Positions 1-64,000 of a stretch of 64,000 nucleotides of DNA are shown here, piece after piece. The stretch comes from Chrysoperla carnea (Eukaryota > Arthropoda > Insecta > Neuroptera > Chrysopidae): positions 8,431,140 through 8,495,139 of the forward strand of contig NC_058342.1 in the NCBI RefSeq assembly GCF_905475395.1. Direction: 5' to 3'. Position numbers and translations under genes: made by a program. Positions within the stretch are counted from its first letter, which is position 1, and each line of letters starts with the position of its first letter. The notes under the pieces were generated by a model that did not search any database, was not told where the DNA came from, and saw nothing but the letters and a program-made list of their open reading frames with translations.

Positions 1-43
1 CAGTTGGTAATTTAATAAAAGATTTTAATTAAAGTCCTATTAA

Positions 44-736
44 AAATGCCACATAATCCTACATAATCCCAACGAATATTCATTTATAAAAAATGATAAT
101 TACAAAAGAATAGAAACAGACTACATTTGTTACCCAACGCAACTTCATGACAGAAAACGTAATACATGTGAAATGGAAATACTGGAAAATCGTATTGGAC
201 ACTGCATTTACGAGCAGACAGACCAAATGAATATTATATTAGAACAAATTACTAATCATTTTATAATTTTTACAAACACCGGTTTAAATATTAGTTCGTC
301 ATGTGGAAAAAACATTACCAATTTTGTTGGTAAACTGCATATTACCCTGAATCAATGTTATATGGATATTAATGGTATACGATATGGAACATTGGAAACT
401 ACATATACTAATATCGAAGTGAAGCAAATATTATTCAATAAAATAAACATCTCCTATAAACAACCTAATATTAGAATGAAAAAACTAGCTAACTACGACT
501 TAGAAAATACAGAAGATTTGGAACTCATAGCAAATAAACTATATAAACATCCCGTAACATGGTCATTAATTATTGTTATAATAATAATAATAATAGGAAG
601 CATAATTTATATTCTCTACAAGTATGGTCAAAGATATCAAAACACACAAGCTGTGCCAATGCCTGCAATTAATCGAAATCAATTCGAAATGGTTGGAATC
701 CCGATAACGAAACTTTATGTTGATCGAACTATCTAG
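44..736 (+). pseudogene. Errantivirus-like envelope protein, C-terminal part
   Basis: The frame is open from base 44, just after an in-frame TAA at 41-43, to the stop at 734-736; the first Met codon is at 173. Near the C-terminus a strongly hydrophobic run, rich in Ile (about bases 560-620), is followed by a short basic and polar tail, the layout of a single-pass fusion glycoprotein anchor. Upstream are scattered Cys residues and N-x-S/T sites. A polypurine tract follows directly at 759-770, which is where an errantivirus env gene ends. In this family env mediates membrane fusion of virus-like particles. The N-terminal part, including any furin site and fusion peptide, is outside the window or lost behind the stop. 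Another single-pass protein is possible, but the position before a polypurine tract favours env. Confidence 0.55.
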
Positions 737-758
737 TAAACAACGGAAGTTTATTCTT

Positions 759-770
759 AGAAGGGAGGAA
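759..770 (+). promoter_or_regulatory. Polypurine tract of an LTR retroelement
   Basis: A 12-base all-purine run lies 23 bases after the env-like stop codon, the usual site of plus-strand priming immediately before a 3' LTR. The identification rests on composition and position only. Confidence 0.45.
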
Positions 771-1350
771 TTATATTACTTATATTTATTTTTAGATACT
801 TAAAACCATTTTATTAAGTAACATGTGCATGTTACGCATTTGTTAAATAATTATTTATTAGCTTTCATAAATTAGAATAGTTATTTTAGAAAGTTTATTT
901 TAAATATTGCTATACTCAAATATTTCTCAGAAAACTGACCTTTAATAATATTAATGTTATAACATCTGGACGGTCACAAGTGTTGTACAAAAGATCATAT
1001 TACAAAAAGGATCTTTTAAAAATACATCCATTAATTACTAAGTAATATTTTAAAAGCATATATAAAGTGAACTATCTAATGCACAAATCATACTTATTAT
1101 TACAATCGTTTGACATATGTTCGGATTGTTAGATAATTTGTTTCATTAAAATATTTATTTTTAATTGTTATTACTTAACGTTTTGTACAAGTGTAAATTG
1201 GATTGTAAATTTAATTAAATAGATAAATTTTTATTTAAATATCTGGTCTACAAGATATTAATCGCGTACGATAACTTTGTTGCTCTCATACAGTTGTACG
1301 ATTCGGTTGTTAGTTTTTGGATGCACTGTTATAAAACAATACAACACAAT
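771..1350 (+). repeat. Probable 3' LTR of the env-bearing retroelement
   Basis: This AT-rich non-coding stretch follows the polypurine tract. It contains a TATATAAA box near 1059-1066, as expected for LTR U3, and ends near a splice-donor-like CAGGTAAG at about 1359. The partner 5' LTR is outside the window, so the right boundary is a guess and no target duplication can be checked. Confidence 0.35.
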
Positions 1351-1619
1351 AACGTCCCAGGTAAGCATTAAAATGTATACATATTATATCAAATTTACTT
1401 ACATTTCTAAATCTATCTTATTCAAGGTATAACTATTGAAATTTTGATAGAACGGGTAATTTAGAAATTTTATTTTTTCGATTGAATGTTAAGCGGGTCA
1501 CGAGAGCTGCATGGCTCTCATTACCCCATCACAGGAGTTTTTATTCCTCGTACCGATAACAAATTGAATTTTATTATTACTTGTTTCTACGGTAGTCAAG
1601 AGCTTAAATTTTTTTTCAG

Positions 1620-4038
1620 ATGCCACGAAAAAGAGAACGCACAACTTCAAAAGCTTCTTGAATGATACAAAAATTAGAATATGCTATCCAAACTCTCCGC
1701 AACGAAGGTAGATCGATATCAAAAGGGGCTAAGGAAACTGGAATACCATACAGTACCTTAAAAAGAGATACAAACTAGCTAAAACTAATAATGATAGCTA
1801 TAAATGTACACCTACATTTGGAAGATACGCAGTCTTCAATGACGATCAAGAAAAAATACTTGCTGATCATCTTCGTAACATGTCGAACATTTTTTACGGT
1901 CTGACTAAATTACAATTTCGAAAAATTTGTTATGACTTGGTTGTAAAGTTTAATAACGCAAAGAGGTTTAATGAAGACAATAAACTTGCTGGTAAAGATT
2001 GGGTGTACGGATTTTTACAGCGACATCTGGATCTTAGTATCAGAAAACCGGAAGCAACAACCATTAACAGAATACGAGGGTTTAATAAAGTAGAAATAAA
2101 CCGATTCTTTGAAAACATGGAAGCAGTTATGACAAAATATAGATTTCCAGCCGAAAAAGTATACAATGTAGGTGAGACCGGTATGAAACAGTCCATGATA
2201 AACAAAAAATTATAGCTCCTAAAGAACAGAAACGCGTTGGAACAGTGACATCGTCGGAAAAAGGAAAAAAATGTGACGGTAATAATAATTTGACGGTAAT
2301 AATACATTATGAATTCCTTCCGCCCGGCCAAACAGTCAAAAAGGAATTATAATTTGAACGTTATGCGTCTAAAAAGGCCGGAATTGTGGAAAGACAATTC
2401 ATGGTTTTGACCACGATAATGCACCATCCCATACTGCACTCATAACATGTGATCACGTGATCATTTCGTCAAAAAGTCAACCCATATCGTTCCGCAACCG
2501 CCGTGCGACTTCTGACTGTTTAGCAAGCTCAAAAACCGCTCCGGGGACACTGTTTTGATTCGATAGAGGAGAACCAAGCCGCAGCGAAGACGGAACTGAA
2601 GGTAATCCCGGAAAGAGACTACAACCAGTGTTTCGAAGATTGGAAAATCCGTTGGCATAAGTACATTGTATCAGGAGGGGATTACTTTGAAGGGGCTGGA
2701 ATTGATTTGAAAGAATAAATAAAGAATTTTCAAAATAAGTACAATGCCACCTTATTTTTTGGGCACAGTAGTATGTGCCATGAGTGCGCCGAGAATGTTC
2801 ATCCCACCTTTATTTATTTTCCCATGTCAACGCCATTCGCCTCAGTTTTGAAAAGATGGACCGTCGGCAGCTATTTCCACTTGTGCACATAATAGTTGGA
2901 CAAATGAGACCTTTTTCATTATTTGGTTGAAGCATTTTATCAAGCATACGAAGACGACTGCCGACAGACCAGTTTTGCTTGTAATGGATAATCACAACAG
3001 CCATTCTACGTTAGAAGCCTGGGAACTAGAAAAAATTAATCACGTAGTACTATTAACTATTCCACCGCATTCATCCCATCGGCTACATCCTCTAGATGTT
3101 ACTTGTTTTGGGCCGTTGAAAAAAAGCATATAACCAAGAATGTGACCTATACATTAAATCAAAAATATGATCAAAATTACACCGTATGAAATCGCAGGGT
3201 TGTTTAATAAAGCCTATGGTAAGGTTGCTAATTTAAAAAGGAAATTTCGGGATTTAAGGCAACGAGAATATTTCCCATGAATCCTGAAATATATGGTGAT
3301 GAAGATTTTATCAATCAATACTGATGAAATTGACCAACCTGCTTCAAATAACGTTGCCAAGTCTATTAAATGTAATACACACGCATCCAGTCATTCCAAA
3401 GCTACCTATTGTTAATTTAAAATCCGTCCAATCCACCACTAATGACATACAATAACAGCGAGGCAGTCGCTTGTCAGCAACTATAGGGCAAACCGAAGAT
3501 TTTACAAACGGGACCATCTAAGGCTACTTTTAATTTCAACCTACCGTCGTCTAATTTTGCTTCGGCTTTGTCCGATTTAAGCCCAAAACCATTGCCCTAG
3601 ATATCGATAAGAATGAAGACTATATTCGAAGAAAAACAGAAGAAACGTCTAAAACGTCTAGAAAAAGAGGCAAAAATTGAAAACAGGAGAAATTGTAGTA
3701 AAAGGAAGTGTACTAAAGAAAAACAAAATCAAAAGCCAATTAAGGAACTTAACGGAAGAAGATTATACTCAAAGGAGAGGAAATTAAAAAAATGAAAAAA
3801 AAATTTGTTTCATTAGTGATGAAGAAGACTCGTCTCATGAAGAAGTAGATGAAAACGAAATTGCAATGATGAATCTGAAAACCCCGAAGAGGAAAATTTG
3901 TGTGCCGTTTGCTTAGACGCAGGCAAAGGTAGAGCATTATGGTATCGTCGCAGAAGTTGCGGAAACTGGTCTTATTCAGAGTGTTGTGGCTGTGATAATC
4001 CAGACAATTATATATGTGAATTTTGTTTTGATCCTTAA
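1620..4038 (+). pseudogene. Decayed pogo-like transposase with C-terminal zinc finger (copy 1)
   Basis: Starting at an ATG placed right after a pyrimidine-rich TTTTTTCAG acceptor, broken frames match the layout of the intact transposase at 54601-56454. They comprise an N-terminal psq-type helix-turn-helix piece, a Tc5/CENP-B-like DNA-binding piece (open at 1880-2215, with GKDWVYGFLQRH and RKPEATTINRI), and then the first catalytic block decayed from DETG to GETG. The second and third catalytic blocks (MDNHNSHS and HPLDVTCFGPLKK) are at 2927-3133. A lysine-rich linker and a Cys-rich PHD-like finger follow at about 3899-4030. Stops, frameshifts and a mariner insertion (about 2287-2772) inactivate it. 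TIRs like those of the intact copy were not found. Confidence 0.75.
2304..2718 (+). pseudogene. mariner transposase, C-terminal half, inserted in the pogo copy
   Basis: Broken frames contain mariner landmarks in order: a LPPGQTV..EYYL block, RLKRPELW, the catalytic HDNAPSHTAL block at about 2410-2440, PPCDF just before a stop, and a C-terminus with FDSIEENQAA and QCFEDWKIRWHKY ending in GDYFEG and a TAA at 2716-2718. The following AT-rich tail also resembles a mariner end. The N-terminal half is missing. At least two frameshifts and a stop are present. The pogo reading resumes near 2775, so this is a nested insertion. A 13-bp duplication of TGACGGTAATAAT (2273-2285 and 2291-2303) marks the left side. 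Confidence 0.8.
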
Positions 4039-4492
4039 ATTTTTTTTGAATTAGGCTATTCTTTATTTAGAATCTTGAATTTTTTACCGAATATTTTTGT
4101 TGAATAATGATTTTGTTACGTTTTTTTTTTTTTTTTTTTGCAGTTTATTTATTTATTTTAATGACTTTTTAGTTTAGGGAGCGTTCAATTATTACGTAAC
4201 GTTTTTTTGCCCCCCACCCGTGCCCCATCGTAGCTCATCGTAACAATTTGGAACTGACCCCCCCCCTTTCCATAACTTGTTACATAACATTATTAACGTG
4301 TTTAATGTAAAAAAATAAATATTGTATTTTATCATTGTACAATGAAGTAATGCACAAAGAATACAAAAAATACTTTCGATTCTTTCGATACAGAAGAGTT
4401 TTTTTTATTATTATAAATATTAAGATGCAGAACAACAAAAATAAATATTTAAATAATTTACGTAAAAAAAACATCAATAAACTATATTCTCA

Positions 4493-4684
4493 TTATGAGC
4501 CAACATCTTCCGACCATGGTCCAGCTAACCACTCAGGTATGTTCTCAATTAATTTTACTCCTCTAACAGTTTTTGCGTCGGTTTCTTGAGGTACATCTTG
4601 AGTATCAACATCATCAGTTGGTAACCATTGTAAATCATCAAACTTAGTTTTTGAATCTAGTATGTATAAAATTTCATCTTCTCG
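4493..4684 (-). pseudogene. Terminal exon of an unidentified gene inside the 4177-5171 element
   Basis: On the minus strand a TTGTTAG acceptor-like site is followed by 63 uninterrupted codons ending in TAA at 4495-4493. The peptide is acidic in the middle (TDDVDTQDVPQE) and ends with LIENIPEWLAGPWSEDVGS. The start is read as a splice acceptor because there is no Met and the frame closes upstream. I do not recognise the family. It could be the last exon of the element's own lost transposase or a captured host exon. Open frame, acceptor and protein-like composition support coding origin, but no function can be assigned. Confidence 0.4.
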
Positions 4685-4868
4685 CTAACAAGCAATTAAA
4701 ATTATTTTATAACTGGATTGAAATATTATCATATATTCTACCTGATTAAGTATCAATTTTCGACTCGGTTAGTATTGTTTGGTTGTTAATAACAATAAAA
4801 TTAAATAATACAATTAAAATTTTTTTATAAAAATAAAATTAAATGATACAATTAAAAACAATAACCTT

Positions 4869-4928
4869 TTTGGGTGCACTGAATTTCTCACTTAAAAATT
4901 AACAAGTGATAAATTCAGTGCACCCAAA
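4869..4928. repeat. Perfect 18-bp arm hairpin
   Basis: TTTGGGTGCACTGAATTT at 4869-4886 is the exact reverse complement of 4911-4928. The 24-base interior contains a further CACTT/AAGTG pair, so the whole 60 bases can fold on themselves. It may be a minute nested palindromic element inside the larger TIR element. Confidence 0.85.
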
Positions 4929-5210
4929 GTAACATAGACTCGGTCCAAAAAAATGTGTTTCTGCGCCGATGCCAGTTACTTTTGTATTAATTTATATAAA
5001 TTTTAGTTTTATCGAAAAAAAAAAATACAAACCAAAAATTACTTAATAAGAAATAATTAGTTACGTAACAATATATTTCGGGCCCTCCCCAGTAAACAAA
5101 ACACATAGTAACGTTTGATTGAAATCCCCCCCCCCCCCGGTTAATATGTTACGTAATACTTGACCGTTCCCTAACATTTATATAGAATTCGTCTGTCATG
5201 GGCGACAGAC

Positions 5211-5560
5211 GTGGTATTCCTTGCTCTACTTGTGCAAAGAAAATCAATCGATATGCGTCAAATGATTGATGAAAAGACAATTAAAAAGTGGTTGTGTGTT
5301 GAATGTGAAAAAACTGAGGTTATGAGTGTACTAGAAATTAATAATAAAGGCTACAATTCTAAGGAAGATGCTTCTTATATTGAAACACAATCAATAAAAG
5401 AGATGAAAAATGAACAACTTGAGAGAAAATGAATATTTAAAGAAAGAAAACTGTCTACTTGAAAAACTTGTTCGTGAAATGGATGATAAATTTATTCTAC
5501 TAACCAAACAAATTCAAGAAAAAGACTTAGAAATACAGAAACTTAATGTCAAGGAGTGGT
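5211..5560 (+). pseudogene. LINE ORF1-like fragment: Cys-rich segment plus coiled coil
   Basis: Two overlapping frames (5211-5432 and 5410-5703) hold a Cys-rich part (CSTC in one frame, KKWLCVECEK in the next, implying a frameshift). After it comes a heptad-like, charged stretch, LKKENCLLEKLVREMDDK and on to EKDLEIQKLN, that reads as a coiled coil. A zinc-binding or PHD-like N-terminus followed by a coiled coil is common in ORF1 proteins of Jockey/R1-type LINEs, where ORF1p packages the RNA. No reverse transcriptase follows on this strand, so this is a stranded fragment. After about 5556 the sequence becomes repetitive: a GTGGTTATGTT-like motif recurs near 5298, 5554, 5602 and 5631. Confidence 0.4.
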
Positions 5561-5947
5561 TATGTTTTATGCGCGTATTTTGTTATTATAGAACTTTTGA
5601 GATGTGGTTATGTTACTTGCATACCAATAAGTGGTTGTGTTTTCAGCGCGTTTCTTGTATCTTTTATTTGTTTGTTTGTAAATTTTTAGGCCGCATCTTC
5701 TAACCGGCAAGCGCACTTTGCATATCAATAGTAATAATAAGATCTTTATTGATATGCCGAGGCTAATCAATTATATAATATACTTAAACAAGGTGTTATA
5801 AAATTCTAAGAAAACAAAAATAAAAAAACAAAACTAAGAATTCATGAGTTAAACAAAATAAATTCACAATCACTAACAAAAATTTAAAGTAAAAAAAAAA
5901 AATATTATAATAATAAGAATATTAATAATTCAACATTTCTTCACCCC

Positions 5948-7460
5948 TTAGAGCCTTCTTTTTCTCTCACTCATCACTTTGTTTATATATTCCGCAACTA
6001 TCGCTATTTGCGTTCCATCCCTAACATTCAAAACCCGGTCCAGCGAAACCAATCCCTCCTCCAAAACCCTATCTCCCACTTCATAACTTATACCGTGACA
6101 TTCAAAAGTTAAATGATATCCCGACTCACACCCTCCACATAAAACACACACTCTCTCACCATTTATTTTATTTTTGTTTTCCCACACATATCTTCCCATT
6201 CTAAAGTTAGCTAATATTCTTCCTTCTTCTCTGTTTGCAAATGACAGGTAAGGAGCCACGTTTTCATAGTGTCCTATCTTGCTGAACGTCTCTAACGACG
6301 ATAATAGTGAAATACGTACGAACATCTTTTTTCTGTAATTTTCTTCCAGGCCCAATTTAATTAATTTTTTTTTTATGCTTGTAGTCCAAATCGATATTAT
6401 GCACGTAGTCCAAATCGAATGCGATAGTAATAACTTAAACACTGCTGTCTTAGACAAACTTCGAATGGCAACTCACCTAATTCAACAAGTGTTGCTTCAT
6501 TAGGGGTAGACACCGCTATCCCCAGTATATGTTTGTATTCAGCGCAGACAAGACTATTTAATCTTTGATCTATTTGTCCCATTCCCCATATCTGCGCGTC
6601 ATATGACAACACCGGAAAAAGCAGTGCCTTAACCAATCGCAGAGTCTGATAACAGAACTATATCGTCTGCATACATGAGGATCTTAATTTCAGTGTTCCG
6701 GATGCATGGGCTTATTGTATTAATCTCCTCCAGGTGTTGTGGTTTATCGTTAATAAATAATAGAAATAAAATTGCTGATAATTGGCATCCTTGTCTAGTC
6801 CGCGCCGAGTCATAAAAGATTTTGTTACGAATCCGTCATTTAATTTCACACAACACTGAGATTGCGTATACATAGATTTCAATATATCTAAAATGTTATT
6901 GCGACATTTTTAATTTTTTTAACTTATGCCACAGAAGAGCTCTGTCCACTGAGTCAAAAGCCTTGCATAGTACATCTTGTTAAGTTTTCTTTTTAAATTT
7001 TTCTCGATTAAATATTTTAAAACAAGGATGTTATCTACTGTTTCATATCCCTACTAAATCCACTTTGAAATTCACTGATTATATTATTATCAGACGCCCA
7101 TTCTTATATTCGATCAGACAACATTTTTGTGTAAACTTTGCTAATGCTCGGTAATAATCAATACCTGTCGTTTTACATTTTTTTAATGATTTTATGGCAT
7201 CAAACACCTCTGCTAAACCTATCAAATTTTCAACATATATTTTGCTCTTCGTTTTTGCATGTATCTGTTTCATATAAATTTTTATAATATTCGACCCATT
7301 CATTCTGCCCAATTATTCCATTTTTCGTACTATAACGCTTATTCCATATCAACTTCCACAATCCTTTGTCGTCTCTATTTTCTAGTGCACAATTAATATC
7401 TTCCACTATTTTTTCTTCGTGTTGTCGTTTTTCCCTTACCAAAACCTCGTTCTATAGTTT
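5948..7460 (-). pseudogene. Decayed LINE reverse transcriptase (Jockey/R1-like)
   Basis: Read on the minus strand from about 7460 down, the frames give in order: a pre-RT linker (7230-7442); an RT piece with AIKSLKKCKTTGIDYYRA, which matches the 'GKAPG-D' block (7079-7312); a GCQLSAILF block; a YADDIVLLS active-site motif at about 6655-6680; then the thumb/connection piece LLFPVLSYDAQIWG (6397-6636). A C-terminal region carries a Cys-rich motif, CVLCGGCESGYHLTFEC (within 5948-6457). These parts belong to an apurinic-endonuclease-type LINE, whose RT makes cDNA at the target site. Several frameshifts and stops separate them. The 5' end (endonuclease, ORF1) is absent. Confidence 0.8.
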
Positions 7461-7595
7461 CTTTGATTAAATATACGCTCTTAATGTTTCATCATTTCTT
7501 GATTGCCTAAACATACGCAACTTTCTTTTTGCTTCCCACTTAAACTGGCTGCAGTCTTCGTCAAACCAGCAAACAACAAGAATGTTGGTTTTGTA

Positions 7596-7989
7596 ATGAG
7601 AATAATTTTATATCGATGTTGTTTTCCACAATGTAGATCGATATATAAAATGTCAGAAGAAAATCCAAACCGATTGTTTACATATTCATACTAATATTAC
7701 CACAAAAGTATTTCCCGAATTTCGAGACTTAAAGATAATATCTTCTAGTAGGATTTGCGGCGACCTTCCTTTTTCGGAGAAGCAATTTATTAGTACAAAA
7801 AAATTACTAAAATTTGCTTTACCCGGTTATATTCTTGGTGCAAATCTTGAAAGAACTCCATTACCTAATACTTCCAGAACAATTGCAAACACTGAGGAAA
7901 TGTTTCAATTGTTTCACCTTCAGCATCAAGAAGTTATACCCCGATTCAGACACATGTATGGAAGTTTTTTTTACAATATAACAAATTAA
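7596..7989 (+). pseudogene. THAP-type zinc finger fragment, repeat unit 1
   Basis: The first frame starts at ATG 7596 with RCCFPQCRS, and a second frame, open to the TAA at 7987-7989, supplies VFPEFRDLK, then SSSRICGDLPFSEKQF, then a proline-containing LP block. Joined by eye, the Cys-x-Cys pair, the spacing of about 40 residues to the next Cys, and the 'SRIC-G-x-x-F' block resemble a THAP DNA-binding domain, found in P-element-type transposases and related host factors. One frameshift breaks it after 7680, and the His of the C2CH set appears mutated. The C-terminal part of this frame is not recognised. The assignment is tentative. Confidence 0.4.
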
Positions 7990-8063
7990 ATTTCTTTACA
8001 TTTTTCATTACTTATTCGTGCGTATTTGGTTAACTACACGCATAATCAAATTCCCAAATACTA

Positions 8064-8312
8064 ATGGAAATAATTTTATATCGGTGTTGTGTTCTACCTA
8101 CTGACATTACTACGAATAAAAATGGAAAGCTTGATTAAAAAAAAGTACTTCCCGAGCTTCAAGACTTAAAGATAATATCTTCTAGTAGGATTTGCGACCT
8201 TCCTTTTCGGAGAAGTAATTTAGTAGTTCAATTAAAAATAGATTACTATTCTTGGTGTAAATCATGAAAGTAAGAAGTTATACACCGATGCAGCTACATG
8301 CATGGCTGCCAC
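8064..8312 (+). pseudogene. THAP-like fragment, repeat unit 2 (diverged direct copy)
   Basis: This stretch repeats the previous unit in the same orientation: ATAATTTTATATCG, TGTTGT, CTTAAAGATAATATCTTCTA, TAGGATTTGCG and CTTGGTG.AAAT blocks recur in the same order, with small deletions. The RCC start is kept, but the frame closes after about 20 codons. It is either a tandem duplication or two insertions of one family. Confidence 0.5.
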
Positions 8313-8319
8313 ACGCATC

Positions 8320-9130
8320 ATTACTTATTTTAATAAAACAAAAACGTTTTCTTGCGAATTATTACAGTTATACAGGATTTCAAATTTTTATAAAATGAAA
8401 TATTTGTTTTAAAGTACTGATTTGAATTTTCATGCATTTTAATATACTTATATAGTGATTAGTTCAATTCCATGAAAATTGCTAAATGAATTTACAAATG
8501 GCAGTGTAGTCTATAAGCGTAGTTTTTCAAAGATACAATAAGATAATATAGTAAATATTGGAACGATAAAATAATACACAATATAATTATGTGCCGCGAA
8601 GTAAAACTGCAAATGATTGAATTTAAAGATATCTGAGTAAAAATTTTTTGATCTTATAACAGCAGAAAGAATATCCTTATAAAAACATCAGCAACTTGCT
8701 TTTTATATTTTAGAATAAACCTTTTGGAGCTAGGCCAAATTATTCCTTTCTTGCCACAACCCAGTTTTGTAGCTGCCTGGCGGTACTCGCAAGTACCACT
8801 AATTCAAAACCCTATTTTTTTTATAGTGTATTAGTTTTTTATCATTAGACTCCTAACCATACTTTAAAGTCTATTATTTTATAACTAGATTTTATTATTT
8901 TATTGAAGTTGATAACAATATAGTGATTTTAATGTCATAATCACGACTGAAAGTGTAATGTTTTAACCGCGCTATAATTGTGTATTTTGAAACAATAAAA
9001 ACAAATGCAAACCTGTGTTTCTGTTGTCAAATGCAAAGCGTTGTAATATTTCGAAGGTATAAGATTTCGTTTTATTTGAAAATAGTTATCACATTTTTTG
9101 TTTTTGTCATAACTTTTTGTTTATAATAAC
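8320..9130. other. AT-rich spacer, nothing recognised
   Basis: No open frame of note, no inverted ends and no recognisable RNA gene are visible here; composition is AT-rich with short homopolymers. Confidence 0.5.
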
Positions 9131-9138
9131 AGCCGACC

Positions 9139-9790
9139 ATGAAACTAACTGACGAGGAGTTTCTCAATATGTTACAAGAAGGTATCCTACTGATTTCAAT
9201 GAAATTACAGAGATAGAAGATGATAATGATGACCAAGTAAACGTCGATGAAATAAGTGAATTTGATCGTGTTTTTGAAAGGCACTTGGATCATAATGAAC
9301 GACCCTGTTGAGCAGGTGAGAATAAAGAAATGTACCCGATAATCAAGAGATTGATGATAATGTGACACGAAAATGGAAAAAAGAGAAAATTATCGTCTTC
9401 ATTATCCCCTGAATACAATCATGATGGTGGTAATTATTAGATTTCTTAATAGTGATTCTGTTAGTGTTTAACAATTAAATTGTTGTTACAGGTCCAAATG
9501 TCCAAATAACGAATTTTTTTTTCTACATGCGAGACAGCAACAGATATTTTCTTAACAATTATGGGTGACTCAATCGATCAAATTGTTTTTCAGAGACATT
9601 TATATGCTCCTCAAAAAAGAAAAAATTTCAATCTTACTAGAGATGAATTGCTTTGTTTCACTGGTATAAATTTTCTGATGGGATACCACAAACTTCCAAG
9701 TTAGAAGAATTATTGGACCACACAACTCGATTTATTACTCCTTTTGTCTCAAACGGAATGCCCAAGAGCAAATACAGAAATGAAAGTAAA
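9139..9790 (+). pseudogene. Old piggyBac transposase remnant
   Basis: An ATG at 9139 opens an acidic N-terminal region (MKLTDEEFLNMLQE, later DDNDDQVNVDEISEFD), typical of piggyBac proteins. After a broken stretch, the frames at about 9590-9720 give LTRDELLCFTGINFLMGYHK followed by LPS and a degenerate KNYWTT, corresponding to the piggyBac block just before the first catalytic Asp. The downstream catalytic region is missing and no CCC/GGG ends with TTAA were found. It is distinct from the piggyBac at 16164-18789, which is far better preserved. Confidence 0.6.
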
Positions 9791-9798
9791 ATTATTTA

Positions 9799-9992
9799 AA
9801 AAAATATAGTTTTGATTCCTTCGAAACAAAAACTAACATACATTTTCCAGAGAAGAAAATTTTTCTTAATCAAATCATAATGTGTATTCCATAAAAATGT
9901 CTAAAAACGCCAACGTCATCCTCAATAATGCTTTTCGCTTGACACTTTTTGATACAATAAGATGATCCTTCTTACATCTACTTTCCATAGAT
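9799..9992. repeat. Direct repeat, left copy (pairs with 10693-10882)
   Basis: This copy shares an ordered series of blocks with 10693-10882: ATTTTGATTCCTTC, AAACAAAA, ATCATTAT-like, CTAAAAACGCCA, then GACACTTTTTGATACAATAA and GATGATCCT. The two copies lie in the same orientation on either side of the GIY-YIG fragment. Confidence 0.7.
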
Positions 9993-10264
9993 ATAACGTA
10001 AGTATTAAGCCATCACAATCTGCAGTTCTTGACCAAAAATGTACTCTCTTCGTCTTGCGAGATGGCTCCTCTGTATCATGATGTTACAAAGACTTGTACT
10101 AACGTTAACAAAACTTGAAGAAGCTATAACTGATAGGAATGCAACGCAATCAAATGCAACTGAATTGAGATACATATGAACTTTATACAACAAAATATGG
10201 ACGGCGTTTTAGAATGGTTTCACTATTAACTGAAACCACGAACAATTTATACAAAAAAATATAG

Positions 10265-10704
10265 TTTTGATTGGACACAACGATCCATGCAAGCTCGGTG
10301 CATCCCATTTATCATAAATTGGTTGCTTACCAATCAATGGTAAATAGGGCCTTAAAAATATCGCTATCAGAACTCAATTTTACGAAAGAGTTAGCACAAT
10401 AAAAACCATAGCTGCTAACAATGGTTTTGATCTGGATATGGTGGATGGTTTGTTACGCAGGAGAAGGAGAAAAATTACTTTAAACACGATAGTCCCAGAA
10501 TCTAAACTGGCGAATAAGATCGATTCTAAATACAAATCGGGTGTGTTTAAGTTTTCGTGTGCCCAATGCAACTCCAGCTATATTGAACAATCCGGTCGAT
10601 CATTTGAGATCTGGAAATCAGAACATCTAAGGCCTTTCAGATTCAAACGAACAGATCTGGCTTTTGCCACACACCTGATAGAAAACGTTCACAAAAAAAT
10701 ATGA
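10265..10704 (+). pseudogene. Penelope-like element tail with GIY-YIG-type endonuclease motif
   Basis: A frame open at 10438-10704 carries KSGVFKFSCAQCNSSYIEQS, then GRSFEIWKSEHL and FATHLIENVH. This is the Cys-containing GIY-YIG layout (degenerate 'Y-I' core, Arg in GRSFEIR-like position, His at the end) seen at the C-terminus of Penelope-like retroelements. Immediately upstream, frames at 10310-10400 give SMVNRALKISLSELNFTKEL and IAANNGFDLDMVDGLL, matching the linker that precedes the endonuclease in those proteins. In active elements this domain nicks the target. The RT core is absent, and stops and shifts at about 10400 break the reading. Catalytic residues appear partly changed. Confidence 0.6.
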
Positions 10705-10882
10705 TTTTGATTCCTTCTAAACAAAAGGTAATAAACATTGAAAAATTTTTAAAACCAAATCATTATAGAGCGTATACCTTGAACATGGCTAAAAACACCA
10801 GCGACATCCTTATTAAATGCTTTTTGTCTGACACTTTTTGATACAATAAGATGATCCTCCTTGCATCTACCCTCCATAGATT
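10693..10882. repeat. Direct repeat, right copy (pairs with 9799-9992)
   Basis: Same-orientation copy of 9799-9992, starting AAAAAAATATGATTTTGATT and ending CTACCCTCCATAGAT. It begins directly at the end of the GIY-YIG frame, so the shared unit may be the 3' untranslated region of the same retroelement family. Confidence 0.7.
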
Positions 10883-10885
10883 TTG

Positions 10886-13040
10886 CCTAATTGACTATGG
10901 TATTGACACTAATTTAGAACCAGAGAATTATTGAAATTAGTGTGAACACAAAAATTAAAAGTGATTAATTATTGAATTTGGAATTTTTTATTATAATTTG
11001 TTACGATGTAACCGTTCATAGTGTGAAACAGTCTTTATATTCCAGCATCTTGTGGTTAGCATCTGCCTTCATATATTTATTTTACAGTTAAATGTCAAAA
11101 ATGCTAGGGTTTTTGTTTTTTTAAAATAATTATGGTGGCAGACAATTTCATTAGATAGTAGAAAGAATGTATGAGAGGACTCTCTTATTACTTGGGTCGT
11201 CTTGAAGAACGGATCAAAAATTTTATCTTGAAGATTCAATATGGTTGAATAAGCTACAACGTGGTTGGATATTAGAATTTAAAAATGGTGGGTTTAATAT
11301 ACGATACCCCAATGTACGGTAAATAAATAATAGCTGTTTCCAAAGGTAATGTGAATATTTTCTTTCGTTTGATCTTGCTTGCATGCATTAATTTTGTAAC
11401 TCATACTACGTCGAGGTAACATTTTTTTGTTTTTTGAATAATTTTAAAGTCATTATATAACCGTTGGTCCTAGGATGAATCGAATATTTTTATATACATT
11501 TTGTCGTAAAGCGACGCCTAATTTATTTATTCAGTTTCAAAAAACGTAACACGTTTTAATTACATTTTTGTGCATTATGTCGGGGTTATTTGTCGCGATA
11601 ATCATTTGTAGGATGTTGAAATAACCATCGTAACAGTATTAGAATAATGTCGTTAGTTGGCATTCTATTATTTTAGTATTACAATAATTTTGTGCCGTTT
11701 TAACTAATGTTTGAGTCAAGGTTTTCGTAACGCAATACGCGTGTAAAAATTTAATTTATAGTAAGTTTTTCTGAGTACGCATATTGCTTCTTATTATAAT
11801 TTATTTCGTATACGACAGTGTGTAGTCGAAATTAAAGTACATTCAAACGTGTTAGTTTTTATGATTTATTCGGGTACACACCCTACTTTATAATTTAAAT
11901 CAATGTAGGTTTAAGTATGATAAGTTGAATTTGTAGCTTCTTAGGTAGTGTCTGTGTTTGTTAATGTTTCATTCAACCTCACACTATCGTAATAAAATGG
12001 TGGTTTATATATTTAAAGTCAATTGTTCAGATTTGTTAGTATTTGGTTAAAATTTACGCTACCATTACGGTAAACGTAATTTTTGGATTTAAATACATTA
12101 GTTGAAGTTTGTTAAAACTCATGTTATGGCGGCAGCATAATTCGTTATAGATTCGAACGTTGTTATTTTAAGTTTGTTTAAAATTTGTTAAAGTTTGTTC
12201 TGATACACGGTTTAGTCGTTAAAAATAAATTGTTTATCGATATCGAATATAGTGGTTATCCATTACATTTTCTTTCAAACGTTGACTAAGTTGCTCTCTT
12301 CTCTACACTGATGCATAGGGGTTCCTTTAAAAGGAATTAGATCTAGGATAAATCCTCTGGGAATGGATTGGGTTTAGTTACTCAATCCCGACTTGGGCCC
12401 AATTCTAACACCTGGCACCCGTTTCTAATGCTGATCCTTATCCCGAAGTTTAATTAATTACTATTTGTTTTCGACAAATACTCAACATTTTTTTTTAATA
12501 AATTCCAAACGATCCAATTCATATTTTGGTAAATTGGTTTTGTATTCACAAATGATTTTAAATCCGTCGAAAACTCTTGGGTTTATTTTCTGTTGGAGAA
12601 GGTACGCCTTTGGCAGATGGTTATCAGTTTTTTTAACTATCATCTCCTTCTGGTAACGTTACGTGGAGGATTGAATTTTCAGCACGTAAAGCTATTCGTC
12701 CTGATTTTGGGTTAATTTGATGCACAGTGCTTTCACATTCATCTCCTCCCGTTAACGTTATGTGGGCTCTCCCCCCCCCCCCATTCTCTTAGTCCCCTTC
12801 TCGCCCCTTTACGAAAGTAAAAAGCAAGTCATCTTCTCGCCATCTTTATTCTACACACCCATTTTTAGCCCCGTACCCTTATATTTCTCTTTATTTTTGC
12901 AACCAAATTCATTTATATTCCTGACATAATACTTATACCTACTTTAAATAATCTTAATTAAAACATAATTTTTAATTAAAAAACGGTTGGAGGATAAAAT
13001 AATGACCCCAAAAAAAAACTTTCCGGTTTACAGTTCAAAA
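10886..13040. other. Long AT-rich stretch without recognisable genes
   Basis: No coding region can be supported. Two imperfect copies of a CATCTCCT..GGTAACGTTA.GTGG motif occur at about 12640-12675 and 12738-12772, the second followed by a C run. There is also a palindromic TCCTTTAAAAGGA at about 12332-12344. It may hold eroded element ends, but none can be paired. Confidence 0.4.
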
Positions 13041-13042
13041 CT

Positions 13043-13300
13043 CAAATTCAAAATATAGAAAAAGTTTTGGATACTGGCATACAGTGTTTGTTCGAAATTT
13101 ATAAATGTCAACGTACCAACGAAAATAATAATTTAGCTTTATGCCAGTACAAAGGTTGCATCAGTTGAGGCACAAATTATTTGTTGCAAAAATTAAAATA
13201 AAAAAAGCAAGTTGCTGTCAATCTTGCGTCCTTACCACCGCTGGTTGATAGTTTCAAGGAGCACTTGAAGCGAGTTTATTACCAAGTACAATTAGACGCG
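13043..13300 (+). pseudogene. Copy D: C-terminal fragment of the zinc/FEN-like gene family, 5' piece
   Basis: Frames here read VLDTGIQCLFEIYKCQRTNE, then, after a break, ASLPPLVDSFKEHLKRVYYQ followed by VQLDA. This corresponds to the C-terminal 'LPP...H..R.YYQ' block of the same broad protein family as copies A and C. The reading is cut at 13300 where an inverted repeat starts, and it resumes at 28049 on the far side of the 14.7-kb insert. It predates that insertion. Stops at about 13165 show it is dead. Confidence 0.5.
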
Positions 13301-13664
13301 AGAGCTGGCTGCAAAAAACCTGGCCTATCGAGTAACCGGATGAAGTATTTTTCAAATGATACTACTCGCTGTACAAATGAATTGTACAAATCAAGTAACC
13401 GCTTGAAAAGGATCATAAAATTTAGTTTTAAGTGAGTAAAAAATAATTATGAACAATTGCCTCGTTAAATCTTGTGTTAACCCCGTGGCACGACACTTTT
13501 TTAAATTTTTTTTTTATTCCTTTACTGTACCCATCGAGCAACCCCTTCAAGCTATAACTAAATTAAAGTTTAAACATTTCTTATTAAGAAAATATACTAG
13601 TGCCACTTCTATTCTCATGAAAAATGCTTAGCACGGTATTTTATATTTCTTCAAGTCTACTGTT
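13301..13664. repeat. Left terminal inverted repeat of the long element
   Basis: It matches the reverse complement of 27789-28048 in two segments (13301-13440 and 13612-13664). Compared with the right copy it lacks roughly 90 bases inside the first segment and has about 170 extra bases between the two, so the repeats have diverged by indels. Confidence 0.75.
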
Positions 13665-13831
13665 GTCCTTCTCAGGTATACTGTCTGCAGGTAAGTTTTG
13701 GGGAACTCTCAAAGTCTCTCAGTTATTGAACTAGTTCTTTTTAAAAATTTTTTATTAATTTTGTATTTAATATTAGTATATGAGTATTTCTTATTAATTA
13801 TTGTTCACAAAGTGCTTCGAGACGAACAAAA

Positions 13832-14760
13832 ATGAAGGTGTGTTCTTTGTGTGGTTGTGCTATAACAATTTGAAAGACTTCGATGAAGCTCATTTTGAAA
13901 AGGCTACACGTATGTACGTGTTTCGAAAGCAAAAAAAAAAAAATATCACGATTTTAATTTTCCTATAACGATTAAAGATACTGGATATCATACTGAGTGT
14001 TATGGAAAATTCGTATTATTAAAAGGAAAATATAAAGAAGAATACGAGATGATGCTACAGGCAGAAAATGTAAGTACTATAAAAAAACTACATACGTTAG
14101 ATTAACGTTCACCTTTAAAATAGAATCGCAGATGAATCACAGCAGGTCATATTTACACTATAGAGATTCTTACTCAGTTCCATCTTTTTTTGAGAAAAAA
14201 AATTCTCATTTTCTATAACTAATAAAATATATTTATAATTATGTTCATCATTTGTAAATATAATGCAATTTTTAGGTTTTGCCAAGCACTTCTTGTTCAA
14301 ATACGGACAGTCAAGAACAGAGTCGTGATGGAGATGGACCTGCCAATGTTATACAGTCTGGCTTGTTTAGTAAATTATTTTATTTACATAGTTGTAGAAT
14401 TATTTCTTCAAGCTTTCTTTAAAATTGACATGATATCTATACTCGATGTATGATAATGGTGTATGCCAAAAAAAGAATTATAATATCATTATAAATAAAT
14501 TTTATTGTCCATTACATTCTGACAACTTTTATTTTAACATATTTCATAAAAATTTGGCATATATTTTTTTTCAGGGTAAAGAACAAGATACAGCGAATAA
14601 AAAAACAGAACCATGTATTTTTTCTGGGCATGTTCGAAAAACAGTAAGAAAAAAACAACCATGCCATCCTTATGTACCTCACCAGACCTGATAAACAAAA
14701 CCAGAGAGTATGCAGAAGTTCAGAATGGTCAAGAATTCTTAGAAAAATGAAGTAAGTTAA
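13832..14760 (+). pseudogene. Copy A gene, 5' exons: Cys/His zinc-binding N-terminus
   Basis: ATG 13832 opens MKVCSLCGCAIT; a TGA follows at once, but another frame continues NLKDFDEAHFEKATRMYVF and, after an A-run, ITIKDTGYHTECYGKF. The set C-x2-C plus H-x2-C-Y looks like a zinc-binding N-terminal domain. The first exon ends at a good donor (AAT|GTAAGT, 14070). A second exon follows the TTTTTAG acceptor near 14275. A third, after TTTTTTTCAG at about 14573, carries KTEPCIFSGHVRKTVRKKQP and ends in a TGA with NKTREYAEVQNGQEFLEK in the next frame. The same family is represented by copies C and D. Function is unknown, and this copy is broken by stops and shifts. Confidence 0.5.
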
Positions 14761-14944
14761 CTAACTATTATTATCACAAAAACTTGTAAAATAGCTTACA
14801 TAAAATAATATAAAAAATGTATCGCAAGAACGAACGAAATCCGAAAATGATTGACACATGGTAAGAAAATTTCATAAAAAAAACTTTTGCAGTCTTTCGT
14901 AAATTTATCGATACAGAAATCCTCAAGAATGAAAAGTTTACTTT

Positions 14945-16159
14945 TTGAATGACTTCCATTGTCGATACAAAATGCTATATTTAGAAATTAACAGCGAGAG
15001 TAATATAAATGATATTAAAAAAAATTACACTGCAAATAAATTGCAGAATAAAATATTCAACGTTTATGGAGATGAAATTACTATTTTAAATTCTCCAAAG
15101 AAAAGCTTATGTACCAGTCAGTCGTGCATCTTAATTCGGACAAACGTAACATTATTTTTATTATTACTAAAGGCCGCATAAAACCTTCAAAGCATTTGAC
15201 ATTAGGTTTAGCACTGAAGTCATTAACGAGCAGTCAAAAAGTGTTAACTATGTTGAACAGATATGGGCATACTATCAATTACACTTTAGCTGAAGAATTA
15301 GAAACAGAAGTCACCTATTCTTCTACTCACGAAAGCAGATTAATACCGTCTGGTTTCAGTCTCACTCGTAAGTAATTTAAGTACAAATATTGCGTATGAT
15401 AATTATGAGCGTTTCGTTGAAACGTTGTCCGGAAAAGATACTTTTCACGATACAGTAGGTATCATTTATCAATTTACTCAAAATGATAATAATATTGATG
15501 GCAACAATGAGCTTTCGCCTCAATGCGAATTTGATGCAGTAGTCAATCAATCTGTTGAGGAATAAACTTCTTCGTCTAGTTCAAGCAATTACATCCAAAA
15601 AAATAGAAGAAAATTAGAAGAAATAGCTCGTGATATACAGCCATATTGCAATGAACCATCCGCGAAAACAAATTTGATTCCCTATACGGAAATAGTAAAG
15701 ATTTTCCAGAGTTGTTAGAAATAGCGATTTCGAGTTGTTTGTACTTAGTTTATATGAAATGGCAATATAATTTTTTGTTATGAATCAACCAACTATGCTA
15801 CGTCTACAAATTACTATGTCAGTAATTTATTGAATTTAAAGAATAATAATTCATCATTATTAGAAGAATTCTAGAAGGGAGCATTTGGCGTAGAAAGAAC
15901 TGACAATAATTTTTCTCAGCCACCAGTTGATTTAACTCTAGAAAAAACTATAAATGCAGATGCAGCTAACTCTTTAACAAGAAAAATGATTTTACTAATT
16001 CAATTACTGCAAGGCAACGTTGGGCATTAAGTCATTGCATACGAACGAAAATTATATCGGTAGTTCTACAATAATTGGAAATTACTGATGAAAATGATAA
16101 CATAAAAGAATTAGATTCGCATAGAGTAAATAAAGACCGCAGATGCTTAGGAACGATCA
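14945..16159 (+). pseudogene. Copy A gene, middle part, up to the piggyBac insertion
   Basis: Frames line up with copy C (30632-31440 and 34655-35911). Shared blocks are KGRIKPSKHLTLGLALKSLT, VLTMLNRYGHTINYTLAEEL, ETE and, in a shifted frame, the acidic end of that exon. At about 15710-15960 pieces corresponding to 'FELYVLSLYE', 'FFVMNQ' and 'GAFGVERT..NNFSQPPVDL' follow, then an ARQRWALSH-like block near 16010. Stops occur throughout (for example the TAA at 15563). The match breaks at 16160, where TTAA and the piggyBac start, and resumes at 18794 in the same part of the protein. Confidence 0.65.
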
Positions 16160-16163
16160 TTAA

Positions 16164-18789
16164 CCCATTCCTTACCACTGTCCTATTTATAAGACACTAT
16201 ATTAAATTTTTTTTCTCAAAACGGACCAATTATTTTAATTATTTCTATTAAAATTTATATTTATGTACTATTTTTCTATTATAATATTGGTTTATCGATG
16301 TGGAAAGTATTAACATTATTTTAATATGATTTTTTAAAACTGGTTAATTTCGTAAGGTCAAGAGGACCATTCTATTTTATATTATATATCCCAGCAAAGA
16401 AAAATTTACTTGCTCTAAAGTACATAAAATATATTCGAAGACCTTAACCAAACACGTAATGAATAAAACAAGCAACAAAATAAATTTTGGAATCATGTTA
16501 CATGCTTTCAAAATAAGCCGTACTATAAATATGACACTGGGGACTCGTCTTTACTGTTTGAAGCGAAAGGAAGTTCGAACCTGTATAATCATGCTAATTG
16601 TTTTATGCCTTGCACGTCCAGTGATTTCATTATTTGACAAGTTGATGTCGTGTACACTACATCTCATAATAAGTTGTGTTTTTAATTTCATTTTTGAGTT
16701 AAATTTTGTGAATGGAATTAGTGGTTGACGAAGGCAAGTAAAATTATTGTGATTTTGTTCGTTGATGAAATAGTAAAAGTATACGTTATTCTTTTAGATA
16801 AACGCATATCTATATATGTTTTTATTGTTTATAAATCATGGAACCATTGAAAAGAAGGTACAAAAAAGCCTTGACGGCGTCCGAAATTGCAGATTATTTA
16901 CAAGAGATCGAAGATTCAAGTAATGAGGATATAAATGATATTGATGTTGTCATATTGCCGCTAGACGAAATGGATGAAATGACAGGCAAAGAAGAATGTC
17001 CTGATGACGATATGGGAATTTTACCTGTGTCCGATGTAGCTGGTCAAGTGGAGTTTTCATGTACGGTTGACAATATTGAGGAAGGTGAACCTAATCAACG
17101 TACATCTCAGGCAAGTAAGACAGTCGCTTGGCGTAAGTGTAAGCCAGTTTATGCTGATAATCAACCAGTATCTACGACAGCTAATCAATATTTGGAAAAC
17201 ATGATAACGGAGTTGGAAGGGAAATCGGCGGTAGAAATATTTGAAAACCTGTTATGTGCCGAGATTTTAGAATATATTGTTCAAGAAACAGAAACTTATG
17301 GCAAACATTACAAAAATGACTTGAATTTTAGTCTCACCGTGAATGAGTTAAAAGTTTTCTTAGCAATCTTGTTTTTCTCTTCATATCACTACTTGCCTCA
17401 AAGTAAACTTTATTGGTGTAGAGATGATGATGTACACGTTCCATTTATTGAAAAAGCAATGTCACGTAATCGTTTTGATAAAATGAAGTCTTATTTACAT
17501 TTCAATGATAACTCAAAAATCGACAAAGCTTTCAAAATTCGCCCATTTATCGCCAAAGCTAATGAATCATTTCAAAAGTTTGGGATTTTTTAATCCAATT
17601 TAGCAGTTGATGAAATGATCGTTAAATATTTTGGTCATCACGGAATCAAACAATTTATAAAAGGAAAACCAGTGAGGTTCGGATACAAACTTTGGGCATT
17701 GTGTGGAGTCAGCCGATTCTGTTATAATTTTTCGTTATATGCAGGCAAAGAAACTCAAACCGCAGATGGTACTGGCAATGGCTTGGGTTCAAGAGTGGTA
17801 AAAAAATTGCTTGAAGTGTGTACCGATCCCTGCGCACTTGTTGGTGGATTTGAAAGCTCAAGGGTTCAAAGCTACGGGTACAGTCAGAGACAATAGGAAT
17901 AAGAATTGTCCTATCACGACAAAAAAAAAAATGAAAAAGAAAGAGAGAGGTTATTCTGATCATCGTTTTGATAAAAACAATGAAATATTATGCGTCAAAG
18001 ACAACAATGTGGTATGTATTTTGACTAATTTTGATACCGTTGAACCTTTTATGAAAACAAATAGGTACTCGAAGACAGAAAAGGCAAAAATAGCCGTGAA
18101 TCAGCCCAAACTCATTCACAATTACAATAAAAACATGGGCGGGGTGGATAAACATGATTGGTTGATTGCTAAATATTCAATACGTTTTAGAGGCAAGAAA
18201 TGGTACTGGCCTCTAGTAATTCGTATTCTAGACATGTTTCTAGTGAATTCGTGGATTATTTACAACCAGGTCAATAAATATGAGACCATTCCTCTGCTCG
18301 ATTTCAGACGAAGGGTTTGTTTTTCATGGATGGAAAAATCAGAAAATAGAACAAGTAAACCTACTTCAGGCACTTCTGAAGTTCTGTTACAGCCCGTAAG
18401 ATTTGACAATTTAGGTCACTACATGATAAAAAGGGACAAACAGAGGCGTTGCCAAGCACAAGGTTGTAAGAAAAAACCTCTTACTTTTTGTGTCAAATAT
18501 GATAAAACACTTTACAGTGATTGTTTTGTACCTTATCATACAAAATAAAGTTTAAATATTATAATTTTTCAATAGTTTTTAAATAAAGTTGATTTTCTTA
18601 TAATTGTTATCTTTAATTTTTTCTGAGCACATATCCCCAGTGTCATATTTAAAGGACGGTCTGATTCATCAAGATGGTATTTTTATATTTATTTTTTATT
18701 TCATATTCTTCTTTTTAAACATATTAAGAGCCTGACTTACAAATTTGATAAAAAAAAAACAATGATTTCGATGCTTGGGAAGTAATGGG
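16164..18789 (+). mobile_element. piggyBac transposon with TTAA target duplication
   Basis: The left end reads TTAA then CCCATTCCTTACC (from 16160). The right end reads GGAAGTAATGGG then TTAA (18790-18793), so the CCC/GGG termini and the TTAA duplication are both intact. The element interrupts copy A, whose coding match continues on both sides. The transposase inside is damaged, so this copy could move only if another copy supplied the enzyme. Confidence 0.93.
16838..18548 (+). pseudogene. piggyBac transposase, inactivated
   Basis: ATG 16838 gives an acidic N-terminus, then the conserved LTVNELKVFLAILFFSSYHY and FIEKAMSRNRFDKMKSYLHF blocks. An in-frame TAA (17591-17593) is followed in the same frame by the first catalytic block (AVDEMIVKYFGHHG, Asp at about 17609). 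After VVKKLLEVCTDP (about 17828) the frame shifts to LLVDLKAQGFKATGTVRDNR. The segment that should hold the second catalytic Asp and its DNFFTS-like block is missing, so this looks like a short deletion with frameshift. The third catalytic block (MGGVDKHD, about 18138-18161) and a C-terminal Cys-rich zinc domain (RRCQAQGCKKK, then FCV, then SDC) are intact. Normally it cuts and pastes at TTAA. Three lesions make this copy non-functional. Confidence 0.9.
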
Positions 18790-18793
18790 TTAA

Positions 18794-19858
18794 TATTATC
18801 AATAAAAATTTGAATCCATTTAGTAATCAAATTGCTGAAAATAACTTGTTTAACATTGTAACTAGACAAGCTGCATCTGATGAAACTGCTTCTTTTCTGT
18901 AAAATATTAACGATCTAGGTGAAAAGCCAAAGAGTGACTTTATTGTAGCTTGTAATAGTAATGAAGACAGATTCGAGGCAACTATTAATAAAAAAAATGC
19001 CATTAAGAACTTTGCGTCAGAATGTTTAAAAAATCACAGAAAAGTAAGGATGGTAGTAAGGAAGAATTGATTGCAATGGAGCGCGATATTTTTGGCCGCT
19101 TGTTGGCACAACACATTGGTGACATTGCTCTTGAAAAGAAAATAGATATGGCGCAACGCCTATCATATGCATTATCACCAGCTCCACCTGCTTTGGTTCA
19201 ATGTCCTGGAGAAATGCACAAAACAGATAAATCGGCATTGATAAAAATATTACGCCGCTTTACCGTTCACACACCATCTCAACATAATGTAGCTATCATT
19301 GATGGATTTTAATTTTTATATCATTTAGGCCTTTCAGTTCCTCAAACTTTCGATAAAATAGCAGAATTAATATTATGAAAAATTTTTAATACAACTGCGT
19401 CTGAAATTCACATAATTTTTTATCAGTATTCTATTCCTTCAATTAAAGATAGAGAAAAGCAAAATCCCAATGAAATTGATGTATCTTATTCAATATCAGG
19501 GCCTGCAAAGAAAAGGCCTAACAATTATTATAAAGCTTTAAACAAATATTAAATTTAAAGAAGCCTTAATTGATTTTTTAACTATTGGTCTAACGATTGT
19601 GCGGTATCATTTTTGCACAATAAAAAAGATTATATAACAAATAAAGATCAATGTTATTCCTATCAATTTATAAATAACTCTATTGTAAGAATATTGAACA
19701 ATATTTTGCATGCAATCATGAAGAGGCTGATACTCGTATTATATATCATTTGATAAAATTGGAGAATGATAGTAAAGTAATGGTCAAAGCATCGGACACT
19801 GACATACTTGTAATAATACTTGGAAATATTCATAAGTTAGCATCATTAGAAATATACA
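18794..19858 (+). pseudogene. Copy A gene, continuation after the piggyBac
   Basis: The reading picks up where copy A stopped: NLNPFSNQIAENNLFNIVTR, an ETASFL-like block with a stop, then 19022-19312 with SQKSKDGSKEELIAMERDIF and, further on, APPALVQCPGEMHKTDKSAL. Next come the LYHLGLSVPQTFDKIAELIL and NTTASEIHIIFYQYS blocks in broken frames. Towards 19680-19850 a nuclease-like part begins: an ACNHEEADT-like block (near 19710) and KASDTDILVIILGNIHK (about 19785-19840). The match with copy C stops at 19858 and resumes at 26937. Frames are interrupted repeatedly. Confidence 0.65.
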
Positions 19859-20239
19859 GGGCGTTCTGTTATTAACTGCAGATCGTTGGCCAACAGAATA
19901 AGCTCATATAGACGAACAAAAAAGCTCTTTACCCAATTTCGATTTGAGGCCTGATCCGGGAGATGTGACTATGGGAAAATAGAAAGATTTATAAATTCAC
20001 AGACCTATCAAATTAATTAAATTAGTAGGTGTCACTTTCGAATATAGAGGAGACTTTCATAAAACAATAATTGATTGTAAATTGATTTAATTGGGTAGTG
20101 AATACTAAAAATAATATTTTGTTGTTATTATTTATAAAGAAAACAATAATATAATTCCCCAATAGACAGTTACATGTGAGATTTATCAAATTATATATTA
20201 ATATAGGTACGAGCTAGGGGGGAATAAATTGTGTAATAC
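19859..20239 (+). other. Unidentified insert, left part, with coding-like remnant
   Basis: This sequence has no counterpart in copy C and so belongs to something inserted into copy A before the kinase element arrived. One frame at about 19880-20100 reads like a decayed protein: KSSLPNFDLRPDPGDVTMGK, then after a stop HRPIKLIKLVGVTFEYRG and FHKTIIDCKLI. I do not recognise the family. The right part of the same insert would be 26602-26936. Confidence 0.35.
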
Positions 20240-20371
20240 TACGGAAGCCCGGTAGTGACACGTTAATTAAGTAGCCATGGTAGTACCTCTGATTTCGCTG
20301 CGTCTGCTGACATACATAGTATGTCCGTCTTAATTTTTTAATTTTTTTTTAAAGGTGGCACTACTTGTTTA
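20240..20371. repeat. Left terminal inverted repeat of the kinase transposon
   Basis: It matches the reverse complement of 26474-26601 almost base for base, apart from one 4-base indel (TTAATTAAG against TTAAG), a few substitutions and a T-run length difference. It contains a small palindrome, ACATACATAGTATGT. The kinase ATG lies about 60 bases inside it. Confidence 0.93.
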
Positions 20372-20434
20372 TATTGTTAATTGTCAAAAATTTAAGACTC
20401 GTATTTTTTGATTATCGTATTTTTTTATTAACAA

Positions 20435-22932
20435 ATGGATCAAAACTTTGTAAAAATTCGTCATGAAAACAACGAAATTTTGTTGCCTTTATCCGAAAAT
20501 GGAAACTTGAAGTTTTCAATTTTAAAACAATATTTTCCAAATGCTGAAGGATTAACCTACATTAAAAATCAACAAACACGTGGTGTCCTGATAGAGTCTG
20601 AAGAATTAGTAATTAACCCAGCTATCAATTGTTATGATATTCACATCGGCTCAGGTAATTTTAATTATTTAACATGAATTTTTATACCAAATTCATACGA
20701 ATGCCGAAAACATCATGCTAAATTATAAATAATTATTTCTATTACAGAATATAAAAATCCTATCACAGTTAAAAAAAGGAAAATTGTTGAAGAGATGCTT
20801 GAAAAAATAACAAAGTCTACTCAAAAAAACGACAACACTACTAAACACTTAGCAGTTTCTAAAATTAAGGCAGCTGAATTTTTATTTTCATCATTGTCTA
20901 TGTTAAGATTATATCTTAACTAATACTTTCATCTACAGCCTCTAGAAAATCTTCGTGGCTCAACTTCTGGATCAGTCGCATTTAGAAGAATTAGTATTGG
21001 TTGATTGCGGAAAACTGACAATACGTATGCGCAAGTAAAAGGAACTCTTGGAGGGATCCGAGAGTTACGTCTCGAAACCAATAAAAATTACTTTGTTGAT
21101 GATATTAAGAAATTAGCAATCGAAGAATTTGCTCAGGACAATGAATTGTCTTTTGCTAATTGTGATACTTATCTCGGTCGCTTTAATGGAACTATTATAT
21201 CAAGTTTTATCAATAGTGTGGGAAAAGAATGTGATCTGTGGGAATTTTTAAAAGATCAAAAAACAAAACGTTTTTCTTTTTACCTGCTAACATCTTTAAA
21301 AAAAAATATTTCCCTTAAAGATGATTCAAATAAGTTTCCCAATCCCAAGAATTTAAATTCAGTTCTAATGACGGCACGTAATGCTACTACGACCAATATT
21401 ATGTCATCAAATGATGTTCCTTTTACTGTGCATAATTTACGAGTTAGTACATCATCAACTTACAGTTCACAAAATAAATTTGTCGGTAAGAAGAGTACAC
21501 TAGAAAAATCTGAAACAAGAACAGATGATAATATCCAAATTTCTTATGAGTGTATAAAAATTTCAAAATATACAGGTGAATATTCGAAAGTAAATTTACA
21601 GAAAGATGATCTTTATTATTCACAATTAGAAGATTTCGGACATGCAACACTCGAAGAATTTGATCCTTTAAAATCTGGCTGCAGAATTGCCGAAATTTCA
21701 GTCGATGACAGAACGTTGTTACTAATTTACCCCAATAATGAAAATATCTCCCAACGAGAGTTCACTTTCCCCGGAACGGACATTATTGATGACGAAAATA
21801 TTCATTACATTTTATATGATGTAAATGAACTCAACGGACGATACAACAATCAAAACGGTGTTGGTGTAATAACCAATTGCACTGATTCATGCAAGGCAGA
21901 GTTTACTTGGTATAAAGATGATGAAATATATGAACGGGGAATACTAAGATATTGGGTACCTATAAATGATGTCAATAGTGCTTATAAATGTATTATTAAA
22001 TGCAACTCCCTTAATTTAGAAATGGAATCAAGTATTTTCAAGTTCACCGATAATAATCAATCTGAATCGTTGAAGAGCTTACTCGGAATATTAAAGGAAA
22101 GTAAAAGTTGTTCGATTCCATCTATAAAAAAAGAATCTTTTCGTATTTATCGGGAAATCTTGGGTGCCGGTGCTCAAGGAAAGGTAAAAAAAGGTTGGTG
22201 GAATGGATCAGACATTGCAGTAAAAACAATCGTTTTGTCAGAGGCCAATGTGAAATTGGCTTGCCGAGAAGTAAAAGTGCTGGAGGACATTAGGCATCCC
22301 AATATCATTCAATTGATGGCTTTCTGTGCAGAAAAAGATAGAATACACCTTGTCATGGAATTATTCGAAAGCTGTTCTTTAGATGAAATTCTTTTCGATA
22401 GAGAAGTTAAAGAAGAAAATAAGTTAACGTTGATGAAAAAGCATAAAATATCTCAACAAATTTGTCAAGGCATCAATTATCTTCATAGCAAGGAGAATCT
22501 CATTATTCATGGAGATATAAAACCCGCCAATGTTCTTATTCACTCGAGTGGAATTGTCAAAATCTGTGACTTAGGATTAAGTAAGTTTAAAAAAATGACT
22601 TCTTCTTTAAGAACTACTGTTGGACGAACTAGATATGTCAGAGGAACGCCATTGTATATGGCTCCAGAACTATTATTACAAAATATGGAAGTAACTCCGT
22701 ATTCAGATATATGGTCGTTAGCATGTACACTGGTCGAATTGTTGAAAAGTCAATTTGGGGTGATTTGAGCGATGAAAATGATTTGAAAGCTATTCTAAGT
22801 AAGAAAAATCTACCTGCCTTGACTAGTATACCTCAAGAATTAAAATCACTTATGTTAGAGTGTTTTTCGTATGAGCCAAAAAATCGTCCTGAAGTTTTCA
22901 AAATCTTAAAGTTGTATTCAAGGTTGATTTAA
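20435..22932 (+). pseudogene. Transposon-borne kinase gene: TDP-43-N-like domain plus TKL-type Ser/Thr kinase, frameshifted
   Basis: Exon 1 (20435 to about 20650) encodes a compact domain (LPLSENGNLKFSILKQYFPN, AEGLTYIKN, TRGVLIESEELV) resembling the ubiquitin-like N-terminus of TDP-43. It ends at a donor near CTCAG|GTAATT. A second exon starts after CTATTACAG (20747) with a basic VKKRKI. The same frame runs on past a TAA (about 20921) and a TGA (21002-21004) into a 587-codon frame (21005-22768). The kinase domain occupies the last part: glycine loop GAGAQGKVKKGWW (about 22160), IAVKTI lysine (about 22218), catalytic loop HGDIKPANV (22508), DLGLS in place of DFG (22568), and GTPLYMAPE (about 22650). 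At about 22748 a small frameshift moves the C-lobe to another frame (IWGDLSDEND to NRPEVFKILK), ending at 22932. HGD and DLG suggest a TKL/IRAK-like kinase. Function in the element is unknown. Confidence 0.8.
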
Positions 22933-23077
22933 TGTGTGGATGCTAAATTTACTCGCTGGATTCGGGTATTATCAAATAAGTTATTATTGCATCGAAAAAA
23001 AAAATTTTTAATTAGATTATAGCATAAACTATGTGATTTATTTGAAGATCTCAAAGCCTTGAAACCAATCTCTGAAG
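22933..23077. other. Spacer after the kinase gene
   Basis: AT-rich 3' untranslated-like sequence between the kinase stop and the tandem array; no polyadenylation site stands out. Confidence 0.4.
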
Positions 23078-24240
23078 TTATTAATAACTAGTCAAGAATG
23101 TTGATTCTGTTAGACTACTTTTAAAAATTAATTTTAAACAACAATACTTATCAGTTAATATTAAATATTTATAAGCACGTTTGACTGTAAAACAGTTCAT
23201 TTAAATAAGTTTATCTAATTTGAACTTATGTATAATTTATTTTGAAATAATTCAACTATTTTTTATTTTTCATTCGAACACAAATAAGACTGATAAGAAT
23301 AGACTAAATGCTTTAAAAAGTTATTTTTATGTCATGTGTGTAATTAATAACTAGTCAAGAATGTTGAATCTGTTAGACTATTTTTAAAAATTAATTTTAA
23401 AGAACAATACTTATCAGTTAATATTAAATATTTATAAGCACGTTTGACTGTAAAATAGTTCATTTGAATAAGTTTATCTAATTTGAACTTATGTATAATT
23501 TATTTTGAAATATTTCAACTATTTTTCATTTTTCATTCTAATACAAATAAGACTGATAAGAATAGACTAAATGCTTTAAAAAAGTTATTTTTATGTCATG
23601 CGTGTAATTAATAACTAGTCAAGAATGTTGAATCTGTTAGACTATTTTTAAAAATTAATTTTAAAGAACAATACTTATCAGTTAATATTAAATATTTATA
23701 AGCACGTTTGACTGTAAAATAGTTCATTTGAATAAGTTTATCTAATTTGAACTTATGTATAATTTATTTTGTGTTATTTGATTATTTTTATTTTAATATG
23801 CATAATGTGTTATCATAAGTACAAATCTAATGCTTTAAAAAAAGTGTTAATAATTACGGATCTTAAAAGCTTCAAGAATCTTTGAATTTATGTATCGTTT
23901 ATTTTGAAATATTTCAACTATTTTTCATTTTTCATTCTAATACAAATAAGACTGATAAGAATAGACTAAATGCTTTAAAAAAGTTATTTTTATGTCATGT
24001 GTGTAATTAATAACTAGTCAAGAATGTTGAATCTGTTAGACTATTTTTAAAAATTAATTTTAAAGAACAATACTTATCAGTTAATATTAAATATTTATAA
24101 GCACGTTTGACTGTAAAACAGTTCATTTGAATAAGTTTATCTAATTTGAACTTATGTATGGTTTATTTGATTATTTTTATTTTTTTATTTCAATATGTAT
24201 ATGAGTGTTATCGTAAGTACAAATCTAACGCTTGAACAAA
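23078..24240. repeat. Tandem array of about 263-bp units inside the kinase transposon
   Basis: The block TAATAACTAGTCAAGAATGT recurs with CTAGTC starting at 23088, 23351, 23615 and 24014, giving periods of 263, 264 and 399. Each unit continues through AATACTTATCAGTTAATATT, AAGCACGTTTGACTGTAAAA and CAAATAAGACTGATAAGAAT. The long interval contains an extra variant segment (about 23770-23880). Units two to four are more alike than the first. No coding potential is seen. Such arrays are common in subterminal or spacer regions of transposons. Confidence 0.92.
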
Positions 24241-24909
24241 AGTGATGACAATTAGAGATTTGCTATACTCATACAGTTTTAAAATTTATTTGTTGTAATA
24301 AATCAAATTTAAAAATCACAAATATTGTCTTGTGTAATTTAACACATTTAATTGAATTAGTATTAAAAAAAATACTGAGCTATAAAAAATTCAAAAATTT
24401 TATTTTCCATCCCAGGATACTAATGAAATTTATCGAATAAGTCTTAAAGATTTGAGAGAATATAAACTGACAAGATAAGGTGCTGAAACTTCATTCTTGT
24501 CATCAAATGCGTAAAAAACATTTTTTCATCGCTGGAAATAAAAGATACTATTTCACTCCAATTTCAGTCGTAAATTTATGAATAATTAAAACTTGTTCCG
24601 GTCTCTTATCCAGTTGCCTTTGAAGTTTACTTAGACAAAATATTATTTGGTGGGGATTTAAACTTAAACAATGATCGATAAATAATCATTACAATTATAT
24701 TTTCATAATAATTAGCGTACCTCATAAATAAAAGAAAAGAAAATTTTTGAACAATAAACAAAATAAATTAGCGGTTGTAATAAATATTAAAAATTATATT
24801 TTTTCTTTATACATTATTTTAATTATTTTGTAATTAAATTGGGTAAAAAATCATTTCTTTTACAAACATAAATGACTAATGAACATTATTTTATGATTAA
24901 TCTGATGAG

Positions 24910-26001
24910 CTATGTATAAACTTTTAATAAATTTAAAATTTTTAAATAAAGCTCAATACTTTCTTCAACATTCAGAGGTACTTGTATATCAGGTATCAAT
25001 ACTTTGACTAATCGACAAAATATTTCATTGTAGAGTTTAGGCTTCAAGGTGTAGTCTTGTTTCAGAATATCAATTGCATCCTCATTGAGTGGTTTCATGT
25101 AATCTTTGGCCCCAATAGCTTCAGGAAGGTAATATAAACAATTAGGTTTTCCCGAAGCTATATGACGATTTTTTTGTTTTCTTATTCTATGTCGATTCCA
25201 CTCACGGCGAATTGTTTCCAATTCAGCTCTAATTAAGTGCCCAAAGCAAAATCGTAAACACTCGACATTTATCATAGATGAATCATTGTAAAGACCTCTT
25301 TCACGTAAGTCTTTAAATAAATTAATCCAAAAATCCAAACCATGACGCCTAAGCTGAGACCAATAACTCTCTATCCGCTGATTAGACGTGCTTTTACCTT
25401 TGATGAAGCTCTTCCAACCTGATAGACTATCATCATGATAAAATCGTAAACTTTGCTGAAGGGCTTCAACTAGACAATTTTCTGTTCCTAAATCTGACCG
25501 TATTAAAGTTGGAACTAGTTTCAATTTCTGTACTGTTGTTAAATAATAATATGCAATAATTTCCGGTTTATTGTTAGATGTTGCAACGTCCAACCATACA
25601 ATTTTTCTGGAAAATCCATCGATGCATCCGTACTTACGCCGTATCAAACGTCGACGAGATCCCTCTTCAATAGCATTTTGAACAACTAGATGCAAAATTT
25701 TATCAACTCTACTCCTTTTTACTTTTAAGCCATAAATTTGCTTTAATCGTTGCCACATTCTTTTGTAGCCAATACAAGAACCACTACTAAAAATTTCATC
25801 AATTACTGCCGTACAGATTGATTCTAGAGAATCTTCATCGATTTCCTTCCTCTTCAGTCCAAGCTTCTGAAGAATTCGAATAAGGTGTCGACGAGAAATT
25901 GAAATACTGTGATACTTGGATAGAAAATTTACTATCTCATTATATGTAAAACCTTCCTTGAAATATGTTGTTATCAATGATTCTCTAGACATAGTTTGCA
26001 A
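24910..26001 (-). CDS. IS3-like (rve) DDE integrase-type transposase, 363 residues, internally deleted
   Basis: The frame is intact from ATG (26001) to the stop at 24910. The N-terminal 115 residues contain helix-turn-helix-like segments (YNEIVNFLSKYHSISISRRH) suited to end binding. The catalytic core shows CIDGFSRKIVWLDV (residues 126-139), IRSDLGTEN with Asp170, and STSNQRIESYW with Glu211, then a helical C-terminus. In eukaryotic members I know, a block holding the first catalytic Asp lies between the RRxY motif and the CIDGFSR motif. Here RRKY (121-124) runs straight into GCIDGFSR, so that block appears deleted in frame. The protein is therefore probably unable to catalyse transposition, though it might still bind DNA. 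It sits convergent to the kinase, inside shared TIRs. I am fairly sure of the family and less sure of the Repbase clade (IS3EU-like). Confidence 0.85.
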   Translation of the reverse strand: MQTMSRESLITTYFKEGFTYNEIVNFLSKYHSISISRRHLIRILQKLGLKRKEIDEDSLESICTAVIDEIFSSGSCIGYKRMWQRLKQIYGLKVKRSRVDKILHLVVQNAIEEGSRRRLIRRKYGCIDGFSRKIVWLDVATSNNKPEIIAYYYLTTVQKLKLVPTLIRSDLGTENCLVEALQQSLRFYHDDSLSGWKSFIKGKSTSNQRIESYWSQLRRHGLDFWINLFKDLRERGLYNDSSMINVECLRFCFGHLIRAELETIRREWNRHRIRKQKNRHIASGKPNCLYYLPEAIGAKDYMKPLNEDAIDILKQDYTLKPKLYNEIFCRLVKVLIPDIQVPLNVEESIELYLKILNLLKVYT

Positions 26002-26473
26002 ATTTGTTTACAGCGGCTGCAAAAAATAAAAAGTTTAATTTTCGTTAGTAAATAAATGCTCAAAAATGTTTAATCATTCCTGGCATTGACATTAAGACAT
26101 TTATATATTTTAAAAACAATTTAATTTTAATAATGAGTTCTTGTTAAAAAATTCCTCTTAATATCAAAAAGCTTCTTTAAAAATAATTTTATTCATAGAA
26201 TAAACTTATCAATAAAATGTTAATAATTGTCAGATATCTGTCCATTTCAGTTTGATAGTAATTAAAAAAAACTTAATTAATATAATTAAATACATACCAA
26301 ATGTATATAAATGTCTAGAATTTTTTTCTAATTATTATATGTATTAAAAGAGCTTAAATACAGAGCTTCTTGTGGGGGTCGAGTGAATTTCTTATTAAAT
26401 GCAATTCCTAAGTGCAGACTAAAATTATTATTATATTTTATAAAATAGTCCTACTGTTAGAGTTCCATTGTGG
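26002..26473. other. Upstream region of the integrase gene
   Basis: AT-rich sequence between the integrase start codon and the right TIR; presumably its promoter lies here or in the TIR, but no core elements can be singled out. Confidence 0.4.
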
Positions 26474-26601
26474 AATAAACGAGTAGTGCCACCTTTAAAA
26501 AAATTAAAAAATTAAGACGGACATACTATGTATGTCAGCAGACGCAGCGAAATCAGAGGTACTACTATGTCTACTTAACGTGTCACTACCGGGCTTCCGT
26601 A
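26474..26601. repeat. Right terminal inverted repeat of the kinase transposon
   Basis: Reverse complement of 20240-20371. The outermost bases CCGGGCTTCCGTA are followed by the TAATAC duplication. Confidence 0.93.
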
Positions 26602-26936
26602 TAATACAGAACACAAAATCTTAAACACTGTATCACTTTACAACTTCAACACACAACATACATACTTTGGTTTGTCTCGGTGTATGTGTATCTCAGCATA
26701 TATTTAGCAATACGGACTGGTCCGTTTTGCTAAATATATGCTTAACGTATGTGATATTCGCACGACCATAACACTTAATTTACCATAAAACACATCCTCT
26801 CTTTAAGTAGTGTTTTATTGGTTTCATTCAAAATATTATTGCACTGTGATTCGCTAAAGATATATTAATTTATTTTGTTAATTATCTCGCAAAGTAGCTC
26901 TCCGATCCAAAAGTGGAAAATAACTTAAGTACGATA
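26602..26936. other. Unidentified insert, right part
   Basis: Together with 19859-20239 this is foreign to copy A. It contains the palindrome at 26695-26742 and CATACATAC/GTATGTG-like repeats but no open frame of interest. Confidence 0.35.
26695..26742. repeat. Palindrome with 15-bp perfect outer arms
   Basis: AGCATATATTTAGCA (26695-26709) is the exact reverse complement of 26728-26742, and the inner ACGGAC/GTCCGT pair extends the stem around a two-base centre. Confidence 0.85.
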
Positions 26937-27587
26937 GGATCGAAATCTAATGTTATCAATTTCATTAATTGCATTAAACTGGCAGGAAAATTTTGTGACC
27001 TCGTCTTTTTAAAAACTATTAAGAAATCCACAAGTTCAACAAGTATTCGCTAGTTTAAATAATATTGACGAAATTGAAAATTTAAGAAGTATGGAAATAT
27101 TGCAAGAATATACTCGTAAATTTTATATAATAAGTTGTAACAATGTAAATGATGCAAGATTATTAATTTTTCATAATCAATTTACGTCAACGTCTGTAGC
27201 AGAATATTTTATGAAAAATGTAAAAAGTTTTTATTCAAGGCAATTTCCACCATGTTGGAAGTACTGGAAAAAAAAATTCTACGAACCATTTATGTAACTT
27301 CAATGTTGCAAAATGCTACAGAAGCTAACTGCATCAATTTCTCACCAGAATAATGCGTATAGACAGCTAACGACAATAAAATTGAACCGATTTGGTTCGA
27401 AGGTGATGCAACACCTTTCTAAGTTGAAGACATTATTTTGGTAGAACTTGATGAAGTAGAGCTTAATGAAATTGATAAGGATCAATATTATGACAATGAT
27501 GATCGCAGCAAAAATAATGACGATGATCATGACAGTACTAACGATGATCATGACGATAGTGATTATGATGAGCATGATAATATTTAA
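26937..27587 (+). pseudogene. Copy A gene, 3' end: nuclease-like C-terminus and acidic tail
   Basis: The reading continues from 19858: NVINFINCIKLAGKF, then, past a gap where copy C has the LPGFHAYTGCDYT block, a 68-codon frame (27091-27297) with MEILQEYTRKFYIISCNNVN, DARLLIF, SVAEYFMKN and FPPCW. The following stretch is shifted but aligns with copy C (WQNAT, FSPEQWCW, EPLWFEGD). The gene ends with an Asp/Asn/His-rich tail (DDDHDSTNDDHDDSDYDEHD) and TAA at 27585-27587. An acidic repetitive C-terminus is also present in copy C. Deletion of the GCDYT region and several stops show it is dead. Confidence 0.6.
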
Positions 27588-27788
27588 TAATAATTCCATA
27601 TATATGTTTTAATGTATATCTTTAAATATTTGTTTTTTATTAATTTTAGAGTAGATTATATCCGAATGTATTTTTTTGTTTATTATACTTAAAATACTAG
27701 TAAAAATTAAAAAAATCACGATAAATGTTCATCAGATGATTATTCATTTATTCCCAAATGTTTCTTTAACAGGTTGTATTAATAATAG

Positions 27789-28048
27789 TAAAGGACTTGA
27801 AGAAATATAAGTGCCGTGCCAGGCATTTTTCATGAGAATTTAAAACTAAATTTTAGGATCAGTTTCAAGCGGTTACTTGATTTGTACAATTCATGTCCAA
27901 AAAATATACCGTAGGAAAAATATTGCAATTTAATAAATAATATTTGACCTGGCACTAAATGATATTTTCAACAGATACAGAGAGTAGTATCATTTGAAAA
28001 ATACTTCTTCCGGTTACTCGATAGGCCAGGTTTTTTGCAGCCAGCTCT
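27789..28048. repeat. Right terminal inverted repeat of the long element
   Basis: Reverse complement of 13301-13664 with indels; it contains about 90 bases (roughly 27890-27985) missing from the left copy. Confidence 0.75.
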
Positions 28049-28318
28049 TGGACTAAATCTTGGATGTATTCAAAATCTTAGTGCACTAGATTGGGGGTTG
28101 GAAGGTAATAAAAAGTGAATTGCACCCTGTAAAAATGAATGAAGCACCAGCTCCAGCTAAAGATTTGGATATCATTACTTGCTCCTGCAAAATGAAAAAA
28201 CGAACTGAGGAATTATAAGAATACTGCATAGTATCCACAAAATATAGAGGAAGAAAACCATGAAATCGAAACTGTCGAAGGAAATATTCATGACTCAGAT
28301 GATAATGATAATTAATAT
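28049..28318 (+). pseudogene. Copy D: C-terminal fragment, 3' piece
   Basis: After the inverted repeat the family C-terminus continues: a DWGW-like start in a shifted frame, then KVIKSELHPVKMNEAPAPAK, DLDIITCSCKMKKRTEEL and a stop, then in another frame ENHEIETVEGNIHDSDDNDN and TAA. The 'WGW ... L.PV ... PAP ... I.CSCK' series is the expected continuation of the LPP-H-R-YYQ block at 13220-13300, which supports insertion of the long element into copy D. Confidence 0.55.
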
Positions 28319-28330
28319 AATAAATTATTT

Positions 28331-28400
28331 TAAAAAAAAAAAAAAAAACAAAAAAAAAAAAAAAAAACAAAAAAAAAACAAAAAAAAAAAAAAAAAACAA
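28331..28400. repeat. A-rich low-complexity tract
   Basis: Long A runs broken by single C residues, an expanded (A)nC simple repeat. Confidence 0.95.
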
Positions 28401-28694
28401 TAATGCTTTGACTCTTAAAATGGTCCATCAAACTTACCAATAAATTTTAATAAATATTTACTGAATAACATCCAACAGACTAAATTTTTTTCAGTCAGAA
28501 AATCCTAATTTTCCGACCGCCATCTTGTAATCTTCTCTTTTTCTGTTCGGGATCATTTTCAACGACCTAAAAAACCCCTGGATACCAAATTTCGTAATAT
28601 TTGGTTGAATAACGTGTATATACACTGTGTATAGCATCATTCCAGTGTTATAGCAGTACCTTTGTGGTCAACTCAACCGTGGTTTCCTCATGTT

Positions 28695-28866
28695 TCAAAA
28701 CTTTCTAGATTCTGTAATGGTATTTTTCAAATCTAACAAAATATCTTCCGCTTTTCGAGAAAAAGAATTACCAGAATCATGAATAGCTATTTTAAAAGCG
28801 TCTTTAGTATATTCAACTTTAAAACAACACTCCTTCCTCGTGAACTTCGGCAATCCATACAACCTC
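28695..28866 (-). pseudogene. Unidentified minus-strand coding-like fragment
   Basis: On the minus strand about 57 codons are open, ending at TGA (28697-28695). They read like real protein: RLYGLPKFTRKECCFKVEYT, AFKIAIHDSGN, AEDILLDLKNTITESRKF. No Met start is needed if this is an internal piece. I do not recognise the family. Codon composition looks less AT-driven than the surroundings. It is probably part of another decayed element. Confidence 0.35.
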
Positions 28867-28894
28867 CAATTTCATTTTATTATTTATTTAGATA

Positions 28895-28990
28895 CCCTAA
28901 CTAATAATTTCTTCTGTTTTAAGTACATTAATCAATAATTTCTTCTGTTTTAGGTAAACCAACTAATAATTTATTCTGTTTTAGGTACCC
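28895..28990. repeat. Three tandem copies of a roughly 34-36-bp unit
   Basis: AATAATTTCTTCTGTTTTA (or AATAATTTATTCTGTTTTAG) recurs three times, each followed by AGTACATT, GGTAAACC or GGTACCC. Confidence 0.85.
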
Positions 28991-29559
28991 TTTTTTGAGT
29001 TTTTTTGAACTTTTTCTGTAATAATAAAACAAATAAATGAAAACAAACACAAAATCTAACCACCCCCAAATCATCCAAACCACATAAAAGCTCTGCAAAA
29101 CCGAAAAACAAACGCCAGGATGAAAGCCAAGTAGCTTTGGCTAAAAATCGGGAAAAAACATGAAATTATTTAATAAACATCATTTATAATTTTGCATTGT
29201 AATATAATTGTATAATTTTTGTTATTTTAAAGTCAATAAAGTTTATTTTAAAGTTAAGTTAGCTTTATATATACTATAGTGCAGTGCGTTGGAGTTCAAA
29301 TCTCGGTCGGAAGTCATAATTTTAAATAACATTTTAAAAACAAAAATTTCAATGTTAGAACAGAATATTGATTTTCTCGTTAAAATACTTCGAACAGGAA
29401 CATTATTAATCACAAAATAAATGTAAGGTGTTATGCTGTAGAAATTGGCTTCATTAAAAGTTGAAAAAATACTGATAAATCACCCATTGTTGTCAGATTT
29501 AATTAGTACATGGATGGCGTAAGAAGCTTCTAATATTACAAAACAAAAATAAGCATATA

Positions 29560-30430
29560 GATTCAGATATTTATATAACCGAAGAATACACCAAAAAAGT
29601 AATGGAAGCAAGATAAACCTGGGTACCAGTCATGAATGAAGCCATGCAACAAGGAAAACATGCAATTTTGAAAAAGGATAAGCTAATTAAGGATAATTTT
29701 GTAGAGGGTAAAATAATTGAAAATCTCAATGAAATACTCAAAGAAGTTGTACCACAAATCCAAGAGCCCTTTTTGTCTCAGAAGGATGATATTTCAAAAC
29801 CTTCGCAAAATTTATCAGCAATTATCAATGAAACTGGTCAAGTATTGGTGAACAAAATTATTTCGCAAACCCAAATTACAAAAAACGATCGTTAGAAAAA
29901 TCACCAGAGTAAAAGGAGTTACAAGCAGTACATCAAATAAAAAATACAACTTTAAAGCATTGGATGCGCACAAGAACATTTTCCAGTCGCCTAATAGATA
30001 TTTATAAATATAACTTTTTGGAAGATAATAGGAACAAAAACAATAAGCGGCAATAACAACCAACGATAACAACGCCATTCAAACTCGACTCAAACGTTAA
30101 TCACCAAAAATTGAAAAATTACCAAAGAACAGTAGCCAATGGCAAACCACTGTTTAATACTATTGCTCAGGATGGACAGTGTCAGCTCAGAAGCAAGATG
30201 GGCAGGATGTGGACTGACAACAACAAACGATGGTTTCAAATTAATATGCTCTGGAGGAAAAACCCATGAACGGAGAGTTGCTTTCATTATTAAAAAAATA
30301 TAGCTCATAACATAATTGGATACTGGGGAATATCCGACAGAGTTTTAATAATTTTAAAATTAAATCCCAGATGAGTATCTTGGCCCTGATTCAAATTTAT
30401 ACACCAACAAGTGATAGTGGGGTGTCGGAG
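29560..30430 (+). pseudogene. LINE fragment: ORF1-like C-terminus and start of an AP endonuclease
   Basis: At 29560-29895 frames give DSDIYITEEYTKKVMEAR, a stop, then WVPVMNEAMQQGKHAILKKD, KLI. This 'DYTKEVLEKRK...A...GK.A.LK.DKLI' pattern is usual in LINE ORF1 or inter-ORF proteins. At 30190-30420 broken frames give GRMWTDNNKRWFQINMLW, a KKNIAHNIIGYWGISDRVL block and LIQIYTPTSDSG, matching the N-terminal part of an apurinic-like endonuclease (the 'ISDRI...QVYAPT' region). That enzyme nicks the target for reverse transcription. No RT follows. Frames change several times. Confidence 0.5.
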
Positions 30431-30530
30431 ATTATGGTGAAAGAAAATCGTGACACGTAATTTTTATATATTAAGATGTCGGTTTGTATTCTTTTCTTTT
30501 CAATTATATATACACATACATTTATATAAA

Positions 30531-30563
30531 TACTAGCTGACCCGGCGAACTTTGTTCCGCCTT
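30531..30563 (+). repeat. Arthropod dispersed-repeat motif (AGCTGACCCGGCGAACTT)
   Basis: TACTAGCTGACCCGGCGAAC and the bases that follow form a motif I know to be very common in arthropod genomes at the border of dispersed repeats. Here it sits just before a T run and the start of copy C, and it probably marks a truncated repeat end. The exact family is not assigned. Confidence 0.45.
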
Positions 30564-30631
30564 AATGGCAATAAATAAGCAGTTTTTTTTTTTTTTTTTT
30601 TAATTGTGAAAAATTAAAAAAAAAAAAACTC

Positions 30632-31423
30632 ATGAGTAATATACAGACAGAAGACATCTTAGAGGGTGAATGTCACATTCCAGAGTTACTCTTTGAATTT
30701 ATTTGCAACTTAGTACAAGGTCCTGATACAAGAAGAAAAAGCTCTGATGAAGATTATGTTCGGATCAAATCATTATGTTCTGATATAATTTTTATCGTAA
30801 TCAAAGGTCGCGTCAAACCTTCCAAACATTTAACTTTAGCTTTAACACTGAAATCATTAACAAGTAGTAGGAAAGTACTGACGATGTTAAACCGATATGG
30901 TCACACAATAAGTTACACTTTGGCTGAAGAATTAGAGACGGAAGTCATTTTTTCTTCGATTCATGAAACTAATTTAATTCCATCTGGCATTAATATAGTT
31001 AATAATCTAAGTACAAATATTACTTTCGACAATTACGATCGATTCGTCGATACTTTATCGGGAAAAGATACACTGCATGACACGGTCGGGATTATTTATC
31101 AATTTGAAAAAGAGAACAATGATATTAGTAGCTCTCGATGTGAAGCAGAGAATTCACAAGACGATCAATTGGATGAAAATTTAGATTCAGGTGATAATAA
31201 TAGATTGAGTATTTCTTAGAAATGTCACAATTACTCGAAAGTTTGACAGCTCATAAAGAAGAGTCTGTCGAAAAAAAATATTATATGGACTTTAAGTATA
31301 TCTCAAATACCCTCTGCCCCAATGTGGATCGGTTTTAATAATGCTATAACAATTGATACAGTAAAAAACAAATTGTAGATTATTTGCCTCAAATAAACGC
31401 ATCCCCAACTTCATATTCCGTAG
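30632..31423 (+). pseudogene. Copy C gene, first part, up to the hAT insertion
   Basis: A 195-codon frame (30632-31219) includes ECHIPELLFEFICNLVQGPD, KGRVKPSKHLTLALTLKSLT, VLTMLNRYGHTISYTLAEEL, then DRFVDTLSGKDTLHDTVGII and an acidic end. It is the best-preserved version of the block also present in copy A at 15109-15500. A following frame (about 31300-31420) reads QIPSAPMWIGFNNAITIDTV and DYLPQINASPTSYSVV until the hAT starts at 31424. The zinc-binding N-terminus seen in copy A is missing, so the copy is 5'-truncated. In the wider family the protein is long and found in multicopy in many animals, but no function is established that I know of. Confidence 0.65.
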
Positions 31424-31590
31424 CAGTGCTGGATTACCCATTAGGCCGGACTAGGCCATGGCCTAGGGCCCCCGACAGGCAGGGGCCCCACGAAAATCTG
31501 ATATGATTATTTTTGAACAAAAATTTTCAATTTCAAGTTATTTTTTTTTTTTCAAATTTCGAAAAAAAAAATTTCTTTTCAACCAATTTA

Positions 31591-31639
31591 TTTCATGATA
31601 ATATGTATTTTGAAACTCAAAATACATATTATCATGAAA
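31591..31639. repeat. Perfect 23-bp inverted repeat with 3-base loop
   Basis: TTTCATGATAATATGTATTT then TGA (31591-31613), AAC loop, and the exact reverse complement at 31617-31639, inside the hAT. Confidence 0.95.
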
Positions 31640-32851
31640 GTGAATATTATCTTTGTCGCGCTAGACCCGACAAAGCGCTTAAAAACTCGAGCTTGTTTGT
31701 ATAAACAAACCGATTCAGTGTTTTTAACGTCCCAAATCTATTTGGTGCTTCGTCGTTTTGCAAAACACATTTGGTCGGTTTTCTCGATAAAAAAGAATGT
31801 TTTTTACAATGAGTGACAAATCGAGATGTTGTTTTATGTGAATTTGTGGTTCTGCGTGTAATTCATATTGATAAGCACGGGTTTGTTGAAAAAAGGACGG
31901 TTCTGTTTTATATTTTATCTATACACAAAAACATCGTCGATCAAATCTACTTCCTTTGTTAACCGTTTTAAGAGAAAAATGTTTTATTTTTTAATCCGAT
32001 TTTAACAACAATGCAAAATTCATTGGGTGTGTTTTTGTTTGGCTGGCAAATTTTTTGTCCGGAGAATCTGAATTCTCTGAAAAAGAATAACAACATCGGC
32101 TGTCAACAATTGGTTTACAGAACATTCCAGGTTGATTGTAACGTTTTTTTATTTTGAAAAATACCTTGTGATTATATTTGCTCACATTTTTTATTTTCTG
32201 TTTTTAAATCATTTTTTATTGATAAGCAATAATGTTGAATCAATTTTGTTGACAGCCAATGTTATTGTTTTTCTCCAAAGAAAAATTCTCCAGGCAAATA
32301 AAAACGCACATATTGTTTCTGAATATGAAGTGATCAAATTTCCAAACGTTGAAAAGTGTTGAAATTAGTTTGAATACTTTAACAATGAGGCTTATTATAA
32401 AGTTTATAATTCAATAATTGATAATAAAAAAAAAAATTTTTACAAACAACTTTCGTTCGCAAAAAAATGAAAAATATTTTGATTGCAAAAACTTACATTT
32501 TCAAATTTTTAAAACACTAATCTATGAAATTTGAAATGAAGTTCTATTCTACTTCAATAAAGCTGAAAAATTGAAAAAAATGAATTTGTGAGGTTTCGAG
32601 TACTGAAATGTTTTTTGAAATTTTTGTCTCTTTCACAAGTACATAATTTTTCCACTACAACGCGGGGTTAGATTTATGCAAATTTTATGCAAAGCTTTTA
32701 TGTTAATTTTACATAAAGCTGGCTACCAAAGTTCATTTTTAGATTCAATTTTTTGATTTTAGGTTTTTTTTGTTTAATTTTAAAAACAGAATTTAGTGTT
32801 ATCTATTAATTATGGAAATTAATATTTTTCATTGCGGTTACAGATCACATA

Positions 32852-34310
32852 ATGTCAAGATTTTATGCGAAAGAAAAGTTGCGGAGGAGAAAAAAAAGAA
32901 CTTCAGGCGTCTCTAGCGAAAATACCAAAATTGACGTCATTGTTCCGAAGTTCTACTTCACATGCTTCGACATCAGCTAGTGAACAGATCGAATCTATCA
33001 GTAATGAAGATGTAAGAATAATCAAATAAAAATAAATATAAATAATCAAATTGTTTTCTCGAATTAATAAATATTGACTGTCAGAATGTAGCTTAACTGG
33101 TTATGACGGGTCACCACAAAATTATAGCTCTTTTTATAAATTATAAATTGCAGTACTTTTTCTTTTTTAAATTCGTTTATTAAATAACAAACGAATTTAA
33201 AAAAGAAAAAGTGTGCTGTGTGCAAACTTTTCGCTTCTAAAGACAAACAAAACAAACTCACCAGTGACGGATTCAATGATTGGAAGAATGTTTCCATGTT
33301 ACACCAACACGAAAATGGACCTCTTCACAGAGAATGTATGTTAACGTACATTCAAAGGCGACAGAACTTTGAAGATGTTTCCGACAACCTTCAACTTGAG
33401 TACCAGAGAGAAAAAATCTATTGGAAAGAGGTGCTGAAACGATTGATTGCAGTTATCATAACACTGGCTGAACGAAGATTAGCTTTTCGAGGAACACACG
33501 AGCATTTTGGCGTTCCAGATAATGGCGTTCCATGTGCTTGTAGACACGAACCTGAATGTATTGCGAAGAAAATTCAAACGTTAGAATTCGTTTTCATGCT
33601 TGTTTTGTGGAGCGATATTTTAAAGAATTTTCGGGCAACGAGCAAATCATTGCAGGCAGTAGAGATTGATCTAAAAACCTGCGCATTGATGTAATCATCG
33701 TTAGGAAAATTGTTAGATGAAATGAGAGATCAATTCGAGGCGTTTGAAAACAAAGCCCGATTAATTTTAACTGAGACGGATTATGACAGCCAAACAATGG
33801 CAATGCTCCAGAAGTTCTACGAAATCAGCGAGAAAATTGTGTCAACGATTTTTTTGCAATAATGGATACGCTCAAGGTCGAAATGACCAGCCGAAGTCAA
33901 GTTTACTTAGAGGTTTCGGAGAGATTTTCATTTTTGGCTGACTTTGATTTGACAGAAGACGACTACCGTGAAAAAATTGCCGGTTTGGTTGATTTTTACT
34001 TTGACGATTTAGAAGAGTTTTATCCTGAACTCAAACAGTTTCACGCTTTTATCAAATCAAAATTTCCAGCAAACCTAAGTTCACTCACTCTGACCTCTAC
34101 GAAAGTTTGATACGAGATAATCTTACATCTGTTTTTCCAAACGTTGAAATTGCTCTTCGCATTTTTTTAACTCTTATGATTACGAATTGTTCAACAGAGC
34201 GCTCTTTTTCGAAATTGAAACGCATAAAAAATGCGCAAAGAAGTGTTATGGGTCAAGGACGATTAGACATGCTAAGTTTGATGTCCATTGAATCGGACAT
34301 TCTTCGTTAA
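32852..34310 (+). pseudogene. hAT transposase, decayed and internally deleted
   Basis: From ATG 32852 the frames give a basic Lys-rich start, then ELQASLAKIPKLTSLFRSST and a Ser-rich stretch ending in ISNEDVRIIK. After an AT-rich gap, 33218-33694 encodes a zinc-finger/DUF4371-like part (CKLFASKDKQNKLTSDGFND, HENGPLHRECM, LAERRLAFRGTHE). About 33545 onward the expected catalytic core is cut short by deletion. Frames at 33862-34110 and 34107-34310 give a helical region and the C-terminal dimerisation block NCSTERSFSKLKRIKNAQRS, VMGQGRL, LSLMSIE. In the family this protein excises and inserts the element. Missing core sequence plus frameshifts make this copy inactive. Confidence 0.85.
33155..33212. 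repeat. Perfect 24-bp inverted repeat with 10-base loop
   Basis: ACTTTTTCTTTTTTAAATTC then GTTT (33155-33178) is the exact reverse complement of 33189-33212. The right arm leads directly into the zinc-finger frame of the hAT transposase. Confidence 0.95.
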
Positions 34311-34654
34311 ATTGATTTTGAAGACATCATCGATGAATTTAGTGAATTGAAATGTCGAAAAAAAGTTTTTTAAAGACCAGCGTCGTTTTTATTTCCAAAG
34401 AGGTGTCCAAAGATTGTTTCACCATTAATTATAATTTATTGTTAATTATTTGAAATCAGAAAATATATAATTTAACAGAAAAAATTATTTTGTTCATTTT
34501 ATTTCGTTTATAACCTTGGAATGATATGAATAGGCTGTACGAATGCTATGAATACACAAATAACGATTAATTTTACAATTATTCAAAAAAGGGGGTCCCC
34601 ATAATTTTATTGGCCTAGGGCTCCCGATGGGCTTAATCCGGCACTGTTCCGTAG

Positions 34655-37378
34655 TGCATGAAACCATGTTACGAGCCCTGAAAATCGCTCAGGAATGTAA
34701 CCAACAACATATGATTGTACATATGATCTAGCTATTGCCAGGATGGCCATGCAAATTCAAGTTACAGAGAAGCCGAAATTCGATCCATTATTTATTAATC
34801 TTAGTGCCTTCCATATTGAAATGGTCTTTTTTAAGGCTTTAAGTAAATATATAGACGCATCGGGAATTGTCGATATACTTGTCCAGTCAGAATGTTTGGC
34901 GCAAGGCTCCACTAACGGCTTCATTGACGGAAAACATTTTAACCGATGTAAACGTTTACACCATATATTTTCTGCAGCACTCCAAACTTTACATATAATT
35001 GAATTATTTAATGAATATGAAATTGATAATGATATTCTGTTGAATGATTTAAAAACAATTTCCAATAACCCTGTTGCTAATAACGAGTCACTAATTATCA
35101 ACCCGCCATTGGATGCAGTGGTAAATGATTATTTAAATTATGTCCAACTTACGTAAATTGGTGTGTATGGTAAAACTTCTCAGTTTTACATGCAATATAT
35201 TTATTTTGTCAACTTATTTTTCTCACTTTCTCGTAGCATTAGAAATAGTAATTTTGAATTATATGTACTTAGCTTATATGAAATATCGAATCTCTTCTTC
35301 GTAATGAACCAATCTAATTATGCCAGATGGACTATTTACTATGTAACTAATTTATTATATTTGAAAAAAAATAATTCACCGCTATTTGAAGAATTTAAAA
35401 ATGGAGCTTTTGGAGTTAAAAGGACCAATAATAACTTTTCACGTGCCCCGGTGGACTTGACTTTAGAACAGACAATTAATGCAGATGCAGCTAATTGTTT
35501 AACAGTGCTTTCACTAACTCCATTACGGCAAGGCAACGTTGGGCCTTGAGCCATAGCATACGAGCAAAAATTGTCACCGTAGTTTTACAAGAGTTAGGAT
35601 TGATTGATGAAAGCGATACAACAAAAGAACTAGACTCAGACAGAATTTTGAAAGATCAAAAGTGTATAAAATCGATTATTGATATAATAACTAGCAATAT
35701 TAATCCATTTAATAAGCAAATAGATGAGAGTAATTTGTATAATATTGTGAGTGGACGAGCAGCAACTGAAGAAACAGCTGAATTCCTCCTTAATGTCAAT
35801 ACTTTAGGTGAGATTCAGAAAAAAGAGTTCATCGAAGGGTGTAATAAAAACTCCGGTAGATTTGAGTCAGCAATTAAAAAGAATAAAATTCATAATTTTG
35901 CCGCTGAATGAATAAAAAAACCCAAAAATAGTAAAGACGGGAAAAAACAAGTGTTGATAGCTATGGAACGTGATATTTTTGGTCGCCTGTTAGCTATTGC
36001 ATTAGAAAAAAAATTGATATGGCACTTTGTCTATCGTACCCTCTGTGTCCAGCTCCGCCGTCCCTTGCTCAATGTACGGGTGATATGCACAAAACAGATA
36101 AATCAGCATTAGCAAAATTTTTAAGTTCATCAATAAAAAATTTACCACCAACTCGAGTATATGTCGAAATAATTGACGGATATTATTATTTATACCATTT
36201 AGGTCCTTCTGTTCCCCAAACTTTTGATAAAATCGCTCATATGATATTATCTAAACTATGCAACACAACTGCAAGTGAAATTCACCTAATATTCGATCAA
36301 TATTTTCCAAATTCAATAAAAAATTTAGAAAGACGTAGCCGTAATGAAATTAATACACCATATATCATAGTATAACCGTCACAGAAAAGACCTAATGATT
36401 TTTACAAAGCTTTAAAAAATACTAAATTCAAAGAGGCTCTAGTAACTTTTCTGACAGACTATTATTGTAATAATTTTGTAGCACCATTTTTGCGTGACAA
36501 AAAACTGTATATTACTCATAAGGACGAATGTTTTTCTTATCAAGTACAAAATGCTGCTATTGTAAAAACTGTTGAAGCAGATTTTGCATGTAGCCACGAG
36601 GAAGCAGACACACAAATTGTGTACCATTTAAATAAACTGGCAAGAAATCAAACGGTCCTGATAAAAGCCTCAGATACAGATGTGCTACTAATTATTTTAG
36701 GAAATATTCATAAGCTATCAATGTTACAAATATATTGTAGTTCAATAGGAGTAAAATAGAATGTTATTAATTTCATAAATTGCACTGAACTTGCTGCAAA
36801 ACTTGGTGAACTTGTTTGTCGCTCATTGCCAGGTTTTCATGCCTACACAGGATGTGATTACACGGCAAGTTTTTACATAAAAGGCAAAGTCAAACCTTTT
36901 CAAGAATTACTAAAAACCCCCAAGTTCAGCAAGAGTTTGCAAATTTAAGTGAAATTGATGAAATAAATAACTTAAACAGCATGGCTATATTACAAGAATA
37001 TACATGTAGATTATATGGAGTGTATTGTAATAATGTTAACGATGCGCGATTAATATTATTCCAAAATCAATTTACATATACATCTGTTGCGGAATATTTT
37101 ATGAAAAGCCTCAAAAAATTTGATTCCTCTCTTCTTCCACCATGTTGGAAGTCACTTCAGCAAAAAATTTTAAGATCTACTTATGTTACTTCCATGTGGC
37201 AGAATGCAACTGAAAGAAATTGTATTAGGTTTTCACCGGAACAATGGTGTTGGATCATCAATGAAAATGAAGTAGAACCACTTTGGTTCGAAGGTGATCC
37301 AACGCCTCTATTGGTTGAAGATATTGTTTCTGTGGAACTTTATGAAGTTTGCAAATAACGACGATGATATCGAAATTG
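34655..37378 (+). pseudogene. Copy C gene, main part: conserved core and FEN/PIN-like nuclease signature
   Basis: After the hAT the frames run VHETMLRALKIAQECNQQHM; LSAFHIEMVFFKALSKYIDA to GFIDGKHFNRCKRLH (34743-35156); FELYVLSLYEISNLFFVMNQ and YARWTIYYVTNLLYLKKNN, then NFSRAPVDLTLEQTINADAA (35163-35549); ARQRWALSHSIRAKIVTVVL (35495-35911); and CTGDMHKTDKSALAKFLSSS (36019-36375). Next come HEEADTQIVYHLNKLARN and KASDTDVLLIILGNIHK (36490-36759), LPGFHAYTGCDYTASFYIKG (about 36827-36886), and the C-terminus at 36981-37358 (CNNVNDARLILFQNQFTYTS, LPPCWKSLQQKILRSTYVTS). Acidic HEEADT, SDTDVL and GCDY in this order resemble the metal-binding motifs of XPG/FEN-type PIN nucleases. That is inference. 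Stops and shifts between frames show decay. The EnSpm-like element cuts it at 37378. Confidence 0.65.
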
Positions 37379-37387
37379 CCCAGTGAA

Positions 37388-37740
37388 CTCATGACATCAA
37401 TATTACGTCATGTAAAGGTCATATAGAGGTCATTATTTTTTGATGTAAATATGACGTAATGATGACTTAATTCATGACCTCAGTATGATGTTATCTTCAA
37501 TAACATCACTTTTACATCCCGCTGACATTAACTATGACTTTGATATGACGTAATTTTTATGACTTTAGTGTTTAGTCAAACTGATGTAATATTTTAATGT
37601 AAATCATTCACTTACGTAGATGCCGAGTCACTTTTATGACGTAAAAGTGACATCATAACTCAATGATCTTCGTATGTAAGAAACAAGTCTCAATTTTATG
37701 ATGTTATAACAGTGTGATAGAAATTATTCTCACAACTATG
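37388..37740. repeat. Left subterminal repeat cluster (TGACGTAA/TGACATCA motifs)
   Basis: Motifs such as ATGACATCA, TTACGTCA, ATATGACGTAATG and TGACGTAA recur on both strands across this stretch, a typical arrangement for transposase-binding subterminal repeats. Confidence 0.75.
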
Positions 37741-37906
37741 TTATTATATATACTCTTGATTAGCACAAAAATTTCACATTACATATTTATATTCATTTAC
37801 GTAGAATTTTAGTCAAACTTACCATGAATGCAAGCATTGAAATTTTTTAACTGTAAGAAAGCATTTTATGGGTTTTTTGAAAGAAAAATTTAACAAAATA
37901 AAAAAA

Positions 37907-39998
37907 TTAGTTATTATATTGTAATAATGGTACAACTACAAATTCATTAGAGTTTGCATAAGGGAAATATAAACATTTCGATTTAATTACACCTGTTGTA
38001 ATAGTTATCAATTTAGAAGTATCATCATTGTTTTTTACAAGATACACGCATAACTCCTGAGAGTCAAACGGTAACGTGAATAACGATTCAAATTTTGAGA
38101 AGTATTTGCCTTCTAATGTTATTTCATTGTCTGCTTCAATAATTTTATTAATAATTAAAATATTATCGTCACTTAATAAGCAACAACTTTTCGTGTTTTT
38201 TTGTACTGATAGTAAAACCTTCAAATCCAAGAGATACAATATTATCATTCAGTTTTTTAATGATTGGATATGATCGAACAGAATTTTTAGTCACTGGCAA
38301 AGAGTTTTCTTCGTGAATACGATTCACTGCTTGTTCCAATGGTTTTGGCGCGTTCTTGACTTTCTTATTTATAAAAGACATATAATTCTCGAATTTGAAT
38401 GTGCTAAAATTATCCAGCGGTCCAAATTTTTTGCTATCATTTGCGATGTGAATTAAATTGTGAACGTTGTATAAATTGTATTAGATCCATATAAGTTTTT
38501 GTATTCATCAACGAACCATCTCAATAACTGATCAGCATAATCATTGTACTGAAGGTATTTTGAGCGTCACATAATATTCGAATAGCAACACTTAAAGCCA
38601 TGAAGTGATTGTAGTGTCTGGATGATCGTATTGTTTTTAGTATAATTGGACCAGTGTACAACAAGAACTGACGACACTCAGTAGCTTTCCACTTTGAAAC
38701 ACTATCTAAAGGCCTAGGGTCTCTAGCGAATTCGACCGGAATACATACTTTCATTGCCTTTAAATAGTCATTAGTGGCATCAATCTTATCATTCGTCAGC
38801 CTTTGATCTCTTGGACCGTTAGTCCAGCGCAACAAAAGTTTTTTCATCACCCCCAAACATTTCAAATGTTGATAATCTAGAGGTATTTGTGAAACCATAC
38901 TAAAATCTAGCTCAAGAAGTAGAGATTCCCCAAGGTGGTGTTCTTCTTACTGTTGGTTTCTAAATGATTCATCTGTCCGAAGAGGGTTATCCATTTCTGG
39001 GAAATTCACATACCCATCCCAATCTCCCTCTTGGATACATTTAGAACACCCAAAATACCCGCTATGAGATTTTGACAATGTCAAATACGCTCTAGCCGGA
39101 GCATCACAAATTATTGCACTAAGCCGAACACGAACTTGTCGACCATTAATTAGGATCCCATTTTCTTGTAAATTTTTCATATCGTCAACAAATGGATTAA
39201 TATAAACATTGAAATCATTAGGTTTGACCCATGAAAAAGACCAACTAAAAATGGCTCTGTATAGAAGTCATCTTCGATGGCCGCTAGCAAAGGCCAAAAC
39301 TGGCTGTTTGACTTAGATATCGACATTCCATCACAATTAAGCTGTATTGATACCGTTTCTGGACTTGAATCGTAATTTTTGGAGAGAGAACGAATTAATC
39401 CATTTGTTATCCCAAAATGAAAATAAGAGCCGCCATTGCCATGAATAATTTTACCAGTTACATCACGAGGAGTCTTCATTAAAGACCTAACGTCTTTTTT
39501 CAACTGATCTTGATGCCCATGATTTCGAAAAATCGAAATCAAATCATTTGCAGCTTTCTGGCATATGCTGTTCTCGGATAACCAAAAACGTAAATCTTGG
39601 GCTAAAGTACTTGTGTTTGAAGAGTCATCTTCCCGATGAAATTGCACAGATTCAAGTTTGTTCGGTCCTTCGGTTTCATCACCCATGGCATGAACATGAT
39701 CAATTGTTTCAGCATCGATTTCATTACCATCACGTTCTTCAGCCAAAAAATCAACATTGTTCTCACTTTTTCCAGATAAATGAGGAGTCACCATTGGAAT
39801 ATTTATAACTGAGTTATCGTCTTTAGAATAATTAGATACTTTAGGAACACTGTTTGTAACGTCAGATAAAGAATTTTCTGTTAATAAACGATTCTCTTCA
39901 TTATTATTTCGTTTCTTTTTAGTTTTTGGAGTGTGTATCTCCTGATCAATAACCTGATAAATTCTTCGTTTAGTTAGATATCTTATGGGCTTAGGCAT
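37907..39998 (-). pseudogene. Transposase_21-like (EnSpm-type) transposase, broken
   Basis: From ATG 39998 the first frame (273 codons) begins MPKPIRYLTKRRIYQVIDQE, then an acidic Ser-rich linker, a helical SENSICQKAANDLISIFRNH block, and SIQLNCDGMSISKSNSQFWP. A small frameshift near 39225 leads to a frame (39180-38947) with IICDAPARAYLTLSKSHSGY and FGCSKCIQEG, then RTDESFRNQQ and an in-frame TAA. The same frame resumes (38898-38521) with IPLDYQHLKCLGVMKKLLLR, EFARDPRPL, WKATECRQFLLYTGP. Later pieces include NLIHIANDSKKFGPL, FKFENYMSFINKKVK and, in 38248-37907, a FTLPFDSQELCVYLVK-like C-terminus. The CDAPAR and H..Y.GC.KC blocks are hallmarks of insect EnSpm-like transposases. At least two frameshifts and one stop inactivate it. 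A relative lies at 49354-51160. Confidence 0.75.
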
Positions 39999-40953
39999 TT
40001 TGATTTTTTCTTGTGAAAGTACAATGAAAATTTTTAATTACCAGCAAAAAAAAAAAAAAATTATTACATATATTATTATTATTTATTCTTACATATATTT
40101 TTTTATTCTTATATTATTATTTCTAAGCTAATCAAAAATTGAATACTTACAATTAGATTAAGATTAAAAAGTTTCAAGTATTTTTATGTGATTGTATACA
40201 ATTTTTTTTTAAATAATTGGACAGTTTTTAATTTACAACAATTTTATATGTGGAGGCTTGAATTTATATCCGTAATATTTTCAATACATATTATGTGCGT
40301 ATAATATTGTGTACTCGACACATACACATACACTAAATACGTACATGTTCGTTTCGAAAAAATAGTTTTATTTTTAGTACAAAGTAAAAATAGATTTTGA
40401 AAACGTTATGACAAGCGCATGTCTGCACTTGCGCAGTAGTCACCTTCACTCAGTGTATTCACTTACTCACGCTCTCACATATATACTCAGTGGTTCGTAT
40501 TGTTTGATCATATATCCACAAAGAATATTTACAATTAAATAATATTAAAGCTTCAACATAGAAACAAATGTGTTAAATACAAGTTATTGTTGGTCTCGTT
40601 GTAAAATAAGGTACGTAAGTATTCTATTTTATTCTTAACTATTGTAGTAATAATTGACAAGTAATTCTAACCTCACTCCAATGTAATATTGTCTCAGTAG
40701 TTACTTGCATTAGAATTTTCAAATAAACAATCGGTAATATAGATGGAATTGTAATAATATTTATAATTTTTTAATAAAAACATATATGTTATACAATTAT
40801 TTTATTTTCAAAAATTTTAAATTGCATTAAAGCTACGTTCTAAATTTCATTCTGTTATATTTAAATAATTTGAAATTTATTTAAATATTGGGTGCTTTAA
40901 ATAATCTGCAAAATTTTCTAATAAAACAAATTTACTTTCTAGTGAAGAAAATA
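39999..40953. promoter_or_regulatory. Shared divergent upstream region of the two-gene transposon
   Basis: No coding sequence is seen between the two divergent start codons. A GC-richer patch at about 40405-40500 (GACAAGCGCATGTCTGCACT, TTGCGCAGTAG, TCACTCAGTG) stands out from the AT-rich surroundings and is the likeliest place for a bidirectional promoter. That placement is inferred from position and composition. Confidence 0.35.
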
Positions 40954-42875
40954 ATGGAAAAACCATATGCAGTGGTTCATTTTTTCGAACAAAATACATA
41001 TTCCGAAATTCCAAGTAATTGGCTTATGGCCACTGATGAATCAACTGGAATAACTGAGTGCAAATGGCCGCCCACACTCATTAAAAATTTTAATTTTCAA
41101 TTTAAAAACCGAATCACACCTGCCGATAATTGGAATACTTATAAAGTAAAGATTGTGCGATATTGCGGTAAATAATATAATTTTTTAGCCCTGTAATTCA
41201 ATTATTTAAGTACAACTTTGTTCAAAATGTGATTGATTATTTATTAACTAATGTTTATATCAAAATTATTTTTCGAGAAAAAATACGATAGCCAATTGAT
41301 TATTTCAGTCGTTAATAAAATAATTTTTGCCTTGAAAAATAATTAATCAACTTCACTTTAAAACTAGCTTAAGATGATAATTATTGTGGTTATTTCAACT
41401 GATTTAGATACATTGATTCAAGCAAGAAAAGCTGCCGAGGATTCTGAAAGTTCAGCTTCTGAAGCTCCACGAGGAAAGGGACACCGATCGAAGTTGCCTT
41501 CAGCTACGGCTGCTGCTGCTGCTACTTCTAAACATTCTCTCACTGCAGATAATGTTAGCTCTGATAATGAAAATGACAGAAGTGATAATGGTAAAAAACC
41601 AGGTAAAAAGCATCGAAGTTTGTGTACTTCAATTTAGAAAAAAAATTTATGTTACATCACATTCTGATCTTACTTTACAGCAGCTGAAATGCCGAAGATT
41701 GACAGAAAAATTCTGAAAAAAGCTCCGAAGGTTCCTCCATCAACACGCTTCTATAGGTCTGACAAGGGAAGTCCTAATAATAATAATGCATCTCGTAAAG
41801 TACAGTGATCCATCTGACCTTGGAGGTGATACCAATAATTATTTGAATACAGTAAATAGTCCAGTTAATGATGAATTTTTAATGGACGATACTTTAGTTA
41901 GTGATCATAGTAAATCTATGACCTCTGAATCTGATAGTCTTATAATTGATGGTGACGATGATAAACGTTTTCATACTCTCAATGCTATTCATATTTGATA
42001 AAAATTTGTTTATTTGAAAGTCAAGAATATAATATATTTAAGTTTTCTTTGAATTTATAATTTTCAATGATTTTAGACAAGTTGGACTCGTGTTTAAGGC
42101 TTCTCGGCACATTAATGGTGGACATGAGAGATCTGAAGGAAAGAGTAGTAGCAAATAATGATGCTAATAATCATGGTGAGGTGCTGAATGAAATTAGGTC
42201 GAACATAAAAAATGATCTACCTCTGAATTCTAAGGAAGAAGTTTCTGCCTTTAACACAAAACTGTTAGAGTCGAAAAATTATTGTCAAGAATTTGTAAGT
42301 CCACACATGTAATTAAACTATTTATTGTTACGTTTAAAGTGAGCAGATATATTAGAAATTAATTCGGTTTTTGATAATATACTATAGGCTAAAAAGCAAA
42401 AGTAAATGAAGAAAACAAACAGTATTTATATTTATTTATAACTCTTTTATTATTAAAAAAATATTTACGCAGGTAAAAGTCATTAAGCAAATTGGAGGAG
42501 CACACGGTAAAGAGTATACTGAAAGGGTACTCAATACAATATTTTCTACATCATTTGCAGCTGAGAACTCGTGGGAAGGAAAAAAAACCAAGTATAAGCT
42601 TAATGATTTAAAAGTGGTTAAAACTTGCGAAGGTTAGAAAAACTAAATAAGTAGAGAAAGTTAACATAAGCCTAAAAAATATTATTAATTCCGATAATAT
42701 GAAAAATTATTTTTCAGAGGTAATATTAGAAAAGTTTCCTCCGTGGAGCAGTGCGGAATTTTCTAAAGTTGGAACAAATTGGTTCCGATTGGGAAATCAA
42801 AGAGCAGGTCTTCAAAATAAGCAGATACAAAAACAGAAGAAACATGAAGATACAACGAACAATGATTTAGAATAG
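40954..42875 (+). CDS. DUF4806-type transposon accessory protein, six exons, one probable frameshift
   Basis: Six exons with good junctions can be read. Exon 1 is 40954-41167 (MEKPYAVVHFFEQNTYSEIP to KVKIVRYCG, the usual N-terminal domain of this family). Exon 2 is 41408-41602 (Ser/Ala-rich). Exon 3 starts after TTTACAG near 41680 and has a frameshift at the AAT repeat near 41786. Exon 4 is 42077-42294 (DKLDSCLRLLGTLMVDMRDL, coiled-coil-like). Exon 5 is 42473-42632 (VIKQIGGAHGKEYTERVLNT). Exon 6 is 42718-42875 (EVILEKFPPWSSAEFSKVGT, TAG stop). The IGG..KEY..R.L.T..S......N..G...K block followed by the C-terminal segment matches DUF4806, which recurs in insect transposon-like loci. Its role is unknown; DNA binding or regulation of the adjacent transposase is a guess. 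The exon 3 shift and the missing donor near 41990 mean this copy may be non-functional. Confidence 0.65.
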
Positions 42876-43199
42876 AACTTCAAGCGTATGATTGTAGTGA
42901 GTGAATTAAAAAAATTCATTAAATATTTAAGATCTAAAATTTCTATCTCCAGAAAACAGTTTTAAAAGTTAAATGAGTGAGATTTGTAAAATTCTGTAAA
43001 ATTTGACCATTAATAAATGATTTCCCATTTCAAATTAGTCATACAGTAATTGACCTTTACTCGATGGATTTCAAATTTTTTTTCATAGGTTTGGATACTT
43101 GTAAGCCTTATTATCTTCATGATAGAGTTACCTACAAGTTTTCACAAAATGTTGTAAATAATCGTGTTAATTATAAAAAAAAAACCAAAACTAAATCAT

Positions 43200-43640
43200 T
43201 ATTATATCATTCTGATGTCAGTTAGGTCACTATATACGGAATCGATTCTAAGTCATTTGTACGTCAGTGAGTCAGAGAAAAAAACTTGACATCACTATTA
43301 CATCAGCCTCATGTCAGTAACGTCAGTATGACGTCACCATTACATCAGCCTCATGTCCGGAATGTCATAATGAAGTCAATTTTAAGTCATATGTACGTAG
43401 GTGATTTGGGGAAAAAAATTTGATATCACTATGACATCATTGTTATGTCAGCCTGACGTCAGTTAGGTCACAGTTATGTCAATATTATGTCAAACTTATG
43501 TCACATTTATTACGTAAAAATCTTACGTCAGGAAGTGTGAAATAATGACTCATATATGACTCTTATGTGACCGATTTCTTACGTAAATCCTGACATAACG
43601 TGACGTCATTCTTACATCAATTTGACGTAAATGTGTTGAC
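43200..43640. repeat. Right subterminal repeat cluster (TGACGTCA-like motifs)
   Basis: TGACGTCA-, TTACATCA-, TGACATCA- and TTACGTAA-like octamers occur every few tens of bases on both strands. Two stretches sharing ATTACATCAGCCTCATGTC follow each other at about 43296-43316 and 43340-43360. Confidence 0.8.
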
Positions 43641-43644
43641 TGGG

Positions 43645-43768
43645 TGATAATAATGATTGCGATTACGGAGATTATGACAACCACAATAATGACGATGGTT
43701 CTATAAATGGTAATGATGATACTGATTGTAGCGATAATGAAGATGATGAAAAAAACAAATCAAGATAA
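43645..43768 (+). pseudogene. Copy C gene, acidic C-terminal tail
   Basis: An Asp/Asn-rich frame (DNNDCDYGDYDNHNNDDGSI, NDDTDCSDNEDDE) ends in TAA at 43766-43768. It continues copy C across the EnSpm-like insertion and parallels the acidic tail of copy A at 27490-27587. Confidence 0.65.
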
Positions 43769-43799
43769 TCATTGTGATAACGAATAATATTATAAGTAT

Positions 43800-44590
43800 G
43801 GCTGAGTGTGTGTCATAGAATATGTAACTTGTATAGAATGCATTAATCTAATACATAGTTGATAAGAACTATCATGTATATTGTTTAAATAAATATCGAT
43901 TTAAGTGTAAAAGTGACTGTTTTTTTTAATGTAATTTATTTTCCGAAAAACTCTAATTAAATTTATAGAGAAAGCTGTAAGCCTTCAGGACGTATATCAT
44001 TTTAAAGCAATGGTAAGGAATAAAAAAGTTCAATACGCGAAAAATAATAATTTTATGATACTGAAAACTTTTTTAAAGTATTTGTCATCCTTTTTTATGT
44101 AAGTATGCAAATTTATAAATTAATTAAATAATTATAAACATTCATCTATAATAATCAATGCATGAAGTAATACATACAGCAGCATAGGGATATAAACGCT
44201 TAGGCCAGGTATTTAGAACCGGCATACAGGCGGCACATTCATTTTTTCATGTTTAAAATAGTATAAATTTACTTACAGTTTAAATTTCAAGTACGTCAAA
44301 ACAGGTACAGTTATTTGTCGCGAAAAAAATCGATTAAACATCTGTGCCAACATGATAGTGCCAATTTTATCGAGGCACATGGACATATTTTCTTTTTATA
44401 CATAAAATATAATATTTTTAACTAAGTTTCAAGCACGTCATAATAGGAAACTTTGTGGGTAAAATTATAATAATTAAAAAAGTATATAAACCGTTTGTAC
44501 CATCATACCTCAGGCACTAAAGTGCCACTGAATTTGTAAAGGTATATACTTTTATTAAAAAAATGTTTCAAGCGTGACGCTTATCGGCTA
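43800..44590. other. Non-coding stretch, nothing assigned
   Basis: AT-rich sequence without open frames. The words AGGCCAGGTA, CAGGCGGCAC, GAGGCACATGG and CAGGCACTAAAGTGCCA stand out as GC-richer islands, but no inverted pair of element ends could be built from them. Confidence 0.35.
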
Positions 44591-45217
44591 CCTTTTTTGC
44601 AGTGGCCTCTTGGACTAGTAGCAATTATGGACCATGTATTTCCACCGTAGTTTCTGAACTCATCCGACCATCTCTTACGTTTTCTCCTACAATAGCTACT
44701 TTTCAATCTTGGTGTCCAGAATATAATTCCGTTTGCCCATCGATCGGTTTTTAATCGTAGAATGTGTCCTGTCCAGGTTCACTTTAGCTTTTTAGCAATA
44801 AACTTTGCTGAACGACTTTGTGTTTCTGAGCGTATCACCTTATTTCTAATTTTATTTATTCTCTCCGGGTAATATTGAGTATACAGCGTTCCATTTTTCT
44901 CCGGCAGATATCCAGTTTATTGCTTATCATGTGTGTTAGACCCCATGACTGACATCCATATGTTAAAACTGGTGTTATGCATGTATCAATTATCTTACTT
45001 TCACCCTTAAAGAGTAATCTCCTATTAAGATTTCTTTTAGAGACTAGAATTTCTGCCAGGCTTTGGCGCAGCGGCTTTGAATTTCTTTGTGATACTGATC
45101 TTTAAGTATCCAATTTGACCCAAGTACACGTAGCCTTCTGCATAAGCGATGCAATTATTTTCTACTGATATTGATATCATTTGGACCGTTGGTGATTGTA
45201 ATATACTGACGTATATT

Positions 45218-46045
45218 CGTCCTGGGCAAACACCGGAGCGTATAATTGTCCCGGAGACGGCGCGATCCGTTGTTGTTCGAATGCTACGTTCAGCACTTCG
45301 AGCATTCTACCTTGCTAGACTGCTAGGAAAACCAGATCAGGGAAAGGCGTACTCCTGTACAAATCTAAGGGAAGCGAGCAACCACTTCCTGCTGAATGGT
45401 CGGTACACTCGATTCTGTGACTACCGCTTTATCCACCGAGCCCGACTCGGCGTCGTTCCATTAAATGGAGCACGGCGATTCGGGAACGGGGATAAACGGT
45501 GCCGACGTTGTGGTTATGTCAATGAGACATTACCACACGTACTGAATCATTGTACCGTCCATTCAGCGGCGTGGCAACGGCGACATAATGCCGTCCAAGA
45601 CCGTCTTGCTCGCGGATCGCGTCTACCCCCGGGTGCTGTCTTAAACATCAATAGACAAGTACCCGGCGTATGGAGTACTCTTCGTCCTGACCTGGTGGTC
45701 CTGGATGAGGCTAGTAGGGAAGTTAAAATCATAGACATCTGCATTCCCTTTGAGGGTGCCCCGGATGCTTTAGAGGTGGCTCGGCAGCAAAAGCTCGATA
45801 AATATAACCAACTTGCTGCTGAGTTATCCTCGAAAGGCTATAGGGTCTCTTTGGATGCTTTTGTCGTTGGTTCGCTCGGGTCCTGGCTAGCACAGAACTA
45901 CAGGGTTGCGAAGTCTTTGGGAATATCTCCAAAATATACGCAGACCATGGCACGGTTGATGGCGTCAGACACGATCCGCTGGTCACGTGACATTTATATC
46001 GAACATCTAACCGGACAGAGACAGTACCATGATCAGCCTCTGTGA
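45218..46045 (+). CDS. RLE-LINE ORF, C-terminal part: zinc knuckle and PD-(D/E)XK-like endonuclease
   Basis: The frame is open across the 5' junction: codons 45149-45217 come from the flanking sequence, so real coding begins near RPGQTPERI. Downstream is the RT-to-endonuclease linker (ARLLGKPDQGKAYSC, FCDYRFIHRARLGVVPL). A zinc knuckle follows, CRRCGYVNETLPHVLNHC (CCHC). The restriction-like nuclease core is RPDLVVLDEASREVKIIDIC, IPFEGA, with Asp residues and a downstream Lys/Tyr (KLDKYNQLAAELSSKGY). The TGA is at 46043-46045. In R2-like elements this region nicks the target site. Full proteins are about 1000 residues; only about 275 remain. This surviving part is intact, implying a fairly young insertion. 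The RT domain is missing, so it is not autonomous. Confidence 0.85.
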   Translation, partial: RPGQTPERIIVPETARSVVVRMLRSALRAFYLARLLGKPDQGKAYSCTNLREASNHFLLNGRYTRFCDYRFIHRARLGVVPLNGARRFGNGDKRCRRCGYVNETLPHVLNHCTVHSAAWQRRHNAVQDRLARGSRLPPGAVLNINRQVPGVWSTLRPDLVVLDEASREVKIIDICIPFEGAPDALEVARQQKLDKYNQLAAELSSKGYRVSLDAFVVGSLGSWLAQNYRVAKSLGISPKYTQTMARLMASDTIRWSRDIYIEHLTGQRQYHDQPL

Positions 46046-46391
46046 ACCTGCACACAGGTATGGATGGCCCGAACACCTGAGCCATCCCTCCCCACAACCA
46101 TCTGTGATATAAGTGCTTGTGTTATGTGTGTGCTGTGCTATTTATTTAATTATTGTTTGACTGTGATAATGGACACTTTTATTCTTCTGTTTTTTTTTTT
46201 AAAAAAAAACTCTTTTAAATTATTTATTGTGTTTTTCTATTTTAAATGTGTAGTCTAATTTTATCTATTTGTGTTTTTTACCAATTTTAACCTGTTTTTT
46301 TTATCAATTTTCTTTTATACTACACTGTGATGCGATTATTTAAGTTTTTATATTGTATATTTTATTATTTGTATCTTTTCAAGATTATTAA
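45218..46391 (+). mobile_element. 5'-truncated R2/NeSL/R4-type LINE with 18-bp target duplication
   Basis: AATATACTGACGTATATT occurs exactly at 45200-45217 and 46392-46409. The sequence between is GC-richer than its surroundings and encodes the C-terminal part of a restriction-like-endonuclease LINE, with a 3' untranslated region and no 5' portion. The duplication lies inside the older minus-strand LINE, so this is target-primed insertion into an existing element. Confidence 0.88.
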
Positions 46392-46409
46392 AATATACTG
46401 ACGTATATT

Positions 46410-46790
46410 ATATAATTTCCAAATAAAAATAACGATTCAACGTATAATACAATATTTTATTAACACAAATTATAATGAAATACAATACACACAAATTTAA
46501 CTTCCAGTTAGAATAATTGTTGAACATTCACGTTTGATGGTTGAATTACAAGTGAACTCCTTAACCACTTAATGGCGGCGATGACCCATAGCCGGAACAT
46601 CTACGAGACCAAGTATATTTACTACGTGATTCTACGAAATAATACACGGAGCCACTTCTATGATATAGCTACGAATATTAAGTCAGCCATCTATACGTAC
46701 TATCAAACATCGATGTACCTCTATGTCCATAAGACACCTGTACTTAGTTAGACTATTAATTACTTAAGTATTCGCTATCACCGGTCATGC
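46410..46790. other. Unexplained insert within the minus-strand LINE
   Basis: About 380 bases separate the target duplication from the point where RT coding resumes. A GC-richer patch (AATGGCGGCGATGACCCATA, GCCGGAACATCTACGAG) lies in the middle. It could be a solo LTR or another truncated element, but no ends could be matched. Confidence 0.3.
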
Positions 46791-48229
46791 TAATTTGAAC
46801 TTTTGATCAATAGATGTCACATATACTACAGTGATAATTTCTGATTTTGAATGGTTTATGTTGAAGCCTGCAGGTTTTAGATGATCGTTTAGTTGATTCA
46901 GCATAGTGGAAAGGTTATTGGGTGAATGGGAAATAATTGCCAGATCATCTGCGAACCTCAAGTTTGATAAAATCTCACCATTAATATTTATACCCTATTT
47001 CTAGTGCACAATTGAATGGATCTGCACTGAGTGGATCTCCTTGTTTAATTCTCCGTTTTAAATCAAAAGAAACTCCCGACTTTTCTGTTTCGACATACGC
47101 TTTTCCGCGCGAATAAATTGTATGTATAAGTCTGATATACTTTGTACCAACACCAGCATATTTTAGGCTTTCGATGATAATGTGGTGTTTAAGCAATCAA
47201 AGGCTTTACTAAGGTCTATAAAACCTATATAAATGGTAAGGTTGAATTCCCAACTTCTTTCCATCACTTGGTTTATGGTTCAGATAATACGCCAGAAACA
47301 TTTTTGGATAATTTTAGAGCAAGTCCTTTAGGTGGTCGATGTTAGACATATTGGGCGATAATTATTTACATTTCTTTTATCACCCTTTTTATGAATCCGT
47401 TTTATTTTCGCAATAGTCCATTGCTCTGGGATATTCTCGGATTCAATGACTAAAGTGAACCGTTTCTCAAGATATTGTACTAGAATATCGCATGCAAGTT
47501 TGAGGTGCTTATTTGTAATTTTATCTGTCCCACCTGCCTCATCTGTTTGTAATGTACTGACTACCTATATCTTCTGATAAAGGTAGATCAATAGACAGAG
47601 ACTCGTTTGTGAAATAAAGTATCTGATAGAAGTTCGTTGCTATGTACAATATAGTTTCACGATCAACCTGTTCGATGCCATTCTCGTCAAGTAAACATGT
47701 AATCCATGTATGTGCTGAGTGAAGGCTCTTTGAATTTAATATTTTCTTAGCACGTGGATTGTTGAGTAGAATATTTTTAATCGTGTCATTTCTATTTTGT
47801 ATATCTTTTCGAACATATCTTTGAATTAATTAATTTATATCGCAGAATTTAATTTTATCTTTTACTTCGTTTCGAAGTTGTTTCAATTTTTCACTTCTAT
47901 CCATCAATTGTTTAGTGTTATCAGATAGTATGTTGTTATTGACACTTTGGCGACATTCTGGGGATGATTGTTTTGCTTGAATTGATGCATGGTAGATCGT
48001 TTCTTCTATCTTATTGTATAATTTTAGTGCGTCGTTACATGATTCAAATTCAATCAAATTTAATCCCTTTTCTAATTCATTAAGCTGATCTTTTTCAGGT
48101 ATTTTAGTATTCTTAGGTCTATATTTCTTATAACGTATTAACTTAGATTTTTGGTATAATGACTAACTAACGCAAGCCTAATTTGCGCCTTATTAGATCT
48201 ATGGTAGGCAAAACGAAGATTGACATGCC

Positions 48230-49080
48230 GAAGAAATTCCAAATTTGGTACTGATTGCGAAATTGTGTGGCATTGCCACAAATTGGAATGCCTGACTGGT
48301 ATAAAGTAATGTTAGCCGGAGGTTTACCGAGGTTCGAATTGCCTAATTTAACCGTGGAAATAACTAGAGAAATCTATAGCTTTTCCGAAGTTCGGCATAC
48401 AGTCGGAAAACCTGACTGGTATGCAATAATAGTAATCGGAGGTTTGCCGAAATTTGGCTTACCAAGTTTGAGTACAACTAGGGAAAGCTATAGCATTTTC
48501 GAAGTTTGGCTTTCAATTGGAAAACCTGACTGGTATAAAATAACGGTAACGGGAGGTTTGCCGAAATTTGGCTTGCCAAAATCGAAAATCGACATCCAAT
48601 TGAAAAGCCTCACTGGTTTAAAATAACAGCAACCGGAGGTTTACCGCAGTTCAGGTTGCCAAATTTGGGATTAACCAGGGAAATCTACGGCATTTCCGAA
48701 GTTTGGCATCCAATTTCAAAGCCTGACTGTTGAAAATAACAGTAACCGAAGGTTTGCCGAAATTCGGCTTGCCAGATTTGGGTGTAACAAGCGAGATCTA
48801 TAACATTGCCGAAATTTGGCATACATTTTAAAAGCATGACTGGTGTAAAGTAACGGTAAATGGAGGTTTGCCGAAATTCGGATTACCTAATTTGGGTGTA
48901 ACTTGAGAAATCTATGACATTACCGAAGTGTGGTATACCATTGGCATGCTTTGCAGGTATGAAGTAATCGTAACTGGAAGTTTCCCGATGTTTACGTTTC
49001 AAAATTTGGCTGTCATTAGCGAAATCTATGGTATTTTTTATTTCTCTGCACACCATTGAAATGCCTAATTGGTTAATATG
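48230..49080 (+). repeat. Minisatellite of about 114-120-bp units, partly open as protein repeat
   Basis: The word CCTGACTGGTAT (or close variants) recurs at about 48291, 48411, 48525, 48608, 48722, 48835, 48946 and 49063. Each unit also has GGAGGTTTGCCGAAATT.GG and a CGAAGTTTGGC box. The first three units are open in one frame (48255-48626), giving a repeat of about 40 residues, G.PDWY...V.GGLPKFGLP. Later units accumulate stops and shifts. The open frame may be accidental, since unit length is only sometimes a multiple of three. Confidence 0.9.
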
Positions 49081-49353
49081 GTAACTGGGTTTGTACAGAT
49101 GAATTGATCATACGTATCACACATTTTGTATTATTTGTTATTCTACACACCCATTGTTCCTTATTTACTGAATCTTCTGTTATACTAATCTTGCGTAGAT
49201 CATTCTGGTTTATTCGGTAATGTAAACAGTGTAGATGTGAATTCATGGGCCATTGAGATGCCTTGTAATTTGTCATCGATAAATAACAATTATTGTGCTA
49301 TTTGGTCCAGATTCTTTTAGTGAACAAATAGTGGAGACGTTAATGACGAATCA

Positions 49354-51160
49354 GTGATGGATAATTTAACACAAAATACGGAAATTAGCCTAGAATGTAG
49401 TCTTCAAGAACCATTTGGAAATATGACCTCAGTTCCGGATAGTGATCGTGAAATAAGTATTGCAATGGAAAAATTAAATGACATTGATCGAATTCGCCAA
49501 TGGGCACTGATTAATCCCCCTCTTGAGAGAACAATATTCAGACTTGCCTAAAAGTTCCAAGAAATTTTTAGGCAAGAAATATTACCAAGTATGAGATTCA
49601 AAATTTTGGCATAAACGAAGAGTTCGTTTATTTTGGCATTGAAATTAATTTAGAAAAATGGATCAACATTAATTTAGATGGAACCCATGATATCGAGTTA
49701 TTAATTAATATCGATGGTGTACCATTATTTAAGCCAAGCCAAAAACAATTATGGCCGAATCTATGTCAAATTTTCAGCCATTTCCCGTAAATATCTATTG
49801 CGGTAACAGTAAAGTTAACAGTGTGGATCGTTTTTTCGCCAAATTTGTAGAGAAAATAAGTCAATTATAAAATACTGGAATTATAATAAATAGTTGTTTA
49901 TTCAATGTATCCATCAAAGGATTTGTATGCGATAGACCTACACGGTCATTGTTAAAATGCATGAAAAATCACGGATCATATAATGCTTGTGAGAGATGCA
50001 CAGTAAAAGGCCAAAGATTTAACAAACGAACTGTCTATCCTCTTATAAATAATTATGAACCAAGAACTGATGAATCATTTAGGAATCAGTCAAATTCAGA
50101 ACACCATACTGGAGCCTCACCATTGGTTCTTATTGAACCTAAAATAGACTTAGTTAATCAATTTGTACTTGATTCCATGCACTTATTATTTTAAGGAGTC
50201 ATGAAAACGTTACTCGAGTGTTGCCTAGATTGTACAGTCAATAAAAAATTAAAAATAAGTAGCTCGAATAAGATTCGGTTGTCTTACTAACACAGATTAA
50301 AGTGCCTTCAGAGTTCCAAAAAAGCACTCCTTCATTACTTGATTTTCACAAATTTAAATCAACATAGTTACAATTTTTATTATTGTATGCTGGGCCTGTT
50401 GTTTTTAAGAAACTTTTATCTGAAGTAACGTACAAGCATTTTTTACTCCTACACGTTGGCTGCAGGATGTTATTTTCTAGTGAAATTGCCGTACAAAAAC
50501 CAGAACATGCAATAAATTTTTAACATCATTTGTCCGTATAGGAGCATTAATATACACCATGCAATTTCTTGTAGGAAATGTTCACAATCTTCCATCATCT
50601 TGCTGACGACGTGGCACACATGCAGTGTTGCTTGTTTGCTATGCCAAGGTATCCTTTCGAAAATCTATTAGGTAAAATTAAAAAACAATCGAAAAGTGGT
50701 AATAAGCTCCTTGCTCAATTGTGCCATCGATTTAATGAAATTTCGACGTCGACTAGTTTGTGTCCTAAACCTAAATTAACAGAGACAATCGAAATATAAA
50801 GACGACGACAGTAATGAAGTGATTATGAAACGGCTGAAATTTAAAAACATTTTATTGACTATCAAATCTCCGGATAACATTGTGTTATTAAGAAATAATG
50901 AAATTTTTGAAATCCATAACATGCTTCGACTTTCAATGGATAATAAAACTTCAATAAAAATGAATGGAAAAATATTGAGAAATCGAAACGCACTTTTTAC
51001 ATATCCATGTAATTCAAAAGAGCTACCAATGTGGAAAGTTAGTGCGAACAGTGAAATGGAATGGGAGCAAATACCTGAAGAGCATATTATTAAAAACGTT
51101 CTGACTGAAAATTCGTCTGTGATGGGCATACCAGCATATCTGAAATTGATTTTATTGTGA
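49354..51160 (+). pseudogene. Second Transposase_21-like (EnSpm-type) gene, decayed
   Basis: Frames in order are: 49354-49551 (helical LNDIDRIRQWALINPP); an MNLDG/NIDGVPLF-like catalytic-start block near 49670-49735; GFVCDRPTRSLLKCMKNHGS, YNACERCTVKGQRF (49900-50030), RTDESFRNQSNSEHHTGASP and DLVNQFVLDSMHLLF (to 50194), corresponding to the CDAPAR, H.GY.GC.KC, RTDESFRNQ and IPLDYQHL blocks of the gene at 37907-39998; then 50578-50799 (HHLADDVAHMQCCLFAMPRY, PFENLLGKIKK) and 50819-51160 (C-terminal domain). It lies on the plus strand and is more decayed, with many stops. No TIRs like those at 37379 or 43644 were found around it. Confidence 0.65.
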
Positions 51161-51189
51161 TATTGACATTTTAATTTTAGAAAAACTGT

Positions 51190-51216
51190 TTGATGGTCGT
51201 TCAAGTATTACGTAAG
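51190..51216. repeat. Isolated end related to the 4177-5171 element
   Basis: TGGTCGTTCAAGTATTACGT followed by AAG is very close to the right TIR of the 4177-5171 element (GTCAAGTATTACGTAAC). No partner end was found. Confidence 0.5.
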
Positions 51217-51219
51217 TAA

Positions 51220-54080
51220 CATTACGGCGATTTCATAAGCTTTTGTCCATAACAACAGCTTTTGTTTTCATGCTGTACAAGCAAAAAAAATGTTGTTTGA
51301 CTTTGTTTGAATACAGGCAGATAACATACCGTGCTTTCCTCCCTCACCCATGAAGCGATGAAGTTAACAAGAGGGCAAAAAACAATTTTTTTTAATTTTC
51401 CGACAAAAAGTCTTTTTTCATAAAAAACCAACAGAATTTGATCAAGCACTTCACAGGCACATATGAAGTTACTTATATTGTAGAAAAAATGATGTGCATT
51501 GATTTAAGTTATGATGGTAATGAAAAACTATATGTAATAACATTACTACGTATGTAAAAATAATGTTTAATGATAATGTAAGCTTTTCGTTCTTTCGATC
51601 AAATTATATCAATTATTAAAATTCGTTGGGATGTTTCTAGGTGAAATTTAAATAAACATATTTATTGCTACTTTCTTTTTTACTCGAATTTATTTGAAAA
51701 ATTGGTCGTAATTTTAAACTAAAATAAGTATCCAAAATTAAACTATTTTTGATTAATCGATTTCTATGGTGCTAAGATTCATTTTTAAAAAATTTTCTGC
51801 ATTACTTAAGAAAGATAATAATAATATTTTTATTGTACCAGAAAAATTCAGCATTTTTAGATCCTTGAAAATAGCACCCTCAAATGCGAATGTTCATAAA
51901 ATGCAATAAGCATGATGTACAGGTCCTGCGCTAAATATGATTTATGTTAACAAAAAATTTTATTGTTTAAAATAACAGTAGTAAATTCTAAGTAAATTTC
52001 AACAATTAACTTTGAATGTTTTAACTATTCAAAACAAACAATAAATAAATATATGAATTAATTTTTATTTTAATGGATTATTATGTACTTATTTTTGTTA
52101 CATTCGATATTCATTTGTATCATATTTTTTTAGGTAAGAAAATATGTAATAATTATAAATTTTAATTATTTATGTAATATGTAAATTGATAATAAATAAA
52201 AACTGTTTTTTTCCTCGTTTACCTGATTATTATTACTGAATATGTATTAAATTGTATTTGGCGGAATCAAGAATTAAAAGGTGAACCCAACAAAAAAAAA
52301 CACTAGTTTTACAACAAAATATAGTGCGTACCTTCTCTAATAGTAATTTTTACTTTTGTCACTAGGAGAGTACAGGCATGAGTTGATAACGAGTATCCAC
52401 TAAAAAACTGGACAGAATCTAGTATTCAGTTGAGTTGATGACTTTCAGTCAACAATTCGCGATTGATTCGTTTTTAGATATAATCCATCATTTCCTGGAT
52501 CGATATCATTCTTAATTAATCGATGCTCGGTCGTGCATCATCTTTCATTTTCAAACATTTATCTAAAATTAAATTATTAAATTTAATATTTTTAAAACGA
52601 CTCGGTATGGTCGTAAGTTGTTATTTATTTCACTTTCAGAAATGGATATATTTTATTATTCAATGAATAACAATTATTAAAAACATATTTTGTAATAATG
52701 ATACCACGTTTTTTTTTAAAAAACGCTTACTTTATATTCACCATTCAACATCGCTTTTAATTCTTGGATTTTGGTAAATACTTCCATTTTGTATCATTAT
52801 GTATTAATTTCAAAATTTATATTCAATTTAATTATTACCTGCAATTCAATCAAGGTTAGTAAAATTATTTATAAAGATCGATATTCATTAACTAGGCAAA
52901 TATGTTTCTGGGTATATTCAATTTAAATTCATCCTGTTACAAATTGTTGGCAAATTAATTAAAGTTAATTAATTAGTTATAAATAATGCAAACAATAATG
53001 TAAATATCAAATATTTTTTAATCTGTCTGCGACGGTACATATGCAATTGAAAAGTTTACTCTGTCTGTGACTGTACTTTATTTTTTTCAACTTTAGTTAT
53101 TTATTTTTTTCAACTTTAGCTATTTATTTTTTTCAACTGTTAGTTCTAAAAATTACCACCAGTCACTAACTAACAGAGCTTAGTGTAATTTTGATTAGAA
53201 CCATTCTCTTTAAATTCTGACCGTCACAAAAGAAAGATCTTGGAATAATTAATTTAAATTATTTATTCCAAGATGGATACACATTTTTTTTAACACACCT
53301 TTTAGTGTGTGGCAGTAATTATATTGTTTAAATTTTTATAATTTTTTTCATTTAATTCTTATTAAGAATTCATATTTTTCCAATACGACAATTTAAACAT
53401 ATATTTTTGTTTAATGTCGTTTTATTAAAAACACACAACTGTACAGAATGTAAAAGGACATTCGGGCATAATTTAAAAATTGTGTAACTTAATATTATTT
53501 TCCTTTGTATGTTTTTTGTGACGTTTAGAATTTTATTTGTGGGCACAATTCCTTATAAAATGTAATTTAAGGAGTTGGATTCACTGCGATCACAAGCAGC
53601 ATACAGGAACATTTTATATTTTATTTTATATTTTATATATGTTAATTTTTTTCTAAAGTTATTATCGTAAGATATTTTCAAAACTTTATTTTTTTCTTTA
53701 AATTCAACATGTGAAATTTCATGTAAGTTACAAAATGGCTGACGCCTTGTAAATTTATATTTTTTCATTTATGTTATGTCAAACATTTATATTTTTGATT
53801 TAATGAAATAGACTAACTCTTATATTTTTTATTTTAAACGTAGACTTTTTATTTTGTCTTTTTAAGACTTTCTGGGGGGTAATCGCCTTCGGCGTTATCT
53901 TTGGGCCTAGAACGCAAATTAATCTGTTCCGGTTTTTTCAAACATTAGTAAAAATCTTATTTTTATTTTTATTTTTAAATGTTTCAAACCGGGATGTTTC
54001 ACTTTAGGAACACTATTTAATATTTTGTTGGGTAAATATCAATCTTAGTGTTCTGGGGGTTACGAAGGAATTGGCTGAGG
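51220..54080. other. Long AT-rich stretch without genes
   Basis: No coding region can be supported. It contains three tandem copies of a TTATTTTTTTCAACTTTAG-type unit (about 53087-53145), a palindrome at 53237-53274 and a GC-richer patch at 53872-53920 (CTGGGGGGTAATCGCCTTCG). The short frame at 53553-53768 on the minus strand is probably chance. Confidence 0.5.
53237..53274. repeat. Palindrome ATCTTGGAATAA ... TTATTCCAAGAT
   Basis: The 12-bp arms are perfect reverse complements around an AT-only centre that is itself nearly palindromic. Confidence 0.8.
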
Positions 54081-54304
54081 TTTTAGGAGAGCGAAGGCTA
54101 ATACCGTACAGCGGCTAATTCCGTACATCGCTGTTTATACTGAAAGAATAGAGCTGCGCGCGTTTTGTTGGTTTCAATCATTAGCACAGTAGTCTTAGTG
54201 TAACCTATTAAGTTACTGTGTTATTAAGCGTAATCATTTTGCTATGAACACATGTTATGTGATTTGTTGCTGGTTTTTACAAGTTTTTAACATAAGAAAA
54301 TAAG

Positions 54305-54600
54305 ATGTAAGTACCTATTTTTATTAAATTTTATATTGAAATTATTATATTTCGGACTATAAATCTCTTTTTAATAAGATTATGGTCAAAGAATCACTTT
54401 ATTTGAATTTTTTTTAGGTAAGTTCTCATTCTTGAAATTTGAATTCGGTCTTGGGAATTACCGTACACTGTACGGTATTACCCGCAATAACAGCTTGTAT
54501 TAGCGTTGATTTATATGACATGTTATTAAATTTTTATTAATGAATAGGTGTTATAATATGTTGTTAATTAATTGTATTACATGGTTTTTTAATTTTTTAG
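54305..54600 (+). other. Probable 5' untranslated intron of the pogo transposase gene
   Basis: A strong donor AAGATGTAAGTACC at about 54302-54315 and the acceptor TTTTTTAG ending at 54600, directly before the ATG, suggest an intron in the leader. The decayed copy at 1620 has the same arrangement (CAGGTAAG at about 1359, TTTTTTCAG before its ATG). Confidence 0.55.
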
Positions 54601-56454
54601 ATGGCTCCAAATAAAAAATGTAGTTGGTCACCACGAAAAATGAAACAAGCTGTGAAGGCTATACAAGATGGAGCTAAATTGAGAAAAACGGCTACTTTAT
54701 ATAATATTCCCGTAATGACACTATCAGATTATGTGAAGAAAGCAGGCAACTCTCGTTCTATCATTTTTAACAAAATGGGTAGAAAGCCAGTTTTTACAGC
54801 ACAACAAGAAGCAGAAATAAAAGATCATATTCTGCTTTTAAGTAAGTTATTTTATGGATTGACACCAAATTCATTGAAGAGAGCTGTGTTTGAATATGCA
54901 GAAAGAAATAAAATAAAAAATCCATTTAACAAAGATGCAAGGGAAGCTGGAAAAGACTGGCTTTACGGTTTTCTCAAAAGAAACCCAGAAGTCTCTGTAA
55001 GACGCCCAGAAGCAACAAGTATAAATAGGATTCTTGCTTTCAATTCTCAAGAAATTAAATTGTATTTCGATAACTTGAAACAGATCATGATTAAACACAA
55101 GTTTCCTCCACACAGAATATTTAATGTGGATGAAACGGGCATAAATAGCGTTCATAGGCCTGATAAAATTCTTGCTGCAAAAGGGCTTAAGCAAGTTGGA
55201 GCAGCAACGAGTTGGGAAAGAGGAAAAAATATTACAATATGTTGTTGTATCAGTGCTACAGGCCAATACATCCCACCTATGATAATTTATCCCCGCCAGC
55301 GTATGCCAGCCAGTTTGGAAAGAGGAGGTCCAAATGGAAGCATTTATAAATGCTCCAAGTCTGGATGGATGAATGAGGAGCTATTTCTCGATTGGATCAA
55401 ACATTTTAAAGAACATACAAGATCAACACTTGAGAATGAGGTGTTATTGATCCTCGATAATCACTCCAGTCATATTTCTTTAAATATATACCAGTACTGT
55501 CGTGAGAATGGCATCCATATGGTAACTTTACCACCACACACTTCCCATCGTACACAGCCCTTAGATTTAACTGTGTTTGGACCACTAAAAAGTGCATTAC
55601 ATAAGGAGTGCCAGACATATATGAATACGAACAACTATGAGAAGTTAACGCCTGTAGATCTCATTCCTCTTTTTACAAAAGCGTATCTTAAAATTGCCAA
55701 TGCAGAAAAGGCTGTTAATGGGTTTAAAACTGCAGGAATTTGGCCTTTCGATTCGAATATTTTTGAACAATTGACTGAGGAAGGAAATGATGAACCATCA
55801 CATGAAGCTATTTCACCAGAAGAAGCAATTCATTTAGCATCAGAGGTAGGTGAACTCATTTCACCAGAAGATGAAGTTAATTTAGAATCGGAGATACCAT
55901 ATGAACCCGTGTTTCCAGACAAAGCAGTCATTCATCCAGATAACCAGCAACCTAGTACATCAGGTATGAATAACGCAAGGCAGATTGTTGAAAATATTGA
56001 AGAAGAGATTATACAAACATCTTTCGAGGCTATTTCTCCATTACCAGACCAAAAAAAAAGGCAAGAAAAAGGGCAAGGTAAAAGAAAGCAGCACTCAATA
56101 GTTCTCACTTCCAGTCCAATGAAGACGTTCTTAGAAGATAAAGAAAATAAGCGAATTGTAAAAAAAGAAAACAAGCCGAAGAAACAGAAGATATGCAAAA
56201 AAAATAAAAAGGACTCTAAGAAAACACTTCAGAAAAAAACAAAAAAAGAAACTAAAAACTTTTCAACTTCATCGTCTGAAGATGAATTTTATGACGAAGG
56301 GCAATCAGGAGTGAATGAATTGTGTGTTATATGCCATGAATTTGGGAAGGATAAAGAATTGTGGTATAGATGTGTGTCCTGTGGCAAATGGGCACATGCT
56401 TTGTGCAGTGGAGCAAATTCTGCGGACAATTATGTATGTCTAATTTGTGAATAA
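54601..56454 (+). CDS. Intact pogo-like DDE transposase with C-terminal PHD-like zinc finger, 617 residues
   Basis: One uninterrupted frame from ATG 54601 to TAA 56454. Residues about 8-50 form a psq-type helix-turn-helix (RKMKQAVKAIQDGAKLRKTA, YNIPVMTLSDYV). Residues about 65-145 form a CENP-B/Tc5-type second DNA-binding domain (EAGKDWLYGFLKRNPEV, RRPEATSINRI). The catalytic core has FNVDETG (Asp177), LILDNHSSH (Asp286) and QPLDLTVFGPLK (Asp322). An acidic then Lys-rich linker (about 400-560) looks nuclear. Residues 573-616 form a Cys-rich finger, CVICHEFGKDKELWYRC, CGKWAHALCSG, YVCLIC, of PHD or PHD-like type. The enzyme should cut and paste the element at TA. All expected catalytic residues are present. 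The finger is not part of the minimal pogo transposase; the decayed copy at 1620-4038 has it too, so it is a lineage feature. Confidence 0.92.
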   Translation: MAPNKKCSWSPRKMKQAVKAIQDGAKLRKTATLYNIPVMTLSDYVKKAGNSRSIIFNKMGRKPVFTAQQEAEIKDHILLLSKLFYGLTPNSLKRAVFEYAERNKIKNPFNKDAREAGKDWLYGFLKRNPEVSVRRPEATSINRILAFNSQEIKLYFDNLKQIMIKHKFPPHRIFNVDETGINSVHRPDKILAAKGLKQVGAATSWERGKNITICCCISATGQYIPPMIIYPRQRMPASLERGGPNGSIYKCSKSGWMNEELFLDWIKHFKEHTRSTLENEVLLILDNHSSHISLNIYQYCRENGIHMVTLPPHTSHRTQPLDLTVFGPLKSALHKECQTYMNTNNYEKLTPVDLIPLFTKAYLKIANAEKAVNGFKTAGIWPFDSNIFEQLTEEGNDEPSHEAISPEEAIHLASEVGELISPEDEVNLESEIPYEPVFPDKAVIHPDNQQPSTSGMNNARQIVENIEEEIIQTSFEAISPLPDQKKRQEKGQGKRKQHSIVLTSSPMKTFLEDKENKRIVKKENKPKKQKICKKNKKDSKKTLQKKTKKETKNFSTSSSEDEFYDEGQSGVNELCVICHEFGKDKELWYRCVSCGKWAHALCSGANSADNYVCLICE

Positions 56455-56784
56455 ATAAAATAATAGGTACCCACAGTTAATTAATTTTTTTTTTTTGTAT
56501 AAAAAACCTTCTTTCGGCCTATTTAGGGTCTTAAAATTATGTACGAAATTAGACGAACAAAGTACGGAATTAGACGCAAGTCTCGGGTAATTCCGTACAA
56601 ATAACTTTTTTAAATATTTTGATTTTGACACTGTCATATTGGACACTCTCAATTATGGATTATTTATATAAAACTAGATTAAATTTAGGATGGTTTGATA
56701 TATAATACATTGAATTCTATTAAGTAGTTTCGGAGAAATGCACGTTTAAAGTTAGGTGTACGGCAATACCCTCCGCTCCCCTAC

Positions 56785-57470
56785 TTCTTGTTCTCGACGC
56801 AAGTCCAGAATTAAGTATTAAAATTTTAAGAAAAGGAAAAATTCATTACATAATTTTTTTCTTAATTACCACACCATCTTTAATTTTCGTAACAATCCTT
56901 TTTAAAAAGGATTTATACTTAAAAATGTCTATATGATTTTTCTATTCAATGAACAATTCTAAAAATAGACATATTTTTATTTATTACTAATTTTTTTTTA
57001 ACTTTTAATGTATTGCATTAATGATAATGTTTTTTACATTCAAAAAGTAAGTATTTGTCGACATATATTTATTTTTGGATATATACGTTTGTGTATTAGA
57101 TTTCACATAAGGAATCGATATCCTTTGATATTACAAAGATTATTTCGAGATTAAAAAATGTTAAAATGTAGTTGTTAAATTTATAACTATATCCTTTTTT
57201 TTCTAAAAATTTACTTAATTTATGTAATTACTTATAATTTTTAAATTGTTTAATATTTAGGTATTTTTTAATAATGATAATTGCTTTTTCCATTGATTTA
57301 AATAATCTAAGGTTATGTTTGTAGATCAATATGACATTTCTAGTTTTATGTTATAATAAATTTCTTGTGCACTATTTATTACAAAGGAGCTATAGAATGT
57401 ACCGAAATGTGCATATATTTTTGACATATAAGTTATATATCCTAGTTCACCTATATTATTAATTAGTATA
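56785..57470. other. AT-rich spacer, nothing recognised
   Basis: No open frames or repeats of note between the pogo element and the foldback MITE. Confidence 0.5.
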
Positions 57471-57474
57471 CTTA

Positions 57475-58567
57475 CCCTCTAAAATTAAATTAGTGAAATT
57501 TTCACTAATTCAGCTAGTGAAATTTTTTTCACTGTAAAATTAGTGATTTTACTAGATTAATCAGTGAAACAATCACTATCTCAATTAGTGATTTCAATTT
57601 TCAATAATTCAATAGTAGTTTTCACCAATTAGCAGTTGCTTTCTCACTAATTGTATTAGTCAGTTTAGAATTCACTAATTATGCAGTTATTTTTACTTGG
57701 TTATCAGTGATTTTATGACTAATTGCATTGATGGCTTTGATTTTCACTAATTTATCAGTGATTGTTTCCCCTTTTTATTTAGAGTATGTTCTTTATTTAC
57801 TCGTATGAACGGAGACATATAACATACTTGTATGAACCAAGACATAGCAGTATCATAAAAAAATATTTTAGTTTTATGACCTACGATTCTTTCGTTACTT
57901 CAACAGTTTCAAATGATCTTTCGTGCAAAGAAGACTGTCAAATTTTGATTTAAAAATTTTGATCCCGAGTAAGTGAAGTTTTTTCTCTTGTAATCAGTTA
58001 CATTGCAATGTTTTAATCATAGCACCGGCACACATAAAAAAGTAAGTGGAATGTGCATTTGACCGGACCTAATGTGATTTTCAAAGTTTTTGGTTCTAAA
58101 CATGTACTTTATGTATACAAAAATACAAGATATTTTTTCCTTTTCCTAATAAAAAATTGTTTTACTTACAAGTACCTAATTGAATAGAATAGTATTTTTA
58201 ACTGATAAATTAGTTAATTTTGCTAATTCACAACAATAAAAGAATTAGTAAATTCTGTTAATTTAATTGGCGATTTTCACTAATAGACCGTTTGATGTAA
58301 CTAATGGATTAGTGAAAAGTACTGTCACCATTAAATTAGTTATTTTCACTCACAAATTAGTGATTTTAATTTTCACTTATAAATTAGTGAAATATATTTC
58401 CATTTATCAATTAGTGAATCTTATTTTCACTGATGAATTAGTGATTTCTTTTTTCACTGAATCATTCAGTGAATTTTCACTAATTCTAAGTTGCTGGATT
58501 TCAACTAAAAAAATTAGTGAAATTTCACTGTGAATTAGTGAAATTTCACTAATTTAATTTTAGAGAG
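57475..58567. mobile_element. Foldback MITE with dense ATTAGTGAAA/TTTCACTAAT repeats
   Basis: The left end CCCTCTAAAATTAAATTAGT continues GAAAT. The right end, reverse complemented, is CTCTCTAAAATTAAATTAGT then GAAAT. TA flanks both (57473-57474, 58568-58569). Inside, the 10-mer ATTAGTGAAA and its complement recur more than twenty times towards both ends, leaving a unique centre at about 57780-58200. No transposase is encoded; the small open frame at 58267 is just the repeat. Confidence 0.85.
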
Positions 58568-58988
58568 TATATAAAATATGTCAAGGACGTTATAAACAAA
58601 TATGCAATGACGTATTTTATACACATCATTTATAAACAGCTTTCTAAAAACATCCTTATTAAACTGCATTCCAATCTAATGACGCATTTTATACACATCA
58701 TTTATAAACAGCTTTCTAAAAACATCCTTATTAAACTGCATTCCAATCTAAACGATACTTTCTAAAAACAAACCAAAATTTAGTATATAAGCCATCGTTA
58801 AATTGATAACGATTGTCTTTTTCATTACACAAGTTCGGATTCTTGCACGCTTGATTGTAGCGAACTAGCGATAGAATTATAAGTTGTATAATTGTTATTG
58901 AATTTAAATTAAAATAAGTTTTAACATTGTATTGTTGTTAAATTAAATAAAGTATTTTTTTTAATACATTCGAAATCTAAAATATAAT
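58568..58988 (+). repeat. 5' LTR of an errantivirus-like element (left edge uncertain)
   Basis: The right edge is set by the primer-binding site at 58989. The stretch contains two nearly identical tandem 72-bp units (58608-58679 and 58680-58751), a TATATAAG box near 58784, and a polyadenylation signal AATAAA at about 58947. The left edge is taken just after the MITE but cannot be confirmed, because the 3' LTR is outside the window. Confidence 0.6.
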
Positions 58989-59006
58989 TGGCGCAGCCGG
59001 TAGGAT
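58989..59006 (+). promoter_or_regulatory. tRNA primer-binding site
   Basis: TGGCGCAGCCGGTAGGAT directly follows the LTR and matches the 3' end complement of a Ser-type tRNA as used by 17.6-like errantiviruses (from memory of that group). Confidence 0.65.
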
Positions 59007-59337
59007 AGTGTCGTTATTACAGCACTATCAGCGTCCATCGTAAAATCACAACAAAAAGTACAAAAATCGACTTAGTGAAATTTACGAGTGCATTTTAATG
59101 CTTAATGGATTGAATCTACTAAACAAATAAATTTTATTATATTTTCAATCGAAAATTGTGTTTTGGAAAGTAAGCAGCATTGTGGTTAATTTTTGAACAC
59201 TTCAAGTGGATATTGAAGCAAGTGGAGTTAACTCTGGTCCAACAATCAACACTTAAATTGTTAAAACATAATGTGGATGTTTTTCGTAATCCAACTGTGA
59301 GTAATATTACTTTTGATTATTGTTTATAACACCCTTA

Positions 59338-60685
59338 ATGCCCAAATTCCCCAAAACACGAAAACCCTAATCTTCCCCTGTTGAAATACGAAAATCGATT
59401 TCCTCAGACGATTCGGACTCAAACACAGACTCAGACGCTGACTCTGTGGATTTAACAAATAATAATTTAAATACTTATTCACCAGTGGTAAACCAAATAA
59501 TAAAACAAGTTGAATCAATTGAATTGAACGATAACGTAAATTTACAAAATAATATTAGTAACGAAATGGCTACTACATTAACTGTAATGGACTTGTTGAA
59601 AAACATTTCAACCTTTGACGGTTCCTCTGGAACCCTAAATCGATTTTTGCGTAATGCAAACAGAATTGTAAATGCAGCAACCGATGCTACGAACACAGAA
59701 GTTATCACTGATTTAGTACGGAACAAAATAATCGGTAAAGCAAATGACGTGTTAATTTCCATAGGAGACCCAGCTGACTGGACAACTATTGAAACACACC
59801 TAAGAACGCAATTTTCTGATAGACGCACTGTTGAAACAATTCTTCATCGGCTCAATACTATTTCACAAGGTAATAAGCCTTTGGAACAATATTTTGCAGA
59901 AGTATCTGATTTACAGACGGCATTACTAAATTCGATCGACCAATCAAAATCAGCAGACTATATCCTTGGACAAACGGACCTGAATGTAATGATTGTGCTC
60001 AAATCATTTATGGCAGGATTAGATCCCAAACTAGGATACATAGTTAGGGCTAACAATCCAACTTCGATCAAAAACGCATACGATATATGCTTGAACGAAT
60101 TGAGTATGCAACAATCAAATTTAGACCGGTTTAGGATTAGCAATAGGCAACCTAGTTATAATTCTGATAACTCTAGGAGACCTATTCATAACTCAAAACC
60201 CATGATACCACAATAAAAAACTAACTACACCTTACATGCATAGACCCCCAAATAATTTCAATACCTTTAGACCACCACTAAATCCTCAAAATAACACGTA
60301 CAATAGTAACTTCAAGCCACCACACCAGTCAAATTCCCCAATGTACAACAACCAAAACCCTTTTTATAAAAGTCAAGCCCCTCATCAAAGACCTCCTGTC
60401 TTTGCACAACAGCAATACCGACCACAACAATCAAACCAACCCTTAAACAATACTTATAGACCACAACAACAACAATCATATAGACCAACCCCAATGGACG
60501 TTAGTTCAGGTAATACAAGAAAAGTATTACATAATACCGAAACTGACGATTACCAAGACGATCCAATTGACTACCACCAAGAGGATGAATATTATGACCC
60601 CCCGTACGATCAATACGATACGAACGAATGTTTAAATGAAAATTTTACGAACGTAGCCTCGACATCCGATCCTCCGGACTGTTAG
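59338..60685 (+). pseudogene. Errantivirus-like gag, frameshifted
   Basis: An ATG at 59338 is in frame with the long frame but meets a TAA at 59368; the frame then stays open from 59371 through an acidic Ser/Asp stretch to 60216. The core matches the capsid region of gypsy/17.6-like elements (FDGSSGTLNRFLRNANRIV, LEQYFAEVSDLQTALL). Near 60214-60236 a shift of one or two bases moves the C-terminal part to another frame (60236-60685), which is rich in Pro, Asn and Gln and contains PTPMDVSSGNT, usual for these proteins. Gag forms the particle. The stop at 59368 and the shift show this copy is inactive. No zinc knuckle is seen, consistent with this group. Confidence 0.75.
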
Positions 60686-61095
60686 AACTAAATTACCATA
60701 AAACCAACGGTACCCTCCCGTATATTAAGATCGATAAGTTACGATTCTTAATCGATACTGTAGCTGACAACAATTTTCTCGACCCAAAACATCTTATTTA
60801 TTTCCCAACAGCCATTCCAACAAATACTATCGTAAAAACTGCATTGAAAGAACACAAAATAACGCAGAAAGTCAGAGTTGATTATTTAGCAAATTTAAAT
60901 AATGACAATCCCATATTTTTCCTCATATTTAAATTCCATCATTTCTTTGACGGAATAATCGGTAATGAAACTTTGAAAAAACTCAAAGCAAATATTGATT
61001 ATGATTCAAACACTATAAATCTAAACGGAATCATAAACAAGTTGCATTTAAAACCCCTTGATAGACCCCAAATTCATGCTATTAACGGAAACGAA
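60640..61095 (+). pseudogene. Errantivirus-like protease, start of pol, cut by copia
   Basis: The pol frame is -1 relative to gag and overlaps its end, the usual arrangement for ribosomal frameshifting in these elements. It reads YHKTNGTLPYIKIDKLRF, then LIDTVADNNF where LIDTGA is expected at the aspartic protease active site, and later FFDGIIGNETLKKL and PLDRPQIHAING. The frame stops at 61101 only because copia starts at 61096; reverse transcriptase and the rest would lie beyond the window. The Gly to Val change in the catalytic triplet should abolish protease activity. Confidence 0.7.
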
Positions 61096-61462
61096 TGTTG
61101 AAAATAATTTCAAATTTGCCACTTAATAGTTATTGATGTTGTTGATATAATTCAGATAGACATAATTCTTTACTTTTTGTAACTTAGGAAAAAGGAAGTT
61201 ATATTTAAAATATAGTTCAAGTTAATTTTTTGTGCAAGACACACTTTTACGAATGTAAAATGTTAATGTTGCTTCATCTTGATACAAATATATTTTTATT
61301 TGTTTTAATAAATATTATTAAAATATTACAACAAATTAATCAACATAATCGTGTATTATTTTTCTGTTAAATGATTGACAATAAACCGTTTAAGAATTAG
61401 TTTGAATTATTGTGATTTTTTACTCAACGCAATATTCCACGTGCTACCTCAAACTTCCAACA
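61096..61462 (+). repeat. copia 5' LTR
   Basis: Starts TGTTG and ends CAACA, the inverted 5-bp termini expected for a copia LTR; 367 bp. It is followed immediately by the primer-binding site. Confidence 0.75.
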
Positions 61463-61478
61463 GGTTATGTACCCAGTT
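61463..61478 (+). promoter_or_regulatory. copia primer-binding site (internal initiator-Met tRNA type)
   Basis: GGTTATGTACCCAG resembles the copia primer site that pairs with the cut anticodon arm of initiator tRNA-Met (GGTTATGGGCCCAG in the fly element, from memory), with two mismatches. Confidence 0.6.
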
Positions 61479-61570
61479 TAAAAATCGTAATAATAATAAA
61501 ACTAAATTTTTTAAACTACGCAAAACATTTATTTTAAATATTAAAACAGTATTTTTAATATTTTACGAAA

Positions 61571-61680
61571 ACGTGCAAATTGAGGTATCGTTCCTTTAAA
61601 ATAAAACGTGTAAATTCAGGTATCGTTCCTTTAAAAAAACGTGTAAAATTTTTTGGTATCGTTCCTTAAAACGAGTAAAA
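61571..61680. repeat. Three tandem 35-bp units in the copia leader
   Basis: GGTATCGTTCCTTTAAAA with a following ACGTGTAAA recurs at 61584, 61619 and 61655, just upstream of the gag ATG. Confidence 0.9.
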
Positions 61681-61730
61681 AAAAAATAAAAACATTAAAA
61701 TAAAAAAATTTTAAATTAAACGTGCTAATC

Positions 61731-64000
61731 ATGGAATTGGAACATGATATTACACAAATCGAAAAATTACGTGATGTTTCAAATTTTCAAATATGGAAAT
61801 TTCAAATAGATATAATGTTCAAAGCGAACAGTTTCTATGACATAGTAAGTGGAGCAACAAAATTAGAAGAAATTGCAGATGATAAAAAGAAAAAAGAATG
61901 GGTGACCAAAGATGCGAAAGCACAAAAAATAATTATAACAACGATTGATAAACAATCTTTGACACACTTATTTAACTGCACAACTTCTTGCCAAATGTAT
62001 AACAAATTAAAAGAAATATATGAACGAGACACCGAACAACAAAAATACATGTTATTACAGTCATTTTTTAATTATACGTACAAAAAAGATTTAGATATCG
62101 CTACTCAAATAAGCCATCTAGAACATTTAGCTCATAAACTAAAATCATTAAAACAAAGTGTTGATGAAACAATGCTAATTTCAAAAATTTTAGCAATTTT
62201 ACCGCCACATTTTAAACACTTTAATAGTGCATGGGACTCCACCAGCTTAGCAGACAAAACATTAACAAATCTAACTGCTAGATTAATTCAAGAAGAAAAT
62301 AAATCTAAATCAACAGATCAAATAGATCAAGTAGCATTCAAAACATACAACAAAAATTTTCAAGATTTTAATTCGGGTAAGAAATATCAAAAATCAAATG
62401 TTAACAATTTTCAATCACGCAATTACGATCAAAGGGAATTTAAACAAAATATTCAAAAACCAAGACGTTTTTGCTCGTATTGTCGTAAAGAAAATCATAT
62501 AGAAAGAGATTGTTATTTAAAAAAAAGTCATAAAAATAAAAAACAAAATGACCGAGTTGCTTTTATGGCTACTAAAAATGCAAATGAAAATACCACTAGT
62601 TTTGTTATTGATTCAGGATGTTCATCACATATGGTGAATGATAAAAATTTATTAACTGAAATTAAAAAAACATCAATGACAATAGGTACAGCCAAAAATT
62701 CAACAAAAATGGAAGCTGATTCAATTGGTAATATAGAACTTAAGGAATGCAAATTAAAAAATGTTGTTTATCTTCCAGAACTTACAAAAAATCTTTTGTC
62801 AGTCAATGCCATAACTGAAAATGGAGGCGAAGTAGTCTTCAAAAATGATAAAGTGGAAATTTATCATAATAAAGAAAAATTATTTCAAGGAAGCAAATCA
62901 GAAAATGGTTTATATTTAGTAAACTTGAATAAAAGTATTTCAGAAAATGCTTATCTATTACAAAATGACGACGTCATATTATGGCATCGTAGGCTAGGTC
63001 ATTTAGGATATGACAGTATTAACAAATTGATAAAAATAAGCAAAGGTATGCGTATACCAACTACACAATTAAATAAACTTGACAATATATGCGAAGTATG
63101 CGTAAAATCCAAACAAGTTAGATTTCCATTTAACAATCAAAGAACACATGCAACCAGAGCATTAGAAATAATTCATACGGATGTATGCGGTCCTATTGAT
63201 CCTCCAACGTGGGATGGTAAAAATTATGCAGTCACATTTATGGATGACTTTACTAATTTCACACAAGTTGAACTAATGAAAACGAAAAATGAAGTATCAG
63301 AAAAATTAAAATACTTTATCAATGAAGTAGAAAATAAATGGAACTCTAAAACTCACAAAATAAGATGTGATAATGGTGGTGAGTATTCAAGCAATGAAAT
63401 TAAAGATTGGTGTCGTAAAAAAGGAATAATTTTGGAATATACAACACCATATTCGCCGCAATTAAATGGGAAAGCCGAAAGACTTAACCGAACTTTACTT
63501 GACAAAGCAAGAGCATTGATATTTGACTCAGGATTAGGTAAAGAATTTTGGGGTGAAGCAATAAGAATGGCGTGTTATCTGAAAAACAGAAGCCCTGTAG
63601 CTGCAATGGATGTGACTCCAGCTGAATTATGGTTTGGAAAACAACCTGACTTGTCTAGGCTAAAAATATTCGGCAGTGTAGCTTATTCCAAAGTGTTAGG
63701 AAAAGTAAAAAAATTAGACGAACGAACAAAAAAATTAATTTTCGTCGGATATACACATCATGGTTATAGATTATGGAACGAAGAATTAAATAAAATCGAA
63801 ATAGCTAGAGATGTCATTATTTCTGAAAACACACTCAATCATGACAAAACAAATAATACTATTGCGAAAATTAAAGTTAACTCAGAAGAAAATGATAATT
63901 CAAGTGAAGAAATTGAAGAACCTACAGAAGTTTCGGAAGCTTCATCTGAATTAAAAATCAAGCGTAACGTAAAACCACCAAAGAAATTAGAAGATTACGT
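61731..64000 (+). CDS. copia gag-pol polyprotein, partial at window edge
   Basis: ATG 61731 opens a frame with no stop through base 64000 (about 756 codons). The order is copia-type. Gag (IEKLRDVSNFQIWKFQIDIM) has a CCHC knuckle CSYCRKENHIERDC at about 62470. The protease motif FVIDSGCSSHMV is at about 62600. The integrase HHCC region has HRRLGHLGYDSINKL and CEVCVKSKQ at about 62985-63115. The integrase catalytic triad is HTDVCGPI (about 63177), RCDNGGEY (about 63364) and NGKAERLNRTLLDKAR (about 63467). A GAG_pre-to-RT linker, KIFGSVAYSKV and an acidic Ser-rich stretch follow before the reverse transcriptase, which lies off the edge. Integrase before RT is diagnostic of copia. Nothing visible is broken, so this is a young copy. 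Confidence 0.93.
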   Translation, partial: MELEHDITQIEKLRDVSNFQIWKFQIDIMFKANSFYDIVSGATKLEEIADDKKKKEWVTKDAKAQKIIITTIDKQSLTHLFNCTTSCQMYNKLKEIYERDTEQQKYMLLQSFFNYTYKKDLDIATQISHLEHLAHKLKSLKQSVDETMLISKILAILPPHFKHFNSAWDSTSLADKTLTNLTARLIQEENKSKSTDQIDQVAFKTYNKNFQDFNSGKKYQKSNVNNFQSRNYDQREFKQNIQKPRRFCSYCRKENHIERDCYLKKSHKNKKQNDRVAFMATKNANENTTSFVIDSGCSSHMVNDKNLLTEIKKTSMTIGTAKNSTKMEADSIGNIELKECKLKNVVYLPELTKNLLSVNAITENGGEVVFKNDKVEIYHNKEKLFQGSKSENGLYLVNLNKSISENAYLLQNDDVILWHRRLGHLGYDSINKLIKISKGMRIPTTQLNKLDNICEVCVKSKQVRFPFNNQRTHATRALEIIHTDVCGPIDPPTWDGKNYAVTFMDDFTNFTQVELMKTKNEVSEKLKYFINEVENKWNSKTHKIRCDNGGEYSSNEIKDWCRKKGIILEYTTPYSPQLNGKAERLNRTLLDKARALIFDSGLGKEFWGEAIRMACYLKNRSPVAAMDVTPAELWFGKQPDLSRLKIFGSVAYSKVLGKVKKLDERTKKLIFVGYTHHGYRLWNEELNKIEIARDVIISENTLNHDKTNNTIAKIKVNSEENDNSSEEIEEPTEVSEASSELKIKRNVKPPKKLEDY

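Follow-up and report, generated by a model that had tools for sequence, protein, structure and literature searches.

A mobile element in the 64-kb window, the whole stretch of DNA analysed here, is best explained as a recently active cut-and-paste transposon of the IS3EU type which, when full-length, holds a convergent pair of genes encoding an IS3-like DDE transposase and a TDP-43_N-kinase. We lean towards this explanation, taken as a whole with the mechanism proposed below. The kinase probably counts among the regular accessory genes of this known superfamily. The window copy itself is damaged in both genes, and its features are collected in Table 1.

Table 1. Features of the element and its flanks, in window coordinates
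Feature	Position	Strand	Basis
Whole IS3EU-type element, 6362 bp	20240..26601	.	Paired TIRs and TSD; five such copies in genome
Target site duplication, left, TAATAC	20234..20239	.	
Target site duplication, right, TAATAC	26602..26607	.	
Left TIR, 133 bp, begins TACGGAAGCCCGG	20240..20372	+	
Right TIR, 127 bp	26475..26601	-	
Kinase gene exon 1, TDP-43_N domain	20435..20654	+	PF18694 2.6e-8; gene model; tblastn with P0121, aligned from residue 1
Kinase gene exon 2, linker	20748..20869	+	GT..AG / GC..AG model and alignment to P0121
Kinase gene exon 3, broken by stop and frameshift	20939..22932	+	
Region modelled as ubiquitin-like (UBL-like) / RA-like (P0121 residues 121-230)	20975..21304	+	
In-frame TGA in exon 3	21002..21004	+	
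Region with modelled beta-sandwich, of immunoglobulin-like and other types (P0121 residues 392-479)	21791..22054	+	
Protein kinase domain; reading frame breaks near 22742	22133..22932	+	PF00069 2e-46 (N part), PF07714 4e-5 (C part)
Intergenic tandem array, units of about 263 bp, ~1.3 kb	22955..24296	.	Families D1, D2; TRF: core
Breakpoint zone, deletion/rearrangement in all four shorter copies found	24240..24321	.	Right-hand matches from element positions 4001, 4038, 4073, 4082
IS3-like transposase, 363 aa, without first catalytic Asp segment	24910..26001	-	PF24764 8.7e-27; alignment A1
Junction of 75-bp transposase deletion	25629..25630	-	75 bp present in L009, L010, L011

Element ends and superfamily

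The bounds given in the original prediction were exact, and its near-identical terminal inverted repeats (TIRs) of about 130 bp and 6-bp TAATAC target site duplication (TSD) were both recovered, the latter on both sides of the element. The left and right TIRs of the window copy differ by three substitutions and two gaps. Because the same three substitutions are present in sister copies L009, L010, and L011, they predate these insertions and cannot date the window insertion, and TIR divergence was discarded as a clock. A 4-bp gap is private to the left arm of the window copy. An 18-base end motif (≤3 mismatches) occurs twice in the window versus 0.01 times in shuffled sequence, and a 22-base end motif (≤2 mismatches) occurs 10 times genome-wide versus 0 for the pattern read backwards. 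At 36-37 kb, a paralogous block lacks a counterpart of ~700 bp around the insertion site and so offers no clean empty site.

According to the accessible parts of the published descriptions, IS3EU elements have TA..TA termini and usually 6-bp TSDs (PMC10045372), and fungal members end in TAYGG..CCRTA (PMC12730594). All five copies found end in TACGG..CCGTA and are flanked by perfect 6-bp TSDs, and the integrase core required of IS3EU is present as a PF24764 (rva_4) match. Absence of an HHCC zinc finger ahead of the core separates IS3EU from Ginger1 in the available text of PMC10045372, and none of the Pfam matches at E 10 or below belonged to a zinc-finger family. Ginger1/2 and Polinton identities were ruled out by the unmatched HHCC finger, the TA..TA ends, and the rva_4 core.

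Two damaged genes

The minus-strand integrase (rva_4, 8.7e-27) and plus-strand kinase (Pkinase, 2e-46) had been correctly recognized as the two genes of the element, while the TDP-43_N exon and the defects of both genes had been overlooked. The 75-bp deletion removes 25 residues from the transposase, including the first catalytic Asp, and the DDE triad of the window copy is therefore incomplete. This segment is kept in 15 of 16 aligned relatives and in three of four sister copies, whose reading frames are broken elsewhere; its absence is damage to one copy and not a trait of the family. Transposase homologs numbered 143 at E 0.001, whereas 24 pattern matches in viral contigs (IMG/VR) yielded no confirmed relative.

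The kinase gene was modelled with three exons, the donor of exon 2 being less certain because the following intron begins with GC. Exon 1 matches TDP-43_N (PF18694) with 34.1 bits against a curated cut-off of 27.1, which the Cotesia proteins P0121, P0123, and P0125 likewise exceed. The in-frame TGA stands where the Cotesia glomerata relative has Trp. The conventional kinase motifs (GAGAQG for the Gly loop, AVK for the VAVK Lys, HGDIKPAN with the catalytic-loop Asp, DLG with the DxG Asp, and APE) are complete in both P0121 and the window frame, which is lost past them; the sequence thus has the catalytic residues of a conventional protein kinase. A TKL-type assignment is plausible but tentative: the best match among PDB sequences was CTR1 (1.1e-30), with NEK7 near (2.2e-29), and in a tree with 22 host kinase segments the domain forms a long branch of its own; these segments are partial exons and include no clear neighbor. 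Two AlphaFold models were poor (mean pLDDT 36.6 and 34.8), so the UBL-like and immunoglobulin-like assignments are tentative; for residues 392-479, the best scores include non-immunoglobulin beta-sandwiches.

Probable loss of the kinase gene, and alternative readings of the element

Five TIR-bounded copies were found in the host genome, and only the window copy keeps the kinase. All four short copies break at the right edge of the tandem array. In three of them the left end enters the kinase gene, by about 89, 79, and 11 nt, and then jumps from these different points to the array edge at ~24.3 kb, with 4-nt overlaps at two of the three junctions. Such left ends, with three distinct breakpoints, are best read as those of decayed kinase-bearing elements. 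The fourth short copy, L012, is a rearranged one with the right-arm type at both ends and is uninformative about kinase-bearing ancestry. Since three copies, on two other contigs, carry the sequence just left of the kinase together with its first bases, the kinase start is part of the element. Separate deletions seem to have removed the kinase from the shorter copies, which points to the kinase-transposase pairing as an original feature of the family. The claim that the kinase is a regular accessory gene is thus supported, within limits, by the scars in three copies, and is qualified by its absence from four of five. Kinase-less copies with the same TIRs had been named in the original prediction as evidence against it; they do occur, but three are best read as decayed descendants and L012 is silent on the matter.

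The kinase could instead be an inert passenger, captured once by this lineage, useless and now being lost, as might be suggested by the four copies that lack it, three of which still hold most of the transposase, and by the broken state of the sole remaining kinase. We consider this unlikely. The transposase of the window copy is also broken, and decay is therefore not confined to the kinase. Cotesia glomerata relatives at 40-50% identity retain parts of the architecture, and kinase motifs wherever a kinase is present. Between the window copy and P0121, the kinase and UBL-like regions are identical at 282/311 positions versus 106/147 in the linkers (Fisher 7e-7), a pattern that would be expected of a functional protein. 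The short copies have private breakpoints and show no sign of multiplication: pairwise divergence among four copies is 0.51-0.76% and star-like (24 private sites versus 1 shared), a pattern that reveals no spread of a kinase-less lineage.

It is improbable that the kinase targets host signalling, for example immunity or apoptosis, rather than transposition, as selfish cargo aiding the host cell or transmission of the element. A clustering domain, possible UBL-like and immunoglobulin-like parts, and a kinase would together resemble a signalling adaptor kinase, and the first Foldseek match was RIPK1 (4.3e-3, not significant), but the structural model is poor and no PDB match reached E ≤0.001.

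Slightly more doubtful still is that TDP-43_N-kinases are a host (braconid) gene family of which the transposon took up one member. Three diverged relatives are annotated in Cotesia glomerata: P0121 is an intact TDP-43_N-kinase with recognizable catalytic motifs, and the more distant P0123 and P0124 lack, as annotated, the kinase domain and TDP-43_N, respectively, which would suit such a family. However, the host genome yielded no second member. With 58 of 136 candidates scored, the 55 other genome matches to P0121 all fall in query residues 476-766 and are only generic kinases, the best 30-38% identical and at most 43% in short pieces; the near-identical single-copy host kinase that would have indicated one-off capture is not among them. 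The other TDP-43_N matches are just four exon pieces (41-100 bits), whereas a host family should persist in the host genome. Two protein searches with the region preceding the kinase returned 4 and 5 matches, all of them to Cotesia proteins or to the window itself; these word-based comparisons could miss distant relatives, and the second scored the best 7988 candidates.

A nested insertion, chimera, or assembly artefact that made the kinase foreign to the element is strongly disfavoured: the kinase was found in one copy only and is broken there, but its start and the sequence to its left recur in the three sister copies, and Cotesia congregata encodes both a close transposase (P0001) and the N-terminus of the kinase gene (P0125).

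Proposed mechanism and comparison with known systems

The explanation that we favor, a transposon with its own TDP-43_N-kinase, starts from the observed layout, the five copies with 6-bp TSDs, the left-end scars in three, and the defects of the window copy. Each of the two convergent genes starts on the side of one TIR, and the TIRs may drive both genes, so that both proteins would be made together. In TDP-43, the TDP-43_N domain self-assembles; here it would cluster the kinase, and proximity would then switch the kinase on. The clustered kinase may phosphorylate either the transposase or a host protein of repair or silencing, which would let excised copies be restored or escape silencing. The original prediction had likewise suggested that phosphorylation might alter host repair, chromatin, or the transposase. 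Kinase-less copies would arise when gap repair stays incomplete: synthesis coming from the side of the transposase would halt at the tandem array, and its product would then be joined to a short left end.

Should the kinase take part in transposition, this would be a mobile element equipped with a signalling enzyme of its own, one that includes a domain known chiefly from a protein of neurodegeneration, and a system in which to study how phosphorylation governs cut-and-paste transposition, gap repair, and silencing escape. Deletion at the tandem-array edge also suggests how accessory genes could disappear from the majority of copies, so that repeat libraries may miss them.

The element shares with the IS3EU superfamily the TA..TA termini, the usual 6-bp TSDs, and the IS3-like integrase, and differs in its conventional protein kinase and TDP-43_N domain, which the accessible portions of the descriptions do not name (PMC10045372, PMC12730594). 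Styx of Zymoseptoria also has an IS3EU-type transposase, and its ancestor is drawn as a two-protein IS3EU element, but it is fungal, with four coding sequences and no kinase named inside in the available text (PMC10853768). In literature on IS3EU and kinases that included accessible parts of PMC12730594, PMC10853768, and PMC5753468, and few subscription papers or Repbase Reports, the only kinase found inside IS3EU was an alpha-kinase, and a TDP-43_N-kinase architecture was not found in the similarly covered literature, absences that carry little weight.

Exon 1 resembles TDP-43 in passing the Pfam cut-off, with PDB TDP-43 chains matching weakly (best E 0.072), whereas P0121 shows no RNA-recognition domain match and has a kinase instead. 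The kinase domain has its best PDB sequence match in Arabidopsis CTR1, one of the TKL/RAF-like kinases, but HGD and DLG replace HRD and DFG. Alpha-kinases are a family with no known clear sequence similarity to such conventional kinases. A second IS3EU-type family in the same genome bears a HECT-like gene, of which only a C-terminal HECT fragment matched Pfam; a 134-aa fragment taken on inspection for the HECT N-lobe did not match any Pfam family.

To our knowledge, no eukaryotic cut-and-paste element depends on post-translational control of the transpososome or the host, as the IS3EU superfamily would if the recurring second genes belong to one standing slot, occupied by a protein-modifying enzyme opposite the transposase and filled independently by a fungal alpha-kinase, an insect TDP-43_N-kinase, and a HECT-type ubiquitin ligase. 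We hold this reading only tentatively. An enzyme gene opposite the transposase recurs in fungal and insect IS3EU elements, which makes the role of phosphorylation in transposition testable across species. The statement in the original prediction that no such pairing had been described was too strong, as the published record on fungal TET+ IS3EU elements includes a kinase gene oriented opposite to the transposase within one element (PMC12730594). There the kinase is an alpha-kinase and a TET/JBP gene lies in between, whereas in the element described here the kinase is a conventional one joined to TDP-43_N, and a tandem array separates the two genes.

The window element and its two genes

The element ends in TACGG..CCGTA, and its terminal inverted repeats (TIRs; 133 bp on the left, 127 bp on the right) differ from each other by three substitutions and two gaps. 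It is flanked on both sides by the target site duplication (TSD) TAATAC. When its 18-bp end motif was sought across the window at up to three mismatches, the only sites were the element's two ends (0.01 occurrences expected). An excerpt of PMC10045372 gives TA..TA ends and, usually, 6-bp TSDs as marks of IS3EU, and a portion of PMC12730594 gives TAYGG..CCRTA ends for the IS3EU elements of rust fungi.

Coordinates of the features (window positions unless a contig is named)
Feature	Position	Strand	Description
IS3EU-type DNA transposon	20240-26601		both ends; TIRs and TSD
Three-exon kinase gene	starts 20435	plus	63 bp past inner end of left TIR
Tandem array	22955-24296		~263-bp units, 92-96% alike (BLAST), between the two genes
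IS3-like integrase	24910-26001	minus	PF24764, 8.7e-27
Palindrome	26695-26742		48 bp, near-perfect, immediately right of element
piggyBac-type transposase	16838-18545		two pieces, PF13843
Multi-ORF block, direct duplication	15151-19856 + 27005-27457; 30785-37348		diverged, 68-75% identity
pogo/Tigger-type DDE transposase	54601-56451		long open ORF, 617 aa, PF03184
gag-type retrotransposon ORF	59371-61101		PF03732, then further ORFs
Second IS3EU-type element (L054/L055)	G000:C3:259486-267308		TATGG..CCATA ends, TSD TCATAA

One copy of the duplicated multi-ORF block contains both the window element and the piggyBac-type transposase.

The closest named relatives of the transposase are from Cotesia (Braconidae), and it shares 304 of 329 aligned residues with a C. 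congregata protein (P0001). Relatives suggest a braconid wasp as the host, but for a mobile element this 92% identity could also be due to horizontal transfer. When aligned with 16 chosen relatives, the window transposase lacks 25 residues that include the first catalytic Asp, a segment present in 15 of the 16; the annotated relative P0003 lacks a still larger stretch. The missing 75 bp are retained in three sister copies. Exon 1 of the kinase gene encodes a TDP-43_N domain (PF18694; 34.1 bits against a cut-off of 27.1), and a protein kinase domain (2e-46) lies at the end of exon 3. Defects were measured relative to a stop-free Cotesia glomerata protein of 772 aa that has both domains (P0121): there is an in-frame TGA at 21002-21004, and the frame is lost near 22742, the remaining kinase running on in another frame to 22932. 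Because of these defects and the residues missing from the transposase, the window copy, judged from its sequence, encodes neither protein in full.

Copies in the host genome and probable loss of the kinase

Across the genome (559 Mb, 337 contigs), a pattern search with up to two mismatches found 10 termini, and none with the pattern read backwards; a DNA search found five end pairs, identical to those found by pattern. These counts are lower bounds. All five copies found have a perfect 6-bp TSD (window copy, 6362 bp; L009, 3293 bp; L010, 2700 bp; L011, 2543 bp; L012, 1445 bp). The left ends of L009, L010, and L011 extend to element positions 284, 274, and 206, where they join sequence matching from 4082, 4001, and 4073 onward, respectively; since the kinase ATG is at element position 196, they enter the kinase gene by ~89, 79, and 11 nt. 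L012 (2006-3450) is rearranged, with an inverted inner piece, one join at 4038, and two right-arm-type ends, and so has no bearing on the kinase question. In all four shorter copies found, a breakpoint falls within 82 bp at window positions 24240-24321, where the tandem array ends on its right side, with 4-nt junction overlaps in L010 and L011 and two unassigned bases at the L009 junction. The right part of L009 also holds an insert of ~650 bp (~4438-5088), bordered by repeats of ~8 bp of element sequence that resemble those of a hAT-type insertion.

The four copies that could be aligned, all but L012, differ pairwise by 0.51-0.76%. Of their substitutions, 24 are private to one copy and one is shared, a star pattern in which the copies lacking the kinase form no subclade of their own. 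This is most simply read as the insertion of several full-length copies at roughly one time, followed by loss of the kinase in place, perhaps when gap repair failed at the tandem array and was left incomplete. It is possible that the kinase is dispensable to the element. The original prediction made the kinase a regular gene of this family, and we consider it probable that it is an original and regular one.

Origin and proposed role of the kinase

A search of the host genome with P0121, in which 58 of 136 candidates were scored, gave at least 58 matches, and three of these are the window copy. Among the remaining 55, identity reaches 43% at most (30-38% for the best-scoring), and all fall within query residues 476-766, inside the kinase domain or immediately ahead of it. 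Of the matched loci, 27 were fetched and the 22 with segments longer than 150 residues were placed in a tree (five dropped), in which three element-type kinases occupy a long isolated branch. A TDP-43_N family search found four other exon matches (41-100 bits, against 33 bits for the element), which are taken to be host TDP-43 genes. From these low identities, the isolated branch, and the TDP-43_N result, the genome searches with P0121 and the TDP-43_N family give no sign of recent capture of either domain from the host. Three proteins of the TDP-43_N kinase family are listed for Cotesia glomerata, on contigs of three different lengths, and perhaps derive from several annotations of this species: P0123 and P0124 are ~40-50% identical to P0121 and, as annotated, lack the kinase and TDP-43_N, respectively. 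A partial N-terminus in C. congregata (P0125) is identical to the window gene at 170 of 204 positions.

Both genes read inward beside matched TIRs, which suggests co-expression. The TDP-43_N domain self-assembles in TDP-43, and by analogy it would cluster, and thereby activate, the kinase. The most likely target would be the transposase, or host components responsible for repairing or silencing the element, a specific assignment that is doubtful. The explanation of the element and its kinase as a whole appears somewhat favored.

A second family and known IS3EU elements

Beyond the window element's family, a genome search with the integrase core (rva_4, PF24764) found a weak match on contig C1 (29.5 bits) and one element on C3, in which the first 25 bases of both ends are identical and the integrase gene is on the plus strand (3.5e-64). 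Its minus-strand gene resembles HECT in an 82-aa fragment at the C-terminus (1.5e-6, above cut-off), and a 134-aa fragment upstream of this, searched alone, has no Pfam match. We found no paper joining IS3EU and HECT in the literature searched. With 40 of 212 candidates scored, the left end has at least 208 genome matches, and many of these lie in subterminal repeats, so this element probably has many non-autonomous relatives.

The IS3EU superfamily is already known, and an excerpt of PMC10853768 draws the Styx ancestor as a two-protein IS3EU element. Among the literature searched, some of it in excerpt, we found no report of an animal IS3EU element that carries a conventional kinase joined to TDP-43_N. 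In fungal TET+ IS3EU elements, an alpha-kinase gene is oriented opposite to the transposase (PMC12730594, section 4.1), whereas the kinase of the window element is of the conventional type and is combined with TDP-43_N.
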